Shown here: positions 1 to 64,000 of the stretch, one piece after another | Layout of the letters: each line of letters opens with the position of its first letter | How positions within the stretch are numbered: the stretch's first letter is position 1 | Origin: Rugamonas violacea | GTDB lineage: Bacteria; Pseudomonadota; Gammaproteobacteria; Burkholderiales; Burkholderiaceae_D | Direction of reading: 5' to 3' | DNA length: 64,000 nucleotides | NCBI RefSeq assembly: GCF_016461825.1 | Contig: NZ_JAEMNU010000119.1 | Location: 89,292 to 153,291 of the forward strand | Notes under the pieces: model-generated | What the model was told of the DNA's origin: nothing | The model's database searches: none | Seen by the model: only the letters and a program-made list of their open reading frames with translations | Position numbers and translations under genes: made by a program

Positions 1-26
1 CCCCCGCGCCCGCTGAGGACGATTGA

Positions 27-56
27 GGGGCCACGGGCGGCACGCCGTGGCCCCTT
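27..56 (+). terminator. Hairpin, probable terminator of a gene left of the window
   Basis: A perfect 10-bp stem (27-36 pairing with 45-54, GGGGCCACGG against CCGTGGCCCC) has an 8-nt loop. Only two T residues follow, so it is a weak intrinsic terminator at best. No gene in the window ends here, so it would serve a gene upstream of position 1. Confidence 0.45.
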
Positions 57-332
57 GTGACGTGCGACGCAAAGCCCCCCGTTCAAAATTTTGTAAATCC
101 GCAACACCACGTTGAATTTTGCAGTGGAACTTACAGCCGAAAGCTGAAATGTTTTCATAGGGAAAGCGAAATAAACTTTTCCATTTATGCAAAAAATATT
201 AATTATCAACGTTTCTTTTTGCTCACGCAATGTTGCTTCACTTGCTATATTCCTTGTTACTTTTGTTAAAAAGTACAGCAGGCGCCAGACCTGCCCATCC
301 TCGTCGGCCCCTAAACCCATAAGGCAAGAGAA
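57..332. other. AT-rich intergenic region upstream of the PEP-CTERM gene
   Basis: About 275 bases without a convincing gene. It is clearly more AT-rich than its surroundings, especially 80-270, as expected of a promoter region for the gene at 333. A 70-codon GTG-started frame at 57-269 has no ribosome binding site and no family resemblance and is not called. I looked for a sigma-54 type GG-N10-GC element and did not find a good one. Confidence 0.5.
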
Positions 333-1142
333 ATGAACCAGACCGAAGCAATGCAAGCCCGCCGTTCCGCGCCCACCGCGCCTGGCCTGAAACACCTGCT
401 TGGCGCCGCCGCCGGCGCGCTGGCGCTGCTGGCGGCCCTGCCGGCCGCCGCCGCCGTCATCGACTTCGAGTCGCAGGGCGCCACCACCTACGGCGGCGGC
501 GAGACCTTCGGCGAGGCCGGCTACACCTTGCGCGTGCTCGACAGCCTGATCGGCGCCGGCGACGGCGGCGGCGCGGCCGGCATCCTGATCAACGGCCGCG
601 ATGCGGCGAGCTGCGACGTCGCCGCCTGCCCGGCCGGCAACAAGAGCAATTACTACGGCGGTATCAACGACGGCGGCCTGAACATCAGCCGCGACGACCA
701 CCTCGGTTTCCACCTGTCCGGTCTGGACTTCGCCTTCATCGCGCCGATCGGCGGCCTGGTCGACTACAGCTACGGCCAGCTGGTGCTGACCGGCAACCTT
801 GTCGGCGGCGGCAGCGTGCGGAGCACCTTCAGCTTCCCCGGCCAGAACGGCAAGGGCGAGTTCGTCTTCAGCGGCGCCGGCCTGAACAACGGCTTCCGCA
901 ATGCCACGCTGAGCGGGCTGACCATCAGCGCCTGCCTGTTCGGCAGCGGCGGCGGCACCTGCTACAACCCGGCCGGCAACCAGGCCCAGTTCGCCATCGA
1001 CAACCTGAACCTGAGCGCCGTGCCGGAGCCGGAAACCTATCTGATGCTGTTGTCCGGCCTGGCCGGCCTGGGCCTGCTGGCGCGCCGCCGCAGCACCGCC
1101 GCCGCCACCGCCACCGCCACCGCCACCAATCCGACCGCTTAA
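333..1142 (+). CDS. PEP-CTERM sorting domain protein, QFxxD type
   Basis: A 269-residue exported protein. The N-terminus has a signal peptide (basic start, hydrophobic run around residues 22-40, AAAA cleavage region). The C-terminus has the tripartite exosortase-sorting signal VPEPETY, a hydrophobic helix and LARRR. QFAID stands just before the VPEP motif, resembling the QFxxD subgroup of PEP-CTERM proteins. The middle is Gly-rich and has paired Cys residues (DAASCDVAAC, SACL, GGTCYN). After RRR comes an unusual low-complexity Ala-Thr tail of about 17 residues. By analogy it is sorted to the cell surface or matrix by an exosortase, which is not in this window. It sits 18 bp before the subtilase gene, so the two are probably co-transcribed. 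Its specific function is unknown. Confidence 0.85.
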   Translation: MNQTEAMQARRSAPTAPGLKHLLGAAAGALALLAALPAAAAVIDFESQGATTYGGGETFGEAGYTLRVLDSLIGAGDGGGAAGILINGRDAASCDVAACPAGNKSNYYGGINDGGLNISRDDHLGFHLSGLDFAFIAPIGGLVDYSYGQLVLTGNLVGGGSVRSTFSFPGQNGKGEFVFSGAGLNNGFRNATLSGLTISACLFGSGGGTCYNPAGNQAQFAIDNLNLSAVPEPETYLMLLSGLAGLGLLARRRSTAAATATATATNPTA

Positions 1143-1160
1143 GTTGAAGGAACACACTCG

Positions 1161-4325
<3,165 letters not shown>

Positions 4326-4370
4326 GCGGCGCAAGGGAAACGGGGGCGCCGGCGGCGTCCCCGCAGAGGA

Positions 4371-4400
4371 GGCCGCGGGCGGTATGCCGCGGCCTTTTTT
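4371..4400 (+). terminator. Rho-independent terminator after the subtilase gene
   Basis: An 8-bp stem GGCCGCGG/CCGCGGCC (4371-4378 with 4387-4394) is followed by six T residues (4395-4400). It begins 46 bp after the stop of the S8 protease gene and ends the PEP-CTERM/protease transcription unit. Confidence 0.88.
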
Positions 4401-4524
4401 CATCGTGGCGGCGGGTGGCCCACGGCCTTTTCCAGGGCCGCGTGGCGCGGCCCTCGCGGCGCCGCTGGCGTGGCGCTATGGTGTGGTGTGGTGGGGGGCG
4501 GCCGGCTTGTGGCGGCCGCGCCGC

Positions 4525-4941
4525 CTACTTGGCGTCGCGCCCGCCGATGCCCGGCGGGTTCAGCACGCAGCGCCCGGCTTGGCAGCTGGCGCCGGGGTCC
4601 AGCACCATCATACAGTTCGACAGCATGCCGGCGCGCGCGTCCTCGTCCTTGCTCAGCGCCGCGTGGTGCGCCGCCAACTGGCGCAGGCGGCTGCCGTCGT
4701 CGTGCTTGCTCGACCAGGCCAGATAGCGCTCGGGGCCGCCGCAAGCCTTGCTGCCGATGGCGATGCTGTGGCAGTGCTGCGGACCGTCGCAGGCGGCGTC
4801 GGCGGTTGCGGCCTGGATTTGCGTCCACAGCGCGGCGGAGTTGGCCGGCGGTGCCGGCGTCGCGGCGCAGGCGACGCCGGCCAGTGCCAGCAGGGTGGCG
4901 CTCAACAGGCGCGACAGGGCGGGGGAGGGGTGGTTTTTCAT
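4525..4941 (-). CDS. Conserved hypothetical secreted Cys-rich protein
   Basis: A 138-residue protein starting at an ATG preceded by GGGAG. Longer frames open further upstream but have no ribosome binding site. Residues 1-26 form a signal peptide ending VACAATPA; the VAC context is a poor lipobox because Gly occupies the -3 position, so signal peptidase I cleavage is more likely. The mature part has at least six Cys (ACDGPQHC, KACGG, SNCMM, ASCQAGRC), suggesting disulfides in the periplasm. I do not assign a function. It points away from the glycan genes to its right and converges on the subtilase terminator. Confidence 0.75.
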   Translation of the reverse strand: MKNHPSPALSRLLSATLLALAGVACAATPAPPANSAALWTQIQAATADAACDGPQHCHSIAIGSKACGGPERYLAWSSKHDDGSRLRQLAAHHAALSKDEDARAGMLSNCMMVLDPGASCQAGRCVLNPPGIGGRDAK

Positions 4942-5172
4942 GCTCCCATCATGGCCCAGCGCGCGGCGCTTGGCAAGCGTGTGCCACCTTGCTGCCCGCC
5001 CGGGCACGCCACCTTGATGTCCCGCTTGGCGGCCTTGGCGCGCCAGGGCCGGTTATCGTTTAGCGCGCCGTTTGATGGCGCGTCCAGCCCCTTCCCGGCG
5101 CCGATTGACGCCGCCTCGCGGCCGGCGTACATTGGTCGGCAGGCCGATCCCGGCGGCGCACGAGGAGACAGC
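4942..5172. other. Divergent intergenic region
   Basis: This stretch holds the promoter regions for the leftward secreted protein (start 4941) and the rightward glycan locus. I see no RNA gene and no convincing operator. The strong GAGGAG at 5162-5167 belongs to the small ORF that starts at 5173. Confidence 0.5.
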
Positions 5173-5331
5173 ATGACGGCACGTCCAGCAACTTCCATCA
5201 CTTCCGCAGCTTGCGCACCGTTCGCACCGTTCGTACCTTTCTCACTGTTCTCACTGTTCCCACCTGCCTCAAGCCCGGCAACCCGCGTCGCCCCGGCCGG
5301 TGCGCCGGCCATGCCCCGGAGCGCGCCATGA
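5173..5331 (+). CDS. Small ORF with tripeptide repeats, coupled to the acetyltransferase gene
   Basis: A 52-codon frame starting ATG at 5173, six bases after GAGGAG, the best ribosome binding site in this neighbourhood. Its TGA (5329-5331) overlaps the ATG of the acetyltransferase gene as ATGA, the classical arrangement for translational coupling. The middle encodes a three-residue repeat (APF APF VPF SLF SLF) produced by a 9-bp tandem repeat. It has no signal peptide and resembles no family I know. It could be a leader ORF that sets expression of the downstream gene, or a chance frame over a repeat. Strong Shine-Dalgarno and exact coupling favour real translation. Confidence 0.42.
   Translation: MTARPATSITSAACAPFAPFVPFSLFSLFPPASSPATRVAPAGAPAMPRSAP
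5191..5264 (+). repeat. Degenerate 9-bp tandem repeat, about eight units
   Basis: Six contiguous 9-bp units run from 5211 to 5264 (TTGCGCACC, GTTCGCACC, GTTCGTACC, TTTCTCACT, GTTCTCACT, GTTCCCACC). Two weaker units precede them from 5191. Nine bases equal three codons, so the array stays in frame with the small ORF at 5173. Confidence 0.75.
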
Positions 5332-6002
5332 GCCGGCCGCGCCTGGTCATCTTCGGCAGCAGCAACATCCTGTCCGACCTGTTCGACTGCGCCATGGCCA
5401 ACGGCCTCGACATCGGCCGCGTGGTGCTGCACCACGCTGAGCAGATGGGCGAGCGCGACCGCCCGTTGGCCGAGCGCCTGGCGGCGCTGGCGCCGTTCGG
5501 CCAGACGCCGCTGCTCGACCATGTCGACACTTTCGTGCCGGGCGCCGACGAGCTCTACCTGCTCGGCCCGACCACCCCCACCCGCGCCGAACTGGCCGGG
5601 CTGGTGGCGGCACGCTGGGCGCTGCCCTTCACCACCCTGGTCCACCCCAGCGCCTACGTCTCGCCGCTGGCCACGCTGGCGCCCGGCGTCTTCGTCGGCG
5701 CCAACAGCGTGATCGGACCGGGCGCGCGGCTGGCCGAGCATGTTTTCGTCAACCGTGGCGTGACGGTCGGCCACGACACCATGGTCGGCGCCTTCTCGCG
5801 CCTGCAACCGGGCAGCAACCTGGGCGGCCTGTCGACGCTGGGGCGCGGCGTCACCGTGGCGATCGGCGCCACCGTGCTCGAACGCCTGCGGATCGGCGAC
5901 GGCGCCTTCATCGGCGCCGGCTCCGTGGTCAACGCCGACGTCGCCGCCGACACGCTGGCGGTCGGCGTGCCGGCCCGCTTCAAGAAGCTGGCGGCGTCGT
6001 GA
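5328..6002 (+). CDS. NeuD-like sugar O-acyltransferase (left-handed beta-helix)
   Basis: A 224-residue protein with a Rossmann-like N-terminus (LVIFGSSNI) followed by hexapeptide repeats from about residue 105 (HPSAYVSPLATLAPGVFVG, IGPGARL, HVFVNRGVTVGHD, IGDGAFIGAGSVV). This is the layout of the sialic acid O-acetyltransferase (NeuD) and PglD family. These enzymes acetylate a sugar or sugar-nucleotide amine or hydroxyl with acetyl-CoA. The start at 5328 is preceded by CGGAG; a longer frame lacks a binding site. It overlaps the end of the convergent glycosyltransferase gene by 23 bp. Context suggests surface polysaccharide modification. Confidence 0.87.
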   Translation: MSRPRLVIFGSSNILSDLFDCAMANGLDIGRVVLHHAEQMGERDRPLAERLAALAPFGQTPLLDHVDTFVPGADELYLLGPTTPTRAELAGLVAARWALPFTTLVHPSAYVSPLATLAPGVFVGANSVIGPGARLAEHVFVNRGVTVGHDTMVGAFSRLQPGSNLGGLSTLGRGVTVAIGATVLERLRIGDGAFIGAGSVVNADVAADTLAVGVPARFKKLAAS

Positions 6003-7563
6003 GCGCGGCGCGGCGCAACAGGTAGCGCTGGCGCGCCAGCTCGCCGGCCGCCAACAGCGCCGGCCCGGCCTGTGCCAGGTCCATGTTTTGCTCGAAGCGC
6101 AGACGCAGCGCGGCGCCGTCGCGCGCCCGCAGCGCGGCGTCGGCCAGATAGGCGTCGAGGCGGACGAAGTAGTCGTCCAGGTCGGCCGCCGCCAGCGCGC
6201 CGACCTTGGCGCCGCCGTCGCTGCCGCCCAGCGCCAACACCGGCAGGCCCTGCGCCATCGCCTCGGCCACGCTGAAGCCGCCGCCCATGCGCGGCGGATT
6301 GAGGAACAGGTCGCAGTTGGGCAGGATGTCGGCCACGCCGGCCTGTTGCGGCAGCAGGCGTAGCTGGCCGGCCGGCACCTGCGCCAGGGCGGCCGGCAGC
6401 GCGCCGTCGCCGCCCACCAGCAGCCACACCAGGTCGGCGCGGCGCGCCAGCAAGGCCGCCATGCGCGCCGCCCACGGGCCGCCGATCTCCTCGCCCAGCC
6501 GCACCCCCACCGTCACCAGCGCCAGCTGGCCGTCCGCCAGTCCGAGCGCCGCGCGCGGCCGGGCCGGCGCCGGCCGGTAACGCAGCCGGTAGGGGTAGTG
6601 CCGGCCCCAGGCCGGCGGCAGCGCCGCGCCCCACACCTCGGCGCCGGCGCCTTCGCCGCAGCAGTCGGCGGCGCTGAGCCAGACGTCGACCGGCGCCATC
6701 GGCGGCGTCGAGTGGATGCATAGGCCGAGCACCGGCCGCGCCGCGTACAGCGGCGCCAGCAGCGCCGACTGCAGGCCGACGAACAGCACCAGGTCGGGGT
6801 CGAAGTCGCCGATCAAGGCCAGCATCGCGCGCCAGCGCTCCAGCAACGAGAAGGCCGGATCGCTCAGCGAGGCCGACATGCCGGCCGGCAGCGCCGCGCC
6901 CAGCCAGGCCAGGTCCGGCGTGTTGCCGACCAGCTGGCCGGGATGGCCCAGATAGTGTCCCTGCTCGATCTGCGCCTGGTCCTGCGGCGCGAACAGCCGC
7001 ACCTGCAGGCCGGCCTGCCGCAGCAGCGCGGCGTGTTCGAGCGCCAGCACGCTGGGGGTGTGGCCGGCGCCGGCCAGGAAGGGCGTCACCAGCGCCACCC
7101 GGTCGATGCGCTCGACGGCGCGCGGCGCCAGCGGCACGGCCGTGTGCGCGATCAGCTCGCGGCCCATGCGCGCCACCAGCTCGGCCGCGCGGGCCTGGCG
7201 CAGGCGGCCGACGAAGCCGGCGCGGTCGGCGCCGTCGCGCAGCGCGTCGCCCCATTCGTAGGCGACGAAGGCGTAAAGGCGCTCGACGTCGAGCGGTTCG
7301 ATCGACAGCGCCAGCGCGGCGGCCCGTTCGACGTGGCCGCGCTCGCCGGTCAAATGGGCCAGCAGCGTGGCGCGCAGGAAGCCGGCCACGCCGTCGGGGG
7401 CTTCGCGCCGCAGCCGCGCCAGCACCGCCTGGCGCGGCGCCGCCGCGGCGCAGTGCTGGTAGCGGGCGCACAGCTGCTGCCAGCGCTGGCCGTCGGTGGG
7501 GTTGGCCAGCGCCCTGGCCAGGGCGTCGTGCAGCAGCAGTTGGTCGCGGGCCGGTTCGCTCAT
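5980..7563 (-). CDS. GT-B fold glycosyltransferase (family 1/4-like)
   Basis: A 527-residue cytoplasmic protein. The first 150 residues are helical and Ala/Arg-rich. A GT-B pattern follows: an N-terminal Rossmann domain (ALVTPFLAGAGHTPSVLALE) and a C-terminal donor domain with LALVTVGVR, ILPNCDLFLNPP and the Gly/Glu-rich loop GGGFSVAEAMAQGLPVLA. The Glu in that loop is the typical nucleotide-sugar contact of retaining GT4 enzymes. The ATG at 7563 is the most plausible start because the upstream extension looks non-coding. Its 3' end overlaps the acetyltransferase gene by 23 bp on the other strand. The sugar donor cannot be deduced. Confidence 0.82.
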   Translation of the reverse strand: MSEPARDQLLLHDALARALANPTDGQRWQQLCARYQHCAAAAPRQAVLARLRREAPDGVAGFLRATLLAHLTGERGHVERAAALALSIEPLDVERLYAFVAYEWGDALRDGADRAGFVGRLRQARAAELVARMGRELIAHTAVPLAPRAVERIDRVALVTPFLAGAGHTPSVLALEHAALLRQAGLQVRLFAPQDQAQIEQGHYLGHPGQLVGNTPDLAWLGAALPAGMSASLSDPAFSLLERWRAMLALIGDFDPDLVLFVGLQSALLAPLYAARPVLGLCIHSTPPMAPVDVWLSAADCCGEGAGAEVWGAALPPAWGRHYPYRLRYRPAPARPRAALGLADGQLALVTVGVRLGEEIGGPWAARMAALLARRADLVWLLVGGDGALPAALAQVPAGQLRLLPQQAGVADILPNCDLFLNPPRMGGGFSVAEAMAQGLPVLALGGSDGGAKVGALAAADLDDYFVRLDAYLADAALRARDGAALRLRFEQNMDLAQAGPALLAAGELARQRYLLRRAALTTPPAS

Positions 7564-7706
7564 CGTGGCGGGGGTGGGGCAGGTGGCGGGACCTCCATGG
7601 TAGCCGAGCGGACGCCGCGCGCGCCGGACGGAACGAGAAAAAACGCGGCGCCGCGACAGGCCGGCGGCGCCGCCCGCCCGGCGTGGATGGCTGGCTCGAA
7701 ACGAAC

Positions 7707-7712
7707 TATAAT
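7707..7712 (+). promoter_or_regulatory. Candidate -10 box for the GT2 gene
   Basis: A perfect TATAAT lies 27 bp before the ATG at 7740, predicting a leader of about 21 nt with no clear Shine-Dalgarno. No good -35 hexamer is visible at the right spacing. Confidence 0.4.
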
Positions 7713-7739
7713 CGCGGATTGCCTTCTCGCCCCAGCCCC

Positions 7740-8678
7740 ATGACCGCACCACAGCAGCCGCGCATCGCCATCCTCGTCCCGTGCTACAACGAGGCGACCA
7801 CCATCGCCGCGATCGTGCGCGACTTCCGCGCCTGCCTGCCGCAGGCGCGCGTCTACGTGTTCGACAATAACTCCAGCGACGACACCGCCGCCATCGCCCG
7901 CGCCGCCGGCGCCGTGGTGCGCCTGGTGCCGGCCCAGGGCAAGGGCAGCGTGGTGCGCCGCATGTTCGCCGACATCGAGGCCGACGCCTATGTGATGGTC
8001 GACGGCGACGACACCTACGACGCGGCGGTGGCGCCGCGCATGGTCGAGCGCCTGCTGGCCGAGGGCCTCGACATGCTGGTCGGCAGCCGCGTCGCCGAGC
8101 AGCAGGAGGCCTACCGCTTCGGCCACCGCTTCGGCAACGGCCTGCTGACCGGCGCCGTCTCGGCGCTGTTCGGCCGCACCTTCAGCGACATCCTGTCGGG
8201 CTACCGGGTGTTCTCGCGCCGCTACGTGAAATCCTTCGCCGCCCACTCGACCGGCTTCGAGATCGAGACCGAGCTGACCGTCCACGCCCTGGCGCTGCGC
8301 ATGCCGGTGGCCGAGGTCGAGACGGTCTACAAGGCGCGCCCGGCCGGTTCGTTCAGCAAGCTCAACACCTACCGCGACGGCTTCCGCATCCTCGGCACCA
8401 TCGCCCGCCTGTTCAAGTCGGAGCGGCCGCTGGCCTTCTACTCGATCGGCTTCGCCGCCTGCGCCTTGTTGTCCGGCGTATTGGCGCTGCCGCTGCTGCG
8501 CACCTGGCTGGCCAGCGGCCTGGTGCCGCGCCTGCCGACGGCCGTGCTGTGCACGGCGATCATGCTGTTCGGAGTGATCCTGCTGGCCTGCGGCATCATC
8601 CTCGACGCCGTCACCAAGGCGCGCATCGAGCAGAAGCGCTTCGCCTACCTGGCCGTGCCGGCCGCCGCCGCCGACTAA
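7740..8678 (+). CDS. Family 2 glycosyltransferase, DPM1/GtrB-like
   Basis: A 312-residue protein. The GT-A nucleotide-binding domain starts at once (IAILVPCYNEATTIAAIV), with the catalytic DGDD at about residues 85-90. A GYRVFSRR segment follows, then two hydrophobic helices near the C-terminus (about 240-260 and 275-298). This is the pattern of polyprenyl-phosphate sugar synthases, which load a sugar from a nucleotide donor onto undecaprenyl phosphate at the inner membrane. The next gene, 22 bp downstream, encodes a GT-C-like protein that would use such a donor. Start at ATG 7740; extension upstream is not supported. Confidence 0.88.
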   Translation: MTAPQQPRIAILVPCYNEATTIAAIVRDFRACLPQARVYVFDNNSSDDTAAIARAAGAVVRLVPAQGKGSVVRRMFADIEADAYVMVDGDDTYDAAVAPRMVERLLAEGLDMLVGSRVAEQQEAYRFGHRFGNGLLTGAVSALFGRTFSDILSGYRVFSRRYVKSFAAHSTGFEIETELTVHALALRMPVAEVETVYKARPAGSFSKLNTYRDGFRILGTIARLFKSERPLAFYSIGFAACALLSGVLALPLLRTWLASGLVPRLPTAVLCTAIMLFGVILLACGIILDAVTKARIEQKRFAYLAVPAAAAD

Positions 8679-8700
8679 ACCCCCACCCGGAACGACACCC

Positions 8701-10569
8701 ATGACGCCCATCCTGAGCAAGCTGGAGGCCTGGTTCGGGCGCCGCAGCGCCTTCCTGAACCACCCGCGCGCGCCGCGCCGCGCCGCATTGCTGCTGCCCC
8801 TGTTGTTCGGCCTGTTGTCGCTGCTGCTTGGCCAGGACGACGGCTGGGACATGCGCAACTACCACCTGTACAACGTCCACGCCTGGTTCAACGACCGCCT
8901 CGCCATCGACATCTCGCCGGCCGGCTTCCAGAGCTACTTCAACCCGCTGCTCGACGTGCCCTACTACGCCATGACCACTTGGCTGCCGGGACCGCTCGCC
9001 GGCTTCGTCCTCGGCGCCCTGCACGGCCTCAACTTCGTGCTGCTGCTGGCCATCGCCCGCCTGTTGCTGCCGCCGGCGCCCGGCGGCGGCGCCCGCCTGG
9101 CGTTGCTGCTGGCCGGGGCCGGCGTGCTGGGCGCCGGCTTCCTGTCCGAGCTGGGCAATTCGATGGGCGACAACCTGACCTCGCTGCTGGTGCTCGCCGC
9201 CCTCTACCTGCTGTTGCGCCATTGGCCGCGCCTGCTGCGCCGGGGCGCCGCCGCCGCGCTGACGGTGGCCGGCGCCGGCCTGGTGATGGGCCTGGGCGTC
9301 GGCCTCAAGCTGACCAACGCCAGCTTCGCCGTCGCGCTGTGCCTGGCCTTGTTCGCCGTGCCGCTGTCGTTCTGGCGGCGGCTGCGCCTGGCCTTCGGTT
9401 TCGGCCTTGGCGTGCTGGCCGGCATGGCCGTCACCGCCGGCTTCTGGTTCCACAAGATGTGGACCCTGTTCGGCAACCCGCTGTTCCCGCAATTTAACAA
9501 TATCTTCCACAGCCCGCTGGCGCAGACGCTGGGCGTGATCGACGACGGCCACCTGCCGAAGAGCGCCGTCGAGGCCCTGCTGTGGCCCGTCGTCTTCAGC
9601 GCCGACATTGGCCGCGTCGCCGAGGTGCCGCTGCGCCAGTGGATCTGGCCGCTCGCCTACCTGGTGCTGCTGGCCTGGCCGCTGTTGGCGCTGTGGCGCC
9701 GCCGCGCCGGCGCCGCCGCGTCGGCCGCGCCGGCCGCCGCGCGCGCGCCGCTCGCCGCGCCGGCCCGTTTCACGCTGGCCTTCTTCGTGCTGTCCTATCT
9801 GATCTGGGTGAAGCTGTTCAGCATCTACCGCTACCTGGTGCCGGTCGAGTTGCTGGCGCCCTTGCTGGTCTGGCTGGCGCTGCACGCCATGCTGGGCGCC
9901 GCCACTGCGCGCCGCCTGGCCGGCTGGGCTCTGCTGGCCTGCGCCCTGCACACGCTGCCCTTCGTCACCTGGGGCCACGCCGGCTGGGCCGCGCAGAGCT
10001 TCCGCGCCGACACCCCGGCCTTCGCCAAGCCGCAGGACACGGTGGTCTTCATGACCCGGCCGACGCTGGCCTGGATGATCCGCTTCTTCCAGCCGCAGAC
10101 CGCCTTCATCGCCGTCGGCGCCGGCTTCCCCGAGTCGCCCGCCTATCTGCAGCGCCTGCGGGCCGAGGTGGCCAGCCGCCCCGGTCCGCACTACGTGCTG
10201 CTGCCGGCCGCCCGCAACGAGCGCGACGCCGGCGCGCAGAAGAAGGCCGCGCTGGCGCGCACGCTGGGCCTGACCGACAGCGCGGCCGGCTGCGCCCGTC
10301 TGGAGCGGATGCTGCGCAAGGTGCGCTTCCAGGTCGACGTGCGCCATCTGCCGGACGTCCCGGCCGGGCAGTGGTGCACCCTGGAGCTGCAGCCGCAATA
10401 CCGCGTCGACCTGGCCGCCGCCGACCGCGCCTTCGACGCCGAGATGCAGCCGCATCTGCGCAACTACGGGCTGCGCTACGAGCCGGCCGGCTGCCGCAGC
10501 TATCCGGCCTACGTCGGCACCGACGCCTATCCCTACCGCCTGTGCCCGGTCGACGCGCTGCCGCGCTGA
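8701..10569 (+). CDS. Multi-pass membrane protein, probable GT-C glycosyltransferase
   Basis: A 622-residue protein with about ten to eleven predicted membrane helices between residues 28 and 440, then a soluble periplasmic-type C-terminal domain (about 440-622). The first outside loop carries QDDGWDMRNYHLYN, an acidic motif placed as in GT-C enzymes that use polyprenyl-phosphate sugars. No exact family could be fixed, so the GT-C label rests on topology, the acidic loop and pairing with the GT2 gene. Its last 50 bp (from 10520) were copied into the tandem duplication to its right, where a decayed version of the tail (DAYPSRLCPDDAPPR) remains at 11510-11560. Confidence 0.75.
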   Translation: MTPILSKLEAWFGRRSAFLNHPRAPRRAALLLPLLFGLLSLLLGQDDGWDMRNYHLYNVHAWFNDRLAIDISPAGFQSYFNPLLDVPYYAMTTWLPGPLAGFVLGALHGLNFVLLLAIARLLLPPAPGGGARLALLLAGAGVLGAGFLSELGNSMGDNLTSLLVLAALYLLLRHWPRLLRRGAAAALTVAGAGLVMGLGVGLKLTNASFAVALCLALFAVPLSFWRRLRLAFGFGLGVLAGMAVTAGFWFHKMWTLFGNPLFPQFNNIFHSPLAQTLGVIDDGHLPKSAVEALLWPVVFSADIGRVAEVPLRQWIWPLAYLVLLAWPLLALWRRRAGAAASAAPAAARAPLAAPARFTLAFFVLSYLIWVKLFSIYRYLVPVELLAPLLVWLALHAMLGAATARRLAGWALLACALHTLPFVTWGHAGWAAQSFRADTPAFAKPQDTVVFMTRPTLAWMIRFFQPQTAFIAVGAGFPESPAYLQRLRAEVASRPGPHYVLLPAARNERDAGAQKKAALARTLGLTDSAAGCARLERMLRKVRFQVDVRHLPDVPAGQWCTLELQPQYRVDLAAADRAFDAEMQPHLRNYGLRYEPAGCRSYPAYVGTDAYPYRLCPVDALPR

Positions 10570-10592
10570 GTGCCACCCGCCGAGCGCAAACG

Positions 10593-10621
10593 ACCAGGCC
10601 AACCGCGAGGGTCGGCGTGGT
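10593..10621 (-). terminator. Imperfect hairpin downstream of PEP-CTERM copy A
   Basis: A 12-bp stem with two mismatches (10593-10604 with 10610-10621) and a GCGAG loop lies between the convergent ends of the GT-C-like gene and PEP-CTERM copy A. It aligns base for base with the perfect hairpin in copy B. It probably terminates transcription from either side. Confidence 0.5.
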
Positions 10622-10669
10622 TGCTTTGGCGTTGCCGGCTTGGTGTTGCCGCCGCCGGCCAGGCGGAGA

Positions 10670-11386
10670 CTAGGCTGGTTTGCGGCGGCGCGCCAGCGCG
10701 CCCACCAGGCCCAGGCCGGCCAGCAGCATCGCGTAGGTGTCCGCTTCCGGCACTGCGGTGACGCTGCCTTGCAGGGCGAACGGCAGCTCCAAGCTGAGTT
10801 GGGAACCACTGTCGGTGAGCGTGCTGAATGGCTTGCCGTTGCCCGACTGGGCGGCGTTGCCTTGGCGGCCGTCCGCGGTCGGCGGCTGCCATGGGCCATA
10901 GCCGTCATCGCTCAGGCTCCAGCGCAACCAGTAGTGGCCGGCGTTGAGCGAGAAGTCGTTGACGTCGGCGTGGATGTCGAAGATGGCGCGTTGTTGGTTG
11001 TGCAGCGTGGTTTCGGTGACGCGGTAGCCGACCAGTCCGCCGTTGCTCACCGCCGTCACGCCGGAGGCCACCACGGTGCCGTTGTTGAGGTCGCCGGAAA
11101 CGATGCTCCAGGTGGCGGTCTTGACGGGGAAGGGGAGGGTGAAGGTGCTGGGTTTGTAGGCATAGAAGTCCAGACTCGACACATTCCACTTCACGCCGGC
11201 GGCGACGCTGAAGTCGTCGGCCACGGCCAGGCCGCCGTAGCCGTTGACGCCGAAGCCGAGGGTGGTCGCGGGCAGCGTCAGCACCGATCTGCCGTTGCCG
11301 TCGACGACGGGACCGTTGTTGTACAGTTCAGCCGCCTGGGGCAGGCCGCTTGCAAGGAGGGTGGCGAGAAGGACGAGTCGTTTCAT
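10670..11386 (-). CDS. PEP-CTERM protein, duplicated copy A
   Basis: A 238-residue exported protein. A signal peptide covers residues 1-19 (LLASGLPQAAE). The sorting signal is VPEADTYAM, a hydrophobic helix and ARRRKPA. The mature part looks like a beta-rich extracellular domain (LAVADDFSVAAGVKWNVSSLDFYAY, HYWLRWSLSDDGYGPWQPP), similar to choice-of-anchor type domains often found before PEP-CTERM tails. It is about three-quarters identical to the neighbour at 11660-12373. AGGAG stands seven bases before the ATG. The promoter read from the sequence is -35 TTGCCA and -10 TATATT with 17-bp spacing. Function beyond surface localisation is unknown. Confidence 0.88.
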   Translation of the reverse strand: MKRLVLLATLLASGLPQAAELYNNGPVVDGNGRSVLTLPATTLGFGVNGYGGLAVADDFSVAAGVKWNVSSLDFYAYKPSTFTLPFPVKTATWSIVSGDLNNGTVVASGVTAVSNGGLVGYRVTETTLHNQQRAIFDIHADVNDFSLNAGHYWLRWSLSDDGYGPWQPPTADGRQGNAAQSGNGKPFSTLTDSGSQLSLELPFALQGSVTAVPEADTYAMLLAGLGLVGALARRRKPA

Positions 11387-11446
11387 TGCTACTCCTGGTC
11401 ATGGTTGATGAGGCGGGGTTGAATGCATATTGTTTTAATAATAAAA

Positions 11447-11475
11447 AATATACACAAACTTTATCTAATTGGCAA
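11447..11475 (-). promoter_or_regulatory. Sigma-70 type promoter of PEP-CTERM copy A
   Basis: On the minus strand, TTGCCA (11475-11470) and TATATT (11452-11447) are separated by exactly 17 bp in an AT-rich tract. This predicts a leader of about 54 nt before the ATG at 11386. The same layout recurs in copy B. Confidence 0.65.
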
Positions 11476-11582
11476 TTATTTTGGCGATGTAAAGAAAGCC
11501 TGGAACCACCCGACGCCTATCCCTCCCGCCTGTGCCCGGACGACGCGCCACCGCGCCGGGTGCCGTCCGCCGGCCGCAAACG

Positions 11583-11611
11583 ACAACGCCAACCGCGAGG
11601 GTTGGCGTTGT
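11583..11611 (-). terminator. Perfect hairpin downstream of PEP-CTERM copy B
   Basis: A 12-bp perfect stem ACAACGCCAACC/GGTTGGCGTTGT encloses a GCGAG loop, 49 bp past the stop of copy B. On the minus strand only CGTTT follows, so termination efficiency is uncertain. Confidence 0.6.
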
Positions 11612-11659
11612 TGGTTTGGCGTTGCCGGCCCGGCGTTGCGGCCGCCGGCCAGGCGGTGC

Positions 11660-12373
11660 TTAGCTTTGTTTGCGGCGGCGCGCCAGCGCGCCCACCAGGC
11701 CCAGGCCGGCCAGCAGCATCGCATAGGTGTCCGCTTCCGGCACCGCGGTGATGCTGCCTTGCAGGGCGAACGGCAGTTCCACGGTTTGGCCGGAACCGCT
11801 GTCGCTGAGCGTGGCGAACGGGTCGCCACTGCCGGCCTGGAGGGCGTTGCCTTCGCGCGCGTCCGAGGTCGGCGGCTGCCATGGACCGGAAGTGCCGGAG
11901 CCGCTCAGGCTCCAACGCAGCCAGTAGTGGCCGGCGTCGAGCGAGAAGTCGCTGACGTCGGCGTGGGCGTCGAAGATGGCGCGCTGTTTGTTGGTCAGCG
12001 TGGTTTCGGTGACGCGGTAGCCGACCCGTCCGCCGTTGCTCACCGCCGTCACGCCGGAAGCCACCACGGTGCCGCTGTTGACGTCGCCGGAGACGATGCT
12101 CCAGGTGGCGTTCTGGAAGGTGAAGCCGATCGCGCCGGTTTGATAGCCATAAAAGTCGAGGCTCGACACATTCCATTTCACCCCGGCGGCGACGCTGAAG
12201 TCGTCGGCCACGGCCAGGCCGCCGCCGCTGTTGACGCCGAAGCCGAGGGTGGTCGAGGGCGACTCCAGCACCGATCGGCCGTTGAGGTCGACAACGGGAC
12301 CATTGTTGTACAGTTCAGCCGCCTGGGACAGGCCGCTTGCAGCGAGGAGAGCGAGAAGGACGAGTCGTTTCAT
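11660..12373 (-). CDS. PEP-CTERM protein, duplicated copy B
   Basis: A 237-residue paralogue of the adjacent copy A. It shares the signal peptide, the beta-rich mature domain, and the sorting signal VPEADTYAM, hydrophobic helix and ARRRKQS. Differences cluster in the mature domain (GYQTGAIGFTFQN against AYKPSTFTLPFPV, and SGSGTSG against SDDGYG), while the C-terminal 30 residues are nearly identical. AGGAG precedes the ATG. Its promoter boxes (TTGTTA and TACATT) are further from consensus than those of copy A, so it may be expressed less. The copies arose by the tandem duplication described for 10520-12488. Confidence 0.88.
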   Translation of the reverse strand: MKRLVLLALLAASGLSQAAELYNNGPVVDLNGRSVLESPSTTLGFGVNSGGGLAVADDFSVAAGVKWNVSSLDFYGYQTGAIGFTFQNATWSIVSGDVNSGTVVASGVTAVSNGGRVGYRVTETTLTNKQRAIFDAHADVSDFSLDAGHYWLRWSLSGSGTSGPWQPPTSDAREGNALQAGSGDPFATLSDSGSGQTVELPFALQGSITAVPEADTYAMLLAGLGLVGALARRRKQS

Positions 12374-12434
12374 TGTTACTCCTGTTCATGGTTTATGGGA
12401 TGGAACTGAGTGAATATTATTTTAATAATAAAAA

Positions 12435-12463
12435 AATGTACACAATTTTTATCGAATTAACAA
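12435..12463 (-). promoter_or_regulatory. Diverged promoter of PEP-CTERM copy B
   Basis: TTGTTA (12463-12458) and TACATT (12440-12435) on the minus strand keep the 17-bp spacing of the copy A promoter. They carry two changes in the -35 box and one in the -10 box. Confidence 0.5.
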
Positions 12464-12660
12464 TTATGATGGCTGCATAACGACAAGCCGCGAGCGCGCC
12501 CAGATAGTGCGTGACCGGCCGCCGCCGCCGTGTGCCGCGCGGCAGACTGCGGCCGGGCGGCGATCGCTGGTCTGCGGCGGCGACATTTTTGCTATGCTAG
12601 AGTCTTTCCACCGCCCGGCGCAGCCGCCCGGGACGGCGGACCCACTACGGAGCAGCACAC

Positions 12661-13197
12661 ATGGTTTCCCTACAAGAGCAGTTTTTAAAGGCCGGCCTGG
12701 TCGACAAGACCAAGGTCAAACTGGCCAACCAGGACAAGAGCAAGCAGAAGAAGGTCGAGCGCCGCACCGGCACGCAGAGTGTCGACGAGGTGCGCCTGGC
12801 GGCGCAGGAGGTGCAGCGCAAGAACGCCGAGCGGGCCCGCGAGTTGAACGCCCAGCGCGACGCCGCCGCCACGCAAAAGGCCATCGGCGCGCAGATCGCC
12901 CAGATGGTGCAGCAGAACCGCCAGGGCAAGGGCAACGGCGACATCGCCTACAACTTCACCCACGGCGGCAAGATCGAGCGGATCTACGTCTCGGCCGCCG
13001 TGCAGGGGCACCTGGTGGCGGGCCGGCTGGTGATCGTTTGCCTGGCCGGCGTGTTCGAACTGGTGCCGCGCATCATCGCCGACAAGATCGCCGAGCGCGA
13101 CGCCGCGCTGGTGGTGCGCGTCAACAAGGCCAGCGCCGAGGTCGACGCCGACGACCCTTACGCCGCCTTCCAGATCCCCGACGATTTGATGTGGTGA
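12661..13197 (+). CDS. DUF2058 family protein (YaiL-like)
   Basis: A 178-residue cytoplasmic protein that begins MVSLQEQFLKAGLVDKTK, the characteristic start of DUF2058 proteins. A highly charged helical middle (about 20-75, KQKKVERR, RKNAERARELNAQRD) is followed by a compact C-terminal domain (YNFTHGGKIERIYVS, PDDLMW end). Family members are described as nucleoprotein or polysaccharide-associated, but the function is not established. CGGAG stands 10 bases before the ATG. A TATGCT at about 12593 could be the -10 box. It is a single gene with no operon partner. Confidence 0.88.
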   Translation: MVSLQEQFLKAGLVDKTKVKLANQDKSKQKKVERRTGTQSVDEVRLAAQEVQRKNAERARELNAQRDAAATQKAIGAQIAQMVQQNRQGKGNGDIAYNFTHGGKIERIYVSAAVQGHLVAGRLVIVCLAGVFELVPRIIADKIAERDAALVVRVNKASAEVDADDPYAAFQIPDDLMW

Positions 13198-13287
13198 GGC
13201 CGTGGCGCTGCGCGCCGCCCCCGCCCCCGCCCCCGCCGCAGCGGCGGCGGCCTTAGCCGGCGCAGCGGGGTTTGCGTCGGGGCTGGC

Positions 13288-13917
13288 TTACTCAAGCCCT
13301 TCTTTTTGCAGCGCCTGCCGAACCGCCGGACGCTGGCGCACCGCGTCATACCAGGCTTGCAGATTGCTCAGCTGGTCGAAATGTATCTCGGCCTTGAAGG
13401 TGGACTTCAGCCAGTGCGCCTGGCCCCAGCCGGTCAGCGCGAACAGATAGGCGTCGGCGACGGTGAACGTGTCGCCCAGCAGATATTGGCGGCCGGCCAG
13501 TTGCTCGTCTATCCAGGCGAAGCGCTGTTGCAGCTTCGGCTTGACCGTCTCCACGTACTTGCCGGCCAAGCCGGCGTAGAGCAGCGGAATGAAACCCTTG
13601 TGTATCTCCGAGGTGAGAAAGCTGAGCCACTCCTGCAGGCGATAGCGTTCCATTGTGCCATTGCGCGGCACCAGGCCGAGCTCCGGTTTGAGGTCGGCCA
13701 AATACTGCACGATCGCCGGGCCTTCGCGCAAGCGGCTGCCGTCGTCCAGCTCCAGGATGGGGACGTAGCCGAGCGAATTGACGCCGAGATAGTCGGCGCC
13801 GTCCTCGGTGCGGTGCTGGCGGTGATCGACCTTGACCAGGGTGGCGTCGAGGCCAAGCTCGTTGAGCACGATATGCGGGGAGAGCGAGCAACTCCCCGGG
13901 ATGTAATACAGTTTCAT
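13288..13917 (-). CDS. Beta-class glutathione S-transferase
   Basis: A 209-residue GST. The N-terminal thioredoxin-like domain begins MKLYYIPGSCSLSPH, with the beta-class Cys at residue 10; the cis-Pro/glutathione-binding segment is GYVPILELDDGSRLREGPAI. The all-helical C-terminal domain carries LGDTFTVADAYLFALTGW, the conserved N-capping region. It conjugates glutathione to electrophiles in the cytoplasm. The ATG at 13917 is chosen over an upstream TTG because AGGAG lies seven bases before it. It is divergent from the hxlR gene, and the shared region has an inverted repeat, so HxlR control is likely. Confidence 0.92.
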   Translation of the reverse strand: MKLYYIPGSCSLSPHIVLNELGLDATLVKVDHRQHRTEDGADYLGVNSLGYVPILELDDGSRLREGPAIVQYLADLKPELGLVPRNGTMERYRLQEWLSFLTSEIHKGFIPLLYAGLAGKYVETVKPKLQQRFAWIDEQLAGRQYLLGDTFTVADAYLFALTGWGQAHWLKSTFKAEIHFDQLSNLQAWYDAVRQRPAVRQALQKEGLE

Positions 13918-14025
13918 GCGCAATCTCCTATAGCTGGGTCGGATGCGCCACTGCCGTGGCGGAAGTGGCGGAAGCTATTTTATATACCTGGGCTAAAAAT
14001 GTAAGAAGGCAGTAGTTTGTCCTAT

Positions 14026-14044
14026 AGGTACAAAAAATATACCT
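14026..14044. promoter_or_regulatory. Inverted repeat in the gst/hxlR divergent promoter region
   Basis: AGGTA (14026-14030) and TACCT (14040-14044) form an inverted repeat with nine bases between. A second TATACCT lies at about 13983-13989. HxlR-family dimers bind short inverted repeats of this kind between divergent promoters, so this is the likely operator for autoregulation and gst control. Confidence 0.5.
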
Positions 14045-14067
14045 GCATCTGATATGCTGTGCGCACG

Positions 14068-14391
14068 ATGAAAAATAATGTGAGCGGATGTTCCGTGGAA
14101 GAAGCGATGCGCCTGCTGGGCGGCCGCTGGCGCCTGCTGCTGGTGTCCTACCTGGTCGACGGGCCGAAGCGCTTCAACGAGCTGCGCCGCGACGTGCCCG
14201 GCATCTCGCAGCGCATGCTGACGCTCGACCTGCGCGCCCTCGAAGATGCCGGCCTGGTCAAGCGCACCGTCTACCCGACCTCGCCGATCAAGGTGGAGTA
14301 TCAACTCACCGTGGACGGCGCCCGCCTGCGCCCCGTCGTCGAGGTGATGAAGGAGTTTGGCATGTGGCTGAAGCAGGGCGGCAAGGCCTGA
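14068..14391 (+). CDS. HxlR family transcriptional regulator
   Basis: A 107-residue winged-helix regulator with the HxlR signature: a Cys near the start (GCSVEEAMRLLGGRWRLLLV), RFNELRRDVPGISQRMLTLDLRALEDAGLV and the wing PIKVEYQLT. Many members sense thiol-reactive or quinone compounds through the N-terminal Cys. The ATG at 14068 gives a typical start; an upstream GTG (14059) is possible. It is divergent from a GST gene, which fits electrophile sensing. The kinase gene starts 12 bp downstream, so read-through into the LytS/LytTR genes is possible. Confidence 0.9.
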   Translation: MKNNVSGCSVEEAMRLLGGRWRLLLVSYLVDGPKRFNELRRDVPGISQRMLTLDLRALEDAGLVKRTVYPTSPIKVEYQLTVDGARLRPVVEVMKEFGMWLKQGGKA

Positions 14392-14403
14392 CCGCCCCCG
14401 GCC

Positions 14404-14430
14404 ATGCCAACCATGCCAACCATGCCAAGC
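14404..14430 (+). repeat. 9-bp repeat giving three successive in-frame ATG codons
   Basis: ATGCCAACC, ATGCCAACC and ATGCCAAGC follow each other at 14404, 14413 and 14422. They encode MPTMPTMPS at the proposed N-terminus of the degenerate sensor kinase, so the true start is ambiguous among three codons. None has a clear ribosome binding site. Confidence 0.8.
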
Positions 14431-15549
14431 CGGTGCGCCGCCCCGGTCATGCCACCCGGCAAAGCCAACCCGCCCGGGTGGCGGCCGCCGTTCCTCGCGG
14501 CGGCATTGCTGTGGAACATGCTGGCCTTGTTGGGCGCGCTGGCCAGCCATAGCGACGCGCCGCCCGCCGCCGCCCACGCGTCGCTGGCGATGACGCTACT
14601 GCGTTTTGTGTTGCTGCATTTGCCGCTGAGCGCGCTCAGCCTGGTCCTCGCGCTTGGTTTTGATCGCGCCGAACAAAGCCGCCCGCGCCTTGCCCGCTTG
14701 CTGCTCGCCTACCTCGCCACGCTGCTGGTTTTCGTGCCGCTGTTGTGCGCCTGGCAAAGCGCGATGGACAGCGTTTTCAACGGCAAACCGCTCGTCACGC
14801 CGATCGCCCTGATCGAGCGGCAGAGCGCGCTCAACTGGTGGTTCAACGCGCTGATGCTGAGCATCGCCTATGCCGCCCACCTGGCCTACAGCACCTGGCG
14901 TCACGCGCACGCGCAGACGCTGGCGTGGCAAGCTGCGCAGCAAGGCAATCTGGCACTCCGCCTGCGCCTGCTACAAGGCCAGCTGGAACCGTATTTCCTG
15001 TCGAGCGCGCTGGCCGGCATCGGCAAGCTGAACCGCACGGCGCAGCGCGAGCAGGCAACCCGGGCGCTGGCGCGCCTGAGCGACCTGCTGCGCTATGCGC
15101 TGCGCGCCAGCCAGTCGGACTGGCAGAGCGTCGCCGACGAAGTGCGGTTCATGCGCGATTATGTCGATATGCAAGGCATTTGCCACGGCGGGGATGGTCT
15201 GGTCGAATGGCGGATCGAGCCATGCGACTGGGCCGATTACCGCTGTCCGCCGCTGCTGCTGTTTCCGATGCTGGAGCAGGCGCTCGGCGCATGTCTGGCC
15301 GGCGGCACGCCGGCGTTTCCCATTGTCGTCGGCATCGTGCGGGAGCGCTGCGGCGGCCCGGGCCGGGTGCGGGTCGAGGTGGCCTATCCACACGGCGGCG
15401 GCGCCGGCGGGGGCGAGGGCGGGGCGCTGGCCGTCATGGCGGAGCGTTTGGCTATGCTGTACGGCGCCGCCGCCACGCTGAGCGCGACCGTCGACGGCGC
15501 CCTTGTCCGCCTGCGCCTGGCTTACCCGGTGTCACACCATGATGAATGA
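14404..15549 (+). CDS. Degenerate LytS-type sensor kinase (pseudokinase)
   Basis: A 381-residue paralogue of the next gene's product, with four membrane helices (about 28-160) and a His_kinase/HATPase-like cytoplasmic part. The family motif PHFLFN reads PYFLSS here, so the phosphorylated His is Tyr197. The N-box Asn region (LLENAVQHG in the neighbour) is LEQALGACLAG, and the G-box GHGLGLNM is GGALAVM. Thus both phosphoacceptor and ATP-binding residues are gone, while the frame is open and the length normal. It cannot be an ordinary kinase and may instead regulate the intact partner by heterodimerisation. Its stop overlaps the next start by 11 bp. Confidence 0.85.
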   Translation: MPTMPTMPSRCAAPVMPPGKANPPGWRPPFLAAALLWNMLALLGALASHSDAPPAAAHASLAMTLLRFVLLHLPLSALSLVLALGFDRAEQSRPRLARLLLAYLATLLVFVPLLCAWQSAMDSVFNGKPLVTPIALIERQSALNWWFNALMLSIAYAAHLAYSTWRHAHAQTLAWQAAQQGNLALRLRLLQGQLEPYFLSSALAGIGKLNRTAQREQATRALARLSDLLRYALRASQSDWQSVADEVRFMRDYVDMQGICHGGDGLVEWRIEPCDWADYRCPPLLLFPMLEQALGACLAGGTPAFPIVVGIVRERCGGPGRVRVEVAYPHGGGAGGGEGGALAVMAERLAMLYGAAATLSATVDGALVRLRLAYPVSHHDE

Positions 15550-16690
15550 AACCGCCTTGCCCGCCGCCCCGGTCGCCCGCGCGCGGACCTGGCCCGCGCC
15601 GTTGGCCGGCATGGCGCGGCGCCTGCGCCACTGGCGGCGATGTCTGCTGATCCTGCTCGGCTGGCAATTGCTGGCGCTGCTGGAGGCCTTCGCCACCTAC
15701 GTCGACGCCAGCCACGGCGGGCATCCGGCATCGCTGCGCAGCTTGTTGTTGACCTTGCTGCCGCAATACCTGCCGCTGGTGTTGGCCAGCTGGATCTTGG
15801 CGCTGCTGTTCACCCGTTGGCAAGAGACTATATTGCGGCCGTCGCGGCTGTTGCTGGCGCTGTTGCTGTCGATGGCGCTGTTCCTGCCCTTCCTGACCGG
15901 CGTCGACGTCCTGCTGTTGCTGTTGCGCGAAGGCCGTCCGGCGGGCGATTTTGCCGCCATGCTGGCCAGGGGCGGACGCATGACGTGGTGGTACAACATC
16001 TTCGTGGTGGGCTTGGCATTCCTGGCGCAGGCCATGTACACGTCCTGGTGGCGGGGGCAGCGTCAGCAACTGTCGGCGCAGCGCGCGCTGACGGAAAACT
16101 TGCAACTGCGCCTGAGCCTGTTGCAAGGCCAGCTCAAACCGCATTTCCTGTTCAACGCCCTCAACAGCATCAGCGCCCTGGTGCGCACCGCCGACGCCGG
16201 GCTGGTCGAGCACGCGCTGGGGAAGCTGGGTGAACTGCTGCACTACGCCTTGGCGGTGGGGAAGGGCAAACAACCCAGCGTTGCCGACGAGCTCGATTTC
16301 CTCCGCGTCTACCTCGAACTGCAAAGCTTGCGCTACGGCGAGCGCATGACCCTGCTCTGGTCGATCGAAGAGCGCGACTGGGCGCGCCACGCCTGTCCTC
16401 CCCTGCTGTTCCAGCCGCTGCTGGAAAATGCCGTGCAACACGGCGTCGAACCGCACCAGCACAACTGCCGCATCGACATCGCGCTAGAATACGTCGCCGG
16501 CATGGTCAGCCTGCGCATCGCCAATCCGCTACTGGCGCCGCCGCGCGCCGGACACGGCCTCGGCCTGAACATGACCCGCGAGCGTCTGGCCATTCTGTAC
16601 GGGCCGCGCGCCGACCTGAGCATAGAGGCCAATGAACACCATTACACCGTCCACCTGCGCTTTCCCGCCGACGCCCCCGGCCCGGCCTAA
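15539..16690 (+). CDS. LytS/AlgZ-type sensor histidine kinase
   Basis: A 383-residue inner-membrane kinase. Four membrane helices cover about residues 35-165. The dimerisation/phosphoacceptor segment has LQGQLKPHFLFNALNSI (His202). The ATPase domain has an intact N-box (LLENAVQHGVEPH) and G-box (GHGLGLNMTRERLAILYG). It phosphorylates the LytTR response regulator whose gene overlaps its 3' end by 59 bp. The ATG at 15539 overlaps the upstream pseudokinase gene and is directly followed by a second ATG (15542). The signal sensed is unknown. Confidence 0.93.
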   Translation: MMNETALPAAPVARARTWPAPLAGMARRLRHWRRCLLILLGWQLLALLEAFATYVDASHGGHPASLRSLLLTLLPQYLPLVLASWILALLFTRWQETILRPSRLLLALLLSMALFLPFLTGVDVLLLLLREGRPAGDFAAMLARGGRMTWWYNIFVVGLAFLAQAMYTSWWRGQRQQLSAQRALTENLQLRLSLLQGQLKPHFLFNALNSISALVRTADAGLVEHALGKLGELLHYALAVGKGKQPSVADELDFLRVYLELQSLRYGERMTLLWSIEERDWARHACPPLLFQPLLENAVQHGVEPHQHNCRIDIALEYVAGMVSLRIANPLLAPPRAGHGLGLNMTRERLAILYGPRADLSIEANEHHYTVHLRFPADAPGPA

Positions 16691-17459
16691 GACCGTACTG
16701 ATCGTCGACGACGAATTGCCGGCGCTCGCCAATTTGGAATGGAGTCTGGCCAGGCGGCCGCAGTGGCGCCTGCTCGCGCCTTGCCGCTCGAGCGAACAGG
16801 CGAGGGAACAATTGCGGCGCGCGCCGGCCGACCTGATCCTGCTCGACATTCAGATGCCGGGCCAGTCCGGCCTGGAGTTCGCGCGTGAGCTGTGCCAGGG
16901 GCCGGCGGCGCCGTTGATCGTCTTCGTCACCGCCTACGACGAGCACGCGCTCAGCGCTTTCGATGTCTTCGCGCTCGACTACGTCCTCAAGCCTTACGAC
17001 GACGAGCGCTTCGACCTGATGCTCAAGCGCGCCGCGCAGACGCTGGAACTGAATCAACAGGCGGCAATGAACGGCGCCCTGCTCGACTACCTGCGCGACC
17101 GGGCGGCCGAGGTGGCCGGCCACGGCGCGCCGCTGCTGCAACAACTGGTGGTGCGCACGGCCGGCGGACTGGAGCGCGTCGCGGTCGACGACATCGTCTG
17201 GATCGGCACGGCCGGCAACTACGTCGAGCTGCATCTCGCGGCGCGCCGGGTGCTGCACCGCACCACCATCACGGCGATCGCCGCGCGCTTGTCCGCGCAG
17301 GATTTCGTCCGGGTCCACCGCACCGCCCTGGTGCGCCGGAGCGCCATCGCCGGCTTGCGCAGCGAGAGCGACGGCAGTTACACCTTGCGCCTGGCGCAGG
17401 GCGACAGCGTGCGCGTCAGCACCAGCTACCTCAAACAGGTGCAGGCCATGTTTGCCTGA
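16632..17459 (+). CDS. LytTR response regulator
   Basis: A 275-residue regulator. The receiver domain (about 20-140) has acidic residues D26/D27, phosphorylation site D72 (LILLDIQMPG), switch Thr in FVTAYDEHAL and Lys in VLKPYDDERF. A LytTR DNA-binding domain occupies about 160-270 (IVWIGTAGNYVELHL, DFVRVHRTALVRR). It is the output partner of the kinase whose gene it overlaps. LytTR proteins bind paired direct repeats spaced about one helical turn. The start at 16632 lies inside the kinase gene, implying coupled translation. Confidence 0.93.
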   Translation: MNTITPSTCAFPPTPPARPKTVLIVDDELPALANLEWSLARRPQWRLLAPCRSSEQAREQLRRAPADLILLDIQMPGQSGLEFARELCQGPAAPLIVFVTAYDEHALSAFDVFALDYVLKPYDDERFDLMLKRAAQTLELNQQAAMNGALLDYLRDRAAEVAGHGAPLLQQLVVRTAGGLERVAVDDIVWIGTAGNYVELHLAARRVLHRTTITAIAARLSAQDFVRVHRTALVRRSAIAGLRSESDGSYTLRLAQGDSVRVSTSYLKQVQAMFA

Positions 17460-17631
17460 GAGAGCGGCGCCGGCCGGCGCAAGCTCGTCCCCGCCGGCCC
17501 GCGTTTCGTCCCTGGCGGCTGAACTCGTCCCATAACTTGCCCAATCGATCACATTGTCGTAGCCGGCCGTGTCGACCCTATGGCAATCTGGGCCGAGTTT
17601 CATTCACGAGTTCACCAAAAGGGATATACAA

Positions 17632-18612
17632 ATGAACATGATCGCTACGAGTCGGCCAGGCAGTTGCCGTTGGCCCCCGCATGCTTGGCTGGCGCGCCTG
17701 GCCAGCCTGGTTTTCGTTTTCGCCTTGATGGGGGCGACAGCGCATGCGGGGACGCTGGATGCCGAACAATCGGATGACATCGCCGTCAAGACCGTCCGCG
17801 TCCACGGCCTCGATTTCCCCGTGCTCGACGTCGGCGAAGGGCCGGTGGTACTGCTGCTGCATGGCTTCCCCGACTCGCATGAGGTGTGGCGCCGGCAGGT
17901 AGGTCCGCTGGTGCGGGCCGGCTACCGCGTCGTCGCGCCGGACTTGCGCGGCTTTGGCGATGCGCCGATGCTCCCCGCCGTGGCCGATTACAGCCTGTTC
18001 AAGGTGCTGGGCGATGTGGTCGGCCTGCTCGACGTGCTCGACATCAAACAGGCGCGCGTGGTCGGCCACGATTGGGGCGCCGTCGTCAGCTGGTATTTGG
18101 CGGCGTACTACCCGGCCCGGGTCGAGCGCTTGATGGTGCTGTCGGTGGGCGCGCCGTGGAACCCGGAATTCAACAGCATCGAGCAGCGCGAAAAATCCTG
18201 GTACTCGCTGTTCTTCCAATTCGAGGGCGTGGCGGAGGCGCAGTTGCGGAAAAACGATTGGGCCTTGTTGCGCGGCCTGAGCCGCAACGAGGGCGACATC
18301 GAGGCGGCGATCGAGCACTTTGCGCGTCCGGGCACCCTGACGGCGGCGCTCAACTGGTATCGCGCCAATTCGCGGCCGGTGATGCCGGCGCCGGACGGCA
18401 CGCCGGCGCCGCCCGCGCTCAAAGTCAACTGCAAGGTGCTGGGCGTGTGGAGCGAGCGCGACCATTTCTTGACCGAGGCGCAAATGCAAGCCTCGGCCGG
18501 CGATGTGAGCGGGAAATGGCGCTACGAGCGGGTGGAGGAGGCGGGCCACTGGATGATGCTGGAGCGGCCGCGCCAAGTCACCGAACTCATGCTCGATTTC
18601 CTGCGGCATTGA
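17632..18612 (+). CDS. Exported alpha/beta hydrolase, epoxide hydrolase-like
   Basis: A 326-residue protein with a long N-region and signal peptide (about 1-39, ending AHAG). The alpha/beta hydrolase fold shows oxyanion HGFPDSHEVW, nucleophile elbow GHDWGAVVSW (Asp147 in place of Ser), acid WSERDHF and catalytic His EEAGHWMM. An Asp nucleophile defines epoxide hydrolases and haloalkane dehalogenases. The tyrosine-bearing lid segments (KSWYSLFFQF, LNWYRAN) fit epoxide hydrolases. Most epoxide hydrolases are cytoplasmic; the exported Pseudomonas Cif proteins are an exception and a possible analogy. The ATG at 17632 has GGGA nine bases upstream. An upstream GTG is not supported. Convergent with the MscS-related gene. 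Confidence 0.85.
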   Translation: MNMIATSRPGSCRWPPHAWLARLASLVFVFALMGATAHAGTLDAEQSDDIAVKTVRVHGLDFPVLDVGEGPVVLLLHGFPDSHEVWRRQVGPLVRAGYRVVAPDLRGFGDAPMLPAVADYSLFKVLGDVVGLLDVLDIKQARVVGHDWGAVVSWYLAAYYPARVERLMVLSVGAPWNPEFNSIEQREKSWYSLFFQFEGVAEAQLRKNDWALLRGLSRNEGDIEAAIEHFARPGTLTAALNWYRANSRPVMPAPDGTPAPPALKVNCKVLGVWSERDHFLTEAQMQASAGDVSGKWRYERVEEAGHWMMLERPRQVTELMLDFLRH

Positions 18613-18626
18613 GCGCGGCGGCGGCT

Positions 18627-19442
18627 TCAGGCCCGTCCGGCGTACTCGCTGCGGCGGTCGCCCAGCGAGCGGCGCCGCTCGTTGCCGGTGAACTCGCTTG
18701 GGTAGGACTGGTCTTGATTGGCGGCCTCGCCGGCGCCTTGCAGCAGGTGGCCGGCTTGCCCTTGCTGGCGCGCTTGCCAACGGCGCAGGAGGGCGCCGGC
18801 CACGTCACGCCCGCCGAGACCGAATGACAAGCCCAAGGCCAGCGCAAACGTGCCGACCACGCCGATGAAGAAGATGTTCACCAGTGTCGCGGCGACGCCG
18901 ATCTGGTTGATGGCGACGACAATCGCAAACGCCCACACGGCATTGCGCGCCACCGCCGCGAGCAGCGGCGGATTCTCCAGTTCTCCTTTGACGGCGGCGT
19001 TCAGCACCACCTCGCTGAGGGCATTGGCCGCGATGCCGCCGATGATCAAGGCGACCAGCGCGACGACCAAATTGGGCAGCCACATCAGCAGTTGGCGCAG
19101 CACATCGGATACGGCGGGCAAGCCAAGCGCATCGAAGGCCACCATGAGGGTAATCAGGCGGATAAACCATTTGGCGATGCCCGCCACGATCGCCGAGGCG
19201 CTTTGCTTGCCGCCGCCGCGTTGCAGCAGGCCGGACAGGCCGGCGCGCTCGGAAAAACCGTCGAAGTGGGCCGTCCGCAGCAGCGCTGCCAGCGCCCTGG
19301 CGACGACGGCGGCGATGATCCAGCCGACGATCAGGATGACGGCGAATCCCATGATCCGGGGAATGGACGAAAAGAGCAAGGCGGATGCGGTGGCTAGCGA
19401 AGCCAGGATGGCATCGCTCCAGTTGGTCAATTGTGCTTGCAT
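18627..19442 (-). CDS. MscS-related TM-helix membrane protein
   Basis: A 271-residue inner-membrane protein with four to five hydrophobic helices. It carries repeated conserved TM-helix segments like those of small mechanosensitive-channel relatives (FAVILIVGWIIAAVVARALAA and SFGLGGRDVAGALLRRW). It lacks the complete beta and alpha/beta cytoplasmic domain of full MscS. The tail after residue 225 is hydrophilic and Gln/Arg-rich. It may be an osmotic-stress channel or scaffold, but channel activity cannot be claimed. The ATG has AAGGGG upstream. It stands alone, convergent with the epoxide hydrolase-like gene. Confidence 0.82.
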   Translation of the reverse strand: MQAQLTNWSDAILASLATASALLFSSIPRIMGFAVILIVGWIIAAVVARALAALLRTAHFDGFSERAGLSGLLQRGGGKQSASAIVAGIAKWFIRLITLMVAFDALGLPAVSDVLRQLLMWLPNLVVALVALIIGGIAANALSEVVLNAAVKGELENPPLLAAVARNAVWAFAIVVAINQIGVAATLVNIFFIGVVGTFALALGLSFGLGGRDVAGALLRRWQARQQGQAGHLLQGAGEAANQDQSYPSEFTGNERRRSLGDRRSEYAGRA

Positions 19443-19799
19443 GGAAGCCCCTTGGGTTGAGCGCGACGTGGTGGCGGGCCGCCGGCCGAGCGGTGTCGGA
19501 CGGTGGCGGTGCGATCAAGGTTCGACCGGCGCGCGGCGCTTGAGTTCCCCGCCGCGGGCGTTTGTTTTTGCCGCGCGCCCGGGTGCCCGCCGGCGTCCAC
19601 GGCGTGGCGGGCTGCGATGGCGGGCGAAGCCAGCGCTTGGCAACGGCCACCCATGTGGTGGGACCTTCGGCCAGGCCGCCGGCACGGCGCATCGCCGAAA
19701 CGACAACGCCCACTGGCGGGAGTGGGCGTCGCGCCACCGATGTTCCGGGTGGCCGGTGGCGCAATCGCGCCACCGGCACGGCAGTTTTCAAGCCGGGTG
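19443..19799. other. Intergenic region containing a decayed tRNA-Phe-like locus
   Basis: A 357-bp stretch between the MscS-related gene and the helicase gene. Its right third (19697-19795) resembles the tRNA-Phe locus at 52375-52501 and is described separately. The remainder is GC-rich with no gene I can support. Confidence 0.55.
19697..19795 (-). pseudogene. Decayed tRNA-Phe 3' part plus its terminator hairpin
   Basis: This stretch aligns without gaps to the tRNA-Phe gene and downstream hairpin at 52375-52480. I count about three-quarters identical bases over 95 positions. Retained features are the GAAACGACAACGCCCACT flank, the CGCCCACT/AGTGGGCG hairpin (19707-19728), a GGTGGCC 3' acceptor-like end and TTTTCAA matching the anticodon loop. 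The 5' part of the tRNA is shortened or missing, so it cannot make a working tRNA. It lies in the same orientation as the intact gene at 24193-24268, with the helicase cassette between them. Confidence 0.6.
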
Positions 19800-22646
19800 T
19801 CAGGTCCGCCGGTCCGCCTGGTGCCGAATAATCGCTTCGGCTGGGGCGGGCAGCTTGGCGAACATGAGCAAGGCATCGATATGCCGGTCGTAGCCTGGGG
19901 CCGCCAACTCCTTAATCAAGGGCAGGTTGAGGGCCGAAAACACCGGCACCCACTCGTCGCCCTGGGCGCCGCGCCGGCGTATCGCCAGATCAGGGTTGAA
20001 TTGGTAGCACCCCGTCGCCAGGCGTTTGAACAGGCGGCGGTTGTATGCGTAGTCGCGATCGATCTCGTTGCGTGCCAATACACTGGAAATGAAGGCGCGC
20101 TTGCGACGTTCCGGTGGCAGCAGGCCGGCCGGCAGCGTTGCGTAAGCCCTCAGCACCATGGCGGCGTCGAAGCTGCCGCGGTCGCTGGCGTCGGCATTGC
20201 CGAAACAGGACTTGAACAAGGCCCACATGGTTTGCATCAGCAGATATTCGGACTGATGCGCGTCGATGCGTATCAGGCGCTCGCCCGCCATCACGTCGAT
20301 GCAGGCCGGCGCCACCAACCGGTAGACGGCGCCGAACGATGCCTTGGCATAGGCGCCATCGCGGAACGCCGTCGCCATTGCCCAGTGGAGGGCGTTGCGG
20401 CCAATATGGTCGACCGCGCCGGTGTCGGCTCCGCGGTCGAGTAAAGCCTCGATCAGCGCGATGTTGCCGGCCGCCGCCGCCGCCATCAACGGCGTTTGAT
20501 TCATCGACGTGCGATGTTCGACGCCATGCTTGTCACACAAGCGGAGAATGTCTTTGATATTGCGCGCAAAATACGCCAGGTAGGGGCGCCGGCCAAGCGT
20601 TACGCCGAGCTGGCGAAAATTGCGCGCCTGCTCGACGCCGGCGGCGTGCACCAGGCAATCGGCCAGCACCGGTTCGTCGAAACAACTGGCGTATTCGTAT
20701 AGCTGGTTCCTGTGCTTGCTGCCCGGCGCCTGTTCGCCGAAAACCTTCGCCAGCGTCTCGCGCAGCCTGGCCTCGTCGAATACCGGCCATGGCACGGGGG
20801 TGGTCTGCAGAATCATGCGCTCGATCGCCTCGGCCTGTTCCTGCTTGCCTTGCAAGGCAAGCTTGCGCGCTTCCTTTTGCCAGTCTTCGAGGCTCGATGC
20901 CTGCGCCGCGATTTTTTCGTCCGTCCGCGCCTGCCCGATGGCGAGCAAACCTAGCAGAGGGTGCGCGCTATCGGACTCGATCAGGTAGACGTTGCGGATC
21001 GCCCTGGTCAGGGCCACATACAAGGCGTTGACGTAGAACTTGTAGATTTCGAGCGACTTGTCGTTTTTGTCCTTGGCCCGGCTGTACGTCAGATCGTCGC
21101 CAACGAGGTCGGCTGCGCTGACGCCGTCGGCGATCTCGTTGAACTGGGCGCGGTTGTCGGAAACGAAGCGGTACAGCACGATGCTGTCGTATTCGAGTCC
21201 CTTGGCTTCGTGCACCGAAAAGATCAAGGGCGTGTCGAAGTGCTTGCGCGCTTCGGCCTTGTCTTCGTCGCGCAGCACCAGCACCGCAAAGCGGGTCGAA
21301 CGGCGGGTTTGCGCGTTCAGGTCGCGCCGCGCGTTGTCGCTGTCGGCCAACAGGTTGACGATGCCGGCTTCCTGATTGACGGCATCGACCAGGAAATTGC
21401 TCTCGCGGTCAATCGAACCGAAACGCCGGTGTTTGATTTTCAGCAGCGTGTTGGCGATGCGCGTGACCTGCCTGCCGTTCCTGAAATTGGCGCGCAACAC
21501 TTGCAACTGTTGCCGCTCCGCCAAGTCTGGGTCGCGCCAGAACAAGGACTTGATTTTGCTCCAAGAGAAAAAATTCGGGTGCACGATCTGGTTCGAATCA
21601 CCGCACAGCAAGAACTGGCCCGGCTTCTTCAACGATTGGAGTACCAGTGCCAGTTGGATCGGGGTGAGATCCTGCACTTCGTCAACCACGATGAAGTCGT
21701 AGCGCGGCTGGACCTGGCGCAGCCGTTCGTGCGATACCAGGTTCAGATCGAATAGTTCGGCCTCGTGCAGCCAGGCCCTGTATTTTTCGAACAGATCGTA
21801 TAGCGCGGGACGCTCGGCCGACGCGAAGATCGATTGCCGCGTGCCCAGCGCGGCATATTGCGCGCCGCTCAGGACGCCGGTGGCGTCGGCGGTGAGCACG
21901 CCGCGCACCTCCTCGAATGCCTGGTGCGCGTCGATGCCCTTGAATTGCTGGCGCATGCGCGCGAACCACGCGGAGAATTCGCGCCAGCCGGCCTCGCGGC
22001 CGGCGGGAATGCGTATCGATTCGACGTATTCGCGGTAAGAAAGGAAGTTCGCTTCCTGTCCCTCCCGTTCGTATCCCTGGGCATAGTACAGGTCGCGGGC
22101 CGACTGGGCCAGATAGGCCGAATGGGTGACATACAGGACCTCGCCCTGCGCATGTTTCATCTTTTCGAGCGTGAGCGCGGTCTTGCCGCTGCCCGCGCTG
22201 CCGACGATGATGAGCGGCGCCGCTTTATGGTAGATGCTGTGTTGCGCGTCGTCGAAGGAAATGACTTTGTCGAGCCAGTTGACCTGCCTGCGTTCCGGAT
22301 GGAGGTAGCGCAGCGTTTCGGCGGCGGCGATCGCTTCGGCCAGCTCGGCCGCCGGAATCTTGTCGTCGTCGACGCTGGCGCCCCGCAGGAAGCGGGATTT
22401 GTCATAGGCATGTTGCTCGATCACCTCCAGCATCAGCGCGTACACCTCGCCATTGAAGCGTATGGTGGTGAACAGCAGGCGGTCGGCATAGTCGAGCTTG
22501 GCGCGAAAGAACTTGCCGTGCGTTAGATTCGACAGCTTCTTGACATCGGCCGAGCGGAAGTCGTCGCGCTCGATGGCTTGTCGAACCTTGTCGTATCGCG
22601 CCCTATTGCTGGGTGCGGTGAATTCAGCATACTCGAGGATTTTCAT
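19800..22646 (-). CDS. UvrD/Rep-like SF1 helicase with RelE-like N-terminus and ankyrin repeats
   Basis: A 948-residue protein. Residues 1-90 look like a RelE/ParE-type toxin fold (VKKLSNLTHGKFFRAKL, VIEQHAYDKSRFL). Helicase motifs: Walker A GSAGSGKT (149-156), motif II DEVQD (322-326), motif III LLCGDSNQ, motif V VHEAKGLE (478-485) and motif VI YVALTRA (543-549). An ankyrin-type segment lies at about 713-770 (NQTPLMAAAAAGNIALIEALLDRGA), followed by about 180 unassigned residues. It should translocate on DNA or RNA using ATP. The ATG at 22646 is chosen because residues before it look non-coding. Base composition is less GC-rich than in neighbouring genes. This architecture is uncommon and recalls accessory or defence proteins, but no such function is shown. 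Confidence 0.85.
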   Translation of the reverse strand: MKILEYAEFTAPSNRARYDKVRQAIERDDFRSADVKKLSNLTHGKFFRAKLDYADRLLFTTIRFNGEVYALMLEVIEQHAYDKSRFLRGASVDDDKIPAAELAEAIAAAETLRYLHPERRQVNWLDKVISFDDAQHSIYHKAAPLIIVGSAGSGKTALTLEKMKHAQGEVLYVTHSAYLAQSARDLYYAQGYEREGQEANFLSYREYVESIRIPAGREAGWREFSAWFARMRQQFKGIDAHQAFEEVRGVLTADATGVLSGAQYAALGTRQSIFASAERPALYDLFEKYRAWLHEAELFDLNLVSHERLRQVQPRYDFIVVDEVQDLTPIQLALVLQSLKKPGQFLLCGDSNQIVHPNFFSWSKIKSLFWRDPDLAERQQLQVLRANFRNGRQVTRIANTLLKIKHRRFGSIDRESNFLVDAVNQEAGIVNLLADSDNARRDLNAQTRRSTRFAVLVLRDEDKAEARKHFDTPLIFSVHEAKGLEYDSIVLYRFVSDNRAQFNEIADGVSAADLVGDDLTYSRAKDKNDKSLEIYKFYVNALYVALTRAIRNVYLIESDSAHPLLGLLAIGQARTDEKIAAQASSLEDWQKEARKLALQGKQEQAEAIERMILQTTPVPWPVFDEARLRETLAKVFGEQAPGSKHRNQLYEYASCFDEPVLADCLVHAAGVEQARNFRQLGVTLGRRPYLAYFARNIKDILRLCDKHGVEHRTSMNQTPLMAAAAAGNIALIEALLDRGADTGAVDHIGRNALHWAMATAFRDGAYAKASFGAVYRLVAPACIDVMAGERLIRIDAHQSEYLLMQTMWALFKSCFGNADASDRGSFDAAMVLRAYATLPAGLLPPERRKRAFISSVLARNEIDRDYAYNRRLFKRLATGCYQFNPDLAIRRRGAQGDEWVPVFSALNLPLIKELAAPGYDRHIDALLMFAKLPAPAEAIIRHQADRRT

Positions 22647-22850
22647 GGGATGGTGGCGCCGAGCCGAGTTGTTGTTCAGAAATGTGCCGCCCGGTATTCT
22701 AACTGCTGGCCAGTGCGGCCGTTGCCCAGTGTGGCATGGGCGGCGCGACCGGTGTTTGACGGAGTGCGCCCGCCGTCGGCAGCGGCAAGCCATTGGGGCC
22801 GCCGGGCGGCAACTGTCGTGGAAAGCTGGCGAGCCAATCCGCCTGAACGC

Positions 22851-23390
22851 TTAGTTCACGGCGGCCATGCATTCTATTTCAGCCATGCCGCCCACTTCGA
22901 CGATGTCGGCCTCCATGACGCGATGCAAAAGGCTGTAGTCGACCCGCCATTGCTGGTCGCCGACGACCATGCTGACAGTCTTATCGTTGCGGCGGGTAAC
23001 CCTGCCGCTGCGCTCTAGCCCATTGCGATCGAGGTAGCCGACGACGTCGCCGACAGCGATCTCGTGGCGGTTCAAACCGCGTGGCGCCGGTTGGCGGATT
23101 TGCACATCCGCGCCGTTCAGATTGATCGATGGGTAATCAATCAGCCAGCGCTTGCCGTCGTCGCGATCGATGATCAACACGGTCTTGCGGCGCAACTCGC
23201 GAATTGTTCCGCATCGCAGGGTGTTGGCCCTGGCATCGAAATACTCGATCGACTGTCCCAGCGTCAGGCGCGCTTGTATCGCCCGCACGCGAGCCGGTTC
23301 GTCAAGGGCCACGCTGATGGCGGCGCGCAAGCGAAATAATTCGAATGCCGAGGCCTCGTTCAAAACGGTCAATACATCGGAAAAATTCAT
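22851..23390 (-). CDS. Hypothetical protein with two SH3/KOW-like repeats
   Basis: A 179-residue protein starting MNFSDVLTVLNEASAFELFRLRAAI, a helical N-terminus. Two similar beta-rich segments follow (about 53-100, GQSIEYFDARANTLRCGTI to WLIDYPSI; and about 120-165, VAVGDVVGYLDRNGLERSG-like to QWRVDYSLL). Each repeat has a hydrophobic strand, a basic TVLII- or TVSMVV-type strand and a W(L/R)-x-DY ending. This resembles small SH3-like barrels that bind RNA, DNA or ribosomes. I do not recognise a named family. It is co-directional with the helicase gene, 204 bp upstream of it, and shares the lower GC content. Confidence 0.6.
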   Translation of the reverse strand: MNFSDVLTVLNEASAFELFRLRAAISVALDEPARVRAIQARLTLGQSIEYFDARANTLRCGTIRELRRKTVLIIDRDDGKRWLIDYPSINLNGADVQIRQPAPRGLNRHEIAVGDVVGYLDRNGLERSGRVTRRNDKTVSMVVGDQQWRVDYSLLHRVMEADIVEVGGMAEIECMAAVN

Positions 23391-23591
23391 ACTCAATACG
23401 ATCCGGATCAAGGTTGTAAAAGATAGCGGTGCTGAGCCGGGGCTGACGCCGCCAGCGCTGTCGCCTTGCCTGCCCGTCGTCAATGCCACGACGCAGACCA
23501 GGCGGGCTGCCATCGTGGCGGATCTGGAAGAGTTATGGGCGGTCAAACAAGCAAGGCGTGGCCGCCGCCGCCGCACACTGCCGCTGTGCGC

Positions 23592-24044
23592 CTAGCCAGC
23601 GTCGGCGGCGTCCCCGTCAGGGCCGTATTCCAAGGGCTTCACGCCTTCTTGCAAAACAAGGTGGGGGTATTCCCGCCCGAGCAGACTTTTTGTTGCCTTG
23701 CCCTTCTTGCGAATTTCAAAACACCATGGCGAGCGGACATCGTAGTCGTAGTACAGCTTCTTGCTTCGCCCAAGAGGGAAGATGTCGCCAAGATGGATAC
23801 GCCATATGTCGTTGTCGCCCCCGGCCCATTCGCCATCGGCGGTGAACCAAGTCTTTCTGCCGCGAGGTCCATTCGCCAGGTAAAAATATGACAGGTGATC
23901 GCCATCGAAATTGACCGTGCCAATGATGAATGAGGCCAGATCGCCCAGTGTGCCATCGGCCGGCAGCTCAAGTACGAAGCGATACGCTTGCGAAAGATAT
24001 CGACCCCTGACGCAGGCGATTGAAAAGGTAAGAATGTCACGCAT
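23592..24044 (-). CDS. pRiA4b ORF-3-like protein
   Basis: A 150-residue protein with the layout of the plasmid pRiA4b ORF-3 family: LELPADGTLGDLASFIIGTVN, a short acidic/aromatic middle (WFTADGEWAGGDNDIWRIHLGDIFPLG) and KKLYYDYDVRSPWCFEIRKKGKA with a VLQEGVKPLEYG end. Family members travel on plasmids and transposons and have no fixed biochemical role. The ATG at 24044 is preferred over a start 48 bases upstream, though neither has a strong binding site. It lies between the tRNA-Phe terminator and the SH3-like gene, first of three leftward genes in the low-GC block. Confidence 0.65.
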   Translation of the reverse strand: MRDILTFSIACVRGRYLSQAYRFVLELPADGTLGDLASFIIGTVNFDGDHLSYFYLANGPRGRKTWFTADGEWAGGDNDIWRIHLGDIFPLGRSKKLYYDYDVRSPWCFEIRKKGKATKSLLGREYPHLVLQEGVKPLEYGPDGDAADAG

Positions 24045-24147
24045 GAGTGGTTGCTGCCGCCGCGTTGGAGAAATGCGCACACGCCGCTTCATCCGCCGCT
24101 ATCCTGTCAGAAATTTACCGGGGTGGAGGACTTGGTATTGCATACGG

Positions 24148-24173
24148 AAAAAAGCCCACTGGCATGAGTGGGC
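24148..24173 (-). terminator. Intrinsic terminator of tRNA-Phe (first copy)
   Basis: On the minus strand a GCCCACT/AGTGGGC stem (24154-24173) is followed by six T residues. It lies 20 bp past the tRNA 3' end. The flank beyond it (ACGGAAAA on the plus strand) differs from the GAAACGACAACG flank shared by the second tRNA locus and the decayed copy. Confidence 0.8.
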
Positions 24174-24192
24174 GTTGCGTGAAACATGTTCT

Positions 24193-24268
24193 TGGTGGCC
24201 CGGGGCGGAATCGAACCACCGACACAAGGATTTTCAATCCTCTGCTCTACCAACTGAGCTACCAGGCC
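24193..24268 (-). tRNA. tRNA-Phe (anticodon GAA), first copy
   Basis: A 76-nt cloverleaf with encoded CCA. The acceptor stem is GGCCTGG/CCGGGCC, the D-arm is GCTCAGTTGGTAGAGC, and the anticodon stem-loop is GAGGA-TTGAAAA-TCCTT with GAA at positions 34-36. The T-arm has GGTTCGATTCC, and the gene ends in discriminator A plus CCA. It is identical to the copy at 52426-52501. Its -10 box overlaps the stop codon of the neighbouring LytTR gene. Confidence 0.97.
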
Positions 24269-24278
24269 AAGGCGCGCA

Positions 24279-24284
24279 ATTATA
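24279..24284 (-). promoter_or_regulatory. -10 box of tRNA-Phe (first copy)
   Basis: A perfect TATAAT on the minus strand predicts a start at about 24272, four bases before the mature tRNA. The TAA stop of the LytTR gene is part of this hexamer (24282-24280), so the promoter lies within the end of that gene. No good -35 box is visible. Confidence 0.7.
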
Positions 24285-25239
24285 GCAGAACATCAGGCTG
24301 CTGCCAGCGCGTGCGCAGGGCGGCGCGGTGGTTGCGGCTGACGCGCAGCGCGGTCCCTTGCGCCAGATGCAGGACGGCGTCGCCGTTGGCCGCCGTCTCG
24401 ATCTGCTCGATGCGGTCGAGCGCGACCAGCATGCGTCGGTGGATGCGGACGAAGCGGCGCGGATCGAGCCGCGCCTCCAAATTGAGTAGCGTGTCGCGCA
24501 CCAGATGCTGTTGCGTACCCACGTGCAGCGCCACATAGTTGCCCTGGGTTTCGATCCAGTCGACTGTCGCCAGGTCGAGATGGCTGATGCGTCCGAGTGC
24601 CTTGATCTCAACCCGCGTCAAATGGGGCGAAGCGGGAGGTGACAACCCAGCTGTCGCCGGCGTTGGCGTGGCCGTCACCGCAGTCGCCGTGACCTTTGCC
24701 GCAGTCGCCGCCATCCCCGGTGCCGTAGTGGTGGCCGCCATAGCAACCGCCGCACCGTGCCGGCGGAACAACTGCGCCGCGTGGGCGAAAGCCAGATAAG
24801 CCGCCAGCACGCACAGGAGCAAGGAGAAGTCGGCCACCAGCTGGTCGACCAGTTGGGCCGGCGTCGGCAGCCAGCGGCCCTGGTAGAACCAAGCCGCCAG
24901 CAGGCCGGCGACGGCGATCAGCGCGAAGGCCAGCGCGGCGGCGGCGGCACCCTGCGCCAACAGATGGCGCCAACGTCCCGGCCCGGACAGCGGAAAACGG
25001 CGCGACACCACCAACAGCAGCGGCGTCGCCGCGCTGCCCAGCAGGGCGGCCACGGCGATGCGCAGCACCTCGTCGGCCCAGCCCAGCGCGTGCCCCGCCT
25101 GATGGGCGCGCAGCACGTTGCCCGGTTCGAGTACCAGCAGGAAGGCCAACCAATACGCATAGGCGTAGGCCTGCCGGCGCAGCCACGGCGGGCCTCGGCG
25201 CGGCGTGGCTTGAGACTGAAAAATGGGCAGGGTCAGCAT
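24280..25239 (-). CDS. Membrane-anchored LytTR transcriptional regulator
   Basis: A 319-residue protein. Four hydrophobic helices (about 25-175) are followed by an Ala/Thr-rich linker (TATAKVTATAVTATPTPATAG-like, about 185-210). A C-terminal LytTR domain (about 220-315) follows, with VDWIETQGNYVALHVG and DPRRFVRIHRRMLVALDRI. There is no receiver domain, so it senses through its membrane part rather than a phosphoryl relay. The ATG at 25239 is the likely start; a longer frame upstream crosses the 11-bp repeat array. It is divergent from the carboxylesterase gene. The array between them is a plausible LytTR binding region. Confidence 0.85.
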   Translation of the reverse strand: MLTLPIFQSQATPRRGPPWLRRQAYAYAYWLAFLLVLEPGNVLRAHQAGHALGWADEVLRIAVAALLGSAATPLLLVVSRRFPLSGPGRWRHLLAQGAAAAALAFALIAVAGLLAAWFYQGRWLPTPAQLVDQLVADFSLLLCVLAAYLAFAHAAQLFRRHGAAVAMAATTTAPGMAATAAKVTATAVTATPTPATAGLSPPASPHLTRVEIKALGRISHLDLATVDWIETQGNYVALHVGTQQHLVRDTLLNLEARLDPRRFVRIHRRMLVALDRIEQIETAANGDAVLHLAQGTALRVSRNHRAALRTRWQQPDVLL

Positions 25240-25287
25240 GCCGATGATTCTAGCAGGGCGCGGCCGGCCGTCCAGAAACGCTCCCGC

Positions 25288-25353
25288 AGAGGCCTCGCAA
25301 AGGCGCCGCAAAGGCCGCGTAAAGGCGTTCCAAAGGTTTCGCAACGGTGCCGG
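25288..25353. repeat. Six 11-bp direct repeats between divergent promoters
   Basis: Units begin at 25288, 25299, 25310, 25321, 25332 and 25343, each starting A(A/G)(A/C)GG and then G/C-rich. The 11-bp period places every unit on the same face of the DNA. The array sits between a LytTR gene and a carboxylesterase gene. LytTR proteins bind direct repeats about one turn apart, so it may be a regulatory array. Confidence 0.7.
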
Positions 25354-25489
25354 AAATTCCCTCGGAACGCCCGGCAGTGCCCCAAGTACGGGCTTTTGTG
25401 ACGAGCCGAGGCAAGCTTGGGACGAATCGGTCTGGCCCGGCGCGGGCCGTGGCGCGACACTGGCCGCCTGTTCAACGTGAGGAGACGTC

Positions 25490-27067
25490 ATGTTCAAGTT
25501 CCGTCGCGCCCTGGCCATGCTGGCCGTGCTGCTGGCCCCCTTTCACATCGTCGGCGCGGCGCCTGGCGCCGTCGTGCGCACCGACGCCGGCGCCGTGCGC
25601 GGCGAGCGTGCCGCCGGTCTGGACGTGTATCGCGGCCTACCCTTCGCCGCCGCGCCGCTGGGCGAGTTGCGCTGGCGCGAACCGGCCCCGGTGCCGCCCT
25701 GGCCGGACGTGCGTCCGGCCACCTCCTTCGCGCCGGCCTGCATGCAGCAGGGCGTGTCGATGCCGGGCGAGACGCCGCCCGAGGTCAGCGAGGATTGTCT
25801 CTACCTGAACATCTGGACGCCGGCCAAACGGGCGCGCGGGCCGCTGCCGGTGATTGTCTGGATCCACGGCGGCGGCTACAACAATGGCTCGGCCAGCATG
25901 GCGCTTTACCATGGCGACGCGTTGGCGCGCCGGGGTGTGGTGGTGGTGACGCTGGCCTACCGGCTCGGCGCGTTGGGCTTTCTCGCCCATCCGGCGCTGA
26001 CTCTGGAATCGCCCCATCAAACCTCGGGTAACTACGGCCTGCTCGACCAGATCGCCGCGCTGCGCTGGATACAAGGAAATATCGCGGCCTTCGGCGGCGA
26101 TCCGCGCCGGGTCACCATCGCCGGGCAGTCGGCCGGCGCGATGTCGGTCAGCGCGCTGCTGGCGGCGCCGTCGGCGCGCGGCCTGTTCCACGGCGCCATC
26201 GCGCAGAGCGGCGGCATCTTCGAGCCGCTGCAACTGGCGCCGGGCTACCAGCAGGCCAACGCCGAGCGCGCCGGCGCCGCCTTCGCCGAGACGCGCGGCG
26301 CGGCTACGCTGGCGCAGCTGCGCGCGCTGCCTGCGACACGGCTGCTGGGCGGCGACGCCGAAGCGCTGGCCCACCCGGTGGTCGACGCCCATGTGCTGCC
26401 ACTGACGCCCTACGAGGCCTACGTTCAAGGCCGCCAGCACGACGTGCCGCTGCTGCTCGGCTCCAACGCCGAGGAGGCGCGCTCCCTGGTCGACGTGGCC
26501 GCTGTGACGGCCGCCGACTTTGCCGCCGGTGTCGAGCGCAGCGTTGGCCGCTTGCCACCGGCGCTGCTGGCGGCCTACCCGGCGGCCGACGACGCCCAGG
26601 CGCGCGAGGCGCGCCTGGGCCTGGAGCGAGACCTGCGCTTCGGCTGGGACATGTGGGCCTGGGCCAGGCTGCAGGCGGCGGCCGGCGGCCGGCCGGCGTA
26701 CTACTACGCCTTCTCGCAGCGGCCGCCGTTCCCGCCCGCGTCGCCTTACGCCGGCTGGGGCGCCAGCCACTTCGCCGAGCTGTGGTACATGTTCGACCAT
26801 CTGCCACAGGCGCCGTGGTCTTGGCATGACGGCGACCGCGCGCTGGCCGACAGCATGGCGCGGTACTGGGTGAACTTCGCCCGCAGCGGCAATCCGAACG
26901 GCGCCGGCCTGCCGCGCTGGCCGGCCTTCGGCGGCGCCGACGCGGCCGACCAGGTGCTGCATCTGGGCGCGTTTATAGGTGCCGGCGGCGTCGCGCATCT
27001 GGAGCGCCTGCGCGTGTTCGACGCGGTCTACGACGGCGTGCGCGGCCGACCCTTCGGCATGCGCTAG
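25490..27067 (+). CDS. Exported type-B carboxylesterase
   Basis: A 525-residue protein with a signal peptide (1-23, HIVGAAPG) and the carboxylesterase B fold. Signatures are EDCLYLNIWTPAK, IHGGGYNNGSA (oxyanion hole), the nucleophile GQSAGAMS, acid residue GSNAEEARS and His in GASHFAELWYMF. It hydrolyses carboxylic esters outside the cytoplasm; the natural substrate is unknown. GAGGAG stands six bases before the ATG. It is divergent from the LytTR regulator gene and may be its target. A GC-rich hairpin without a T tract follows at about 27075-27098, and nothing else gene-like is seen up to 27339. Confidence 0.93.
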   Translation: MFKFRRALAMLAVLLAPFHIVGAAPGAVVRTDAGAVRGERAAGLDVYRGLPFAAAPLGELRWREPAPVPPWPDVRPATSFAPACMQQGVSMPGETPPEVSEDCLYLNIWTPAKRARGPLPVIVWIHGGGYNNGSASMALYHGDALARRGVVVVTLAYRLGALGFLAHPALTLESPHQTSGNYGLLDQIAALRWIQGNIAAFGGDPRRVTIAGQSAGAMSVSALLAAPSARGLFHGAIAQSGGIFEPLQLAPGYQQANAERAGAAFAETRGAATLAQLRALPATRLLGGDAEALAHPVVDAHVLPLTPYEAYVQGRQHDVPLLLGSNAEEARSLVDVAAVTAADFAAGVERSVGRLPPALLAAYPAADDAQAREARLGLERDLRFGWDMWAWARLQAAAGGRPAYYYAFSQRPPFPPASPYAGWGASHFAELWYMFDHLPQAPWSWHDGDRALADSMARYWVNFARSGNPNGAGLPRWPAFGGADAADQVLHLGAFIGAGGVAHLERLRVFDAVYDGVRGRPFGMR

Positions 27068-27339
27068 CGGACTTGGGCGCCCGCCGCCGGCGGCGCCCGC
27101 GCCGCTGTGGATGCGTTGCAACATGGCGCGCCCCGGGACGATTCGGCGCCGCCCGTGGCGCGCCGGGGCGGCAACGAAATGTCTTGATGCCCGCGCTTGC
27201 CCAGGTGTAATCTCAATTTTCAAGATATTCACCAATTCTCACCCCCATCCCCGTTGGCCTTGGACGCAGTGTCTTCCTTGAGAGCGCCGGACTCGTCCGG
27301 TCGCTCGGTGAACGCCAATCCGACTAGATGGGAATTGAG

Positions 27340-28938
27340 ATGACTATCGCCAAACGCTTATACATCCTGATCATCACCGTGGTGATCGGCCTGGCCGCCA
27401 TGGCCGGCCTGGGCATGTACCAGATGAACGTGGTGTACAACGGCGCCAATTTCGCCAACATCAACACCGTGCCGAGCCTGTTGACGCTGGACGAGGCCTT
27501 CGTCGCCGTGGCCCAGCTGCGCACCCAGGTGTGGCAATACATGGCGCTGAGCGATCCGGCCAAGAAGGCCGAGATGAGCAAGGCGATGGGCGAGGCCCAC
27601 GCCAAGACCATCGCGGCCTTCAACAAGTACGAGAAGGAGAACCTGGCCGGCGACGGCGACAAGGCCGCCCTGGCGGCCGACCGCAAGGCGCTTGAGGAAT
27701 ACGACGTCCTGCGCGGCAAGGTGCTGGCGCTGTCCGGCGAGGGCAAGGGCGACGAGGCGCGCGACCTGTTGTTGTCGCAGCAGGCGGTGCTGGCCAAGCT
27801 GCGCGACACCATGGACGCCCACCGTCAGCTCAACGCCGACCTCGGCACCCAGGGCGCCAAGGACGCCGAGGCGACGCTGGCCCGCGCCAAGCTGCTGTCG
27901 AGCGGCATCGCGCTGGCGATCATCGCCGCCGTGGCGGCCATGGGACTGCTGCTGGTCAAGCGCATCGTCGGCGCGATCATGGTGGCGGTCGGCATCGCCG
28001 AGGCGGTGGCCGGCGGCGACCTGACCTGTCACATCGACGCCCGGGGCGGCGACGAGACGGCCCAGTTGTTGCGCGCCCTGAAGCGCATGACCGACAGCCT
28101 GGTGTTGATCGTCGGCCAGGTGCGCAGCGGCACCGACACCATCGCCACCGCCTCCGGCCAGATCGCCAGCGGCAACCTCGACCTGTCCTCGCGCACCGAG
28201 CAGCAGGCCAGTTCGCTGGAGGAGACCGCCTCGTCGATGGAGGAGCTGACCAGCACCGTCAAGCAGAACGCCGCCAACGCGCGCCAGGCCAGCCAGCTGG
28301 CGGTGTCGGCCTCGGACGTGGCGCTGCGCGGCGGCGCCGTGGTGACCCAGGTGATCGACACGATGGGCTCGATCGACGCCTCGGCCAAGAAGATCGTCGA
28401 CATCATCGGCGTCATCGACGGCATCGCCTTCCAGACGAATATCCTGGCGTTGAACGCGGCGGTCGAGGCGGCCCGCGCCGGCGAGCAGGGCAGGGGTTTC
28501 GCCGTCGTCGCCTCCGAGGTGCGCAACCTGGCGCAGCGTTCGGCGGCGGCGGCCAAGGAGATCAAGACCCTGATCAGCGATTCGGTCGAGCAGGTCGACG
28601 CCGGCAGCAAGCTGGTCAACCAGGCCGGCGCGACGATGGACGAGGTGGTCGCCAGCGTGCGCCGGGTGAGCGAGGTGATCGGCGAGATCAGCATGGCCAG
28701 CCAGGAGCAGACCTCGGGCATCGAGCAGATCAACCAGGCGGTGACGCAAATGGACACCGTCACCCAGCAGAACGCCGCGCTGGTCGAGGAGGCGGCCGCC
28801 GCCGCCGCCTCGCTGCAGGACCAGGCCGGTATCCTGGCCCAGGTGGTCAGCACCTTCCGGCTGAACATGGCGGCGACGCGGCCTGCCGCGCCGGCCCGCT
28901 TGCGTGGCGCCGGCCAGCCGGTGCTGCTCGGCCAGTGA
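27340..28938 (+). CDS. Methyl-accepting chemotaxis protein
   Basis: A 532-residue chemoreceptor. Transmembrane helix 1 covers about residues 7-27 and helix 2 about 187-208. Between them is a four-helix-bundle ligand domain ([19 protein letters not shown]). A HAMP region follows, then the signalling domain with the hairpin tip [28 protein letters not shown]. The C-terminus lacks the NWETF-type CheR docking pentapeptide. The ATG at 27340 is favoured because GGGA lies upstream, but an in-frame ATG at 27328 is possible. No other chemotaxis gene is nearby. Its stop codon lies inside the first unit of an 11-bp repeat array. Confidence 0.95.
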
Positions 28939-29020
28939 GCTGTCAGTGAGCTGTCAGTGAGCGGTCAGTGAGCGTCCAATGAGCAACCAACGAGCGGCCA
29001 ACGAGCGGCTGCTAAGCTGC
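28933..29020 (+). repeat. Eight 11-bp tandem repeats spanning the chemoreceptor stop codon
   Basis: Units are CAGTGAGCTGT (twice), CAGTGAGCGGT, CAGTGAGCGTC, CAATGAGCAAC, CAACGAGCGGC (twice) and TGCTAAGCTGC. The stop TGA of the chemoreceptor gene (28936-28938) is in unit 1. Because 11 is not divisible by three, the TGA in units 2-5 falls in successive frames, closing all reading frames on the plus strand. Confidence 0.9.
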
Positions 29021-29103
29021 CGCCAAGCGGCGGACCGCAGCGGGCGGGGCCGCCGTGTCGGCGGCGAAGTGCCCGGCGCGCCTCGCGTCGCCGCTTGGCG
29101 GCG

Positions 29104-31482
29104 CTAACCGGCGCAGGCGGCTTGCGCCGCCCGCGCCGGACCGTCCGCCAGCCTGGCCAGCAAGGTCTCCAGCGGCATGGCGTGGCCGTACAGATATCCC
29201 TGCAAACAATCGCAGCCGTTGGCCGTCAGGAAGTCGGCCTGCGCCTGCGTTTCCACGCCCTCGGCCACCACGCGCAGACCGAGGTGGCGCGCCATCGCCA
29301 GGATGGCCTGGACGATGGCTTTGTCGCTGGCGTCGTCCGGCGTGTCGCGTACGAAGCTGCGGTCGATCTTCAGCTCGTACAAGGGCATCTTCTTCAGGTA
29401 GGCCAGGCTGGAATAGCCGGTGCCGAAATCGTCGATGGAAAAGCGCAGTCCCATGGCGGCCAGTTCGTGCATGCGGGCGATGGTTTCGTCGAGCTTGTCG
29501 ATCAGCAGGCCCTCGGTGACCTCCAGAATCAGCAGGGCGGCCGGCGCGCCGCTGGCGGCCAGCGTGCGCCGCACCTGCGCGACGAAGTCGTCCTGGCGGA
29601 ACTGGCTGGGGCTGACGTTGACCGACAGCGGCAGCGGCCGGCCGGCCGCCTGTAGCCGCAGCACGGCGGCGCAGGCCTGCTGCAGCGCCCACAGGCCGAG
29701 CGGGCGGATCAAACCGCATTCCTCGGCCACCGGGATGAACACGGCCGGCGCCACCATGCTGCCGTCGGCGCGGCGCCAGCGCATCAGCAGCTCGGCGCCG
29801 ACCACCGCGCCGGCGCGGTCGACCTGCGGCTGCAGGTGCATGCATAACTCGCCGCCGGCCAGCGCGGCGGCCAGGTCGCGCTCCATCGTCAGGCGCTGTT
29901 CGACGTCGGCCTGCATCGCCGTTTCGAAGAAGGCGATGCCGTTGCGGCCGTCCGCCTTGGCGCGGTACATCGCCGTGTCGGCCTCGCGCAGCAGGTCTTG
30001 CGCCGTCTGACCGCGCTGCGGCAGCAGGGTCACGCCGATGCTGGCGCTGGACTGGTAGGACTGGCCTTCGATCTCGAAGCAGTCGGCGATGGCGCGGCGG
30101 ATCTTTTCGGCCACCAGCAGCGCCGAGTGGCTGGCGCCGGCGACGTCCTGCGCCAAGTGGGCCAGCAGCACGACGAACTCGTCGCCGCCGATGCGCGCCA
30201 CCGTGTCGGCCTTGCGCATCAAGCCGCTCAGGCGCTGGGCGGCGTTGCGCAGCAGGGCGTCGCCGGTGGCGTGGCCGCGCGCGTCGTTGATGTACTTGAA
30301 GTGGTCGAGGTCGATGAACATCACCGCGCTGATGCTGCCGCCGCGCTGCGAACTGGCCAGCAGCTTGTCGAGCCGGTCCATCAGCAGGCGCCGGTTGGGC
30401 AGGCCGGTCAGCACGTCGTAGAAGGCGAGGCGGTGGATGTCGTCCTCGGAGCGTTTGCGTTCGCTGATGTCGCGCTCGACGGCGACCCAGTGGGTGTTGT
30501 TGCCGCCCTCGTCGGCGAAGGGCACCAGCTCGGTCTCGACCCAGTAGGCCTCGCCGGCCTTGGTGTAGTTGAGCAGCTCGGCGCGCACCGCCTCGTTGCG
30601 CGCCATCGCGGCGGCGATGCGGGCCAGCGTCTCCGGCTCGGTGTCCGGCCCGCGCAGCAGGCGCAGGCCGCGCCCCAGCACCTCGTCGCGGCGGTAGCCG
30701 GTGCGCCGCTCGAAGGCCTGGTTGACGAAGATGATGTGCTGGCCGCCGTCGGCCGCTTCGGCCGCGCGGTCCGCGCCGGCCACCCCGGCCGGCCCGGCGG
30801 CGGCGTCGACCTCGGCGATCAGCACCATGTCGTTCAGGCGCGCCACGGCGGCCGAGGTCAGGCGCAGCTCGGCGTTGAGGATCTGCAGCCGCTCCTGGCC
30901 CTGTTCCAGCGACAGCGTGCTGGCCCCCAGCTGGTCGAGCGAGCGCGCCAGGTGCCGCAGCAGCACGGCGCAGGACAAGGTCAGCACGGCGCTGATGAAG
31001 AGGAAGTTGAGGGTGACGATGGCCGACTTGAGGAAGGCGTAGTCGGGCACGCCTTCGAAGTGCAACTGGCCGTTGGCCTCGTAGCCGAGCACCATCACCG
31101 CCAGCGCGGCGGCGGCCAGCGACCATAGCGCCGGGCGCAGGCCCAGCAGCAGCGCCGCCAGCACCGGGATGGCCATCAAATAGATCTGGCTGACCGGGCC
31201 GATTTTGAGCAGCAGCACCACGCCGATCAGGAAGGCGACCGCCAGGAAGTTGAGCACGCGGCTGCGGTAGGGCAGGCTGGTCCAGCGCCAGATGGTGGCG
31301 ATCCAGAGCAGCGCGACGACATCGCTGACGACGATCGCCCACATGCCCTCGCTGGCCGCCAGCAGGGCGCTGGGCACGGCGGTGAGCAGGCCCAGGACCA
31401 GGATGGCCAGCAGCAGCCGGGCGAAGATTTGCGCCCGCCAGTGCGCGATATCGTTCGGCGCAGCCACAGGATCGACCTCCAT
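29104..31482 (-). CDS. Membrane PAS-GGDEF-EAL protein (cyclic di-GMP turnover)
   Basis: A 792-residue protein with about six N-terminal membrane helices (15-190), a PAS domain (about 245-360, VNQAFERRTGYRRDEVLG), GGDEF (about 365-530) and EAL (about 540-785). The cyclase site ARIGGDEF is intact and is preceded by RKAD, a product-inhibition RxxD site. The phosphodiesterase has ELLMR in place of EALLR. It retains the metal and catalytic residues in VNVSPSQF, LEVTEG, DDFGTGYSS, KIDRSFV and AEGVET. Either or both activities are possible. The ATG at 31482 is selected, with no strong binding site. A single-gene unit. Confidence 0.92.
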   Translation of the reverse strand: MEVDPVAAPNDIAHWRAQIFARLLLAILVLGLLTAVPSALLAASEGMWAIVVSDVVALLWIATIWRWTSLPYRSRVLNFLAVAFLIGVVLLLKIGPVSQIYLMAIPVLAALLLGLRPALWSLAAAALAVMVLGYEANGQLHFEGVPDYAFLKSAIVTLNFLFISAVLTLSCAVLLRHLARSLDQLGASTLSLEQGQERLQILNAELRLTSAAVARLNDMVLIAEVDAAAGPAGVAGADRAAEAADGGQHIIFVNQAFERRTGYRRDEVLGRGLRLLRGPDTEPETLARIAAAMARNEAVRAELLNYTKAGEAYWVETELVPFADEGGNNTHWVAVERDISERKRSEDDIHRLAFYDVLTGLPNRRLLMDRLDKLLASSQRGGSISAVMFIDLDHFKYINDARGHATGDALLRNAAQRLSGLMRKADTVARIGGDEFVVLLAHLAQDVAGASHSALLVAEKIRRAIADCFEIEGQSYQSSASIGVTLLPQRGQTAQDLLREADTAMYRAKADGRNGIAFFETAMQADVEQRLTMERDLAAALAGGELCMHLQPQVDRAGAVVGAELLMRWRRADGSMVAPAVFIPVAEECGLIRPLGLWALQQACAAVLRLQAAGRPLPLSVNVSPSQFRQDDFVAQVRRTLAASGAPAALLILEVTEGLLIDKLDETIARMHELAAMGLRFSIDDFGTGYSSLAYLKKMPLYELKIDRSFVRDTPDDASDKAIVQAILAMARHLGLRVVAEGVETQAQADFLTANGCDCLQGYLYGHAMPLETLLARLADGPARAAQAACAG

Positions 31483-31655
31483 GAGCGGAATGCATGGTTG
31501 TACGAATGATATTGCCGGGCCTGGCCCGCATGGACGGGCTGGGCGGTGTGAGTTCGATGGTACCTGCAATCGCCGGCGCTGTCACCGCCGCGCGGCGCCG
31601 CGCAGCGCGCCGGCGGGCGGGCTGTGGTTTCGCCGTCGCCGGCGCCGCCGGCGGC

Positions 31656-32585
31656 CTACTGGAAGGCGGCCATCAGGTCGATGAAGGCGGTCAGGCTGCG
31701 GCCGAAGTGGCGCTTCCAGATCTGGTTCAGCGCCGAGTCGGGCTGGCGCCGGCTGTCGTCGAAGAATTTCTGGGCGGCCTTTTGCAGGTCCTTGTCGTCC
31801 TTGCGGAAGCCCCAGCCGATCAGGTCGGTGGGGCCGACCGGGAAGGCCACGCTGGCGTGCTTGAGCTGGTGGGCGCCGGCCCAGATGGCGATGTCGGCGT
31901 CGATCAGGATGAAGTCGACGGCGCCGGCGTCGACGGCGCTGAACAGCGCCGGCGACAGCAGGTAGTCGACCTTGACCGGGTTGGCGGCGAAGGCGCCGCG
32001 GTTCTGCTGCTCGACCCAGTTGAGCGCCGCCGTGTCGCGGTTGACGCCGGCCAGCTTGCCGGCCAGGTCGGCCACGCCCTTGATCTGCGCCGCCTTCTGG
32101 CGCGAGACGATGGCCATCAGCCGGCTGGGGAAGAGGATGACGAAGTCGAGCTTTTTCAGGCGCCACTCGTTTTGCACCAGGTTGGCCGGGTACAGGTCGC
32201 ACTTGCCCGAGGCCAGGGCCTGCGGCGTGTAGCTGGCCTCGCGCACGGTGCGGCCGTCCTGGTTGAAGAACTGCTCGTCCCAGTACAGCCGTTCGAACTT
32301 CGGCTTGACCCGCTTGCCGATGGCCTTGGCGAAGGCGCCGGTCTGCTCGGCGACGTTGCCGCTGACCTTGCAGTTCTGCCGGCAGCCGGCCGGCTCGAAC
32401 ACGGCCGAGGCGGGGTGGTCGGAGGCGATGCAGACGCGCAGCTCGCCGCTGCGGCGGATCTCGGCCAGCGAGCGGGCCTGCGCCGTCGCGCTCAACGCCA
32501 GCAGCAGCAATGGCAGCAGCGGCAACAGCGGCGGCAACGCCGGCGCCGGCCGGGCGCCGCCGCCGGCCGGGCGGCGCGCGCTCAC
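31656..32585 (-). CDS. Periplasmic solute-binding protein, family 3-like
   Basis: A 309-residue exported protein starting at GTG, which overlaps the TGA of the upstream cyclase gene as GTGA. The signal peptide is Leu/Pro-rich (about 12-36, ending ATAQA). The mature domain begins RRSGELRVCIAS, the usual start of family 3 amino-acid binding proteins, with a distinctive Cys pair (EPAGCRQNC) and the ligand-binding pattern DLYPANLV, FPSRLMAIVSRQ, KLAGVNRDTAALNWVEQ. No permease or ATPase gene accompanies it. Coupling to a membrane diguanylate cyclase suggests it delivers a ligand signal rather than a transport substrate. Confidence 0.85.
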   Translation of the reverse strand: MSARRPAGGGARPAPALPPLLPLLPLLLLALSATAQARSLAEIRRSGELRVCIASDHPASAVFEPAGCRQNCKVSGNVAEQTGAFAKAIGKRVKPKFERLYWDEQFFNQDGRTVREASYTPQALASGKCDLYPANLVQNEWRLKKLDFVILFPSRLMAIVSRQKAAQIKGVADLAGKLAGVNRDTAALNWVEQQNRGAFAANPVKVDYLLSPALFSAVDAGAVDFILIDADIAIWAGAHQLKHASVAFPVGPTDLIGWGFRKDDKDLQKAAQKFFDDSRRQPDSALNQIWKRHFGRSLTAFIDLMAAFQ

Positions 32586-34453
32586 GCCGGCACCTGGCCG
32601 CTCTGGTCGGCGGCGCTGGCCAGGTCGCTGGCGGCGGCTTGGCCGTTGCGCTGGCCGGCCTCCAGCTCGACGCGGTTGCGCCCGCCGGCCTTGCTGCGGT
32701 ACAGCGCGCGGTCGGCGCGGGCGATCATTTGCGCCAGCGTGTCGTCGGCGACCACGCTGGTCACGCCGAAGCTGCAGGTCTTGCCGCCGCCGACGCGGAA
32801 GACGTGGCCGGCGATTTGTTCGCGCAGCTTCTCGGCCAGCAGGGCGGCACCCTCCAGTTCGGTGTCGCGGCACACCAGCAGGAACTCCTCGCCGCCCCAA
32901 CGGCCGACCACGTCGACCGCCCGCGTGCCCTTGGCCAGCAGGTCGGCCATTTCGGCCAGCACGATGTCGCCGGCCTGGTGGCCGAAGGTGTCGTTGACGC
33001 GCTTGAAATGGTCGACGTCGAGCAGCATCAGCGAGAACGGGTTGCCGCAGCGCTGGTAGCGCTTGATCTCGTCGTCGAGCACCTGGTCCAGCCGCAGGCG
33101 GTTGCACAGGCCGGTCAGGCGGTCGGTGATCGACAGGCGGTCGAGTTCGCGGTTCTTTTCCTGCAACTGCTCGCTGACGGCCTGTTGCGCCCGCAGCGCC
33201 TGCTGCAACTGTCCGGTGCGCTCGAGCACCTTGCGTTCGAGCGACTGGTTCAGCTCCTGGGTCTGGGCGTCCTTGGTGGTGAGCAGCTGGTTCTGGTTCT
33301 CGATCAGGGCGATCTTGTCGTGGATCGCCGCCTGCATGCGGGCGAAGCTGTGGGCCAGGCGGCCCAGTTCGTCGTGGCGGTCGAGGCCGTCCAGCTTGGG
33401 CATCTTGCCGGCCGGCGCGGCGTCGTCGGATTCGCCGGCGTGGTAGCGCGCCAGTTGCTCGGCCTTCAAGGTCAGCGTCAGGATCGGGCCGGTCAGGCGG
33501 CCGGCGAAATAGATCGCGCAGCAGATGCCGAACACCAGGGCCAGCAGGCCCAGCGCGCCGGCCAGCAACACCAGCCGCAGCACCGAGGCGCGGATGTCGT
33601 CGCGCGAGGCGACGCCGACGATGGCGAAGGGGGTGCCGTCCAGGTGCTGGCGGCGGAAGGCGATCGAGCCGTAGCGCTCGGGGATGTCGCTCCAGCTGCG
33701 CCAGGCGGCGCTGGCTTTCCAGAAGTCGCTGCGCTCGGCGCTGCTGAAGCCCGGCTGGAGCGGCAGCACCACCCTGCCCGACAGGTCGCTGGCGGCGATC
33801 GAGACGAAGCCGCTGTGGCCGATCTGCAGCTGACCGAACAGCTTTTGCTGGATCTGCCCGAAGTCGAGCAGCAGCACCACGCTGGCGCCGGGCAGCGGCC
33901 GGCCGTCCTTGAGCACCGGGCGCTTGAGCAGCAGCACCTGCTGCGACGGGCCGGCGCGCAGGCGGCGCAGGTCGAGCACGCTGGCGCCGCGCGCCGGCAG
34001 GCGGGCGATCAGCTCCAGCCCGGCGGCCACGCCGTTGCCGTCGCGGCTGAATTCGAAGCGCTGGTCGTCGCTGTAGATCACCTGTTGGTCCTGGATCAGG
34101 AACACCTGGCTCAGCCACGGCTCCTGGCCGCGGATCTTGCTGAAGAAGTTGTGCAGGTTGGGCACGAAGATGCCGGCCACCTCGGGGTCGCCGAACATGG
34201 CGTCGACCAGCGGATGGACGGCCCACTGGTCGAGCGCGCTTTCGCGCACGTCGAGGAAGTTGCTCAGCAGGGCGGCGCTCTGGCGCAGGCTCTGTGCCAG
34301 TTGCACGTCCGATTCCTGGCGCAGGCTGTTGGCGCCCAGCAGTGCCATCACGCACGTCAGCAGGCAGACCACGGCGACGACGATGGCGCCGGTCATGGCG
34401 ATCAGCCGGGCGCGGATGGAGTGCTTCAGGATGTGGCGGGCGGCAACAATCAT
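32582..34453 (-). CDS. Membrane diguanylate cyclase with dCache-like sensor and HAMP
   Basis: A 623-residue protein. A helix at about 16-37, a large periplasmic sensor (about 40-300, VFLIQDQQVIYSDDQRFEFS) and a second helix at about 297-320 lead to a HAMP segment. A coiled coil (about 370-445, NQNQLLTTKDAQTQELNQSL) and a GGDEF domain follow. The active site is GRWGGEEF with an upstream RAVD inhibition site. It should make cyclic di-GMP in response to a periplasmic signal. The solute-binding protein gene overlaps its stop by four bases, suggesting a two-part sensor. ATG at 34453 is chosen; an upstream extension is possible. Confidence 0.92.
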   Translation of the reverse strand: MIVAARHILKHSIRARLIAMTGAIVVAVVCLLTCVMALLGANSLRQESDVQLAQSLRQSAALLSNFLDVRESALDQWAVHPLVDAMFGDPEVAGIFVPNLHNFFSKIRGQEPWLSQVFLIQDQQVIYSDDQRFEFSRDGNGVAAGLELIARLPARGASVLDLRRLRAGPSQQVLLLKRPVLKDGRPLPGASVVLLLDFGQIQQKLFGQLQIGHSGFVSIAASDLSGRVVLPLQPGFSSAERSDFWKASAAWRSWSDIPERYGSIAFRRQHLDGTPFAIVGVASRDDIRASVLRLVLLAGALGLLALVFGICCAIYFAGRLTGPILTLTLKAEQLARYHAGESDDAAPAGKMPKLDGLDRHDELGRLAHSFARMQAAIHDKIALIENQNQLLTTKDAQTQELNQSLERKVLERTGQLQQALRAQQAVSEQLQEKNRELDRLSITDRLTGLCNRLRLDQVLDDEIKRYQRCGNPFSLMLLDVDHFKRVNDTFGHQAGDIVLAEMADLLAKGTRAVDVVGRWGGEEFLLVCRDTELEGAALLAEKLREQIAGHVFRVGGGKTCSFGVTSVVADDTLAQMIARADRALYRSKAGGRNRVELEAGQRNGQAAASDLASAADQSGQVPA

Positions 34454-34620
34454 CGTGTGCGGAGTCGGTTGAATCCGCCTGCGGGTTTGGGCGGGCGGGT
34501 GTTGTGTGTTGGTTCGTGATGTGTCTGGCGACCTTGACAATTCATTTGCCAAAATTGCAGGCTATTTTACCCCACGCAAGGACTCGTGCCGGAGTGAAAG
34601 TAATTCGTGGAGGCGGCCGG

Positions 34621-35313
34621 TTAGTTCAGCGTGCCGAACACCTTGCCGATCAGTTTGCTGCCGCTGCCGATCGGGTCCTTGCGGATGGCTTTTTCCTCTT
34701 CGCCGATCATGACGAACAGGCCGTCGAGGGCGCGCTGGGTGACGTAGTCCTCGACCGTGTTGTTGCCGCCGCCGGCCAGGCCCAGCTTGGAGGCCTGGCC
34801 CATGGCGTTGTTGTACTGCGCCGAGAGGTTGGAGCGGTCGGTGACTTTTTTGACGATGGGCAGGAATTGCACGCCGAGCTTGGCGCCGGTTTTTTCGCGG
34901 AAGAAGTCGGTGACCGAGGTGTCGCCGCCCATCAGGATGTTCTTGGCGTCGCTCACCGTCATCGACTTGAGGGCGCCGAGCAGCAGCGGCTTGGCCAGCG
35001 GCACGGCGGCCTCGGCGGCGCGGTTCATCGCCAGGCTCAGCTCGTCCAACTGCTGGCCCTTGCCGGCCATGCGCAGCAGCGGGCGGGCCTGTTCCAGCAG
35101 ACGCGGCAGGGGGATCTTGACCTTGTCGTTGTTCATGAAGCCGTTCTCCACGCCCAGCTTGCCGACGGCCGCCAGCGAACCCTTCTCCAGCGCCGCCTTC
35201 AGACCGCCGCTGGCGTCCTGGTTGGACAGCTCGGCCAGCGACAGCGCCCAGGCGCTCGAAGCGAGCAGGCAGAGCGGTAAAATCATCGTGGTGGCGCGGC
35301 GCAATGGGGACAT
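34621..35313 (-). CDS. DUF4197 family exported protein
   Basis: A 230-residue protein with a signal peptide (1-24, ASSAWA). The DUF4197 pattern is LSLAELSNQDASGGLKAALEKGS, ILMGGDTSVTDFFREKT and LDGLFVMIGEEEKAIRKDP. The family is widespread in Proteobacteria, periplasmic and of unknown function. AGGAG precedes the ATG. It is a single gene. GC-rich inverted repeats follow at 35365-35402 without a clear T tract. Confidence 0.9.
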   Translation of the reverse strand: MSPLRRATTMILPLCLLASSAWALSLAELSNQDASGGLKAALEKGSLAAVGKLGVENGFMNNDKVKIPLPRLLEQARPLLRMAGKGQQLDELSLAMNRAAEAAVPLAKPLLLGALKSMTVSDAKNILMGGDTSVTDFFREKTGAKLGVQFLPIVKKVTDRSNLSAQYNNAMGQASKLGLAGGGNNTVEDYVTQRALDGLFVMIGEEEKAIRKDPIGSGSKLIGKVFGTLN

Positions 35314-35438
35314 GGTGCACTCCTGGTCGGGGCGGAAACGGGAAGCCGACAGGTTAGCATGAAGGCGGGCGGCGGCCTAGCGCCGCCCGGCCGGCGCCGG
35401 GCAAAACGCGCCGCCCGGAGCGTGGCGCGCCTTGCCCT

Positions 35439-35468
35439 TGCGTTTCTTTGCGTTTCTTTGCGTTTCTC
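35439..35468. repeat. Three 10-bp tandem repeats after the DJ-1/PfpI gene
   Basis: TTGCGTTTCT occurs three times in a row (the third ends in TC), immediately next to the stop codon of the leftward DJ-1/PfpI gene at 35469. Confidence 0.8.
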
Positions 35469-36146
35469 TCAGGCCAGCAGCTTCAGCAAGGCGGCGGCGA
35501 CGGCTTCCGAGGAGCCCGGATTCTGCCCCGTAATCAGCACGCCGTCGGTCTGCACGAACGAGGCCCAGTCCGCTCCCTTGGCGTAGATGGCGCCGTGTTC
35601 CTTCAGCATGTCTTCGACCAGGAAGGGCACCACCTGGCTCAGGCCGACGGCGTCTTCCTCGCTGTTGGTGAAGCCGGTGACGCGCTTGCCGCGCACCAGC
35701 GGCGAGCCGTCGGCCGCCTTGACGTGGCGCAGCACGCCGGGCGCGTGGCAGACCGCGGCGACCGGTTTGCCGGCGGCCACCATCGCTTCGATCAGGGCGA
35801 TCGAGGCGCGGTCTTCGGCCAGATCCCACAGCGGGCCGTGGCCGCCCGGGTAGAACACGGCGTCGAAGTCGGCGGCCGCGACCTCGGCCAGCTTGCCGGT
35901 CGCGGCCAGCGCGGCCTGGGCCGCCGTGTCGGCCTTGAAGCGGACGGTGGCGGCGGTCTGCGATTCCGGCTCGTCGCTCTTCGGATCGAGCGGCGGCTGG
36001 CCGCCCAGCGGCGACACCAGCGTCAGCGTGGCGCCGGCATCCTTCAGCGCGTAGTAGGGGGCGGCGAATTCCTCCAGCCAGAAGCCGGTTTTCCGGCCGG
36101 TGTTGCCCAGTTCCTCGTGCGAGGTCAGTACCATCAAGATGTTCAT
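35469..36146 (-). CDS. DJ-1/PfpI family type 1 glutamine amidotransferase-like protein
   Basis: A 225-residue cytoplasmic protein of the Hsp31/glyoxalase III-like branch. It shows ILMVLTSHEELGNTGRKTGFWLEE at the start, the acidic residue in DAVFYPGGHGPLWDL and the nucleophile elbow VAAVCHAPGVL. Such proteins detoxify methylglyoxal or repair glycated proteins. The gene follows yqhD by 51 bp on the same strand, and the upstream regulator is NemR-like. All three fit defence against reactive aldehydes. AGGAAA precedes the ATG. Confidence 0.92.
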   Translation of the reverse strand: MNILMVLTSHEELGNTGRKTGFWLEEFAAPYYALKDAGATLTLVSPLGGQPPLDPKSDEPESQTAATVRFKADTAAQAALAATGKLAEVAAADFDAVFYPGGHGPLWDLAEDRASIALIEAMVAAGKPVAAVCHAPGVLRHVKAADGSPLVRGKRVTGFTNSEEDAVGLSQVVPFLVEDMLKEHGAIYAKGADWASFVQTDGVLITGQNPGSSEAVAAALLKLLA

Positions 36147-36197
36147 AGCGTTTCCTGTCTTGTGAGTGTGGGTGTGCGTGTGAGTGTGCCGGCCGGC

Positions 36198-37361
36198 TTA
36201 CAGCGCCGCTTCGAGGATGACGCGGCTGCGCGCCAGGTCGATGTCGCGGTGCTCGCCCAGGCTGGTCATGCCGTGTTCGGCCAGCTGGACCAGCACCGCT
36301 TCGACCGCCTCCCGGCCCAGCCCGTAGCCGGACAGGCGGGTGGCGATGCCCAGGCCCTCGAAGAAGTCGCGGGTGCGGGCGATGGCGGCGTCGACGCGTT
36401 CGTCCTCGCTGCCGCTGTCCTTGGCGATGCCCCAGACCCGCTCAGCGTATTGCAGCAGCTTGGCGCGCTTCGTGTCGCGCTGTACGTTGAGCAGCGAAGG
36501 CAGCACGATGGCCAGGGTGCGGGCGTGGTCGATGTCGTACAGCGCCGTCAGTTCGTGGCCGATCATGTGGGTGGCCCAGTCCTGCGGCACGCCGGCGCCG
36601 ATCAGGCCGTTCAGGGCCAGGGTCGCCGTCCACATCAGGTTGGCGCGGGTGGCGTAGTCGCCGCTGTCGGCCACGGCCTGCGGCGCGATTTCGATCAGGG
36701 TTTGCAGCAGGCCCTCGGCGAAGCGGTCCTGCGCCAGCGCCTGCACCGGATAGGTCAGGTACTGCTCGACGGTGTGGACGAAGGCGTCGACCAGGCCGTT
36801 GGCGATCTGCTTGGTCGGCAGCGTGAAGGTCTTGCTCGGGTCGAGGATGGAGAACTTGGGGAACAGCAGGGCGCTGCGGAAGGGCAGCTTGGTGTGCGTC
36901 GCCTTGAGGGTGACGACGGCGCCGTTGTTCATCTCCGAGCCGGTGGCCGGCAAGGTCAGCACGGTGCCGAACGGCAGCGCTTGGGCGACCTTGGCGCCGC
37001 CGCTCTGGGCGATGTCCCACGGCTCGCCGTCGTACAGCGCGGCGGCGGCGACGAACTTGGTGCCGTCGATGACCGAGCCGCCGCCGACGGCCAGCAGGAA
37101 GTCGAGTTTTTCGGCGCGCACCTTGGCCACGGCGCCCATCAGCGTCTCGTAGCTCGGGTTCGGCTCGATGCCGCCGAACTCCTGCACCACGCGGCTTCCC
37201 AGCGCGGCGCGCACCTCGGCCAAGGTGCCGGTCTTCTCGGCGCTGGCGCCGCCGAACAGGATCAGGACGCGGGCCTCGGCCGGCACCAGCTTGGCCAGCT
37301 TGGCCACCGTGTTGGCGCCGAAAACGATCTTGGTGGGGTTGTGGAATTCAAAATTCTGCAT
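36198..37361 (-). CDS. yqhD: NADPH-dependent aldehyde reductase YqhD
   Basis: A 387-residue iron-containing alcohol dehydrogenase that matches E. coli YqhD closely along its length. It starts MQNFEFHNPTKIVFG, then EFGGIEPNPSYETLM, LLAVGGGSVIDGTKFVAAAA, TLPATGSE, the metal ligands in NGLVDAFVHTVEQY and the HMIGHELTALYDIDHARTLA region. It reduces short-chain aldehydes such as methylglyoxal, glycolaldehyde and acrolein with NADPH. AGGAG precedes the ATG. A TAGAC-N5-GTCTA operator lies 15 bp upstream, so it is probably repressed by the NemR-like TetR protein encoded next door. Confidence 0.96.
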   Translation of the reverse strand: MQNFEFHNPTKIVFGANTVAKLAKLVPAEARVLILFGGASAEKTGTLAEVRAALGSRVVQEFGGIEPNPSYETLMGAVAKVRAEKLDFLLAVGGGSVIDGTKFVAAAALYDGEPWDIAQSGGAKVAQALPFGTVLTLPATGSEMNNGAVVTLKATHTKLPFRSALLFPKFSILDPSKTFTLPTKQIANGLVDAFVHTVEQYLTYPVQALAQDRFAEGLLQTLIEIAPQAVADSGDYATRANLMWTATLALNGLIGAGVPQDWATHMIGHELTALYDIDHARTLAIVLPSLLNVQRDTKRAKLLQYAERVWGIAKDSGSEDERVDAAIARTRDFFEGLGIATRLSGYGLGREAVEAVLVQLAEHGMTSLGEHRDIDLARSRVILEAAL

Positions 37362-37376
37362 GCTGCGCTCCTAAAT

Positions 37377-37391
37377 TAGACTGGTCGTCTA
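37377..37391. promoter_or_regulatory. TetR-type operator upstream of yqhD
   Basis: TAGACTGGTCGTCTA is a 5-bp inverted repeat (TAGAC/GTCTA) with a five-base centre, 15 bp upstream of the yqhD ATG. A near-identical site sits in front of the tetR gene at 38098. It resembles the TAGACC-N4-GGTCTA box of E. coli NemR. Confidence 0.75.
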
Positions 37392-37402
37392 GCGTGAGGG
37401 TG

Positions 37403-37432
37403 AAAAAAACGCGCCGGCGACGGGCCGGCGCG
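37403..37432 (-). terminator. Intrinsic terminator of the TetR regulator gene
   Basis: On the minus strand a 9-bp GC stem (37432-37424 with 37418-37410, CGCGCCGGC/GCCGGCGCG) precedes seven T residues. It separates tetR transcription from yqhD, so the two are independent units. Confidence 0.87.
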
Positions 37433-37469
37433 GTGCTTCTTTGCTTCTGTTCTTTCGTGTCGCGTCGAT

Positions 37470-38075
37470 TCAGCCCGGCGTGGCCGCCGGCAGATGCAGC
37501 ATCGCCAGCGTGGCCTGCAAGGCGCCGTGCAGCGCGCTCGGCTCGCGCCGCAGCTTGGTCAGCATGGCCGCGCCCAACCACAGCTGGTACAGCGCCAGCG
37601 CCATCTGCGGCGCCGCGCCGACCTCGCGCAGCGAACCGTCGGCCTGCGCCTGGGCGATGCAGGCGCCGAGTTTGGCGATGATCTGGTTGGTGCCGTTCAG
37701 CAGGGCCAGGCGCATCGCTTCGGACATGTCGGCCACTTCGCTGCTCAGTTTGACCACCAGGCAGCGGCAATCGCTGCAAGCCTGCTCCTGCGGTCCGGTC
37801 CAGCTGCGCCAGTAAGCCATCAGCCGCTCGGCGCCGGTCAGGCCGGGCTGGCCCAGCAGCACGTCCATCTCGGCCAGATAGCCGGCCATGTAGTTTTCCA
37901 GCAGCGCCTCGCCGAACAGCTCCTTCGACTTGAAGTAATGGTAGAAGGAACCCTTGGGCACGCCGGCCGTCGTCAGGATCTCGTTCAAGCCCACGGCGGC
38001 AAAGCCTTTGCCGGTGATGATGGACTTGCCCGTGTCGAGGATGTGCTGGCGGACGTCGTGGTGTTCAGTGTTCAT
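37470..38075 (-). CDS. TetR family regulator, NemR-like
   Basis: A 201-residue regulator. The helix-turn-helix is IITGKGFAAVGLNEILTTAGVPKGSFYHYFKSKELFGEALL. The C-terminal domain resembles E. coli NemR (CSDCRCLVVKLSSEVADMSEAMR; NemR has GCLTVKLSAEV at the same place). Cysteines in CSDCRC are candidates for electrophile sensing. The ATG at 38075 (MNTEHHDVRQ) matches the NemR start; two ATGs lie 9 and 12 bases upstream. A matching operator just upstream predicts autorepression, and another before yqhD predicts control of the aldehyde-detoxification genes. Confidence 0.9.
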   Translation of the reverse strand: MNTEHHDVRQHILDTGKSIITGKGFAAVGLNEILTTAGVPKGSFYHYFKSKELFGEALLENYMAGYLAEMDVLLGQPGLTGAERLMAYWRSWTGPQEQACSDCRCLVVKLSSEVADMSEAMRLALLNGTNQIIAKLGACIAQAQADGSLREVGAAPQMALALYQLWLGAAMLTKLRREPSALHGALQATLAMLHLPAATPG

Positions 38076-38097
38076 GGATCGCATCATACAGTAAAAA

Positions 38098-38112
38098 TAG
38101 ACCAGTCGTCTA
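38098..38112. promoter_or_regulatory. TetR-type operator upstream of the NemR-like gene
   Basis: TAGACCAGTCGTCTA shares 12 of 15 bases with the yqhD operator. It lies 10-23 bp before the possible tetR starts, where it would block RNA polymerase. A TATGAT on the minus strand (38088-38083) could be the -10 box. Confidence 0.75.
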
Positions 38113-38245
38113 GTCGGCGATGCAATGGGATGGCGGGACCGTAAGCAGTATCAAATTGTCCGCCCCTAGACCTTGCTAAGATCGTTGGCCGGCTGACGAG
38201 GTCGCGCTCGATCGCAGCCGCCAGGCCGAAGAATATGGAAATCTG

Positions 38246-38569
38246 ATGAGGGCAAAGAAGCAGCAGAAGACGAACTGGAGGGATCGTGGTCATGATGACG
38301 TGCGGGAGTTGGACTCTGCGCATAAGCTGCCGGCCGAAGACATCGTCGAGGCTGCAAATGAAATCGCTATGGCATTGCTCGTGCCTTTAAGCACCGGCAT
38401 GGTGATTGTGTCTATCTCCGGCCCGCAAAAAAGTAAAGGCGAGGAGACCTCGCCTTATACCTTGCTTGTTGGTGACCCTGTGCAGCGCAGGAGAAGAGGT
38501 CTCACACGACACAAATTCCGGGGCATCGATGGTGTTCCGCCGCTAGCTATGGTCCCCCGGGACAGCTAG
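38246..38569 (+). CDS. Doubtful hypothetical ORF
   Basis: A 107-codon frame (MRAKKQQKTNWRDRGHDD...). It has basic ends and a short hydrophobic stretch (NEIAMALLVPLSTGMVIVSIS), and resembles no family I know. The ribosome binding site is weak. A perfect 9-bp hairpin lies inside it, and the C-terminal third looks non-coding. It may be a decayed remnant or chance. Confidence 0.28.
   Translation: MRAKKQQKTNWRDRGHDDVRELDSAHKLPAEDIVEAANEIAMALLVPLSTGMVIVSISGPQKSKGEETSPYTLLVGDPVQRRRRGLTRHKFRGIDGVPPLAMVPRDS
38431..38457 (-). terminator. Hairpin with T-rich tail, possible terminator
   Basis: AAGGCGAGG/CCTCGCCTT (38437-38445 with 38449-38457) has a three-base loop. On the minus strand it is followed by TTTACTTTTTTT-like sequence. 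It may end leftward transcription from the Pat-like gene about 220 bp upstream. Confidence 0.5.
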
Positions 38570-38678
38570 TTTTGCGCTCTTCATCGACAATTATAGCGTC
38601 TCTGATGGTTGTTGCCGAATTTGTTCGCTTGCCTTTGACGAATCTGTCCGTACGGAAAAACGCCGGCTCGCGCCGCCG

Positions 38679-41357
38679 TCACAGCGCCTTGCTGCACATG
38701 CGGAAGTCCGGGTCCTCCTCGTAGGACTCGATGTGGAAGCCCAGGCTGGCCATCAGCTTGAGCATGCCGCTGTTCTTGACCAGCACCAGGCCGTCGATCT
38801 GGCTCAGGCCCTTGTCGCGCGCCACGTCCATGATCGCCAGCATCAGCCGGGTGCCCAGGCCCTGGCCGCTGAAACGGTCGTCCACCACCAGCGAGAATTC
38901 GCAGCTGCTGCGGTCCGGATTGGCGATGTAGCGCGACACGCCGATGATGCTGTCGGTTTCGACGAAGTCGCCGTCCGGGCCGGGCGTGCGGATGGTTTGC
39001 ACCGCCACCAGCGCCATTTCGCGGTCGTAGTCGATCAGCGTGTAGCGCGCCAGCATCGGCACCGACAGCTCGCGCAGCGACGAGGCGAAGCGGTAGTAGC
39101 GCGACTTTTCCGACAGGCCGCGCACGAAGTCCTGCAGCATCGCGGCGTCGTCCGGCTGCACCGGGCGCAGCGTGTACTGGCCGCCGCCGCGCATCGGCCA
39201 GTCCTGCGTGTAGTTCGACGGGTAGGGCAGGATGGCCAGGTGGTCGTAGCCGTGCGCCGACGGCGGCGCCGCGTCGACGACGATGCGGGCGTCGACCACC
39301 AGCGCGCCGTGTTCGTCGACGATCAGCGGGTTGATGTCCATCTCGCGCAGCTGCGGCAGTTGGCACACCATCTCCGAGACGCGCAGCAGCATGTGTTCGA
39401 TCGCCTCCCGCTTGGCCGGCGGCGCGCCGCGCCACTCGCCCAGCATGTCGGCCGCGCGCACCCGGCCGATCAGGCGCTGCGCCAGGAACAGGTTGAGCGG
39501 CGGCAGTTCGATGGCGCGGTCGTTGATCAGTTCTATCATGGTGCCGCCGGCGCCGAAGCTGATGGCCGGGCCGAACAGGTGGTCGGTGACGACGCCGATG
39601 TACAGCTCGCGGCCGTTGCGCTTGCCGGCCATCTTCTGGATCGTCACGCCGTTGATGCGGGCGTCCGGTTCGAGCCGGCGCACGGTGACCATCATGTCGG
39701 CGTAGACGTCGCGCACGGCGGCGGCGTTGAGCACGTTGAGCACCACGCCCTGCACGTCGGACTTGTGCGAGATGTCGGGCGAGTCGATCTTCAGCGCCAC
39801 CGGGTAGCCCAGCTGGCTGGCGATCAGGATCGCCTCGCTGGCGCTGCGCGCCAGGATGGTCTGGGTGATGGGGATGTGGAAGGCGGCCAGCAGCGCCTTC
39901 GACTCCATCTCGGTGAGCACCTTGCGCCGCTCGGCCAGCACGCTTTCGATCAGCAGGCGGGCGCCTTCCAGATCCGGCTCGGCCAGTTGCGACAGCGGCG
40001 GCGGCGTCTGGTGCAGCAGTTGCTGGTTCTGGTAGAAGGAGGCGATGTTGCTGAAGCCGTCGACCGCCGCCTCCGGCGTGCGGAAGGTGGCCAGGCCGGC
40101 GCCGTTGATGATCTGGCGCGCGGCGGCGACCTTCTCGTCGCCCATCCAGCAGGTCAGCAGCGGCTTGCCCAGGCCGGCGTTGAGGGCGCTCACCGCCTCG
40201 GCCACGGCGGCCGGGTCGCCGCCCAGCTTGGGCGAGTAGATCACCAGGATGCCGTCGACCTGGGCGTCGCGGGCGCAGGCCTGGATGGCGCTGCAGAAGT
40301 GTTCCGGGCCGGCTTCCTCGGACAGGTCGAGCAGGTTGCTCAGCGTGGCCTGGGGCGGCAGCAGCGGCGCCAGCGCCTGCGCGCCGGCGCTGGACAGGCG
40401 GGCCAGTTGCAGCCCCAGTTCGCCGATCCAGTCGGCCGCCAGCACGCCGGGGCCGCCGCCGTTGGTGACGATGGCCAGCCGTGGCCCGACCGGGCGGTAG
40501 CGCGAGGCCAGGCATTTGGCGGCCGAGAACAGCTGGACGAAGGATTTCACCCGCACGGCGCCGGTGCGGCGCAGCGCCGCGTCGAACACTTCGTCGCTGG
40601 CGACGATGCTGCCGGAGTGGGTCAGCGCCGCCAGCGAGGCGGCCGCCGCGTTGCCGGCCTTGAGCACCACCACCGGCTTGGTGTTGGCGGCGCCGCGCAG
40701 CGCCGACAGGAAGCGGCGCGCGTCGGTCAGCCCCTCCATGTAGATGACGATCGACTGGGTGGCCGGATCGGTGGCGAGGAAGTCCAGCGTCTGCGCCAGG
40801 TCGACCGCCGTGTTGGGGCCGAGCGAGACGACGGTGGAAAAGCCCACCGCGTTCTTGCTGCCCCAGTCGAGGATGGCGGCGGTCAGCGCGCCGGACTGCG
40901 AGATCAGCGCCAGGCTGCCCGGCTGCGCCAGGTGGCCGGCGACGCTGGCGTTGATGTTCAGGCGCGGCCGCTGGTAGCCCAGGCAGTTCGGCCCGAGCAG
41001 GTGGATGTCGTGCTTGCGGGCGATGGCGTGCAGCTCCTTGGCCAGCGCCGCCGGCACGCCGGCCGAGATGACCAGCGCGGCGCGGCACTGGATGCGCCCG
41101 GCCACCTCCAGCGCGAAGGCCAGTTCCTCGTTGGGCAGGGCGATGATCGCCAGGTCGGCACGCGATTGCGCCAGGTCGGCCAGGGTGCCGCTCATGCCGA
41201 CGTCGAGGAAGGTCACCGGGCCGGCGAAGCCGCCCTGTTCGAGCTGGGCGCGGATGCTGCGGCCGTAGCCGCTCTGGCTGTCGGGCTGGTCGGCCTTGCC
41301 GGCGAAGACCACCATCGACTTGGGCGAGAACAGGGGGCTGAGGTAGTGGATTTCCAT
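38679..41357 (-). CDS. Pat-like protein acetyltransferase (ADP-forming acetyl-CoA ligase domains plus GNAT)
   Basis: An 892-residue protein with the domain order of Salmonella Pat (YfiQ). A CoA-binding domain (about 8-125, VFAGKADQPDSQSGYG) and succinyl-CoA-synthetase-like flavodoxin domains (about 140-440, ISQSGALTAAILDWG) come first. An ATP-grasp region (about 465-685, LLAAFHIPI, KIDSPDISHKSDVQGVVLNV) and a C-terminal GNAT domain (about 710-885, FSGQGLGTRLMLAIMDVAR) follow. Pat proteins acetylate lysines, classically acetyl-CoA synthetase. The ligase part appears full length. It follows the deacetylase-family gene by 34 bp on the same strand, suggesting a paired acetylation/deacetylation unit. 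Confidence 0.92.
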   Translation of the reverse strand: MEIHYLSPLFSPKSMVVFAGKADQPDSQSGYGRSIRAQLEQGGFAGPVTFLDVGMSGTLADLAQSRADLAIIALPNEELAFALEVAGRIQCRAALVISAGVPAALAKELHAIARKHDIHLLGPNCLGYQRPRLNINASVAGHLAQPGSLALISQSGALTAAILDWGSKNAVGFSTVVSLGPNTAVDLAQTLDFLATDPATQSIVIYMEGLTDARRFLSALRGAANTKPVVVLKAGNAAAASLAALTHSGSIVASDEVFDAALRRTGAVRVKSFVQLFSAAKCLASRYRPVGPRLAIVTNGGGPGVLAADWIGELGLQLARLSSAGAQALAPLLPPQATLSNLLDLSEEAGPEHFCSAIQACARDAQVDGILVIYSPKLGGDPAAVAEAVSALNAGLGKPLLTCWMGDEKVAAARQIINGAGLATFRTPEAAVDGFSNIASFYQNQQLLHQTPPPLSQLAEPDLEGARLLIESVLAERRKVLTEMESKALLAAFHIPITQTILARSASEAILIASQLGYPVALKIDSPDISHKSDVQGVVLNVLNAAAVRDVYADMMVTVRRLEPDARINGVTIQKMAGKRNGRELYIGVVTDHLFGPAISFGAGGTMIELINDRAIELPPLNLFLAQRLIGRVRAADMLGEWRGAPPAKREAIEHMLLRVSEMVCQLPQLREMDINPLIVDEHGALVVDARIVVDAAPPSAHGYDHLAILPYPSNYTQDWPMRGGGQYTLRPVQPDDAAMLQDFVRGLSEKSRYYRFASSLRELSVPMLARYTLIDYDREMALVAVQTIRTPGPDGDFVETDSIIGVSRYIANPDRSSCEFSLVVDDRFSGQGLGTRLMLAIMDVARDKGLSQIDGLVLVKNSGMLKLMASLGFHIESYEEDPDFRMCSKAL

Positions 41358-41391
41358 CGTCGAATCGCTTTAAAAATGTGGGCCGGGCGGA

Positions 41392-42321
41392 CTAGTCGTC
41401 CAGTCCCAGCAAAACCTTGACGTGGGCGGCGGCGCTGCGCGCCAGCGAGGACAGCTCGTAGCCGCCCTCCAGGCAGGAAACGATGCGGCCCTGGCAGTGG
41501 CGCTGCGCCACCGCGACGATCTGCCGGGTGAGCCAGGCGTAGTCGGCCTCGACCAGGCCGAGGTTGCCCATGTCGTCGTCGCGGTGGCCGTCGAAGCCGG
41601 CCGAGACGAAGATCAGTTGCGGCCGGAAGCGCTCCAGCGCCGGCAGCCATTGTTCGCCGACGGCGGCGCGCATCGGTTCACCGCCCGAGCGCGCCGGCAG
41701 CGCCACGTTGAGCATGTTGGGGCCGCGCGGCCGGTTGCCGCTGAAGGGGTAGATCTTGTCCTCGAAGATGGAGCACATCAGCACGCGCTCGTCGTGGTGC
41801 AGGATGTCCTCGCTGCCGTTGCCGTGGTGGACGTCGAAGTCGATCAGGGCGACCCGCTCCAGGCCGTGCACATTGAGGGCGTGGCGGATGCCGACGGCGA
41901 CGTTGTTGAAGAAGCAGAAGCCGCCGGCGGCGTCGCGCTCGGCGTGGTGGCCGGGCGGGCGCACGTTGCAGAAGGCGATGCCGGCGCCCTTGGTCAGCAC
42001 CAGGTCGGTGGCCAGCACGGCGGCGCCGGCGGCGCGCAAGGCCGCCCGGTGGGTGTGCGGGTTCATGCTGGTGTCCGGGTCGACCTGCACCGAGCCGTCG
42101 ACCGGCGACAGCGCGGCGATGGTGTGCAGGTGCAGCTTGGAATGGGCCTGGGCGAGTTGTCTTTCCGTCGCCAGCGGGGCGTCGAAGGGCTGCATGAAAT
42201 CGAGCAGGCCCTTGATCAGCAACATGTCGTTGATCGCGCCGATGCGCGCGGGCGATTCGGGGTGTTGCTCGCCCATCGTGTGTTTCAGGCAATCCGGATG
42301 GGAAATGTAGGCTGGCAGCAT
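41392..42321 (-). CDS. Histone deacetylase family protein
   Basis: A 309-residue zinc hydrolase of the arginase/deacetylase fold. The start is MLPAYISHPDCLKHTMGEQHPESPARI. The active site shows RPPGHHAERD (proton-relay His pair), zinc ligands in LIDFDVHHGNGSE and SAGFDGHRDD, and the C-terminal CLEGGYELSSLA. Bacterial members deacetylate lysines, polyamines or acetoin-related substrates. Its gene is directly upstream of the Pat-like acetyltransferase. The ATG at 42321 is favoured by the family start; upstream residues look non-coding. Confidence 0.94.
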   Translation of the reverse strand: MLPAYISHPDCLKHTMGEQHPESPARIGAINDMLLIKGLLDFMQPFDAPLATERQLAQAHSKLHLHTIAALSPVDGSVQVDPDTSMNPHTHRAALRAAGAAVLATDLVLTKGAGIAFCNVRPPGHHAERDAAGGFCFFNNVAVGIRHALNVHGLERVALIDFDVHHGNGSEDILHHDERVLMCSIFEDKIYPFSGNRPRGPNMLNVALPARSGGEPMRAAVGEQWLPALERFRPQLIFVSAGFDGHRDDDMGNLGLVEADYAWLTRQIVAVAQRHCQGRIVSCLEGGYELSSLARSAAAHVKVLLGLDD

Positions 42322-42540
42322 CGTGGACGGGGCCGGTGGGCTTGCGTTGCGGGCCGACGCGGCGCGGGCCGGCCGTGGTCGTGGTGGTGAACGAAGGCAA
42401 TATGACGACAATATATCGTGCTTCAGTGTAGTGAGATAGATCAAATATTTCGTTGATCCAGATCAAAAATGCCGCTGTGGCGACGAACTTGCCAAACGCT
42501 AGGCTAGCGGTTCGGTCGGTTAAAGGTGCGTCGAGTGAGC
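42322..42540. other. Intergenic region left of the REP-like element
   Basis: Contains the promoter region for the leftward deacetylase/acetyltransferase pair, relatively AT-rich at 42400-42480. No gene or RNA is recognised. Confidence 0.5.
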
Positions 42541-42650
42541 TGAAGTCGTCGTTCCGCATCGGCGGAGCGCCGCGCAGGCGGGAATCCATGCGGCGCTAGA
42601 CGGGATGCGGCGTATGGGTTCCCGCTTTCGCGGGAACGACGGGGTTTTAG
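42541..42650. repeat. REP-like palindromic element
   Basis: Contains a partial GTCGTTCCGC...GCGCAGGCGGGAATCCA arm (42546-42588) and a second hairpin GTTCCCGC-TTTC-GCGGGAAC (42618-42637). Read on the minus strand this gives the CGTCGTTCCCGCGAAAGCGGGAACC type sequence, translated SRESGNP, that recurs between genes of many proteobacteria. Probably a mobile or scattered intergenic repeat. Confidence 0.7.
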
Positions 42651-42714
42651 AGCTGCCCTTAAACGACGGGGTTTTAGAGCTGCCCTTGAACGATGGGTTT
42701 TTAGAGTTGCTCTT
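42634..42714. repeat. Three 27-bp tandem repeats
   Basis: Units 42634-42660, 42661-42687 and 42688-42714 differ at one base between the first two and at about five in the third. Each reads (G/A)AACGA(C/T)GGG, a T/A-rich core with TTAGAG, and ends CTT. The stop codon of the Stealth gene (42713-42715) overlaps the last base pairs of unit 3. Read leftward in another frame the unit encodes nine residues (KGSSKTPSF). Confidence 0.92.
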
Positions 42715-43852
42715 AATCGGCGGCGGCCGTTGTTGCGTCGCAACGCAAGGCCGGGCCGCTGCGGCGCGGCGGCGTGGAACGCTCGAATTGCGACGGCGTC
42801 GGCAGCAGGGCCGCCAGCGTGGCGGCGATGCGCAGCAGCTCGGGCGCGTCGGCGGCGGCGTCGTCGCTGGTGTCGTTGATGCAGAAGAAGGGCAGCCGGC
42901 CGAAGCGCGCCGCCAGCGCGGCGAACTGCGCGTCGGCGTCGGCGTCGCCGCTGCAAACGTACAGCGAGTCGGCCTGGCGCAGCACGGCCAGGCCGGTCTG
43001 CAGCATCCAGCGCGGCACCAGGTCGGGCAGCAGCGGCGGCGAGGCCCAGGAGCGGAACACCGTGCTGCGCACCTGGTCGAACAACTCCGCCGCCTCGCCC
43101 TCAAGCCGGCGCAGCGCGCTGGTCAGCATCGGCCGCGGCGAGTGGGCGAAGATGCGGGCGACGTGGCGGTAGCCGGGGTCGCGTTGCAACAGCCAGCGGC
43201 GCGACAGCAGCGAGGCGTTGACCAGCGCGCTCTCGTGCGGCTGCGGTTCGGCGTAGTCGGGCAGGGTGGCGTCCTCCTTGTAGACGGCCACGCCGGCGGC
43301 GCCGAACCACAGCGCCGGATCGAAGGGGGCGCCGAGGAAGACGTCGTCGTTCAGGTAGAGGAAGCGCTCGGCCAGGCCGGGGATGTGGTGCAGATACGAT
43401 TCGATGTGGCCGGAGTCGAACACCGGCAGCGCCTCGGCCGGCAGCAGCGCGCGGTGGTCGACCAGGCTCAGGCCGGGGCCGGGCCGCAACCACGCCGGGC
43501 GCTGGCCGTCGGTGACGATGTAGACGTGGCCGTGGCCGGGGAAGAAGCGCTGCAGCGCGCGCAGGTTGTAGCGCAGCTCGCCGTTGTCGCGGTAGCGTCC
43601 CTGCACGTCGCCGTGGCGCGCCGGCAGCGCGCTGCCGTCGGCGCGCGCCAGGGCGGCGCGGCGTCTGGCCTGCCAGCGCGGATCGCTGCCGTCGACCCAC
43701 AGGTAGACGATGTCGATGGCGCCGGCGTGGGCGCTGGCATCGGCGCCGGTGTCGATGTCGGTATCGGTATCGGTGTCGGTGTCGCTGCGCGTCGGCGGCG
43801 GCGGCGCGGCGGGGCGCGCGGCGCGGCCGGGGGGCAAGAGGTGATTGGTCAT
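42713..43852 (-). CDS. Stealth family polysaccharide phosphotransferase
   Basis: A 379-residue protein with the Stealth conserved regions: CR1 IDIVYLWVDGSDPRW, CR2 RYRDNGELRYNLRALQRFFPG with IYLNDD-type FLYLNDDVFLG, and CR3 near HSPRPMLTSALRRLEG. Stealth proteins transfer hexose-1-phosphate to build phosphodiester-linked capsule or exopolysaccharide. The N-terminus has a Thr-Asp repeat (TDTDTDTDID) coded by a hexanucleotide repeat. It is the last of three co-directional genes, 16 bp after the HD-GYP gene. Its stop lies in a 27-bp repeat array. Confidence 0.88.
   Translation of the reverse strand: MTNHLLPPGRAARPAAPPPPTRSDTDTDTDTDIDTGADASAHAGAIDIVYLWVDGSDPRWQARRRAALARADGSALPARHGDVQGRYRDNGELRYNLRALQRFFPGHGHVYIVTDGQRPAWLRPGPGLSLVDHRALLPAEALPVFDSGHIESYLHHIPGLAERFLYLNDDVFLGAPFDPALWFGAAGVAVYKEDATLPDYAEPQPHESALVNASLLSRRWLLQRDPGYRHVARIFAHSPRPMLTSALRRLEGEAAELFDQVRSTVFRSWASPPLLPDLVPRWMLQTGLAVLRQADSLYVCSGDADADAQFAALAARFGRLPFFCINDTSDDAAADAPELLRIAATLAALLPTPSQFERSTPPRRSGPALRCDATTAAAD
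43748..43792. repeat. Hexanucleotide repeat inside the Stealth gene
   Basis: About seven near-identical GTCGGT/ATCGGT units encode the DTDTDTDTDIDTG stretch near residues 24-35 of the Stealth protein. Such in-frame repeats can change copy number without breaking the gene. Confidence 0.7.
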
Positions 43853-43868
43853 GGTGGCGGGGGCGCGC

Positions 43869-44861
43869 TCAGTGCTCGGCCCAGCGCTCCTTGACTTCGC
43901 AGATCTGCGGCAGGCGGCTCAGGAACAGGTCGACCAGGCGGGCGTCGAAGTGGCGCTCTTTTTGCTCTTCGAGGTAGGCGACCGCCTGCTCCACCGTCCA
44001 GGCCAGCTTGTAGGGCCGGGTCGAGGTCAGCGCGTCGAACACGTCGGCGATGGCGACGATGCGCGCCTCCAGCGGGATCTGCTCGCCGCTCACGCCGTTC
44101 GGGTAGCCGCTGCCGTCCCATTTCTCGTGGTGGTTCAGGGCGATGCGGCGCGCCAGGCCGAGCAGGCCGGTCTGGAATTCGCCGATGATCTCGGCGCCGA
44201 TCGACGGGTGGGTCTGCATGATGGCCCACTCCTCGGCGTCGAGCTTGCCGGGCTTGCGCAGGATGTGGTCGGGGATGCCGATCTTGCCGACGTCGTGCAT
44301 CGGCGCGGCGTGCAGCAGTTCGTCGGCCTCGTCCTGGTTCATGCCGCAGGCCTCGCCGAGGATGCGGGCGAAGTGGCTCATGCGGATCACGTGCAGGCCG
44401 GTCTCGTTGTCCTTGTACTCGGCGGCCAGGCCGAGGCGCTGGACGATGTCGAGCCGGCTCTGGCGCAGCTCGTCCATGTGCACCAGCGTCAGGTGGGTGC
44501 GCACGCGCGCGCGCACGATGGCCGGGCTGACCGGCTTGGTGATGTAGTCGACGGCGCCGGCGGCGAAGCCTTCGACCTCGTCCTCGGTGTCGGTCAGCGC
44601 GGTGACGAAGATGACCGGTATGTGGGCGCTCGCCTGGTCGGCCTTGAGGGCGCGGCAGGCCTGGTAGCCGCTCATGCCGGGCATCATCACGTCGAGCAGC
44701 ACCAGGTCGGGCTGCTCCTGCCGCGCCAGTTCGATGGCGCGCGCGCCATCCTTGGCGAACAGCAGGCGGTAGTCGTTCTGCAGGATCTGGCGCAGCAGCT
44801 GCAGGTTGTTGGCCTCGTCGTCGACGGCCAGGATCAGGGGCTTGAGCTGCGGGTTTCTCAT
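43869..44861 (-). CDS. Response regulator with HD-GYP cyclic di-GMP phosphodiesterase domain
   Basis: A 330-residue RpfG-like protein. The receiver (about 8-125) has D14/D15, phosphorylation site in LVLLDVMMPG and FVTALTD. The HD-GYP domain (about 145-325) has HDVGKIGIPDHIL and the HHEKWDGSGYPNG motif with the full catalytic set. It hydrolyses cyclic di-GMP when phosphorylated. Its ATG overlaps the TGA of the hybrid kinase gene as ATGA, so the two are translationally coupled and form a signalling pair. The Stealth gene follows 16 bp downstream. Confidence 0.95.
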   Translation of the reverse strand: MRNPQLKPLILAVDDEANNLQLLRQILQNDYRLLFAKDGARAIELARQEQPDLVLLDVMMPGMSGYQACRALKADQASAHIPVIFVTALTDTEDEVEGFAAGAVDYITKPVSPAIVRARVRTHLTLVHMDELRQSRLDIVQRLGLAAEYKDNETGLHVIRMSHFARILGEACGMNQDEADELLHAAPMHDVGKIGIPDHILRKPGKLDAEEWAIMQTHPSIGAEIIGEFQTGLLGLARRIALNHHEKWDGSGYPNGVSGEQIPLEARIVAIADVFDALTSTRPYKLAWTVEQAVAYLEEQKERHFDARLVDLFLSRLPQICEVKERWAEH

Positions 44862-47800
44862 GGCGGTGCTTCCGTGGCGGCCGGCGCGACGCCGGCCAGC
44901 AAAGTGTCGAGGTGGAGTTGGGCGAGCTGGAAGTCGAAGTCGTCGACGGCGCGTTGCAGCGCGTCCAGGCCGGCGCCGGCGGCGCCGCCCAAGGTGGCGC
45001 GCAGCTCGGCCAGGGCGCCGTCGTCGAGGGCGCCACGGGCCAACTGTTGGCGCAGCAGGGTGCCGGCGCGGCGGGCCCGTTCGACCCGGCCCGGGCTGGT
45101 GTCGCCGGCGTCGCCGGCGGCGGCCGGCGGGTTGTCCGGCGCCGGGCGCAGCAGCGCGATGGCGGCGCGCGCGCTGGCCAGTTGTTCGCCCAGCGTGGCC
45201 AGCAGCGCCCGGCCGTCCGGCGTGGCGCCGTCCAGGTCGGCGGCAGGGTTCGCCGCGACCGCGTCGGCGCAGGCCTGTTCCAGTTGCGCCAGCGTGGCCG
45301 CCAACTGCTCCAGGCCCAGGTTGGCGGCCACGCCGCGCACCTTGTGCGCCAGCGTTTGCGCCGCCGCCGGGGCGGCGTCGTGCAGATGCTGCGCCAGCGT
45401 GGCGTCGACGCCGCCATAGTGCTGTTCGAAGTGGCCCAGGGCGCGCCGGTAGGCCGGCTCCTGCTCGGCCCAGCGGCGCAGGCCCAGGCGCTGGTTCAGC
45501 ACCTGCGCCGGCGCCGCCGGCGCCGCCGTGGCGGCCTGCGGCGCCAGGCCGAGCACGCGGGCGATCTGCTGCGCCAGGCCGGGCCAGTCGACCGGCTTGG
45601 CGGCGAAGCCGTCCATGCCGGCGTTGACGCTGGCGCGGCGGTGCGCGTCGAGCACGCTGGCGGTCATGGCGATGATGGGCACGCGCTGGCGGCCGTCGCG
45701 CTCGGCTTGCGCGCGGATCGCGCGGGTGGCGTCGAGCCCGTCCATGTTCGGCATCTGCATGTCCATCAGGATCACGTCGAAGTCCTCCTTGGCGGCCAGC
45801 GCGACGGCGATGGCGCCGTCGCTGGCGCCGACCATGCTGTGGCCGCGCCGGCTCAGTTGCAGGTGCAGCAGTTCGAGGTTCTGCGCCACGTCGTCGGCCG
45901 CCAGCACGCGCAGCGGCGGCAGCTCGATCGCCGCGCCGGCCCGCTCGCGTTCGACGCCCAGCTCGGCCGGCACCAGCGGCAGCAGCACGTGGAAAGTGCT
46001 GCCCTCGCCCTCGACGCTGTCGGCCCACAGGCGGCCGCCCATCAGCGTGACCAGCTGCTTGCAGATGGTGGTGCCCAGGCCGGTGCCGCCGTAGCGCCGC
46101 GTCATCGAGGCGTCGGCCTGGGTGAACGGGTCGAAAATGGCGCCCAGGCGCTGCGGCGCGATGCCGATGCCGGTGTCGCGCACCAGCAGGTGCAACTGGC
46201 CGTCCTGCCGTCCGGCGTGCAGGCTGACGCCGCCGCTGGCGGTGAACTTGATGGCGTTGTCGAGCAGGTTGGTGAGCACCTGGCGGATGCGCAGCTCGTC
46301 GCCGCGCAACGCCGGCGGCAGCGCCGGGTCGTAGCGCAGGTCCAGGGTCAGGCCCTTGGCGCGGGCGCCGGCGCCCAGCGTCGAGGCCAGCTCGTCGATC
46401 AGGCCGAGCAGGCTGAAGTCGCTCTGTTCGAGTTCGACGGCGCCCTTGTCCAGCTTGGCCGTGTCGAGCACCTCGTTGAGCAGGCGCAGCAGCGCGCGCC
46501 CGGCGTTGCGCACCGTGTCGAGCTGGCGCCGCTGCTCCGGCGCCAGCTCGCCGTCGAGCAGCACGTCGGTGAAGCCGAGGATGGCGTTCATCGGCGTGCG
46601 GATCTCGTGGCTCATGTTGGCGACGAAGGAGGCGCGCGCGGCGGCGGCCTGCTCGGCCTTTTCCTTGGCCAGGCGCAGCTCGTCCTCCATCAGGCGCCGC
46701 TCGGTGATGTCGAGCACCACGCCGTCGAGCCAGCGCGCCGCGCCGGCGTCGTCGCGCACCGGCGCGCCGTTCTCCCACAGCCAGCGGATGCCGCCGTCGG
46801 CGTGGCGCAGGCGGTACTCGACCAGGAAGGTCTGGTCGTTGGCGATGGCGTGTTCGATCGCCGCGTCGAGGCGGGCGCGGTCGTCCTCGTGGATCAAGTC
46901 GGCGAAGCGGCGGCGCGGCGCGGCGCCGAGGAAGTCGGCCGCCGGGTGGCCGGTGACGCGCTCGACGGCGTCGCTGATGAACAGCAGCGGGTGGCCGCGC
47001 TCGACCAGGCTGCGGTAGCTGATGCCGGGGATGTTGCCGATCAGCGAACGGAACTGCCGCTCGTTGTCGTGCAGCGCCTGCACCATGGCGCGCCGCTCGC
47101 TGATGTCGGTGATGAAGCAGACGAACAGGTCGCGCTCGGCCAGGCGGGCGTGGCCCAGCGCGCGGCGGATCGGCACCACGCTGCCGTCCTTGCGCTTGCC
47201 CAGCACCTCGCTGCCCTTGTCGAGGATGCCGGCGTCGCTGGTGCGCAGGTAGTTGAGCAGGCCGCTGCGGTCGGAGCGTTCGGGGTCGGCGATCAGCAGG
47301 CTGATGTTGCGGCCCATGATCTCGCCGCGCTGCCAGCCGAAGATGCGCTCGGCCGAGGCGTTGAACTCGTGGATCACGCCGTCGCCGTCGACGGTGACGA
47401 CGCCGTCGACGGTGGTGGTGAGCAGGGCGCGCATCCACGCCTCGCTCTCGCGCAGGCTGTGGAACAACTGGCGGTAGCGCAGCATGCCGTTGGTGGCCAT
47501 GACGAACACCGAGAAGGCCACCGTGATCAGCGACACCGCCAGCGCCAGGAACAGGCCGTTGGACGAGCCGTTGGCGCCGGCCGGCACCTGGCCGATGAAG
47601 CGCGCCGCCGCCATGCCGGTGTAGTGCATGCCGGCGATGGCGCAGCCCATCACCGTGGCGGCGGCCAGCAGGGCGCGCCCCTCGCTCAGGCCGCGCAGGC
47701 CGCGCAGGCCGAAGCGCACCCACAGCGCCAGCGTGGCCAGCACCACCGCCACCACGATCGACAGGCCGAACATCAACGGATCGTAGTGCAGCGCCAGGTT

Positions 47801-48244
47801 CATGCGCATGCCGGCCATGCCGGTGTAGTGCATCGCGCCGATGCCGGCGCCGACCAGCACGCCGCCGACCAACAGGCCCCAGCCGGTCAGGCGCTTGCGC
47901 GAGATCAGCGACAGCGCGACGAAGGAGGCCACCACGCTGGGCAGCAGCGACAGCAGGGTGGTGGCCGGGTCGTAGTCGACGCGGGTGCACAGGTCGAAGG
48001 CCAGCATGCCGATGAAGTGCATGGCCCAGACGCCGCTGCCCAGCGCCAGGCTGCTGGTGAGCAGGACCAGCGGGCGCAACTGGCGGCTGGCGCTGGCCTG
48101 GCCGGCCATCTGCAGTCCCATCCAGGAGGAGAAGATGGCCACCAGCAGCGACAGCGCGACCAGCGCCGGGTCGTAAGTGCCGTAGGCCAGCAACGATGGG
48201 TCGGCGGGCGGGGTGAACAGCTCGCGCAGGAGAGCTAAGTCCAT
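44858..48244 (-). CDS. MHYT-PAS-PAS hybrid histidine kinase with receiver and HPt
   Basis: An 1128-residue inner-membrane kinase. The seven-helix MHYT sensor (about 25-265) has three motif copies (WAMHFIGM, GAMHYTGM, AGMHYTGM), proposed to bind copper and sense small gases. Two PAS domains (about 280-390 and 400-520), a HisKA domain (SFVANMSHEIRTPMN) and an ATPase domain with N, G1, F and G2 boxes follow. A receiver (VILMDMQMPNMDG) and a C-terminal HPt with LAHKVRGVAANLG complete the protein. Phosphoryl groups pass His-Asp-His, then most likely to the HD-GYP regulator encoded next. It heads a three-gene operon. Confidence 0.95.
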   Translation of the reverse strand: MDLALLRELFTPPADPSLLAYGTYDPALVALSLLVAIFSSWMGLQMAGQASASRQLRPLVLLTSSLALGSGVWAMHFIGMLAFDLCTRVDYDPATTLLSLLPSVVASFVALSLISRKRLTGWGLLVGGVLVGAGIGAMHYTGMAGMRMNLALHYDPLMFGLSIVVAVVLATLALWVRFGLRGLRGLSEGRALLAAATVMGCAIAGMHYTGMAAARFIGQVPAGANGSSNGLFLALAVSLITVAFSVFVMATNGMLRYRQLFHSLRESEAWMRALLTTTVDGVVTVDGDGVIHEFNASAERIFGWQRGEIMGRNISLLIADPERSDRSGLLNYLRTSDAGILDKGSEVLGKRKDGSVVPIRRALGHARLAERDLFVCFITDISERRAMVQALHDNERQFRSLIGNIPGISYRSLVERGHPLLFISDAVERVTGHPAADFLGAAPRRRFADLIHEDDRARLDAAIEHAIANDQTFLVEYRLRHADGGIRWLWENGAPVRDDAGAARWLDGVVLDITERRLMEDELRLAKEKAEQAAAARASFVANMSHEIRTPMNAILGFTDVLLDGELAPEQRRQLDTVRNAGRALLRLLNEVLDTAKLDKGAVELEQSDFSLLGLIDELASTLGAGARAKGLTLDLRYDPALPPALRGDELRIRQVLTNLLDNAIKFTASGGVSLHAGRQDGQLHLLVRDTGIGIAPQRLGAIFDPFTQADASMTRRYGGTGLGTTICKQLVTLMGGRLWADSVEGEGSTFHVLLPLVPAELGVERERAGAAIELPPLRVLAADDVAQNLELLHLQLSRRGHSMVGASDGAIAVALAAKEDFDVILMDMQMPNMDGLDATRAIRAQAERDGRQRVPIIAMTASVLDAHRRASVNAGMDGFAAKPVDWPGLAQQIARVLGLAPQAATAAPAAPAQVLNQRLGLRRWAEQEPAYRRALGHFEQHYGGVDATLAQHLHDAAPAAAQTLAHKVRGVAANLGLEQLAATLAQLEQACADAVAANPAADLDGATPDGRALLATLGEQLASARAAIALLRPAPDNPPAAAGDAGDTSPGRVERARRAGTLLRQQLARGALDDGALAELRATLGGAAGAGLDALQRAVDDFDFQLAQLHLDTLLAGVAPAATEAPP

Positions 48245-48545
48245 GGCATGAATTCGAGTGAGGAAGGAGGGGTGTCGCGGCCCCAGTATCTCATTTTTTC
48301 AGGGAAACTGTTGCCCTGGGTCTAGAATCGCTTGCGGATGTTCACACCGCGGCGCGGCGGCGTGCGCCCGTGTTGTGCTGCGAGGATTGTATATTTGTCA
48401 CCGGATGTCAGGCAATCGGTTTGTGTTGCTGTGGTTTTTTGTCGAAGGCCGGCCGGCTGGCTTGAGTGGCGTGCGATGTGGTAAATTGGTTCAAATTCGA
48501 ACCGTATGCCGCCGCCGATCCACCCATCCGCCTTTTTGAGCCGCC
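48245..48545. other. Divergent promoter region between the hybrid kinase and marR
   Basis: A 300-bp region with the leftward start of the kinase operon and the rightward marR promoter. The MarR-type palindrome at 48488-48503 is the only clear site. A TAAATT just before it could be the marR -10 box. Confidence 0.5.
48488..48503. promoter_or_regulatory. MarR operator upstream of marR
   Basis: GGTTCAAATTCGAACC is a near-perfect 16-bp palindrome 42 bp before the marR ATG. It shares GGTTCAA...GAACC with two sites upstream of the thioesterase gene. Confidence 0.75.
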
Positions 48546-49010
48546 ATGAAACCAGCCTCCTCGCCGCACGGCACGCAAACCTGGCTGTCCGCCGTCCGCG
48601 CCTACAACCTGTGCGAGATGGTGGTCGGTGCGCGCCTGGCCGCGATCGATCTGCGCATCGGCGACCTGGAGGTGCTGGCCACGCTGGCGACCAAGCCCGG
48701 CTTGAGCCAGCGCGAACTGGCGGCGCGCTGCTTCGTCACCAAGAGCGGCGTCAGCATGCTGTTGACGCAGATGGCGGCGCGCGATTGGGTGCGCCGCGAG
48801 GACGATCCGGCCGACGCCCGCGCCAAGCGGCTGTTTTTGACCGAGCGGGGCATGGCCCTGGCGGCGCGCGCCATGCGCGTCCAGGCGGAGGTGGTGACGG
48901 CCATGGTGACGGGCAGCTCGCCGGCCGAGATCGCGGCGGTGGGCGTGACGATGGAGCGCGTCTGCGCGCGGCTGGAGGCGCTGCGCCTGGCGGACCGGCG
49001 GGGCGCCTGA
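48546..49010 (+). CDS. MarR family transcriptional regulator
   Basis: A 154-residue winged-helix protein with LSQRELAARCFVTKSGVSMLLTQMAARDWVRREDDPADARAKRLFLTERG. This is the MarR recognition helix and wing, with the conserved Asp-Arg pair. It probably represses itself and the convergent thioesterase gene, since the same palindrome occurs before both. Its ligand is unknown; an acyl or aromatic-acyl thioester substrate of the thioesterase is a reasonable guess. Confidence 0.92.
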   Translation: MKPASSPHGTQTWLSAVRAYNLCEMVVGARLAAIDLRIGDLEVLATLATKPGLSQRELAARCFVTKSGVSMLLTQMAARDWVRREDDPADARAKRLFLTERGMALAARAMRVQAEVVTAMVTGSSPAEIAAVGVTMERVCARLEALRLADRRGA

Positions 49011-49031
49011 GCCGCCCGCCCGGGCCGCCGG

Positions 49032-49508
49032 CTATTTCGCCGGCGCCGTGGCCTGCGCTTCGAGCAGCGCGGCGATCACCTCGGCCGGCGCGACCACGCC
49101 GTGCTTGCCCTTCAAGACGCCCTTCGAGGTGCCCTCGGCGATGATTTTGTCCTTGATCGTGAAGTGGTGCGTCATGTAGAAGTGCCGCTCGTCCCAGTGG
49201 GTCAGGTGCAGGGTCGCGGTGAAGCGCTGGAACACGCCGAGCGACTTGCGGTAGTTCATGGTGTGCTCGGTGATGATCGGCATCCAGCCGCGCTGTAGCA
49301 TGATGCGCGCCAGGCCGGAGCGGATGAACAGGTCGACCCGGTTCAGGTCGCACAAGGTCAGGTAGCGGCCGTTGTTGACGTGCAGATTGAGATCCAAGTC
49401 GTTGGGAAAGGTCAGCAGCGACAGTTCGCTGGTGGCCGGACCGACCGGCAGGCGGGGACGGAAGAAGGAGCTGAGCAGCACATACAACAGCCTGACGAAC
49501 AGATTCAT
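49032..49508 (-). CDS. Hotdog-fold acyl-CoA thioesterase
   Basis: A 158-residue protein with a hydrophobic N-terminus (LFVRLLYVLLSSFF) and a 4HBT-like hotdog domain. The active-site region is FPNDLDLNLHVNNGRYLTLCDLNRVDLF, where the DxDxNxHVNN pattern carries the usual catalytic Asp. YRKSLGVFQRFTATLHL follows. It hydrolyses acyl-CoA thioesters, and the N-terminal segment may anchor it to the membrane. It is convergent with marR (21 bp between stops). Two MarR-type palindromes 20 bp apart lie upstream of it. Confidence 0.9.
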   Translation of the reverse strand: MNLFVRLLYVLLSSFFRPRLPVGPATSELSLLTFPNDLDLNLHVNNGRYLTLCDLNRVDLFIRSGLARIMLQRGWMPIITEHTMNYRKSLGVFQRFTATLHLTHWDERHFYMTHHFTIKDKIIAEGTSKGVLKGKHGVVAPAEVIAALLEAQATAPAK

Positions 49509-49538
49509 GGGGGAGGCTCCGATCGCTTGTGCGGATTT

Positions 49539-49574
49539 GGTTCAATACTGAACGATATGGTTCAATATTGAACC
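49539..49574. promoter_or_regulatory. Two MarR operators upstream of the thioesterase gene
   Basis: GGTTCAATACTGAACG (49539-49554) and the perfect palindrome GGTTCAATATTGAACC (49559-49574) have centres 20 bp apart, two helical turns. This suits cooperative binding on one DNA face. They lie 31-66 bp upstream of the leftward ATG at 49508. Confidence 0.82.
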
Positions 49575-49829
49575 ATTATTGCGGCGGGCGCAAGCAAAAC
49601 CTCGACGCCTGGCGCGACGAGGCTTGTCTTTTTGTTATTATTCGTCCTGGGTTGGCGACACCGCCCAAGGCGACTGAAACGCGGTCTTTACAACAGCCGT
49701 CAACCGCACCGCCGGTTCTGGCAGCGTGCCCTTGTTGATAGGCAAGATCATCCTGTATCGTGTGATCTTTCCTTGCCGATGATATTCGAATTGGCAACAA
49801 TGACAACCCTAGCTCTATCGGAGACAGCA
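49575..49829. other. Intergenic region before the KfrA-like gene
   Basis: No gene supported. The KfrA-like reading frame extends back to 49632 but lacks a start signal there. The GGAGA binding site at 49820-49824 fixes the start at 49830. Confidence 0.5.
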
Positions 49830-50504
49830 ATGGCAGGTCAAGAAGTCACATTCGACGAGGTTGCGGCGGCGGCCAACAGCTTACAGAACGACGGCAAGCG
49901 GGTGACCATCGAAGCCGTGTCCGACTTGTTTGGCGCCGCCGCCGCCGCTCCCGCCAGCGTCCATCGGCACCTGACGGCGTGGCGCGCCAGCAGCGCCAAA
50001 CCGACGGAAGTGCCCATCCCGGATCTGCCGGAGACGCTGGCCGCCGCGCTGGGCAGCTGGGCCCAGCAATTCGCGGTGGATTCCGGCGCCGGCAGCCAGG
50101 ATGCGCTGGAACAATCGCAGAACGACGTGGCGGACCTGCTGGAACAGGTGGCCAGCCTGACCGAGGCCCGCGACGAGGCCCTGGCGACCCTGGAGGAGCG
50201 CGCCGAAAGCATCACGCGGCTGACCGCCGAGCTGCGCGACGCCCGCAACGTGGCCACCGACGCCCTGGTCGGCAAGGCCAAGGACCGCCTGGCCATCGAC
50301 GGCAAGGACAACCAGTTGGCCGATCTGCGCTCGCAGATCGAACGCAATGTGGCGGCTTCGGCGGCGGAGTCCGACGCCCGCCTCACGGCCGAGATGGAAT
50401 TGGTCGGCGCCGTCACCGCGCGCGACAATTTCGCCGCCGAGATCAAGGAGCTGCGCAGCCAGCTCGACGCCTGTCAAGCCGAGCGCCGCGCCGCGCGGGG
50501 CTAG
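49830..50504 (+). CDS. KfrA-like DNA-binding coiled-coil protein
   Basis: A 224-residue protein. Residues 1-60 match the KfrA N-terminal type of helix-turn-helix (TFDEVAAAANSLQNDGKRVTIEAVSDLFGAAAAAPASVHRHLTAW, here cited in parts). Residues 85-220 form a long coiled coil (NDVADLLEQVASLTEARDEAL, LRSQIERN). KfrA proteins of plasmids bind DNA upstream of their own gene and form filaments that help partitioning; chromosomal relatives are common in this group and less studied. GGAGA stands five bases before the ATG. A terminator follows at 50552. Confidence 0.8.
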   Translation: MAGQEVTFDEVAAAANSLQNDGKRVTIEAVSDLFGAAAAAPASVHRHLTAWRASSAKPTEVPIPDLPETLAAALGSWAQQFAVDSGAGSQDALEQSQNDVADLLEQVASLTEARDEALATLEERAESITRLTAELRDARNVATDALVGKAKDRLAIDGKDNQLADLRSQIERNVAASAAESDARLTAEMELVGAVTARDNFAAEIKELRSQLDACQAERRAARG

Positions 50505-50551
50505 AAGTAGGCCGGCCACGCCCGCGGGCGTGAATAACCCATGTGCGCTTT

Positions 50552-50590
50552 GACGGCCCGGACGAATACTCGACCGGGCCGTCGTTCTTT
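50552..50590 (+). terminator. Terminator after the KfrA-like gene
   Basis: A 10-bp stem GACGGCCCGG/CCGGGCCGTC (50552-50561 with 50574-50583) has a 12-base loop and is followed by GTTCTTT. It probably ends the KfrA-like transcript. Confidence 0.65.
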
Positions 50591-50661
50591 GGTGCGGCGC
50601 AATGGCGGGGGCGAAGATGACCTGGCGCCGCTGCGCCCGCGCCGGGCTGGCGCCGGGAAAA

Positions 50662-51891
50662 TTAAGGCGCGTCCACCCAGGCGCTCATCGTGGTGTTCAT
50701 GTCACGCACTTTCGCCAACTGATAGCTGCGATAGTTGGCGCCTGTCACATTGAACGTCGAGTCCTGATAGCTGAAATCATAGACCCACAGCGCGGACAGG
50801 CGCACGCGGTTGTCCAGGATGGCCGTCGTGACCTCGTCGAACTTCTCGCGCGCAGTCATCAGCTTGCCTTTCTCGTTGGCGCCAAACTCGCCAAGGAAGA
50901 AGGCGCGCTGTTCGCGCTTGGACTGCGCCATGGCGGCGGCCAGCACCTGGCTATAACTACCCGCGTGCTTACCGAAGTACAGTTTTATATCTTCCGGTTT
51001 GTCCGGGTCGGGATCTATGTACAAGTGCATGGTCAATGTCTTCAGCGGCGCCGGCTCATTGCTGGAAAGGTAGAGGCCGAACTCTGTCTCCGTATCCGGC
51101 GTCCAGCTCGCGGGCTTGCCGAAGACGAGATTGTAGGCGCAGTAGCGCGGCACATTATTGCCGCTGAAGATGGGATTGTGCGTGTCGAACTTCTCCACCG
51201 TTTCCGCGAAAGCCGCCAAGGCCCGCAAATAATCGTCCCTGACGATCTTGTCCAGCAATGCGCCTGGCTTTTTCGGATCTGGCGAATCTGGGGGCAGTGA
51301 GCCCTCCGGGACACTAACCGGCTTGTAGACGTGGTTGGTGTCCTTCAGATCGATGAAACTGCTGCCCTCATTGGCGAATTCCCAGCCCCACAACGCAGGA
51401 TGGCCCTCGTAGCGCTTCACCAGCTGCGTCGTGATGCTGACCATGGCCTTGCGGGTAGCGCTGTCCGCCTTGCCCCAGGCAGGCATGCGCTCTCCCTGAA
51501 GGTCGGAGAAGCCGGTCCAGTTGAAGAACAGGTTCATCACCACGCCGACGTTCTTATTCTTCGCGTAGTCCATGAAATCGTCCAGGCGCCTCAACACTTC
51601 CGGTTTGAGTCCGTCCTTGCTGTCGTTCAAAACAGTCCTCAGATCGTTCGGCCAGAAGCCGATCGTGTTCATGCGGAAGAACGGAATATTGTTTCTACTC
51701 AGTTCGTTTATGCCATCTTGGTAGTTCAGATTGTTCCGCGTGAAGGCATTGAAGTAATTGACCCCCACGCCGTGGAAGGGCTGGCCATTCTTGTAGTACT
51801 TGTCTCCCACGACGGTCAGTGGACCGGCATAGGCTTGGCTGGCAAAAATCAGAGCGGAACCCAACAGAGCAGTCAGTGCTTTCAATTTCAT
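50662..51891 (-). CDS. Exported GH5-like glycoside hydrolase
   Basis: A 409-residue protein with a signal peptide (1-22, SQAYA) and a (beta/alpha)8 clan GH-A domain. The acid/base is Glu175 in GWEFANEGSS and the nucleophile Glu335 in FFLGEFGANE. The opening KYYKNGQPFHGVGVNYFNAF is typical of GH5 and mannanase-type enzymes. It would cleave a beta-linked polysaccharide outside the cytoplasm; the exact substrate is not readable. AAGG precedes the ATG. It is less GC-rich than most neighbours and lies just downstream of a tRNA-Phe gene, both hints of acquisition. A perfect LacI-type palindrome stands 33 bp upstream. Confidence 0.88.
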   Translation of the reverse strand: MKLKALTALLGSALIFASQAYAGPLTVVGDKYYKNGQPFHGVGVNYFNAFTRNNLNYQDGINELSRNNIPFFRMNTIGFWPNDLRTVLNDSKDGLKPEVLRRLDDFMDYAKNKNVGVVMNLFFNWTGFSDLQGERMPAWGKADSATRKAMVSITTQLVKRYEGHPALWGWEFANEGSSFIDLKDTNHVYKPVSVPEGSLPPDSPDPKKPGALLDKIVRDDYLRALAAFAETVEKFDTHNPIFSGNNVPRYCAYNLVFGKPASWTPDTETEFGLYLSSNEPAPLKTLTMHLYIDPDPDKPEDIKLYFGKHAGSYSQVLAAAMAQSKREQRAFFLGEFGANEKGKLMTAREKFDEVTTAILDNRVRLSALWVYDFSYQDSTFNVTGANYRSYQLAKVRDMNTTMSAWVDAP

Positions 51892-51923
51892 ACATTGCCT
51901 TCATGAAGTGGCTTCGGCAGCTT

Positions 51924-51939
51924 TTTTACACGTGTAAAA
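51924..51939. promoter_or_regulatory. Perfect 16-bp palindrome, LacI-type operator candidate
   Basis: TTTTACACGTGTAAAA is fully self-complementary with a central CG, as in operators of LacI/GalR regulators. It lies 33 bp upstream of the glycoside hydrolase ATG. No lacI-type gene is in the window, so the regulator would be encoded elsewhere. Confidence 0.65.
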
Positions 51940-52068
51940 GGCCAGCGCAAGCCGATTAAGTAGCAAAACTGTAGCATTGCCATTCTGCCTATATTAACCA
52001 GCTTCAACTCTCACCAACTGTCACTTTTTGCAAAATATTTCACATTTGGGGAAACAAATCCACGTCAA

Positions 52069-52100
52069 AAAAACGCCACCCGCGATGGGGTGGCGTTTTT
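52069..52100. terminator. Bidirectional intrinsic terminator
   Basis: A 12-bp stem AAAAACGCCACC/GGTGGCGTTTTT (52069-52080 with 52089-52100) gives a T run on both strands. It insulates the glycosidase promoter from leftward transcription of the tRNA gene. Confidence 0.75.
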
Positions 52101-52383
52101 GCTGCGACATTCTGGCCGGCTCGGCCGGTCGTGCTCGGCTAGCGGGGCGCCGCAGGGGCTGGCGTTGGGAGATTGATACTAACACGGAGGAATTTGTATC
52201 GGTCCGCTCAATGCCGCCACTCATTTTGAAGGCATCTGTTGCGGTGGTGTATAGCGCTCGGCTAGATATGGGATGATTTTTTGTGCATACGCCCCAGCGC
52301 TGGGGATGGGGCCGGCGGGGCGGGCGCGCGTGCCGTGTAGCAGGAATAGGCCGCAGCCGAGAACTGCGAGGTCCGGAAACGAC

Positions 52384-52409
52384 AACGCCCACTTGCATGA
52401 GTGGGCGTT
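52384..52409 (-). terminator. Hairpin downstream of tRNA-Phe copy 2
   Basis: AACGCCCACT/AGTGGGCGTT (52384-52393 with 52400-52409) lies 16 bp past the tRNA 3' end. The following GTCGTTT is a weak T tract. The same hairpin and flank occur in the decayed copy at 19697-19728. Confidence 0.62.
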
Positions 52410-52425
52410 GCGTGATGCGTGTTCT

Positions 52426-52501
52426 TGGTGGCCCGGGGCGGAATCGAACCACCGACACAAGGATTTTCAATCCTCTGCTCTACCAACTGAGCTACCAGGC
52501 C
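52426..52501 (-). tRNA. tRNA-Phe (anticodon GAA), second copy
   Basis: A 76-nt cloverleaf with encoded CCA, identical in sequence to the tRNA at 24193-24268. The flanks differ except for the hairpin and a short promoter segment, so the two copies are separate transcription units. Confidence 0.97.
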
Positions 52502-52511
52502 AAGGAGCAGA

Positions 52512-52539
52512 ATTATAGCAGGCCGGAAAGAAATTGCAA
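52512..52539 (-). promoter_or_regulatory. Promoter of tRNA-Phe copy 2
   Basis: On the minus strand -35 TTGCAA (52539-52534) and -10 TATAAT (52517-52512) are separated by 16 bp. They predict a start at about 52505, four bases before the mature tRNA. Confidence 0.75.
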
Positions 52540-52636
52540 GGAACTGTGGAAACTATTTATACCGCCGGGGCGGGGCGTCGGCGCCGGCCGTGGCGCCGCC
52601 ATGCCGGCGCGGTCGATTCTCCCGGGCTACAAGGGC

Positions 52637-52642
52637 TATAAT
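52637..52642 (+). promoter_or_regulatory. -10 box directly before the ubiH-like start codon
   Basis: A perfect TATAAT predicts transcription starting at about 52649, which is the A of the proposed ATG. No Shine-Dalgarno is present, so the mRNA may be leaderless. The -35 region is weak. Confidence 0.5.
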
Positions 52643-52648
52643 GGCCGG

Positions 52649-53890
52649 ATGAACAGTCCATCCTCCCCCTCCATGCGGCGCTTCATCCAGAGTGATATTT
52701 GTATCGTCGGCAACGGCGCCATCGCCAAGACGGCGGCACTCGGATTCGCCCAGGCCGGGCAGAGTGTCACCCTGCTGTGTCCTTCAACGGCGCCGGCCCC
52801 GTCGGCGGCTGCGGCTTCCGCTCCCGCTGAGCTCGGCTGGGACGTGCGCGTCTTCGCCCTCAACCACACCGCCTTCCATTTGCTGTCCGCCCTCAAGGTG
52901 TGGGGCGCGCTCGACGCCGCCCGCGTCGCCCCGGTCGACGCCATGCTGGTCAACGGCGACGGCGCCCAGGCCGGCGCCCTCGGCTTCGACGCCTACGGCG
53001 CCCACACCGGCACGCTGGCCTGGATCGTCGAGGACCGCAATCTGAACCAGGCGCTCGACGCCGCGCTGCGCTTCGCCCAGAACGTGACGCTGGTGCAGGG
53101 CCGCGCCACCGGTTTGGTGCGCGACGCCGACAGCGCCACCGTGCACCTGGACGACGGCGCGGCCATCCAGGCCGCGCTGGTGGTCGGCGCCGACGGCGCC
53201 CAGTCCTGGGTGCGCGGCCAGTGCGACATCGGCATGGACTACCGCTCCTACGGCCAGTCCGCCGTGGTCTCGAATTTCCACTGCGAGCGGCCGCACCACG
53301 GCGCGGCGCAGCAGTGGTTCACCGGCGCCGAGGGCGTTGTCGCCCTGCTGCCGCTGCCGGGTAATATGGTCTCGCTGGTCTGGTCGGCGCCCGAGGCGCT
53401 GGCCGCCACGCTGCGCGCCGAGTCGGCCACGCAGCTGGCGGCCCGCCTGGCGCCGTTCGCCGCCGCCAAGCTGGGCCAGCTGACGCCGCTGCAGCCGGAG
53501 CTGGTGCGCGACTTCCCGCTGCGCCTGATGCGCCCGCACAGCATGGTGGCGCCGCGCGTGGCCCTGGTCGGCGACGCCGCCCACGTGGTCCATCCGCTGG
53601 CCGGCCACGGCATGAACCTGGGCTTCGCCGACGTCGAGCAGCTGGTGCGCACGATCGTCGAACGCGAGGCGCAGCGCGGCATCGGCGACCAACGCGTGCT
53701 GGCCCGCTATGCCCGCGCGCGCAAGGAGGACGTGCTGTTGATGCAGCTGGCCACCGACGGCTTGGCGCGTTTGTTCGGCACCGATTTGGAGCCGCTGCGC
53801 GTGGTTCGCAATTTCGGATTAAACTTGTTGGATAAACTGCCCATGCTCAAGCGGCGGCTGATCTCGCACGCCCTCGGCAAGCAGGGCTGA
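52649..53890 (+). CDS. UbiH/COQ6 family FAD-dependent hydroxylase
   Basis: A 413-residue flavoprotein monooxygenase. The N-terminal FAD-binding motif is ICIVGNGAIAKTAALGFAQAG (Rossmann GxGxxx). A DG motif LVVGADGAQSWVRGQ follows, then the second FAD motif VALVGDAAHVVHPLAGHGMNLGFADVEQL. This UbiH/UbiF/Coq6 group hydroxylates the benzene ring of ubiquinone precursors. The first Gly-box is GNGAIA rather than the usual GGGPVG. The ATG at 52649 coincides with the predicted transcription start; ATG 52673 (MRRFIQSD) is an alternative. The dsbC gene follows. Confidence 0.92.
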   Translation: MNSPSSPSMRRFIQSDICIVGNGAIAKTAALGFAQAGQSVTLLCPSTAPAPSAAAASAPAELGWDVRVFALNHTAFHLLSALKVWGALDAARVAPVDAMLVNGDGAQAGALGFDAYGAHTGTLAWIVEDRNLNQALDAALRFAQNVTLVQGRATGLVRDADSATVHLDDGAAIQAALVVGADGAQSWVRGQCDIGMDYRSYGQSAVVSNFHCERPHHGAAQQWFTGAEGVVALLPLPGNMVSLVWSAPEALAATLRAESATQLAARLAPFAAAKLGQLTPLQPELVRDFPLRLMRPHSMVAPRVALVGDAAHVVHPLAGHGMNLGFADVEQLVRTIVEREAQRGIGDQRVLARYARARKEDVLLMQLATDGLARLFGTDLEPLRVVRNFGLNLLDKLPMLKRRLISHALGKQG

Positions 53891-53982
53891 ACCGATCAGC
53901 TCCGGCGTGGCCGGCATTCATCGTAATCCAGCGCGCGCCGGCCTTTGCCGGCGCCCGTCGTGTAGTAGTCATCGGAGATGGT

Positions 53983-54711
53983 ATGAGAAAGAGCAAGATC
54001 GCCCTATTGTTATTGTCCGCGCTGGTCGCGTCCTGCGTCGGCGCCGAAACGCCGGTCGAGGAAACCATCAAAAAACTGATCGAGCCGCGCCTGGGCGACG
54101 GCGTCAAGGTCGACTCGGTCAAGGAAACGCCCTACGGCGGCCTGTACGAGATTCGCTTCAACGGCGAGATCCTCTACACCGATAAGAGCGCCACCTATCT
54201 GTTCTCCGGCCACGTCTACGACGCCGTCAACTCGGTCGACCTGACCAAGAAGCGCCTCGATGAGATCAACCAGATCAAATTCTCCGACCTGCCGTTGCAG
54301 CACGCGCTGAAGACCGTCAAGGGCGATGGCAAGCGCGTCATCGCCGTTTTCGAGGACCCCAACTGCGGCTATTGCAAGCGCTTCCGCCAGACCACCATGA
54401 AGGACCTCAACAACGTCACCGTCTACACCTTCATGTACAACATCCTGTCCGACGACTCCTTCGTCAAGTCGAAGAACATCTGGTGCGCGCCCGACCGCAA
54501 CAAGGCCTGGGACGACTGGATGTTGACCGGCAAAGCCGCGCCGGCCGCGCCGGCCAGCTGCGGCGCCACGCCCAACGAGGCGGTGGTCGAGCTGGGCCAC
54601 AAGTTGCGCATCAACGGCACGCCGGCCATCTTCTTCGCCGACGGCAGCCGCATCCCCGGCGCCATCGACCTGAAGGCGCTGGAAGCCAAGCTCGAATCGA
54701 TCAAGCAGTAA
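53983..54711 (+). CDS. dsbC: Thiol:disulfide interchange protein DsbC
   Basis: A 242-residue periplasmic disulfide isomerase. After a signal peptide come the dimerisation domain (about 25-80) and a thioredoxin fold with active site C128-GY-C131 (EDPNCGYCKRF). The cis-Pro is in INGTPAIFF and a second Cys pair is C162 with C189 (IWCAPDRN, ASCGATP). The leader contains VASC, which also fits a lipobox, so membrane anchoring is possible. AxA cleavage before ETPVEE is equally plausible. CGGAG precedes the ATG. A GC hairpin at 53935-53954 separates it from the ubiH-like gene. Confidence 0.95.
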   Translation: MRKSKIALLLLSALVASCVGAETPVEETIKKLIEPRLGDGVKVDSVKETPYGGLYEIRFNGEILYTDKSATYLFSGHVYDAVNSVDLTKKRLDEINQIKFSDLPLQHALKTVKGDGKRVIAVFEDPNCGYCKRFRQTTMKDLNNVTVYTFMYNILSDDSFVKSKNIWCAPDRNKAWDDWMLTGKAAPAAPASCGATPNEAVVELGHKLRINGTPAIFFADGSRIPGAIDLKALEAKLESIKQ

Positions 54712-54894
54712 ACCAGTTTTTCGCGGGCCGCCGGCGGCGGTCCGTCGCGTCCCTTTGCCGCACCTGGCTTCACCGATGGTCCATGACAAAAGCGGGGTTC
54801 ACCCGCTGCCTCAAGGCGCGCCGCCGTACGCGTGTCGCATGCTGTTCCGGCTTCCACTCCTCCAATCAGAACCCCGCCCCAAGGAGCAAAATAG

Positions 54895-55353
54895 ATGATC
54901 ACCCTGAATATCAACGGTAAAAACATGCAGGTCGACGCCGACCCGGCCACGCCCATCCTGTGGGCGCTGCGCGACAACCTGAACATGACCGGCACCAAAT
55001 TCGGCTGCGGCGCGGCGCTGTGCGGCGCCTGCACGGTGCACCTGGCCGGCCAGCCGATCCGCTCCTGCATCACGCCGATCTCGGCCGCCGTCGGGCAGAA
55101 GATCACCACCATCGAGGCGATGGAGTCGGACAAGGTCGGCAAGGCGGTGCAGGAGGCCTGGGTCAAGCACGACGTGCCGCAATGCGGCTACTGTCAAAGC
55201 GGCCAGGTGATGAGCGCCACCGCGCTGCTGCGCTCCAACAAGGCACCCAGCGACGCCGACATCGACAACGCCATGAGCGGCAACATCTGTCGCTGCGGCA
55301 CCTACCAACGCATCCGCGCCGCCATCAAAGACGCCGCCAAAACCATCGCCTAA
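54895..55353 (+). CDS. iorA: Isoquinoline 1-oxidoreductase-type [2Fe-2S] subunit
   Basis: A 152-residue iron-sulfur protein of the CoxS/IorA family. The plant-type [2Fe-2S] site is [15 protein letters not shown] with a fourth Cys in IRSCI. The second cluster is [10 protein letters not shown] and CRCGTYQRI. It passes electrons from the molybdenum cofactor subunit encoded 10 bp downstream. AAGGAG lies nine bases before the ATG. It has no signal peptide, so it would be co-exported with the Tat-dependent large subunit. The substrate is an N-heterocycle or aldehyde; the exact one is unknown. Confidence 0.92.
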
Positions 55354-55363
55354 GGGGAATGAC

Positions 55364-57583
55364 ATGCGCACTGAATGGCTGAATCAGGAATCGATGCAAA
55401 CGGAAGTGGCGGCGCCGGCGGGCTTGTCGCGGCGCGGCTTCATGAAGGCCGGCGCGGTGCTCGGCGGTGGTCTGGTGCTGGGCTTCGTCATCCCCGGCGC
55501 GAACAAGTTCGCCAACGCGCAGGCCGCCAAGACGGTGTTCCAGCCGAACGCCTTCCTGCACATCGCGGCGGACAACAGCATCACCGTGCAGGTCAACCGG
55601 CTTGAGTTCGGCCAGGGCGTGCACACCGCCTTGCCGATGTTGATCGCCGAGGAGCTCGACGCCGACTGGGCGCAGATGCGCGGCGCGCTGGCGCCGGCCG
55701 GCGAGCAGTACAAGGACCCGGCTTTCGGCATCCAGATGACCGGCGGCTCGGGCACCATCAACCACTCCTTCACGCAGTACCGCGAAATCGGCGCCAAGGC
55801 GCGCGCCATGCTGGTGGCGGCCGCCGCCGAGCAATGGCAGGTCGCGCCGGGGCAGGTCACGGTCGCCAAGGGTGTGCTGAGCGGCCCGGCCGGGCAGAAG
55901 TCCAACTTCGGCGCGCTGGCCGACGCCGCCATGAAGCAGCCGGTTCCGACCAGCGTCAAGCTGAAGGACGCCAAGGACTTCCGCATCATCGGCAAGCCGG
56001 TCAAGCGGCTCGATGCCCGCCTCAAGTCGACCGGCAAGCAGCAGTTCGGCATCGACTTCAAGGCGCCCGACAGCAAGGTGGTGCTGGTGGCGCGGCCGCC
56101 GGTGTTCGGCGCCAAGGTCGCCAAGTTCGACGCCAGCAAGGCCAAGGCCATCAAGGGCGTGATCGAGGTGCTGGAAGTGGCCACCGATCGCGGCGGCAGT
56201 GGCTTGGCGGTGATCGCCGACGGCTACTGGCCGGCCAAGCAGGGCCGCGACGCCCTGGTGGTCGAGTGGGATAGCAGCGCGGTGGAGAAGATCAGCAGCG
56301 ACCAGCAACTGGCCGAGTACAAGGCGCTGGCGCAAAAGCCCGGCCTGCCGGTCAAACAGGCCGATACCTCCAAGCTGGCGGCGGCGCCGACCAGGATCAC
56401 CGCCGTCTACGAGTTTCCGTATTTGGCGCACGCGCCGATGGAGCCGCTCAACTGCGTCATCGACCTGCGCGCCGACGGCTGCACGGTGTGGGCCGGCACG
56501 CAGTTCCAGACCATCGACCAGGGCGCCATCGCCGCCACCGCCGGCCTCAAGGTTGAGCAGGTGGTGCTCAACACGATGATGGCCGGTGGCGGTTTCGGCC
56601 GCCGCGCCGTGCCCACCTCGGATTATCTGGTCGAGGCGACCCATATCGCCAAGGCCTGGAAGGCCAGCGGCAAATCCGGCCCGCTGAAGGTGATGTGGAG
56701 CCGCGAGGACGACATCAAGGGCGGCTACTACCGGCCGTCGCATGTGCACCGCGCCGAACTGGGGCTGGACGACAAGGGCCACATCGTCGCCTGGAACCAC
56801 ACCATCGTCGGCCAGTCCATCATCACCGGCACGCCGTTCGAGCCGATGATGGTGAAGAACGGCGTCGATTCGACCATGGTCGAGGGCATGGGCGAGCCCT
56901 ACCAAGTGCCGATGAACCTGTCGGTCCACAACGTCAAGGCCAACGTCCCGGTGCTGTGGTGGCGCTCGGTCGGCTCGACCCACACCGCCTTTGTGATGGA
57001 GACGCTGATCGACGAGGCGGCCCACGCCGCCAAGATGGACCCGGTGGCCTACCGCCGCCAACTGATGGGCGAGAAGGCCAAGCGCCACCTGGCCGCGCTC
57101 GACCTGGCGGTGGCCAAGTCCGGCTACGGCAAGAAGGTGCTGCCGAAGGGGCAGGCCTGGGGTGTCGCGCTGCACGAGTCGTTCAACAGCGTGGTGGCCT
57201 ACGTGGTCACCGCCTCGGTGAAGAACGGCGTGCCCAAGCTGCACAGCGTGACCGCCGGCGTGCACTGCAATCTGGCCGTCAACCCGCTGACCATCGAGGC
57301 GCAGGTGCAGGGCGCGGTGCTGATGGCGGTCGGCACCACCTTGCCGGGTGCCGCCATCACCTTCAAGGACGGCGTGGTCGAGCAGCAGAACTTCAGCGAC
57401 TACCCGGTCGCGCGCATGCCGGACATGCCGCAGGTGGCGGTGCACATCGTGCCGTCGGTCGACGCGCCGACCGGCATGGGTGAACCGGGCCTGCCGCCGC
57501 TGGCGCCGGCCTACGCCAACGCCCTGTTCAAGTTGACCGGCAAGCGTTTGCGCAAGCTGCCGTTCGACCTGGCCTCGGCCTAG
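55364..57583 (+). CDS. iorB: Molybdopterin-binding large subunit, IorB type
   Basis: A 739-residue subunit with a twin-arginine signal (SRRGFMKAG, about residues 22-30). The xanthine-dehydrogenase-family cofactor domains follow (RLEFGQGVHTALPMLIAEEL, MTGGSGTINHS, GGGFGRRAVPTSDYLVEA, MGEPGLPPLAPAYANAL). The last contains the catalytic Glu. It lacks the separate FAD subunit of xanthine dehydrogenase, as expected of IorAB-type enzymes that donate to membrane acceptors. The ATG overlaps no other gene, and a cytidylyltransferase gene follows after 4 bp. Confidence 0.93.
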   Translation: MRTEWLNQESMQTEVAAPAGLSRRGFMKAGAVLGGGLVLGFVIPGANKFANAQAAKTVFQPNAFLHIAADNSITVQVNRLEFGQGVHTALPMLIAEELDADWAQMRGALAPAGEQYKDPAFGIQMTGGSGTINHSFTQYREIGAKARAMLVAAAAEQWQVAPGQVTVAKGVLSGPAGQKSNFGALADAAMKQPVPTSVKLKDAKDFRIIGKPVKRLDARLKSTGKQQFGIDFKAPDSKVVLVARPPVFGAKVAKFDASKAKAIKGVIEVLEVATDRGGSGLAVIADGYWPAKQGRDALVVEWDSSAVEKISSDQQLAEYKALAQKPGLPVKQADTSKLAAAPTRITAVYEFPYLAHAPMEPLNCVIDLRADGCTVWAGTQFQTIDQGAIAATAGLKVEQVVLNTMMAGGGFGRRAVPTSDYLVEATHIAKAWKASGKSGPLKVMWSREDDIKGGYYRPSHVHRAELGLDDKGHIVAWNHTIVGQSIITGTPFEPMMVKNGVDSTMVEGMGEPYQVPMNLSVHNVKANVPVLWWRSVGSTHTAFVMETLIDEAAHAAKMDPVAYRRQLMGEKAKRHLAALDLAVAKSGYGKKVLPKGQAWGVALHESFNSVVAYVVTASVKNGVPKLHSVTAGVHCNLAVNPLTIEAQVQGAVLMAVGTTLPGAAITFKDGVVEQQNFSDYPVARMPDMPQVAVHIVPSVDAPTGMGEPGLPPLAPAYANALFKLTGKRLRKLPFDLASA

Positions 57584-57587
57584 GCGG

Positions 57588-58166
57588 ATGCCGCTGGTCG
57601 GCATCCTGCTGGCCGCCGGAAGGGGCAAGCGTTTCGACCCTTCCGGCGTGCAGAACAAACTGCTGCAGCCGCTGGCGGACGGCGACGCCGTGGTCCTCGC
57701 CAGCGCCAGGAATCTGCTCGCCGCGCTGCCGCGCGTGGTCGCCGTGGTGCGGCCGGGCGATGATCGCGTGGCCGCGCTGCTCGGCGCGGCCGGCTGCGAG
57801 GTGCGTGTTTGCGCCGACGCCGACAGCGGCATGGCCGCCTCGCTCACCCATGCGCTAGACTACGCCCGTGGCGCGCCCGGCTGGATGGTGGCGCTGGGCG
57901 ACATGCCGTATGTGCGGCCCGCGACCATGCGCCTGCTGGCCGAGCGCGTCGAAGGCGGCGCCCGCATCGCCGCGCCGCTGTACCGGGGGCAGCGCGGCAA
58001 TCCGGTGGCCTTTTGCAGCGACTACCTGTCGCTGCTGCTGGCGCTGGACGGCGACCAGGGCGCGCGCGCCATCCTGCACAGCCACGCCGTCTGCGATGTC
58101 GAGGTCGACGACGCCGGCGTGCTGCGCGACATCGATTTGCCGAACGACCTGGCGCCGCCAGGCTGA
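57588..58166 (+). CDS. mocA: MobA-like nucleotidyltransferase, probable molybdopterin cytidylyltransferase
   Basis: A 192-residue protein with the nucleotidyltransferase signature ILLAAGRGKRFDPSG, the QNKLLQPL Lys and the ALGDMPYVRP metal-binding Asp. MocA enzymes attach CMP to molybdopterin for oxidoreductases of the xanthine dehydrogenase family. Placement 4 bp behind the large-subunit gene strongly supports cofactor maturation for that enzyme. No xdhC-type sulfur-insertion gene is present in the window. The symbol is by analogy. Confidence 0.85.
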   Translation: MPLVGILLAAGRGKRFDPSGVQNKLLQPLADGDAVVLASARNLLAALPRVVAVVRPGDDRVAALLGAAGCEVRVCADADSGMAASLTHALDYARGAPGWMVALGDMPYVRPATMRLLAERVEGGARIAAPLYRGQRGNPVAFCSDYLSLLLALDGDQGARAILHSHAVCDVEVDDAGVLRDIDLPNDLAPPG

Positions 58167-58183
58167 GGCGCCGGCAGCTGCAA

Positions 58184-58254
58184 CAAGCCACCCACAGGCA
58201 GAGGGCCGGGGTCAGACCCGGCGGGTCTGACCCCAGATTGATGCCTGTGGCTTG
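58184..58254. repeat. Nested inverted repeat, 71 bp
   Basis: The inner palindrome GGGGTCAGACCC/GGGTCTGACCCC (58208-58219 with 58223-58234) has a three-base loop. The outer arms are CAAGCCAC-(CCAC)-AGGCA (58184-58200) and TGCCTGTGGCTTG (58242-58254); the left arm has a four-base insertion. It lies between mocA and the M61 peptidase gene. GTTTTCC follows the right arm, so it could also act as a terminator. Confidence 0.85.
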
Positions 58255-58278
58255 GTTTTCCAAGAACACGAGGACAGA

Positions 58279-60093
58279 ATGAAAAAACCAAACAACAAAC
58301 AGCCCGCCATCGCCTACACCATCGTCCCCAAGGACCTGGCCGGGCATCTTTTCCAGGTCACCTTGACGGTCGAGGCGCCGGCCGCCGACGGCCAGCAGTT
58401 CGCGCTGCCGGCCTGGATCCCGGGCAGTTACATGATCCGCGAGTTCGCCCGCAACATCGTGCAGATCCGCGCCGAGAGCCGTGGCCAGCCGGTCGCGTTG
58501 ACCAAGCTGGACAAGCATTCCTGGCGCGCCGCCCCGGTCAAGGGCGCGCTGACCTTGGAGTACGAGGTCTATGCCTGGGACCTGTCGGTGCGCGCCGCCC
58601 ACCTCGACCAGACCCACGGCTTCTTCAACGGCACCAGCGTGTTCCTGCGCGTGCTGGGCCAGGAGGCGGTGCCGCACCAGGTCGACATCCAGCGCCCGGC
58701 CGACGCCGCCGCGCGCAACTGGCGCGTCGCCACCGCGCTGCCCGAGCTGAAGGCCAAGCGCTACGGCTTCGGCAGCTACCTCGCGCTGAACTACGACGAG
58801 TTGATCGACAGCCCGGTCGAGATGGGCGACTTCGCCCTGGCCAGCTTCAAGGCGCACGGCATCCCGCACGACATCGTCATCAGCGGCCGCGTGCCCAATC
58901 TGGACATGGCGCGCCTGTGCGCCGACCTGAAGGCGATCTGCGAAACCCAGATCGCCTTCTTCGAGCCGCGCAGCAAACGCGCGCCGATGGAGCGCTACGT
59001 CTTCCTCACCCTGGCCGTCGGCGACGGCTACGGCGGCCTGGAACACCGCGCTTCGACCGCGCTGATCTGCGCCCGCGCCGACCTGCCCAGCAGCGCCGCG
59101 CCGAAGACGGCCGAAGTCAGCGACGGCTACCTGCAGTTCCTCGGCCTGTGCAGCCACGAGTACTTCCACACCTGGAACGTCAAGCGCATCAAGCCGGCCG
59201 CCTTCGCGCCCTACGATCTGCAGGGCGAGAATTACTCGCCGCTGCTCTGGCTGTTCGAAGGTTTCACCAGCTATTACGACGATTTGATGCTGGTCCGTGC
59301 CGGCATCATCGGCGAGCCGGCCTACTTCAAGCTGCTGGCCAAGACCATCGGCAGCGTGTTGCGCGGCAGCGGCCGTGGCAAGCAAAGCGTGGCCGAGTCC
59401 AGCTTCGACGCCTGGACCAAGTACTACCGCCAGGACGAGAACGCGCCCAACGCCATCGTCAGCTACTACACCAAGGGTTCGTTGGTCGCGCTGGCGCTCG
59501 ACCTGAGCATCCGCGCCAAGAGCGCCGGCAAGAAGTCGCTCGACGACGTCATGCTGGCGCTGTGGCAACGCTACGGCCGCGATTTCTATCCGACGCTTGG
59601 ACGCGGCGTCACCCCGGCCGAGGTGGAGGCGCTGTTCGACGAGATCAGCGGCATGCGCCTCAAGCCCTTCTTCGACAAATACGTGCGCGGCACCGACGAC
59701 CTGCCGCTGGCCAAGCTGCTGGCGCAGTTCGGCGTCAAGTACAACGACGAGCGCAAGTCGGCCAAGCCCAGCCTGGACGTCAACGCCGGCCGCGACGGCA
59801 ACGACTGCAAACTGTCCAGTGTCCACCAGGGCGGCGCGGCGCATCAGGCCGGCCTGTCGGCGGGCGACCTGCTGGTCGCCATCGACGGCCTGCGGGTCAC
59901 CGCGACCAATCTGGACACGCTGCTGTCGCGCTACGGCGTCGGCTCCGAGGTCGAGGTGCACGCTTTCCGCCGCGACGAGCTGATGAGCTTCCGCCTGCGA
60001 CTGCAGGGCGATCGCGTACCCGGCATCACGCTGGCGCTGGCGCCGGCCGGCAAGAAGGCCGCCGGCCCGTCGCGCCCCAGCGCGCCGCGCTGA
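58279..60093 (+). CDS. M61 family metallopeptidase with PDZ domain
   Basis: A 604-residue protein. An N-terminal beta domain (1-190) includes LPAWIPGSYMIREFARNI. The gluzincin catalytic domain has HEYFHTWNVKRIKP (about 294-307) and the Glu ligand in LWLFEGFTSYYDD. A C-terminal PDZ domain (about 505-590, GGAAHQAGLSAGDLLVAIDG) completes it. Family members are glycyl aminopeptidases. No signal peptide is evident from the chosen ATG, which follows GAGGACAG. Confidence 0.93.
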   Translation: MKKPNNKQPAIAYTIVPKDLAGHLFQVTLTVEAPAADGQQFALPAWIPGSYMIREFARNIVQIRAESRGQPVALTKLDKHSWRAAPVKGALTLEYEVYAWDLSVRAAHLDQTHGFFNGTSVFLRVLGQEAVPHQVDIQRPADAAARNWRVATALPELKAKRYGFGSYLALNYDELIDSPVEMGDFALASFKAHGIPHDIVISGRVPNLDMARLCADLKAICETQIAFFEPRSKRAPMERYVFLTLAVGDGYGGLEHRASTALICARADLPSSAAPKTAEVSDGYLQFLGLCSHEYFHTWNVKRIKPAAFAPYDLQGENYSPLLWLFEGFTSYYDDLMLVRAGIIGEPAYFKLLAKTIGSVLRGSGRGKQSVAESSFDAWTKYYRQDENAPNAIVSYYTKGSLVALALDLSIRAKSAGKKSLDDVMLALWQRYGRDFYPTLGRGVTPAEVEALFDEISGMRLKPFFDKYVRGTDDLPLAKLLAQFGVKYNDERKSAKPSLDVNAGRDGNDCKLSSVHQGGAAHQAGLSAGDLLVAIDGLRVTATNLDTLLSRYGVGSEVEVHAFRRDELMSFRLRLQGDRVPGITLALAPAGKKAAGPSRPSAPR

Positions 60094-60114
60094 TCGACTC
60101 ACCCGGGGCCGCGC

Positions 60115-60153
60115 CGCCATCGCCGCGCGGCCCATCGCCGCGCGGCCCATCGC
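60115..60153 (+). repeat. 15-bp tandem repeat, about 2.5 units
   Basis: CCATCGCCGCGCGGC occurs twice back to back, followed by a partial third copy, in the 210-bp gap between the M61 gene and the diguanylate cyclase gene. The unit contains a CGCGCG-type self-complementary core. Confidence 0.75.
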
Positions 60154-60302
60154 GCTGCCGGCGTGCGCCCCGCAGTGTGCGCGCCGGTCTGCCGCGCCGC
60201 TTGCTCCGCCCTGCCACTTTCATCGCCGCGATGTTCAAGGGCGTCGTTCTGGTCTAGAATCCGCTTACGCAAGTCGATACCACTTACCATACCGGATAGC
60301 TA

Positions 60303-61493
60303 GTGACCCTGCTCGACCCCTCAACGATCATCTTGATGTCCACCTTGATGGGCGGGGCAATGAGTATCGTATTGTTCTCCGCCCACCGCAGCTTCCCCAG
60401 CGAGATCCATGGCCTCGACCACTGGGCCAGAGGTCTGCTGTGCATGATCGTTGGCGCCGTGCTGTTCAATCTGCGCGCCGTGCTGCCGTCGGCGCTGGTG
60501 CTGTTGGGCGCCAATTCCATGCTGCTGTGGGGACTGGGCCTGTCGATGATCGGCACCGAGCGCTTCTACCATCGGCGGCCCAGCTGGCGCGCCTTCCATC
60601 TGGTATGGGTGCTGGGCATGACCGGCATGGCTTGCTGGCTGCTGTTGTGGCCGGACTTCCAGGCCCGCGTCGCGGTGTTCTCCTTCCTCGTGTTCGGTTT
60701 CTACGCGCGCCAGGTGCAGCTGATCTGGCGCCATGGCGAGCGCCACTTCGCCACGCGCTTCTTCGGCGTGCTGATGCTGTTCCAGACCGTGGTGGTGGCG
60801 ATTCGCGGCGGTCTGGCGCTGTTCGGCAGCGCCACCAGCGTCGACCTGATGCGCGGCGGTACCTTCGCCAGCTTTTACCTGGCCACCGCCAACTTCATGG
60901 CGCTGTTGCTGGCCGTCGGTTTCATGACGGTGGCCACGCGCCGCCTGCAGAGCATTCTCGAACTGCGCTCCACCCTCGACCCGCTGACCTGCGTGCTGAA
61001 CCGGCGCGGCTTCGCCGACGTCTACGCCAAGGAGCGGGCGCAATTGCGCCGCGCCGCCAAGGGCATGACGCTACTCAGCATCGATCTGGATTTCTTCAAG
61101 CTGATCAACGACCAGCACGGCCACGCCATGGGCGACCGCGTGCTGGTGCATGTCGCCGCCACCATCGGCAAGACCTTGCGCGAGTCGGACCACATGGCCC
61201 GTTTCGGCGGCGAGGAGTTCGTCGTGCTGCTGCCCGACACCGCCGTCGAGCGGGCCGTCGGCGCCGCCGAGCGGATTCGCCTGGCGCTGCGCGCTCCCCG
61301 CCCCGAGGGACTGCCGGTCTACACGGTCAGCGTTGGCGTGGCTTGCCAGCGCAACGCCGCCGAGGATTTAGACAGCCTGTTGATGCGCGCCGACGCGGCG
61401 CTCTACCGTGCCAAGGCCAACGGCCGCGACCGCGTCGAGGTGGCCGAGCCGGCCGGCCCGCCGCCGTCGATGCTGCAGGCGATCCGCGCCTAA
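60303..61493 (+). CDS. Membrane diguanylate cyclase
   Basis: A 396-residue protein starting at GTG. Six or seven hydrophobic helices (about 10-215) form an unassigned membrane sensor, followed by a GGDEF domain (about 225-385). The active site is ARFGGEEF with an RESD inhibition site five residues upstream, so it should make cyclic di-GMP and be product-inhibited. LDPLTCVLNRRGF and ADAALYRAKANGRD are the usual flanking motifs. An ATG start within the first helix is possible but would truncate it. It is a single gene, convergent with the lipoprotein gene. Confidence 0.93.
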   Translation: MTLLDPSTIILMSTLMGGAMSIVLFSAHRSFPSEIHGLDHWARGLLCMIVGAVLFNLRAVLPSALVLLGANSMLLWGLGLSMIGTERFYHRRPSWRAFHLVWVLGMTGMACWLLLWPDFQARVAVFSFLVFGFYARQVQLIWRHGERHFATRFFGVLMLFQTVVVAIRGGLALFGSATSVDLMRGGTFASFYLATANFMALLLAVGFMTVATRRLQSILELRSTLDPLTCVLNRRGFADVYAKERAQLRRAAKGMTLLSIDLDFFKLINDQHGHAMGDRVLVHVAATIGKTLRESDHMARFGGEEFVVLLPDTAVERAVGAAERIRLALRAPRPEGLPVYTVSVGVACQRNAAEDLDSLLMRADAALYRAKANGRDRVEVAEPAGPPPSMLQAIRA

Positions 61494-61568
61494 GTTCGCA
61501 GCTGAGCAGCACTTCCAGGCATGACGTCCCGGCTCGACGTGCCGGCGCGCCGCCCCGTCCCATCCCGG

Positions 61569-62063
61569 CTACTGCGGCCCGGCCAGTGTGCGTAGCTGGA
61601 ATTTATAGTCTTTGTTGAACAGGAAAGTCTCGGAAAATACCAGGGTCTTGTGGCCGAAGCGCAGCAGGTGGCCCGGCTTGGGGTAGGGCGTGCCGGCCGC
61701 CAGCGCGGCCAGCGCCACTTTGGACGCGGCGTTGTCGCGCGAGCGGTGCACGCGCGCCTCGCTGACACCGCCGTCGCGGTCGATGCCGATGTCGAGCACG
61801 ACGATGGCCGGCAGCATCGGCGGCAGGCGGCCGCTGAAGGTTTGTTGGGGATTGCTGGCGAGGATGCGCTCGGCCACCAGCACTTTGTACTCGTCGATAT
61901 TGCTGGCGACGCGCGGCAGTGCCGCTGGCGCGTCGGCGGCGGGCGGCGTCGGCGCGGGACTGGTCTTCGGCAGCGCCGGCGGCTCCTTGTGGCAGGAGGC
62001 CAGCAACAGCGCGGCGCCGGCGGCAACCGCGATCCTCAAAATATGCTGTGATCGGGTTGCCAT
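61569..62063 (-). CDS. TonB C-terminal-like lipoprotein
   Basis: A 164-residue protein. The lipobox LLASC (cleavage before the Cys, about residue 23) is followed by a Pro/Ala-rich linker. The C-terminal domain (about 70-160) resembles TonB-type domains (PAIVVLDIGIDRDGGVSEARVHRS, ASKVALAALAAGTPYPKPG). It lacks the membrane anchor helix of a true TonB, so it is not a standard energy transducer. GGAG precedes the ATG. It starts 16 bp past the trpC stop and may be co-transcribed with the trp genes. Confidence 0.78.
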   Translation of the reverse strand: MATRSQHILRIAVAAGAALLLASCHKEPPALPKTSPAPTPPAADAPAALPRVASNIDEYKVLVAERILASNPQQTFSGRLPPMLPAIVVLDIGIDRDGGVSEARVHRSRDNAASKVALAALAAGTPYPKPGHLLRFGHKTLVFSETFLFNKDYKFQLRTLAGPQ

Positions 62064-62079
62064 GGCGATGAACTCCGGA

Positions 62080-62880
62080 TTAGTTGAACAGGCGGTGCAG
62101 CTCGGCGCCGGGATCCGGCGCGCGCATGAAGGCTTCGCCGACCAGGAAGGCATGCACGCCGGCGTCACGCATGCGCTGTACGTCGGCCGGCACCATGATG
62201 CCAGATTCGGTCACCACCAGGCGCTCGGCAGGAATCCGTTCCAGCAGGTCCAGCGTGGTGTCCAGCGAAGTCTCGAAGGTGCGCAGGTTGCGGTTGTTGA
62301 TGCCGACCATCGGTGTCTTCAGGCGCAGCGCCGCCGTCAGTTCATCGCCGTCGTGCACTTCGACCAGCACGCCCATGCCCAGCTCGTGGGCGCAGGCCTC
62401 CAGCTCGGCCATCAGGCCGTGGTCCAGCGCCGAGACGATCAGCAGGATGCAGTCGGCACCCATGGCGCGCGCCTCGTAGACCTGGTACATGTCGATCATG
62501 AAGTCCTTACGCAGCACCGGAATGGCGCAGGCGGCGCGGGCTTGCCGCAGATAGGCGACCGAACCCTGGAAAAACTGCTCGTCGGTCAGCACCGACAGGC
62601 AGGCGGCGCCATTGCTGGCGTAGCTGGCCGCGATCTCGGCCGGGCGGAAGTCGGCGCGCAGCACGCCCTTCGACGGCGAGGCCTTCTTCACCTCGGTGAT
62701 GACGCCGGCGGCGCCGCTGGCGATGCGCTGGCGCACGCTGGCTTCGAAGTCGCGCAGGTCCAGGCGCAGTTCGGCGTTGCCCTCGACTTCGCCGCGCAGG
62801 CTGGCCAGGCTGCGGTGTTTTTTGGCGGCGGCCACTTCGTCGGCCTTGACGGCCAGGATTTTGTTGAGGATGTCGGACAT
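62080..62880 (-). CDS. trpC: Indole-3-glycerol phosphate synthase TrpC
   Basis: A 266-residue TIM barrel for the ring-closure step of tryptophan synthesis. Signatures are [36 protein letters not shown] (catalytic Lys), [20 protein letters not shown] and VTESGI with AFLVGEAFM at the phosphate site. It is a single-function enzyme, not fused to TrpF. It lies 98 bp after trpD in the same direction. Confidence 0.97.
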
Positions 62881-62978
62881 GATGGGTACCAGATAAGAGG
62901 GGCGGAGCGTCAGTGTTGTGTGGCCGGTGCCAAGCGCATGCCGAGCGCCAGGAACCGAGCGCCGGCGACGCGGTTCAC

Positions 62979-64000
62979 TTAGTTGTTGGCGCCAAGGCTT
63001 TGCGTGACCTCGACGAATTGCTTAACCTTTTCCAGCGCCGCGCCGGAGGTGATGGCGAGGCGCGCCAGGCGCAGGCCGTCCTCGATCGAGCTGGCGCTGC
63101 CGGCGGCGTACAGCGCGGTGCCGGCGTTGAGCGCGACGATGTCGTAGGCCGCGCCGGGCTCGCCGCGCAGCGCTTCCATCATCTTGGCCTGCGACTCGGT
63201 GGCGTTGGCCACCTTCAGGTTGCGGCTGGCGATCATCTGCATGCCGAAGTCTTCCGGATGGATCTCGTATTCGCGGATCTCGCCGTTGACCAGCTCGCCC
63301 ACCACGGTGGCGGCGCCGAGCGAGACCTCGTCCATATTGTCGCGGCCGTAGACCACGATGGCGTGCTGGGCGCCCAGGCGCTGCAGCACGCGCACCTGGA
63401 TGCCGACCAGATCCTGGTGGAACACGCCCATCAGGATGTTCGGCGCGCCGGCCGGATTGGTCAGCGGGCCGAGGATGTTGAAGATGGTGCGCACGCCCAG
63501 CTCGCGGCGCACCGGCGCGGCGTGTTTCATGGCGGCGTGGTGGTTGGGCGCGAACATGAAGCCGATGCCGGTCTGGGCGATCGACTGGGCGATCTGCTCC
63601 GGCTTCAGGTTGATGTTGGCGCCCAGCGCCTCGATCACGTCGGCGCTGCCGGACGAGGAAGAGACGCTGCGCCCGCCGTGCTTGGCCACGCGCGCGCCGG
63701 CGGCGGCGGCGACGAACATCGCGGTGGTCGAGATGTTGAAGGTGTGGGCGCCGTCGCCGCCGGTGCCGACGATGTCGAGCAGGCCGCTGGTGTCGGCCAT
63801 CGGCACCTTGGTGGAGAATTCGCGCATCACCTGGGCGGCGGCGGCGATTTCGCCGATGGTTTCTTTCTTCACGCGCAGGCCCATGGTCAGGGCGGCGATC
63901 ATCACCGGCGACATCTCGCCCGACATGATCTGGCGGAACAGGTGCAGCATCTCGTCGTGGAAGATTTCGCGGTGTTCGATGCAGCGCAGCAGGGCTTCTT
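62979..64000 (-). CDS. trpD: Anthranilate phosphoribosyltransferase TrpD, 5' end outside the window
   Basis: The reading frame is open to the right edge, giving at least 339 residues. An internal ATG exists at 63950, but the frame continues upstream with [16 protein letters not shown], matching the family N-terminus, so the real start is a few codons beyond 64000. Motifs: [18 protein letters not shown] (PRPP loop), [43 protein letters not shown] and [10 protein letters not shown]. It transfers phosphoribose to anthranilate. TrpC follows. Confidence 0.97.

Follow-up and report, generated by a model that had tools for sequence, protein, structure and literature searches.

Integron gene cassettes are small, comprising one or two genes in some cases, and each is followed by a recombination site. 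Excerpts of PMC4119200, in which such cassettes are also described, and of PMC10872708 present Alteromonas fGI1 and the Methylophilaceae fGI-2 at tRNA-Lys, respectively, as additive flexible genomic islands (fGIs). fGI-2 is marked by tRNA 3'-end repeats, with sizes from 330 bp to 42 kb (excerpt of PMC10872708), and one strain-specific Alteromonas island is also marked by tRNA 3'-end repeats (excerpt of PMC4119200). Cis-mobilizable elements (CIMEs) are understood here as defined in an excerpt of PMC5704250, citing Pavlovic 2004 and Bellanger 2011. GI-pheV of E. coli, as outlined in an excerpt of PMC11537424, spans ~10-110 kb, with the intP4 integrase beside the tRNA and 19-23 bp repeats at the very 3' end.

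Here we examined a 64,000-nucleotide stretch of DNA (the window) from Rugamonas violacea, a soil-type bacterium. The block at 19697-24268 is very probably an old, integrase-less additive islet at tRNA-Phe that resembles a CIME.

Results

The genome has three tRNA-Phe copies in total, of which copies B and C lie in the window (Table 1) and the remaining one at C23:67089. The block has the layout of a tRNA island, with intact copy C at one end and a partial 3' copy in the same orientation, downstream of it, at the other; no fragment was found downstream of copy B. A low GC content had been reported for the block, and this holds for the block as a whole (0.610, compared with 0.677 and 0.701 in the flanks). 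GC3, however, forms a gradient from the tRNA to the remnant, with the lowest value in the pRiA4b gene (0.63, z -3.0), followed by the SH3-like gene (0.73, z -1.8) and a near-normal helicase gene (0.80, z -1.0), which does not fall below the LytTR gene outside the block (z -1.1). The best relative of this LytTR neighbour is in genome G031. The family table lists 5 of the 6 matches in the genome itself, and none of those listed lies on the contig of the window.

Table 1 Features of the islet and comparison loci in the window
Feature	Position	Strand	Remarks
MscS-related gene	18627-19442		flank 19501-19564 is its 5' side
Chromosomal flank outside the islet	19501-19564	+	84.6% conserved with sister species G033
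Decayed attR (remnant)	19697-19794	-	3' half of tRNA-Phe from the anticodon arm onward, followed by a terminator hairpin (19706-19729) and the GTTGTCGTTTC tail
UvrD/Rep-type SF1 helicase (cargo)	19800-22646	-	948 aa; C-terminal ankyrin repeats; Pfam
"SH3-like" protein (cargo)	22851-23390	-	179 aa; label from the preliminary description, otherwise unnamed; longer ORF to 23576
pRiA4b ORF-3-like protein (cargo)	23592-24092	-	166 aa; sub-threshold Pfam match to PF07929 (E 5e-5)
Degenerate copy of motif AGTCC..N..CCGGT.ATTT	24105-24132	-	6/18 mismatches; weak in the window
Terminator hairpin of copy C	24154-24173	-	
Intact tRNA-Phe (GAA), copy C	24193-24268	-	third genomic copy; attL side; ARAGORN, Rfam
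Intact tRNA-Phe, copy B	52426-52501	-	second copy, for comparison; ARAGORN, Rfam

The reported lack of an integrase was confirmed by Pfam searches of the three block ORFs and by tblastn searches of the window with three integrases that relatives carry close to tRNA-Phe or to a fragment; neither approach gave an integrase match. Transfer genes were likewise not detected among the three ORFs, nor IntI in the block by the models used. As it encodes no site-specific recombinase, the block is filed as a derivative and not as a complete element.

The remnant and the end of copy C (19705-19794 and 24151-24240) form a gapless alignment with 67 of 90 positions identical, i.e. 74%, close to the three-quarters first estimated, a value that can neither date the insertion nor show the source locus of the old tRNA end. 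With the terminator left out, the tRNA part (38/51 identical) has a score of 50, equalled by none of 2000 dinucleotide shuffles (best 31) and none of 674 control windows (best 30), and the remnant T-arm now forms a perfect 11-bp hairpin (19752-19777). Identity to copy B is 87/120 with one gap, GTTGTCGTTTC tail included. With the remnant as query, the whole assembly returned the remnant itself and copy B (E 8.2e-13) as the only matches at E ≤ 0.001; it is therefore not a common intergenic repeat, a reading raised in the preliminary description and rejected here. When the intact copy served as query, 15 places were listed, the remnant not among them, while direct blastn recovers it (3e-14). The tail had been regarded as flanking sequence specific to the second locus, and this did not hold up: the GTTGTCGTTT tail is one terminator variant, occurring at 3 of 121 intact tRNA-Phe copies and in 6 of 42 rows of fragments, among which the window remnant is counted twice. 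The GTTGTCGTTTC tail was dropped as a marker of the second locus.

Similar fragments recur throughout the genus, for which 60 of 74 genomes were sampled and stretches obtained from 59 of the 60 (G056 was left out). Tallied by locus, 41 distinct tRNA-Phe fragments were present in 26 of the 60 sampled genomes, and 34 of them begin at base 1 or 2 of ATTGAAAATCC, that is, within one base of the same point; judging by these sequences, this boundary in the anticodon arm is that of an attachment site. Each of the 31 fragments with an intact tRNA-Phe in the same stretch has the orientation of one such tRNA and lies downstream of it (median 2.4 kb), evidence that is clean for strand and biased by sampling for the downstream count, as 1.42 Mb of downstream DNA was searched compared with 0.33 Mb upstream. 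L102 contains two tRNA-Phe, with its fragment downstream of one and upstream of the other. With weak matches included, one or more fragments lie downstream of 29 of the 121 tRNA-Phe copies, and at least two follow a single tRNA in G040, G005, G018 and G025. The 35 tRNA-to-fragment intervals (two added by hand, L080 and L090; two ending in a weak match, L128 and L160) hold diverse genes and, as in additive flexible islands, the cassettes beside this one tRNA vary in number and kind from relative to relative. Zeta-toxin units are present in G038 and G030. Interval ORFs were chosen longest-first by a simple rule, so genes may have been missed; 68 of the 87 listed were scanned against Pfam, including all of at least 300 aa. 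The survey identifies tRNA-Phe as a landing site used repeatedly in the genus by many small gene packages.

Two relatives carry elements with a tyrosine-type recombinase at the same target. The element of G054 extends 13.9 kb from tRNA-Phe to a fragment identical at 49/49 positions, with the integrase ending ~0.5 kb before the fragment, and that of G067 extends ~14.2 kb, also to a 49/49 fragment, with a related integrase whose match carries one internal stop. The recombinase of G040, the only one compared with the NCBIfam integron integrase model, scored 60.6 bits against a cut-off of 265. An integrase beside tRNA-Phe in G049 (L128) belongs to a broad family (52/74 genomes at E ≤ 1e-50) with no further match near tRNA-Phe among 138 stretches, and was for this reason not adopted as the responsible recombinase.

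The preliminary description would have counted the presence of the cargo genes in all relatives against an insertion; this does not apply, as the helicase was found in only 4 of 74 genus genomes at E ≤ 1e-40. In Massilia sp. MS-15, the same helicase (8001-10844; 77% identical at the DNA level) is the sole gene inserted between tRNA-Phe (7784-7859) and a near-intact fragment (10878-10922). The other helicases of the genus do not lie at tRNA-Phe: in G052 and G016 the helicase and the tRNA-Phe copies are on different contigs, and in G072 the helicase is on a 6.3-kb contig without tRNA-Phe. In the sister species G033, copy C lies between the same neighbours, with a different terminator and other genes, so that the orthologous site holds a different insert. 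This site has its own remnant, of which only the terminator part is left; the argument from G033 accordingly depends on the hairpin. The MscS-related gene is decayed in G033, and such a neighbour was present in just 2 of 60 sampled genomes. An empty site, with tRNA-Phe directly beside the MscS-related gene, had been proposed as a check and was not found in the relatives, the site in G033 being occupied. The suggested geometry, in which DNA inserts at the 3' end of a tRNA and pushes the old end away, draws support from the recurrent fragments with their shared boundary and strand, the integrase-bearing elements spanning tRNA-Phe to an intact fragment, the single-helicase insert of Massilia sp. 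MS-15 and the different insert in G033.

The helicase ends 8 nt short of the remnant core. Its best PADLOC match is a DRT helicase model (6.9e-12), accompanied by many GajB models, all partial matches that hint weakly at a role in defence. The SH3-like protein had no match in Pfam, NCBIfam or PADLOC and a weak PHROG match of unknown function, and the pRiA4b-like protein had no PADLOC match. In many relatives the motif listed in Table 1 sits ~70 nt beyond the tRNA end. First spotted by eye and counted in the very sequences in which it had been spotted, it was present at ≤4 mismatches at 32 of 121 tRNA-Phe copies and 16 of 41 fragments genus-wide, and might be an integrase arm site.

Discussion

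We propose that circular DNA was integrated into copy C by a tyrosine recombinase whose target was the anticodon arm of the tRNA. The incoming DNA would have brought a replacement 3' half together with a terminator, expected to be the hairpin now following copy C, and the tRNA would thereby have remained functional. The original 3' half would have been displaced, along with its terminator, to the far end and decayed there under no tRNA selection, the hairpins right after the helicase stop codon being what is left of the old tRNA end. The recombinase would have been lost, or would have acted from elsewhere. The treatment of the block as one element stands in part, in that the helicase and adjoining attachment fragment were probably a single arrival, whereas the pRiA4b and SH3-like genes may be separate, having come with the helicase or by later insertion at the same tRNA.

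The latter possibility, in which the block arose by at least two successive insertions, the helicase first and the other two genes later between tRNA and helicase, with loss of the displaced fragment, is a sub-case of the proposed islet and compatible with it; we regard it as a serious, if somewhat doubtful, option. The helicase occurs alone in Massilia sp. MS-15, GC3 falls toward the tRNA, and several fragments can stand behind one tRNA, as in the four genomes named above. However, no fragment is detectable between the SH3-like and helicase genes, where the best tRNA part was equalled by 183 of 500 shuffles and the best terminator by 37 of 500, and none was found between the pRiA4b and SH3-like genes. 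In addition, at L213, the only such case among 80 loci, a pRiA4b homologue (50%) follows the helicase, which would be consistent with the genes belonging together.

Duplication of the tRNA without a mobile element, whereby a tandem second tRNA-Phe lost its 5' half and unrelated genes gathered in between, would fit a genome with three tRNA-Phe copies, the intact pairs ~4.4 and 11 kb apart in G016 and G052, and an ARAGORN tRNA-like call over one fragment at L218. It is very unlikely given the common starting point of the 34 fragments, the integrases enclosed in two elements that share this boundary, and the absence by eye of a D arm in the 60 nt before 22 fragments (L079 and L086 are among the few that extend further 5'). 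A chance or convergent likeness between a terminator hairpin and the tRNA flank is conceivable where GC-rich hairpins and terminators of this type are alike, and the G033 remnant is a terminator part only. For the window this reading is refuted by the shuffle and genome tests, since the tRNA part alone outscores every shuffle and control window and the remnant has no other genomic match at the threshold used, leaving it a negligible probability.

The islet at copy C therefore belongs to a known kind, as additive tRNA islands and CIMEs have already been published, and it exemplifies a known process. Additive fGIs share with it a conserved tRNA target, cassettes accumulating beside the tRNA and contents varying among strains; in contrast, tRNA-Phe is here cut at the anticodon arm, the fragments comprise ~47 nt plus terminator, and the window fragment is decayed. 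Like a CIME in the excerpted definition, the block is without integration genes and has both attL and attR positions, and relatives show tandem accretion at the target. Unlike a CIME, it has no known ICE parent, and its attR, present in position and 74% identical, is at that identity doubtfully retained in working order and probably too decayed to recombine. GI-pheV is likewise an island 3' of tRNA-Phe, usually with a partial tRNA repeat at the far end, but differs in its tRNA-adjacent intP4, larger size and repeats at the very 3' end. The resemblance to integron cassettes lies in the small size of the units, a number of which hold one or two genes and several of which are of toxin-antitoxin or defence type, and in the recombination site that follows them; here this site is a tRNA half and not attC, with no IntI found by the models used.

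A more speculative and rather unlikely extension is that tRNA-Phe of this family is an integron-like cassette platform. Most of its gene-plus-att units would be smaller than 5 kb and almost none would encode a recombinase; resident satellite-like elements would provide one in trans that captures and stacks the units. The geometry would be fixed by a further conserved att element ~70 nt past the tRNA end, and the window helicase would be one such unit.

With the proposed islet, a faint 98-bp similarity becomes the scar of a gene acquisition, borne out by comparison. The cargo at tRNA-Phe in the genus includes defence and toxin-antitoxin genes, although any benefit of the window's cargo can only be presumed, and the small recombinase-less units raise the question of how units of one or two genes form and move.

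A decayed tRNA-Phe copy beside the helicase

The remnant covers the 3' half of tRNA-Phe, with its anticodon arm, T arm and acceptor end, and continues into the terminator hairpin. It is identical to the near intact copy at 67 of 90 positions, ungapped, and to the second copy at 87 of 120 with one gap; its tRNA part, taken without the terminator, matches at 38 of 51. None of 2000 dinucleotide shuffles and none of 674 control windows scored as high as this part, bearing out the decayed, co-oriented copy of about three-quarters identity claimed in the preliminary description. The alternative of a common repeat was checked against the whole assembly, in which the remnant as query matched only itself and the second tRNA-Phe at E ≤ 0.001. 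When the near copy was searched against the assembly, the remnant was missing among the 15 matches listed; direct blastn of the two recovered the match. Based on the alignments, the shuffle and control scores and the assembly search, the tRNA-Phe remnant is a genuine observation.

Coordinates of tRNA-Phe features in the R. violacea assembly and at the helicase locus of Massilia sp. MS-15 (L212)
Feature	Position	Strand	Remark
tRNA-Phe, intact (near copy)	window 24193-24268	minus	
tRNA-Phe, intact (second copy)	window 52426-52501	minus	
Third tRNA-Phe of the assembly	C23:67089		outside the window
tRNA-Phe 3'-half remnant	window 19697-19794	minus	by alignment to intact copies
tRNA-Phe, Massilia	L212 7784-7859		
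Helicase, Massilia	L212 8001-10844		
tRNA-Phe fragment, Massilia	L212 10878-10922		

The fold of the remnant (−58.6 kcal/mol, z −4.8) consists of two strong hairpins, of which the first is a perfect 11-bp stem at the former T arm (window 19752-19777); the fresher Massilia fragment has no excess folding stability (z −0.03). We infer that the remnant hairpins may now terminate the helicase transcript. The perfect stem looks like the outcome of selection for a terminator or of quasi-palindrome correction.

The GC content of the block is 61.0%, against 67.7% and 70.1% in its flanks, and to this extent the claim that its three genes are less GC-rich than both flanks stands. GC3 (window mean 0.88) is graded, from 0.80 in the helicase (only z −1.0) and 0.73 in the SH3-like ORF (z −1.8) to 0.63 in the pRiA4b gene (z −3.0), and is also low in the LytTR gene outside the block, beyond the tRNA (z −1.1). 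With the lowest values near the tRNA, composition therefore supports a foreign origin of the tRNA-proximal genes more than of the helicase.

The same site in the sister species

The sister species (G033), whose shared proteins have best matches here that are mostly 80-98% identical, also has three tRNA-Phe copies, arranged and oriented as they are here. Conserved neighbours of the middle copy are a 110-aa gene (window 14059-14391) and a chemoreceptor gene (window 27328). From the tRNA to the MscS side G033 holds other genes, including a 114-aa protein with a coiled-coil look, a periplasmic binding protein and an ORF taken by eye for SRPBCC-like; the terminator of its middle tRNA-Phe is unlike that of the window. 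A terminator remnant of its own lies at C37:118224, at a score that none of 300 shuffles equalled; the tRNA part is gone there (170 of 300 shuffles did as well). G033 also keeps pieces matching the MscS-related gene and the flank upstream of it (window 18622-18714 and 19501-19564). Given the other genes, the other terminator and the separate remnant, the content of the tRNA-Phe site differs between the two sisters. The preliminary description had called for a strain with tRNA-Phe abutting the MscS-related gene; G033 provided a different insert at the same locus but no empty site.

Two window stretches have no match in the compared G033 region, namely 14404-18612, with LytS/LytR-type genes and a hydrolase, and 24333-27077, between tRNA-Phe and the chemoreceptor gene, with the LytTR gene and an esterase. 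Among 121 tRNA-Phe copies, 31 of them unclassified, only the near copy and G033 L090 12040-12115 were placed at this third locus, each as a whole extra copy.

tRNA-Phe fragments and their cargo

All 60 sampled genomes contain tRNA-Phe, usually as two copies on one strand. The tRNA-Phe 3' half was searched for at E<1e-4 in the window and 137 loci, 138 sequences in all, of which 118 hold intact tRNA-Phe in 121 copies. This yielded 41 distinct fragments (42 rows, the window remnant being present in two loci) in 26 of the 60 genomes. In 34 of the 41 the fragment starts at base 1 or 2 of ATTGAAAATCC, a start point also found in other genera of the family, in a separate sample of 60 genomes. Integrases are reported by Williams (2002) to use either the anticodon arm or the T arm. 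All 31 fragments sharing a stretch with intact tRNA-Phe are co-oriented with and downstream of one, of which the co-orientation is free of sampling bias and the downstream side is biased (1.42 Mb searched downstream, 0.33 Mb upstream). They lie 0.5 to 10.5 kb from tRNA-Phe (median 2.4 kb); L102 has two tRNA-Phe, and its fragment lies upstream of the second one. The remaining ten comprise two in L077, on the contig of the L076 tRNA-Phe, and eight in six stretches lacking tRNA-Phe (L080, L085-L089). With weak matches counted, 29 of the 121 copies are followed downstream by one or more fragments, and most copies therefore show none within the fetched ≤13 kb.

Four fragments without tRNA-Phe in the fetched stretch (L085 9548, L086 9173, L087 9866, L088 9024) each lie behind a predicted protein gene, at its 3' end, where there may be a secondary integration site. 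An inverted T-arm-like piece of another tRNA, seen by eye, directly precedes two others, just above L083 9874 and just below L078 8074.

About 70 nt beyond the tRNA-Phe end many copies carry, at nearly fixed spacing, the motif AGTCCTCGtgTCCGGTCtATTTCCGGT, which was first spotted by eye and then counted on the same sequences. At ≤4 mismatches it follows 32 of 121 tRNA copies and 16 of 41 fragments, compared with 2 of 116 and 0 of 41 at a 1 kb offset and zero at three other offsets; within 300 nt upstream of fragments it was found in 0 of 41. In G067 the motif is present beside the tRNA on the side of the element, with 1 mismatch, and absent after the displaced end; mismatches number 4 and 5 on the two sides in G054, weak on both, and 2 and 5 in G040; in G049 it is absent at the ~70 nt place. 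The near copy in the window has a degenerate version (24105-24132, 6 mismatches in 18). The motif is possibly an integrase arm site.

Between tRNA-Phe and fragments, 35 intervals were defined (0.47 to 10.4 kb, median 1.9 kb; two added by hand), and all listed ORFs ≥300 aa were scanned for domains. A PF00589 integrase occurs in one (L128), an interval that ends in a weak match. A two-gene unit of zeta-toxin kinase and 61-aa partner recurs in two species at different tRNA-Phe loci (L084 6486-7270 and L082 11697-12427, in G038 and G030), with a broken copy in G018 (L078). Further cargo includes a HigA-like protein (HTH match and by eye), an EVE protein, a type I restriction system with GmrSD, an RmrA-like protein, an RHS protein with DUF4329 and a PAAR protein; many interval ORFs had zero matches. 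A Lamassu-like LmuA/LmuB pair lies between two fragments (L080 9604-13417, G003:C9) on a contig with no tRNA-Phe listed. The L082 and L084 units align at 79% over 1078 bp, from just upstream of the tRNA to beyond the fragment. Between G030 and G018 the shared unit part is 88% identical and the tRNA-adjoining gene 76%, which fits movement of the unit, with constraint a possible explanation instead.

Candidate machinery and homes of the helicase

Islands that grow additively beside tRNA genes have been described for Alteromonas and Methylophilaceae (PMC4119200, PMC10872708); those of Methylophilaceae carry repeats of the final 20 bp of tRNA-Lys and can be as small as 330 bp (PMC10872708). CIMEs are described as elements without integrase that retain attL and attR and accrete (PMC5704250), and integration-derived partial tRNA genes as widespread (PMC9897764). 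Our literature searches found no paper on the tRNA-Phe locus of the window, which does not prove absence.

Using L076 14813-16189 as query, a recombinase family was found at 10 places in 9 of the 74 genus genomes, the five best being tRNA-Phe-linked: downstream of tRNA-Phe in G040, G039, G054 and G067, and ~10 kb past a fragment in G005. Matches in G039, G005 and G067 have one internal stop each, which may reflect decay or a frame end. In G054, 13.9 kb separate tRNA-Phe from a 49/49 identical fragment (L177 1092 to L318 584). This stretch holds the family member, a tyrosine recombinase, ~0.5 kb short of the fragment and also, like phage satellites, a primase/helicase-like gene. G067 has ~14.2 kb up to a 49/49 fragment, also with a tyrosine recombinase (L314 10880 to L313 11116); for G039 a far fragment was sought up to the contig end and not found. 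More divergent members are located close to tRNA-Lys (G065, G068) and, in G002, in a region with tRNA-Asn; the genome of the window has no match at E 1e-50. On these sequence comparisons, the family is likely the machinery of the tRNA-Phe insertions.

The helicase occurs in 4 of the 74 genus genomes, and its best 80 loci kept are mostly from Pseudomonadota and Chlorobiaceae. Insertion at the tRNA-Phe 3' end, as proposed earlier, finds its strongest single support in L212, where the helicase lies between tRNA-Phe and a fragment whose terminator ends GTTGTCGTTTC; in the window 8 nt separate the helicase end from the remnant core. Since the helicase stands alone there, L212 suggests that helicase and attachment site form one unit, the pRiA4b and SH3-like genes possibly being separate. 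By blastn, tRNA-Phe is present in two of the 80 loci, L212 and L218, the latter with the helicase ~7 kb downstream of tRNA-Phe and past a fragment. As the other 78 have none by this search, tRNA-Phe is one home of the helicase among several.
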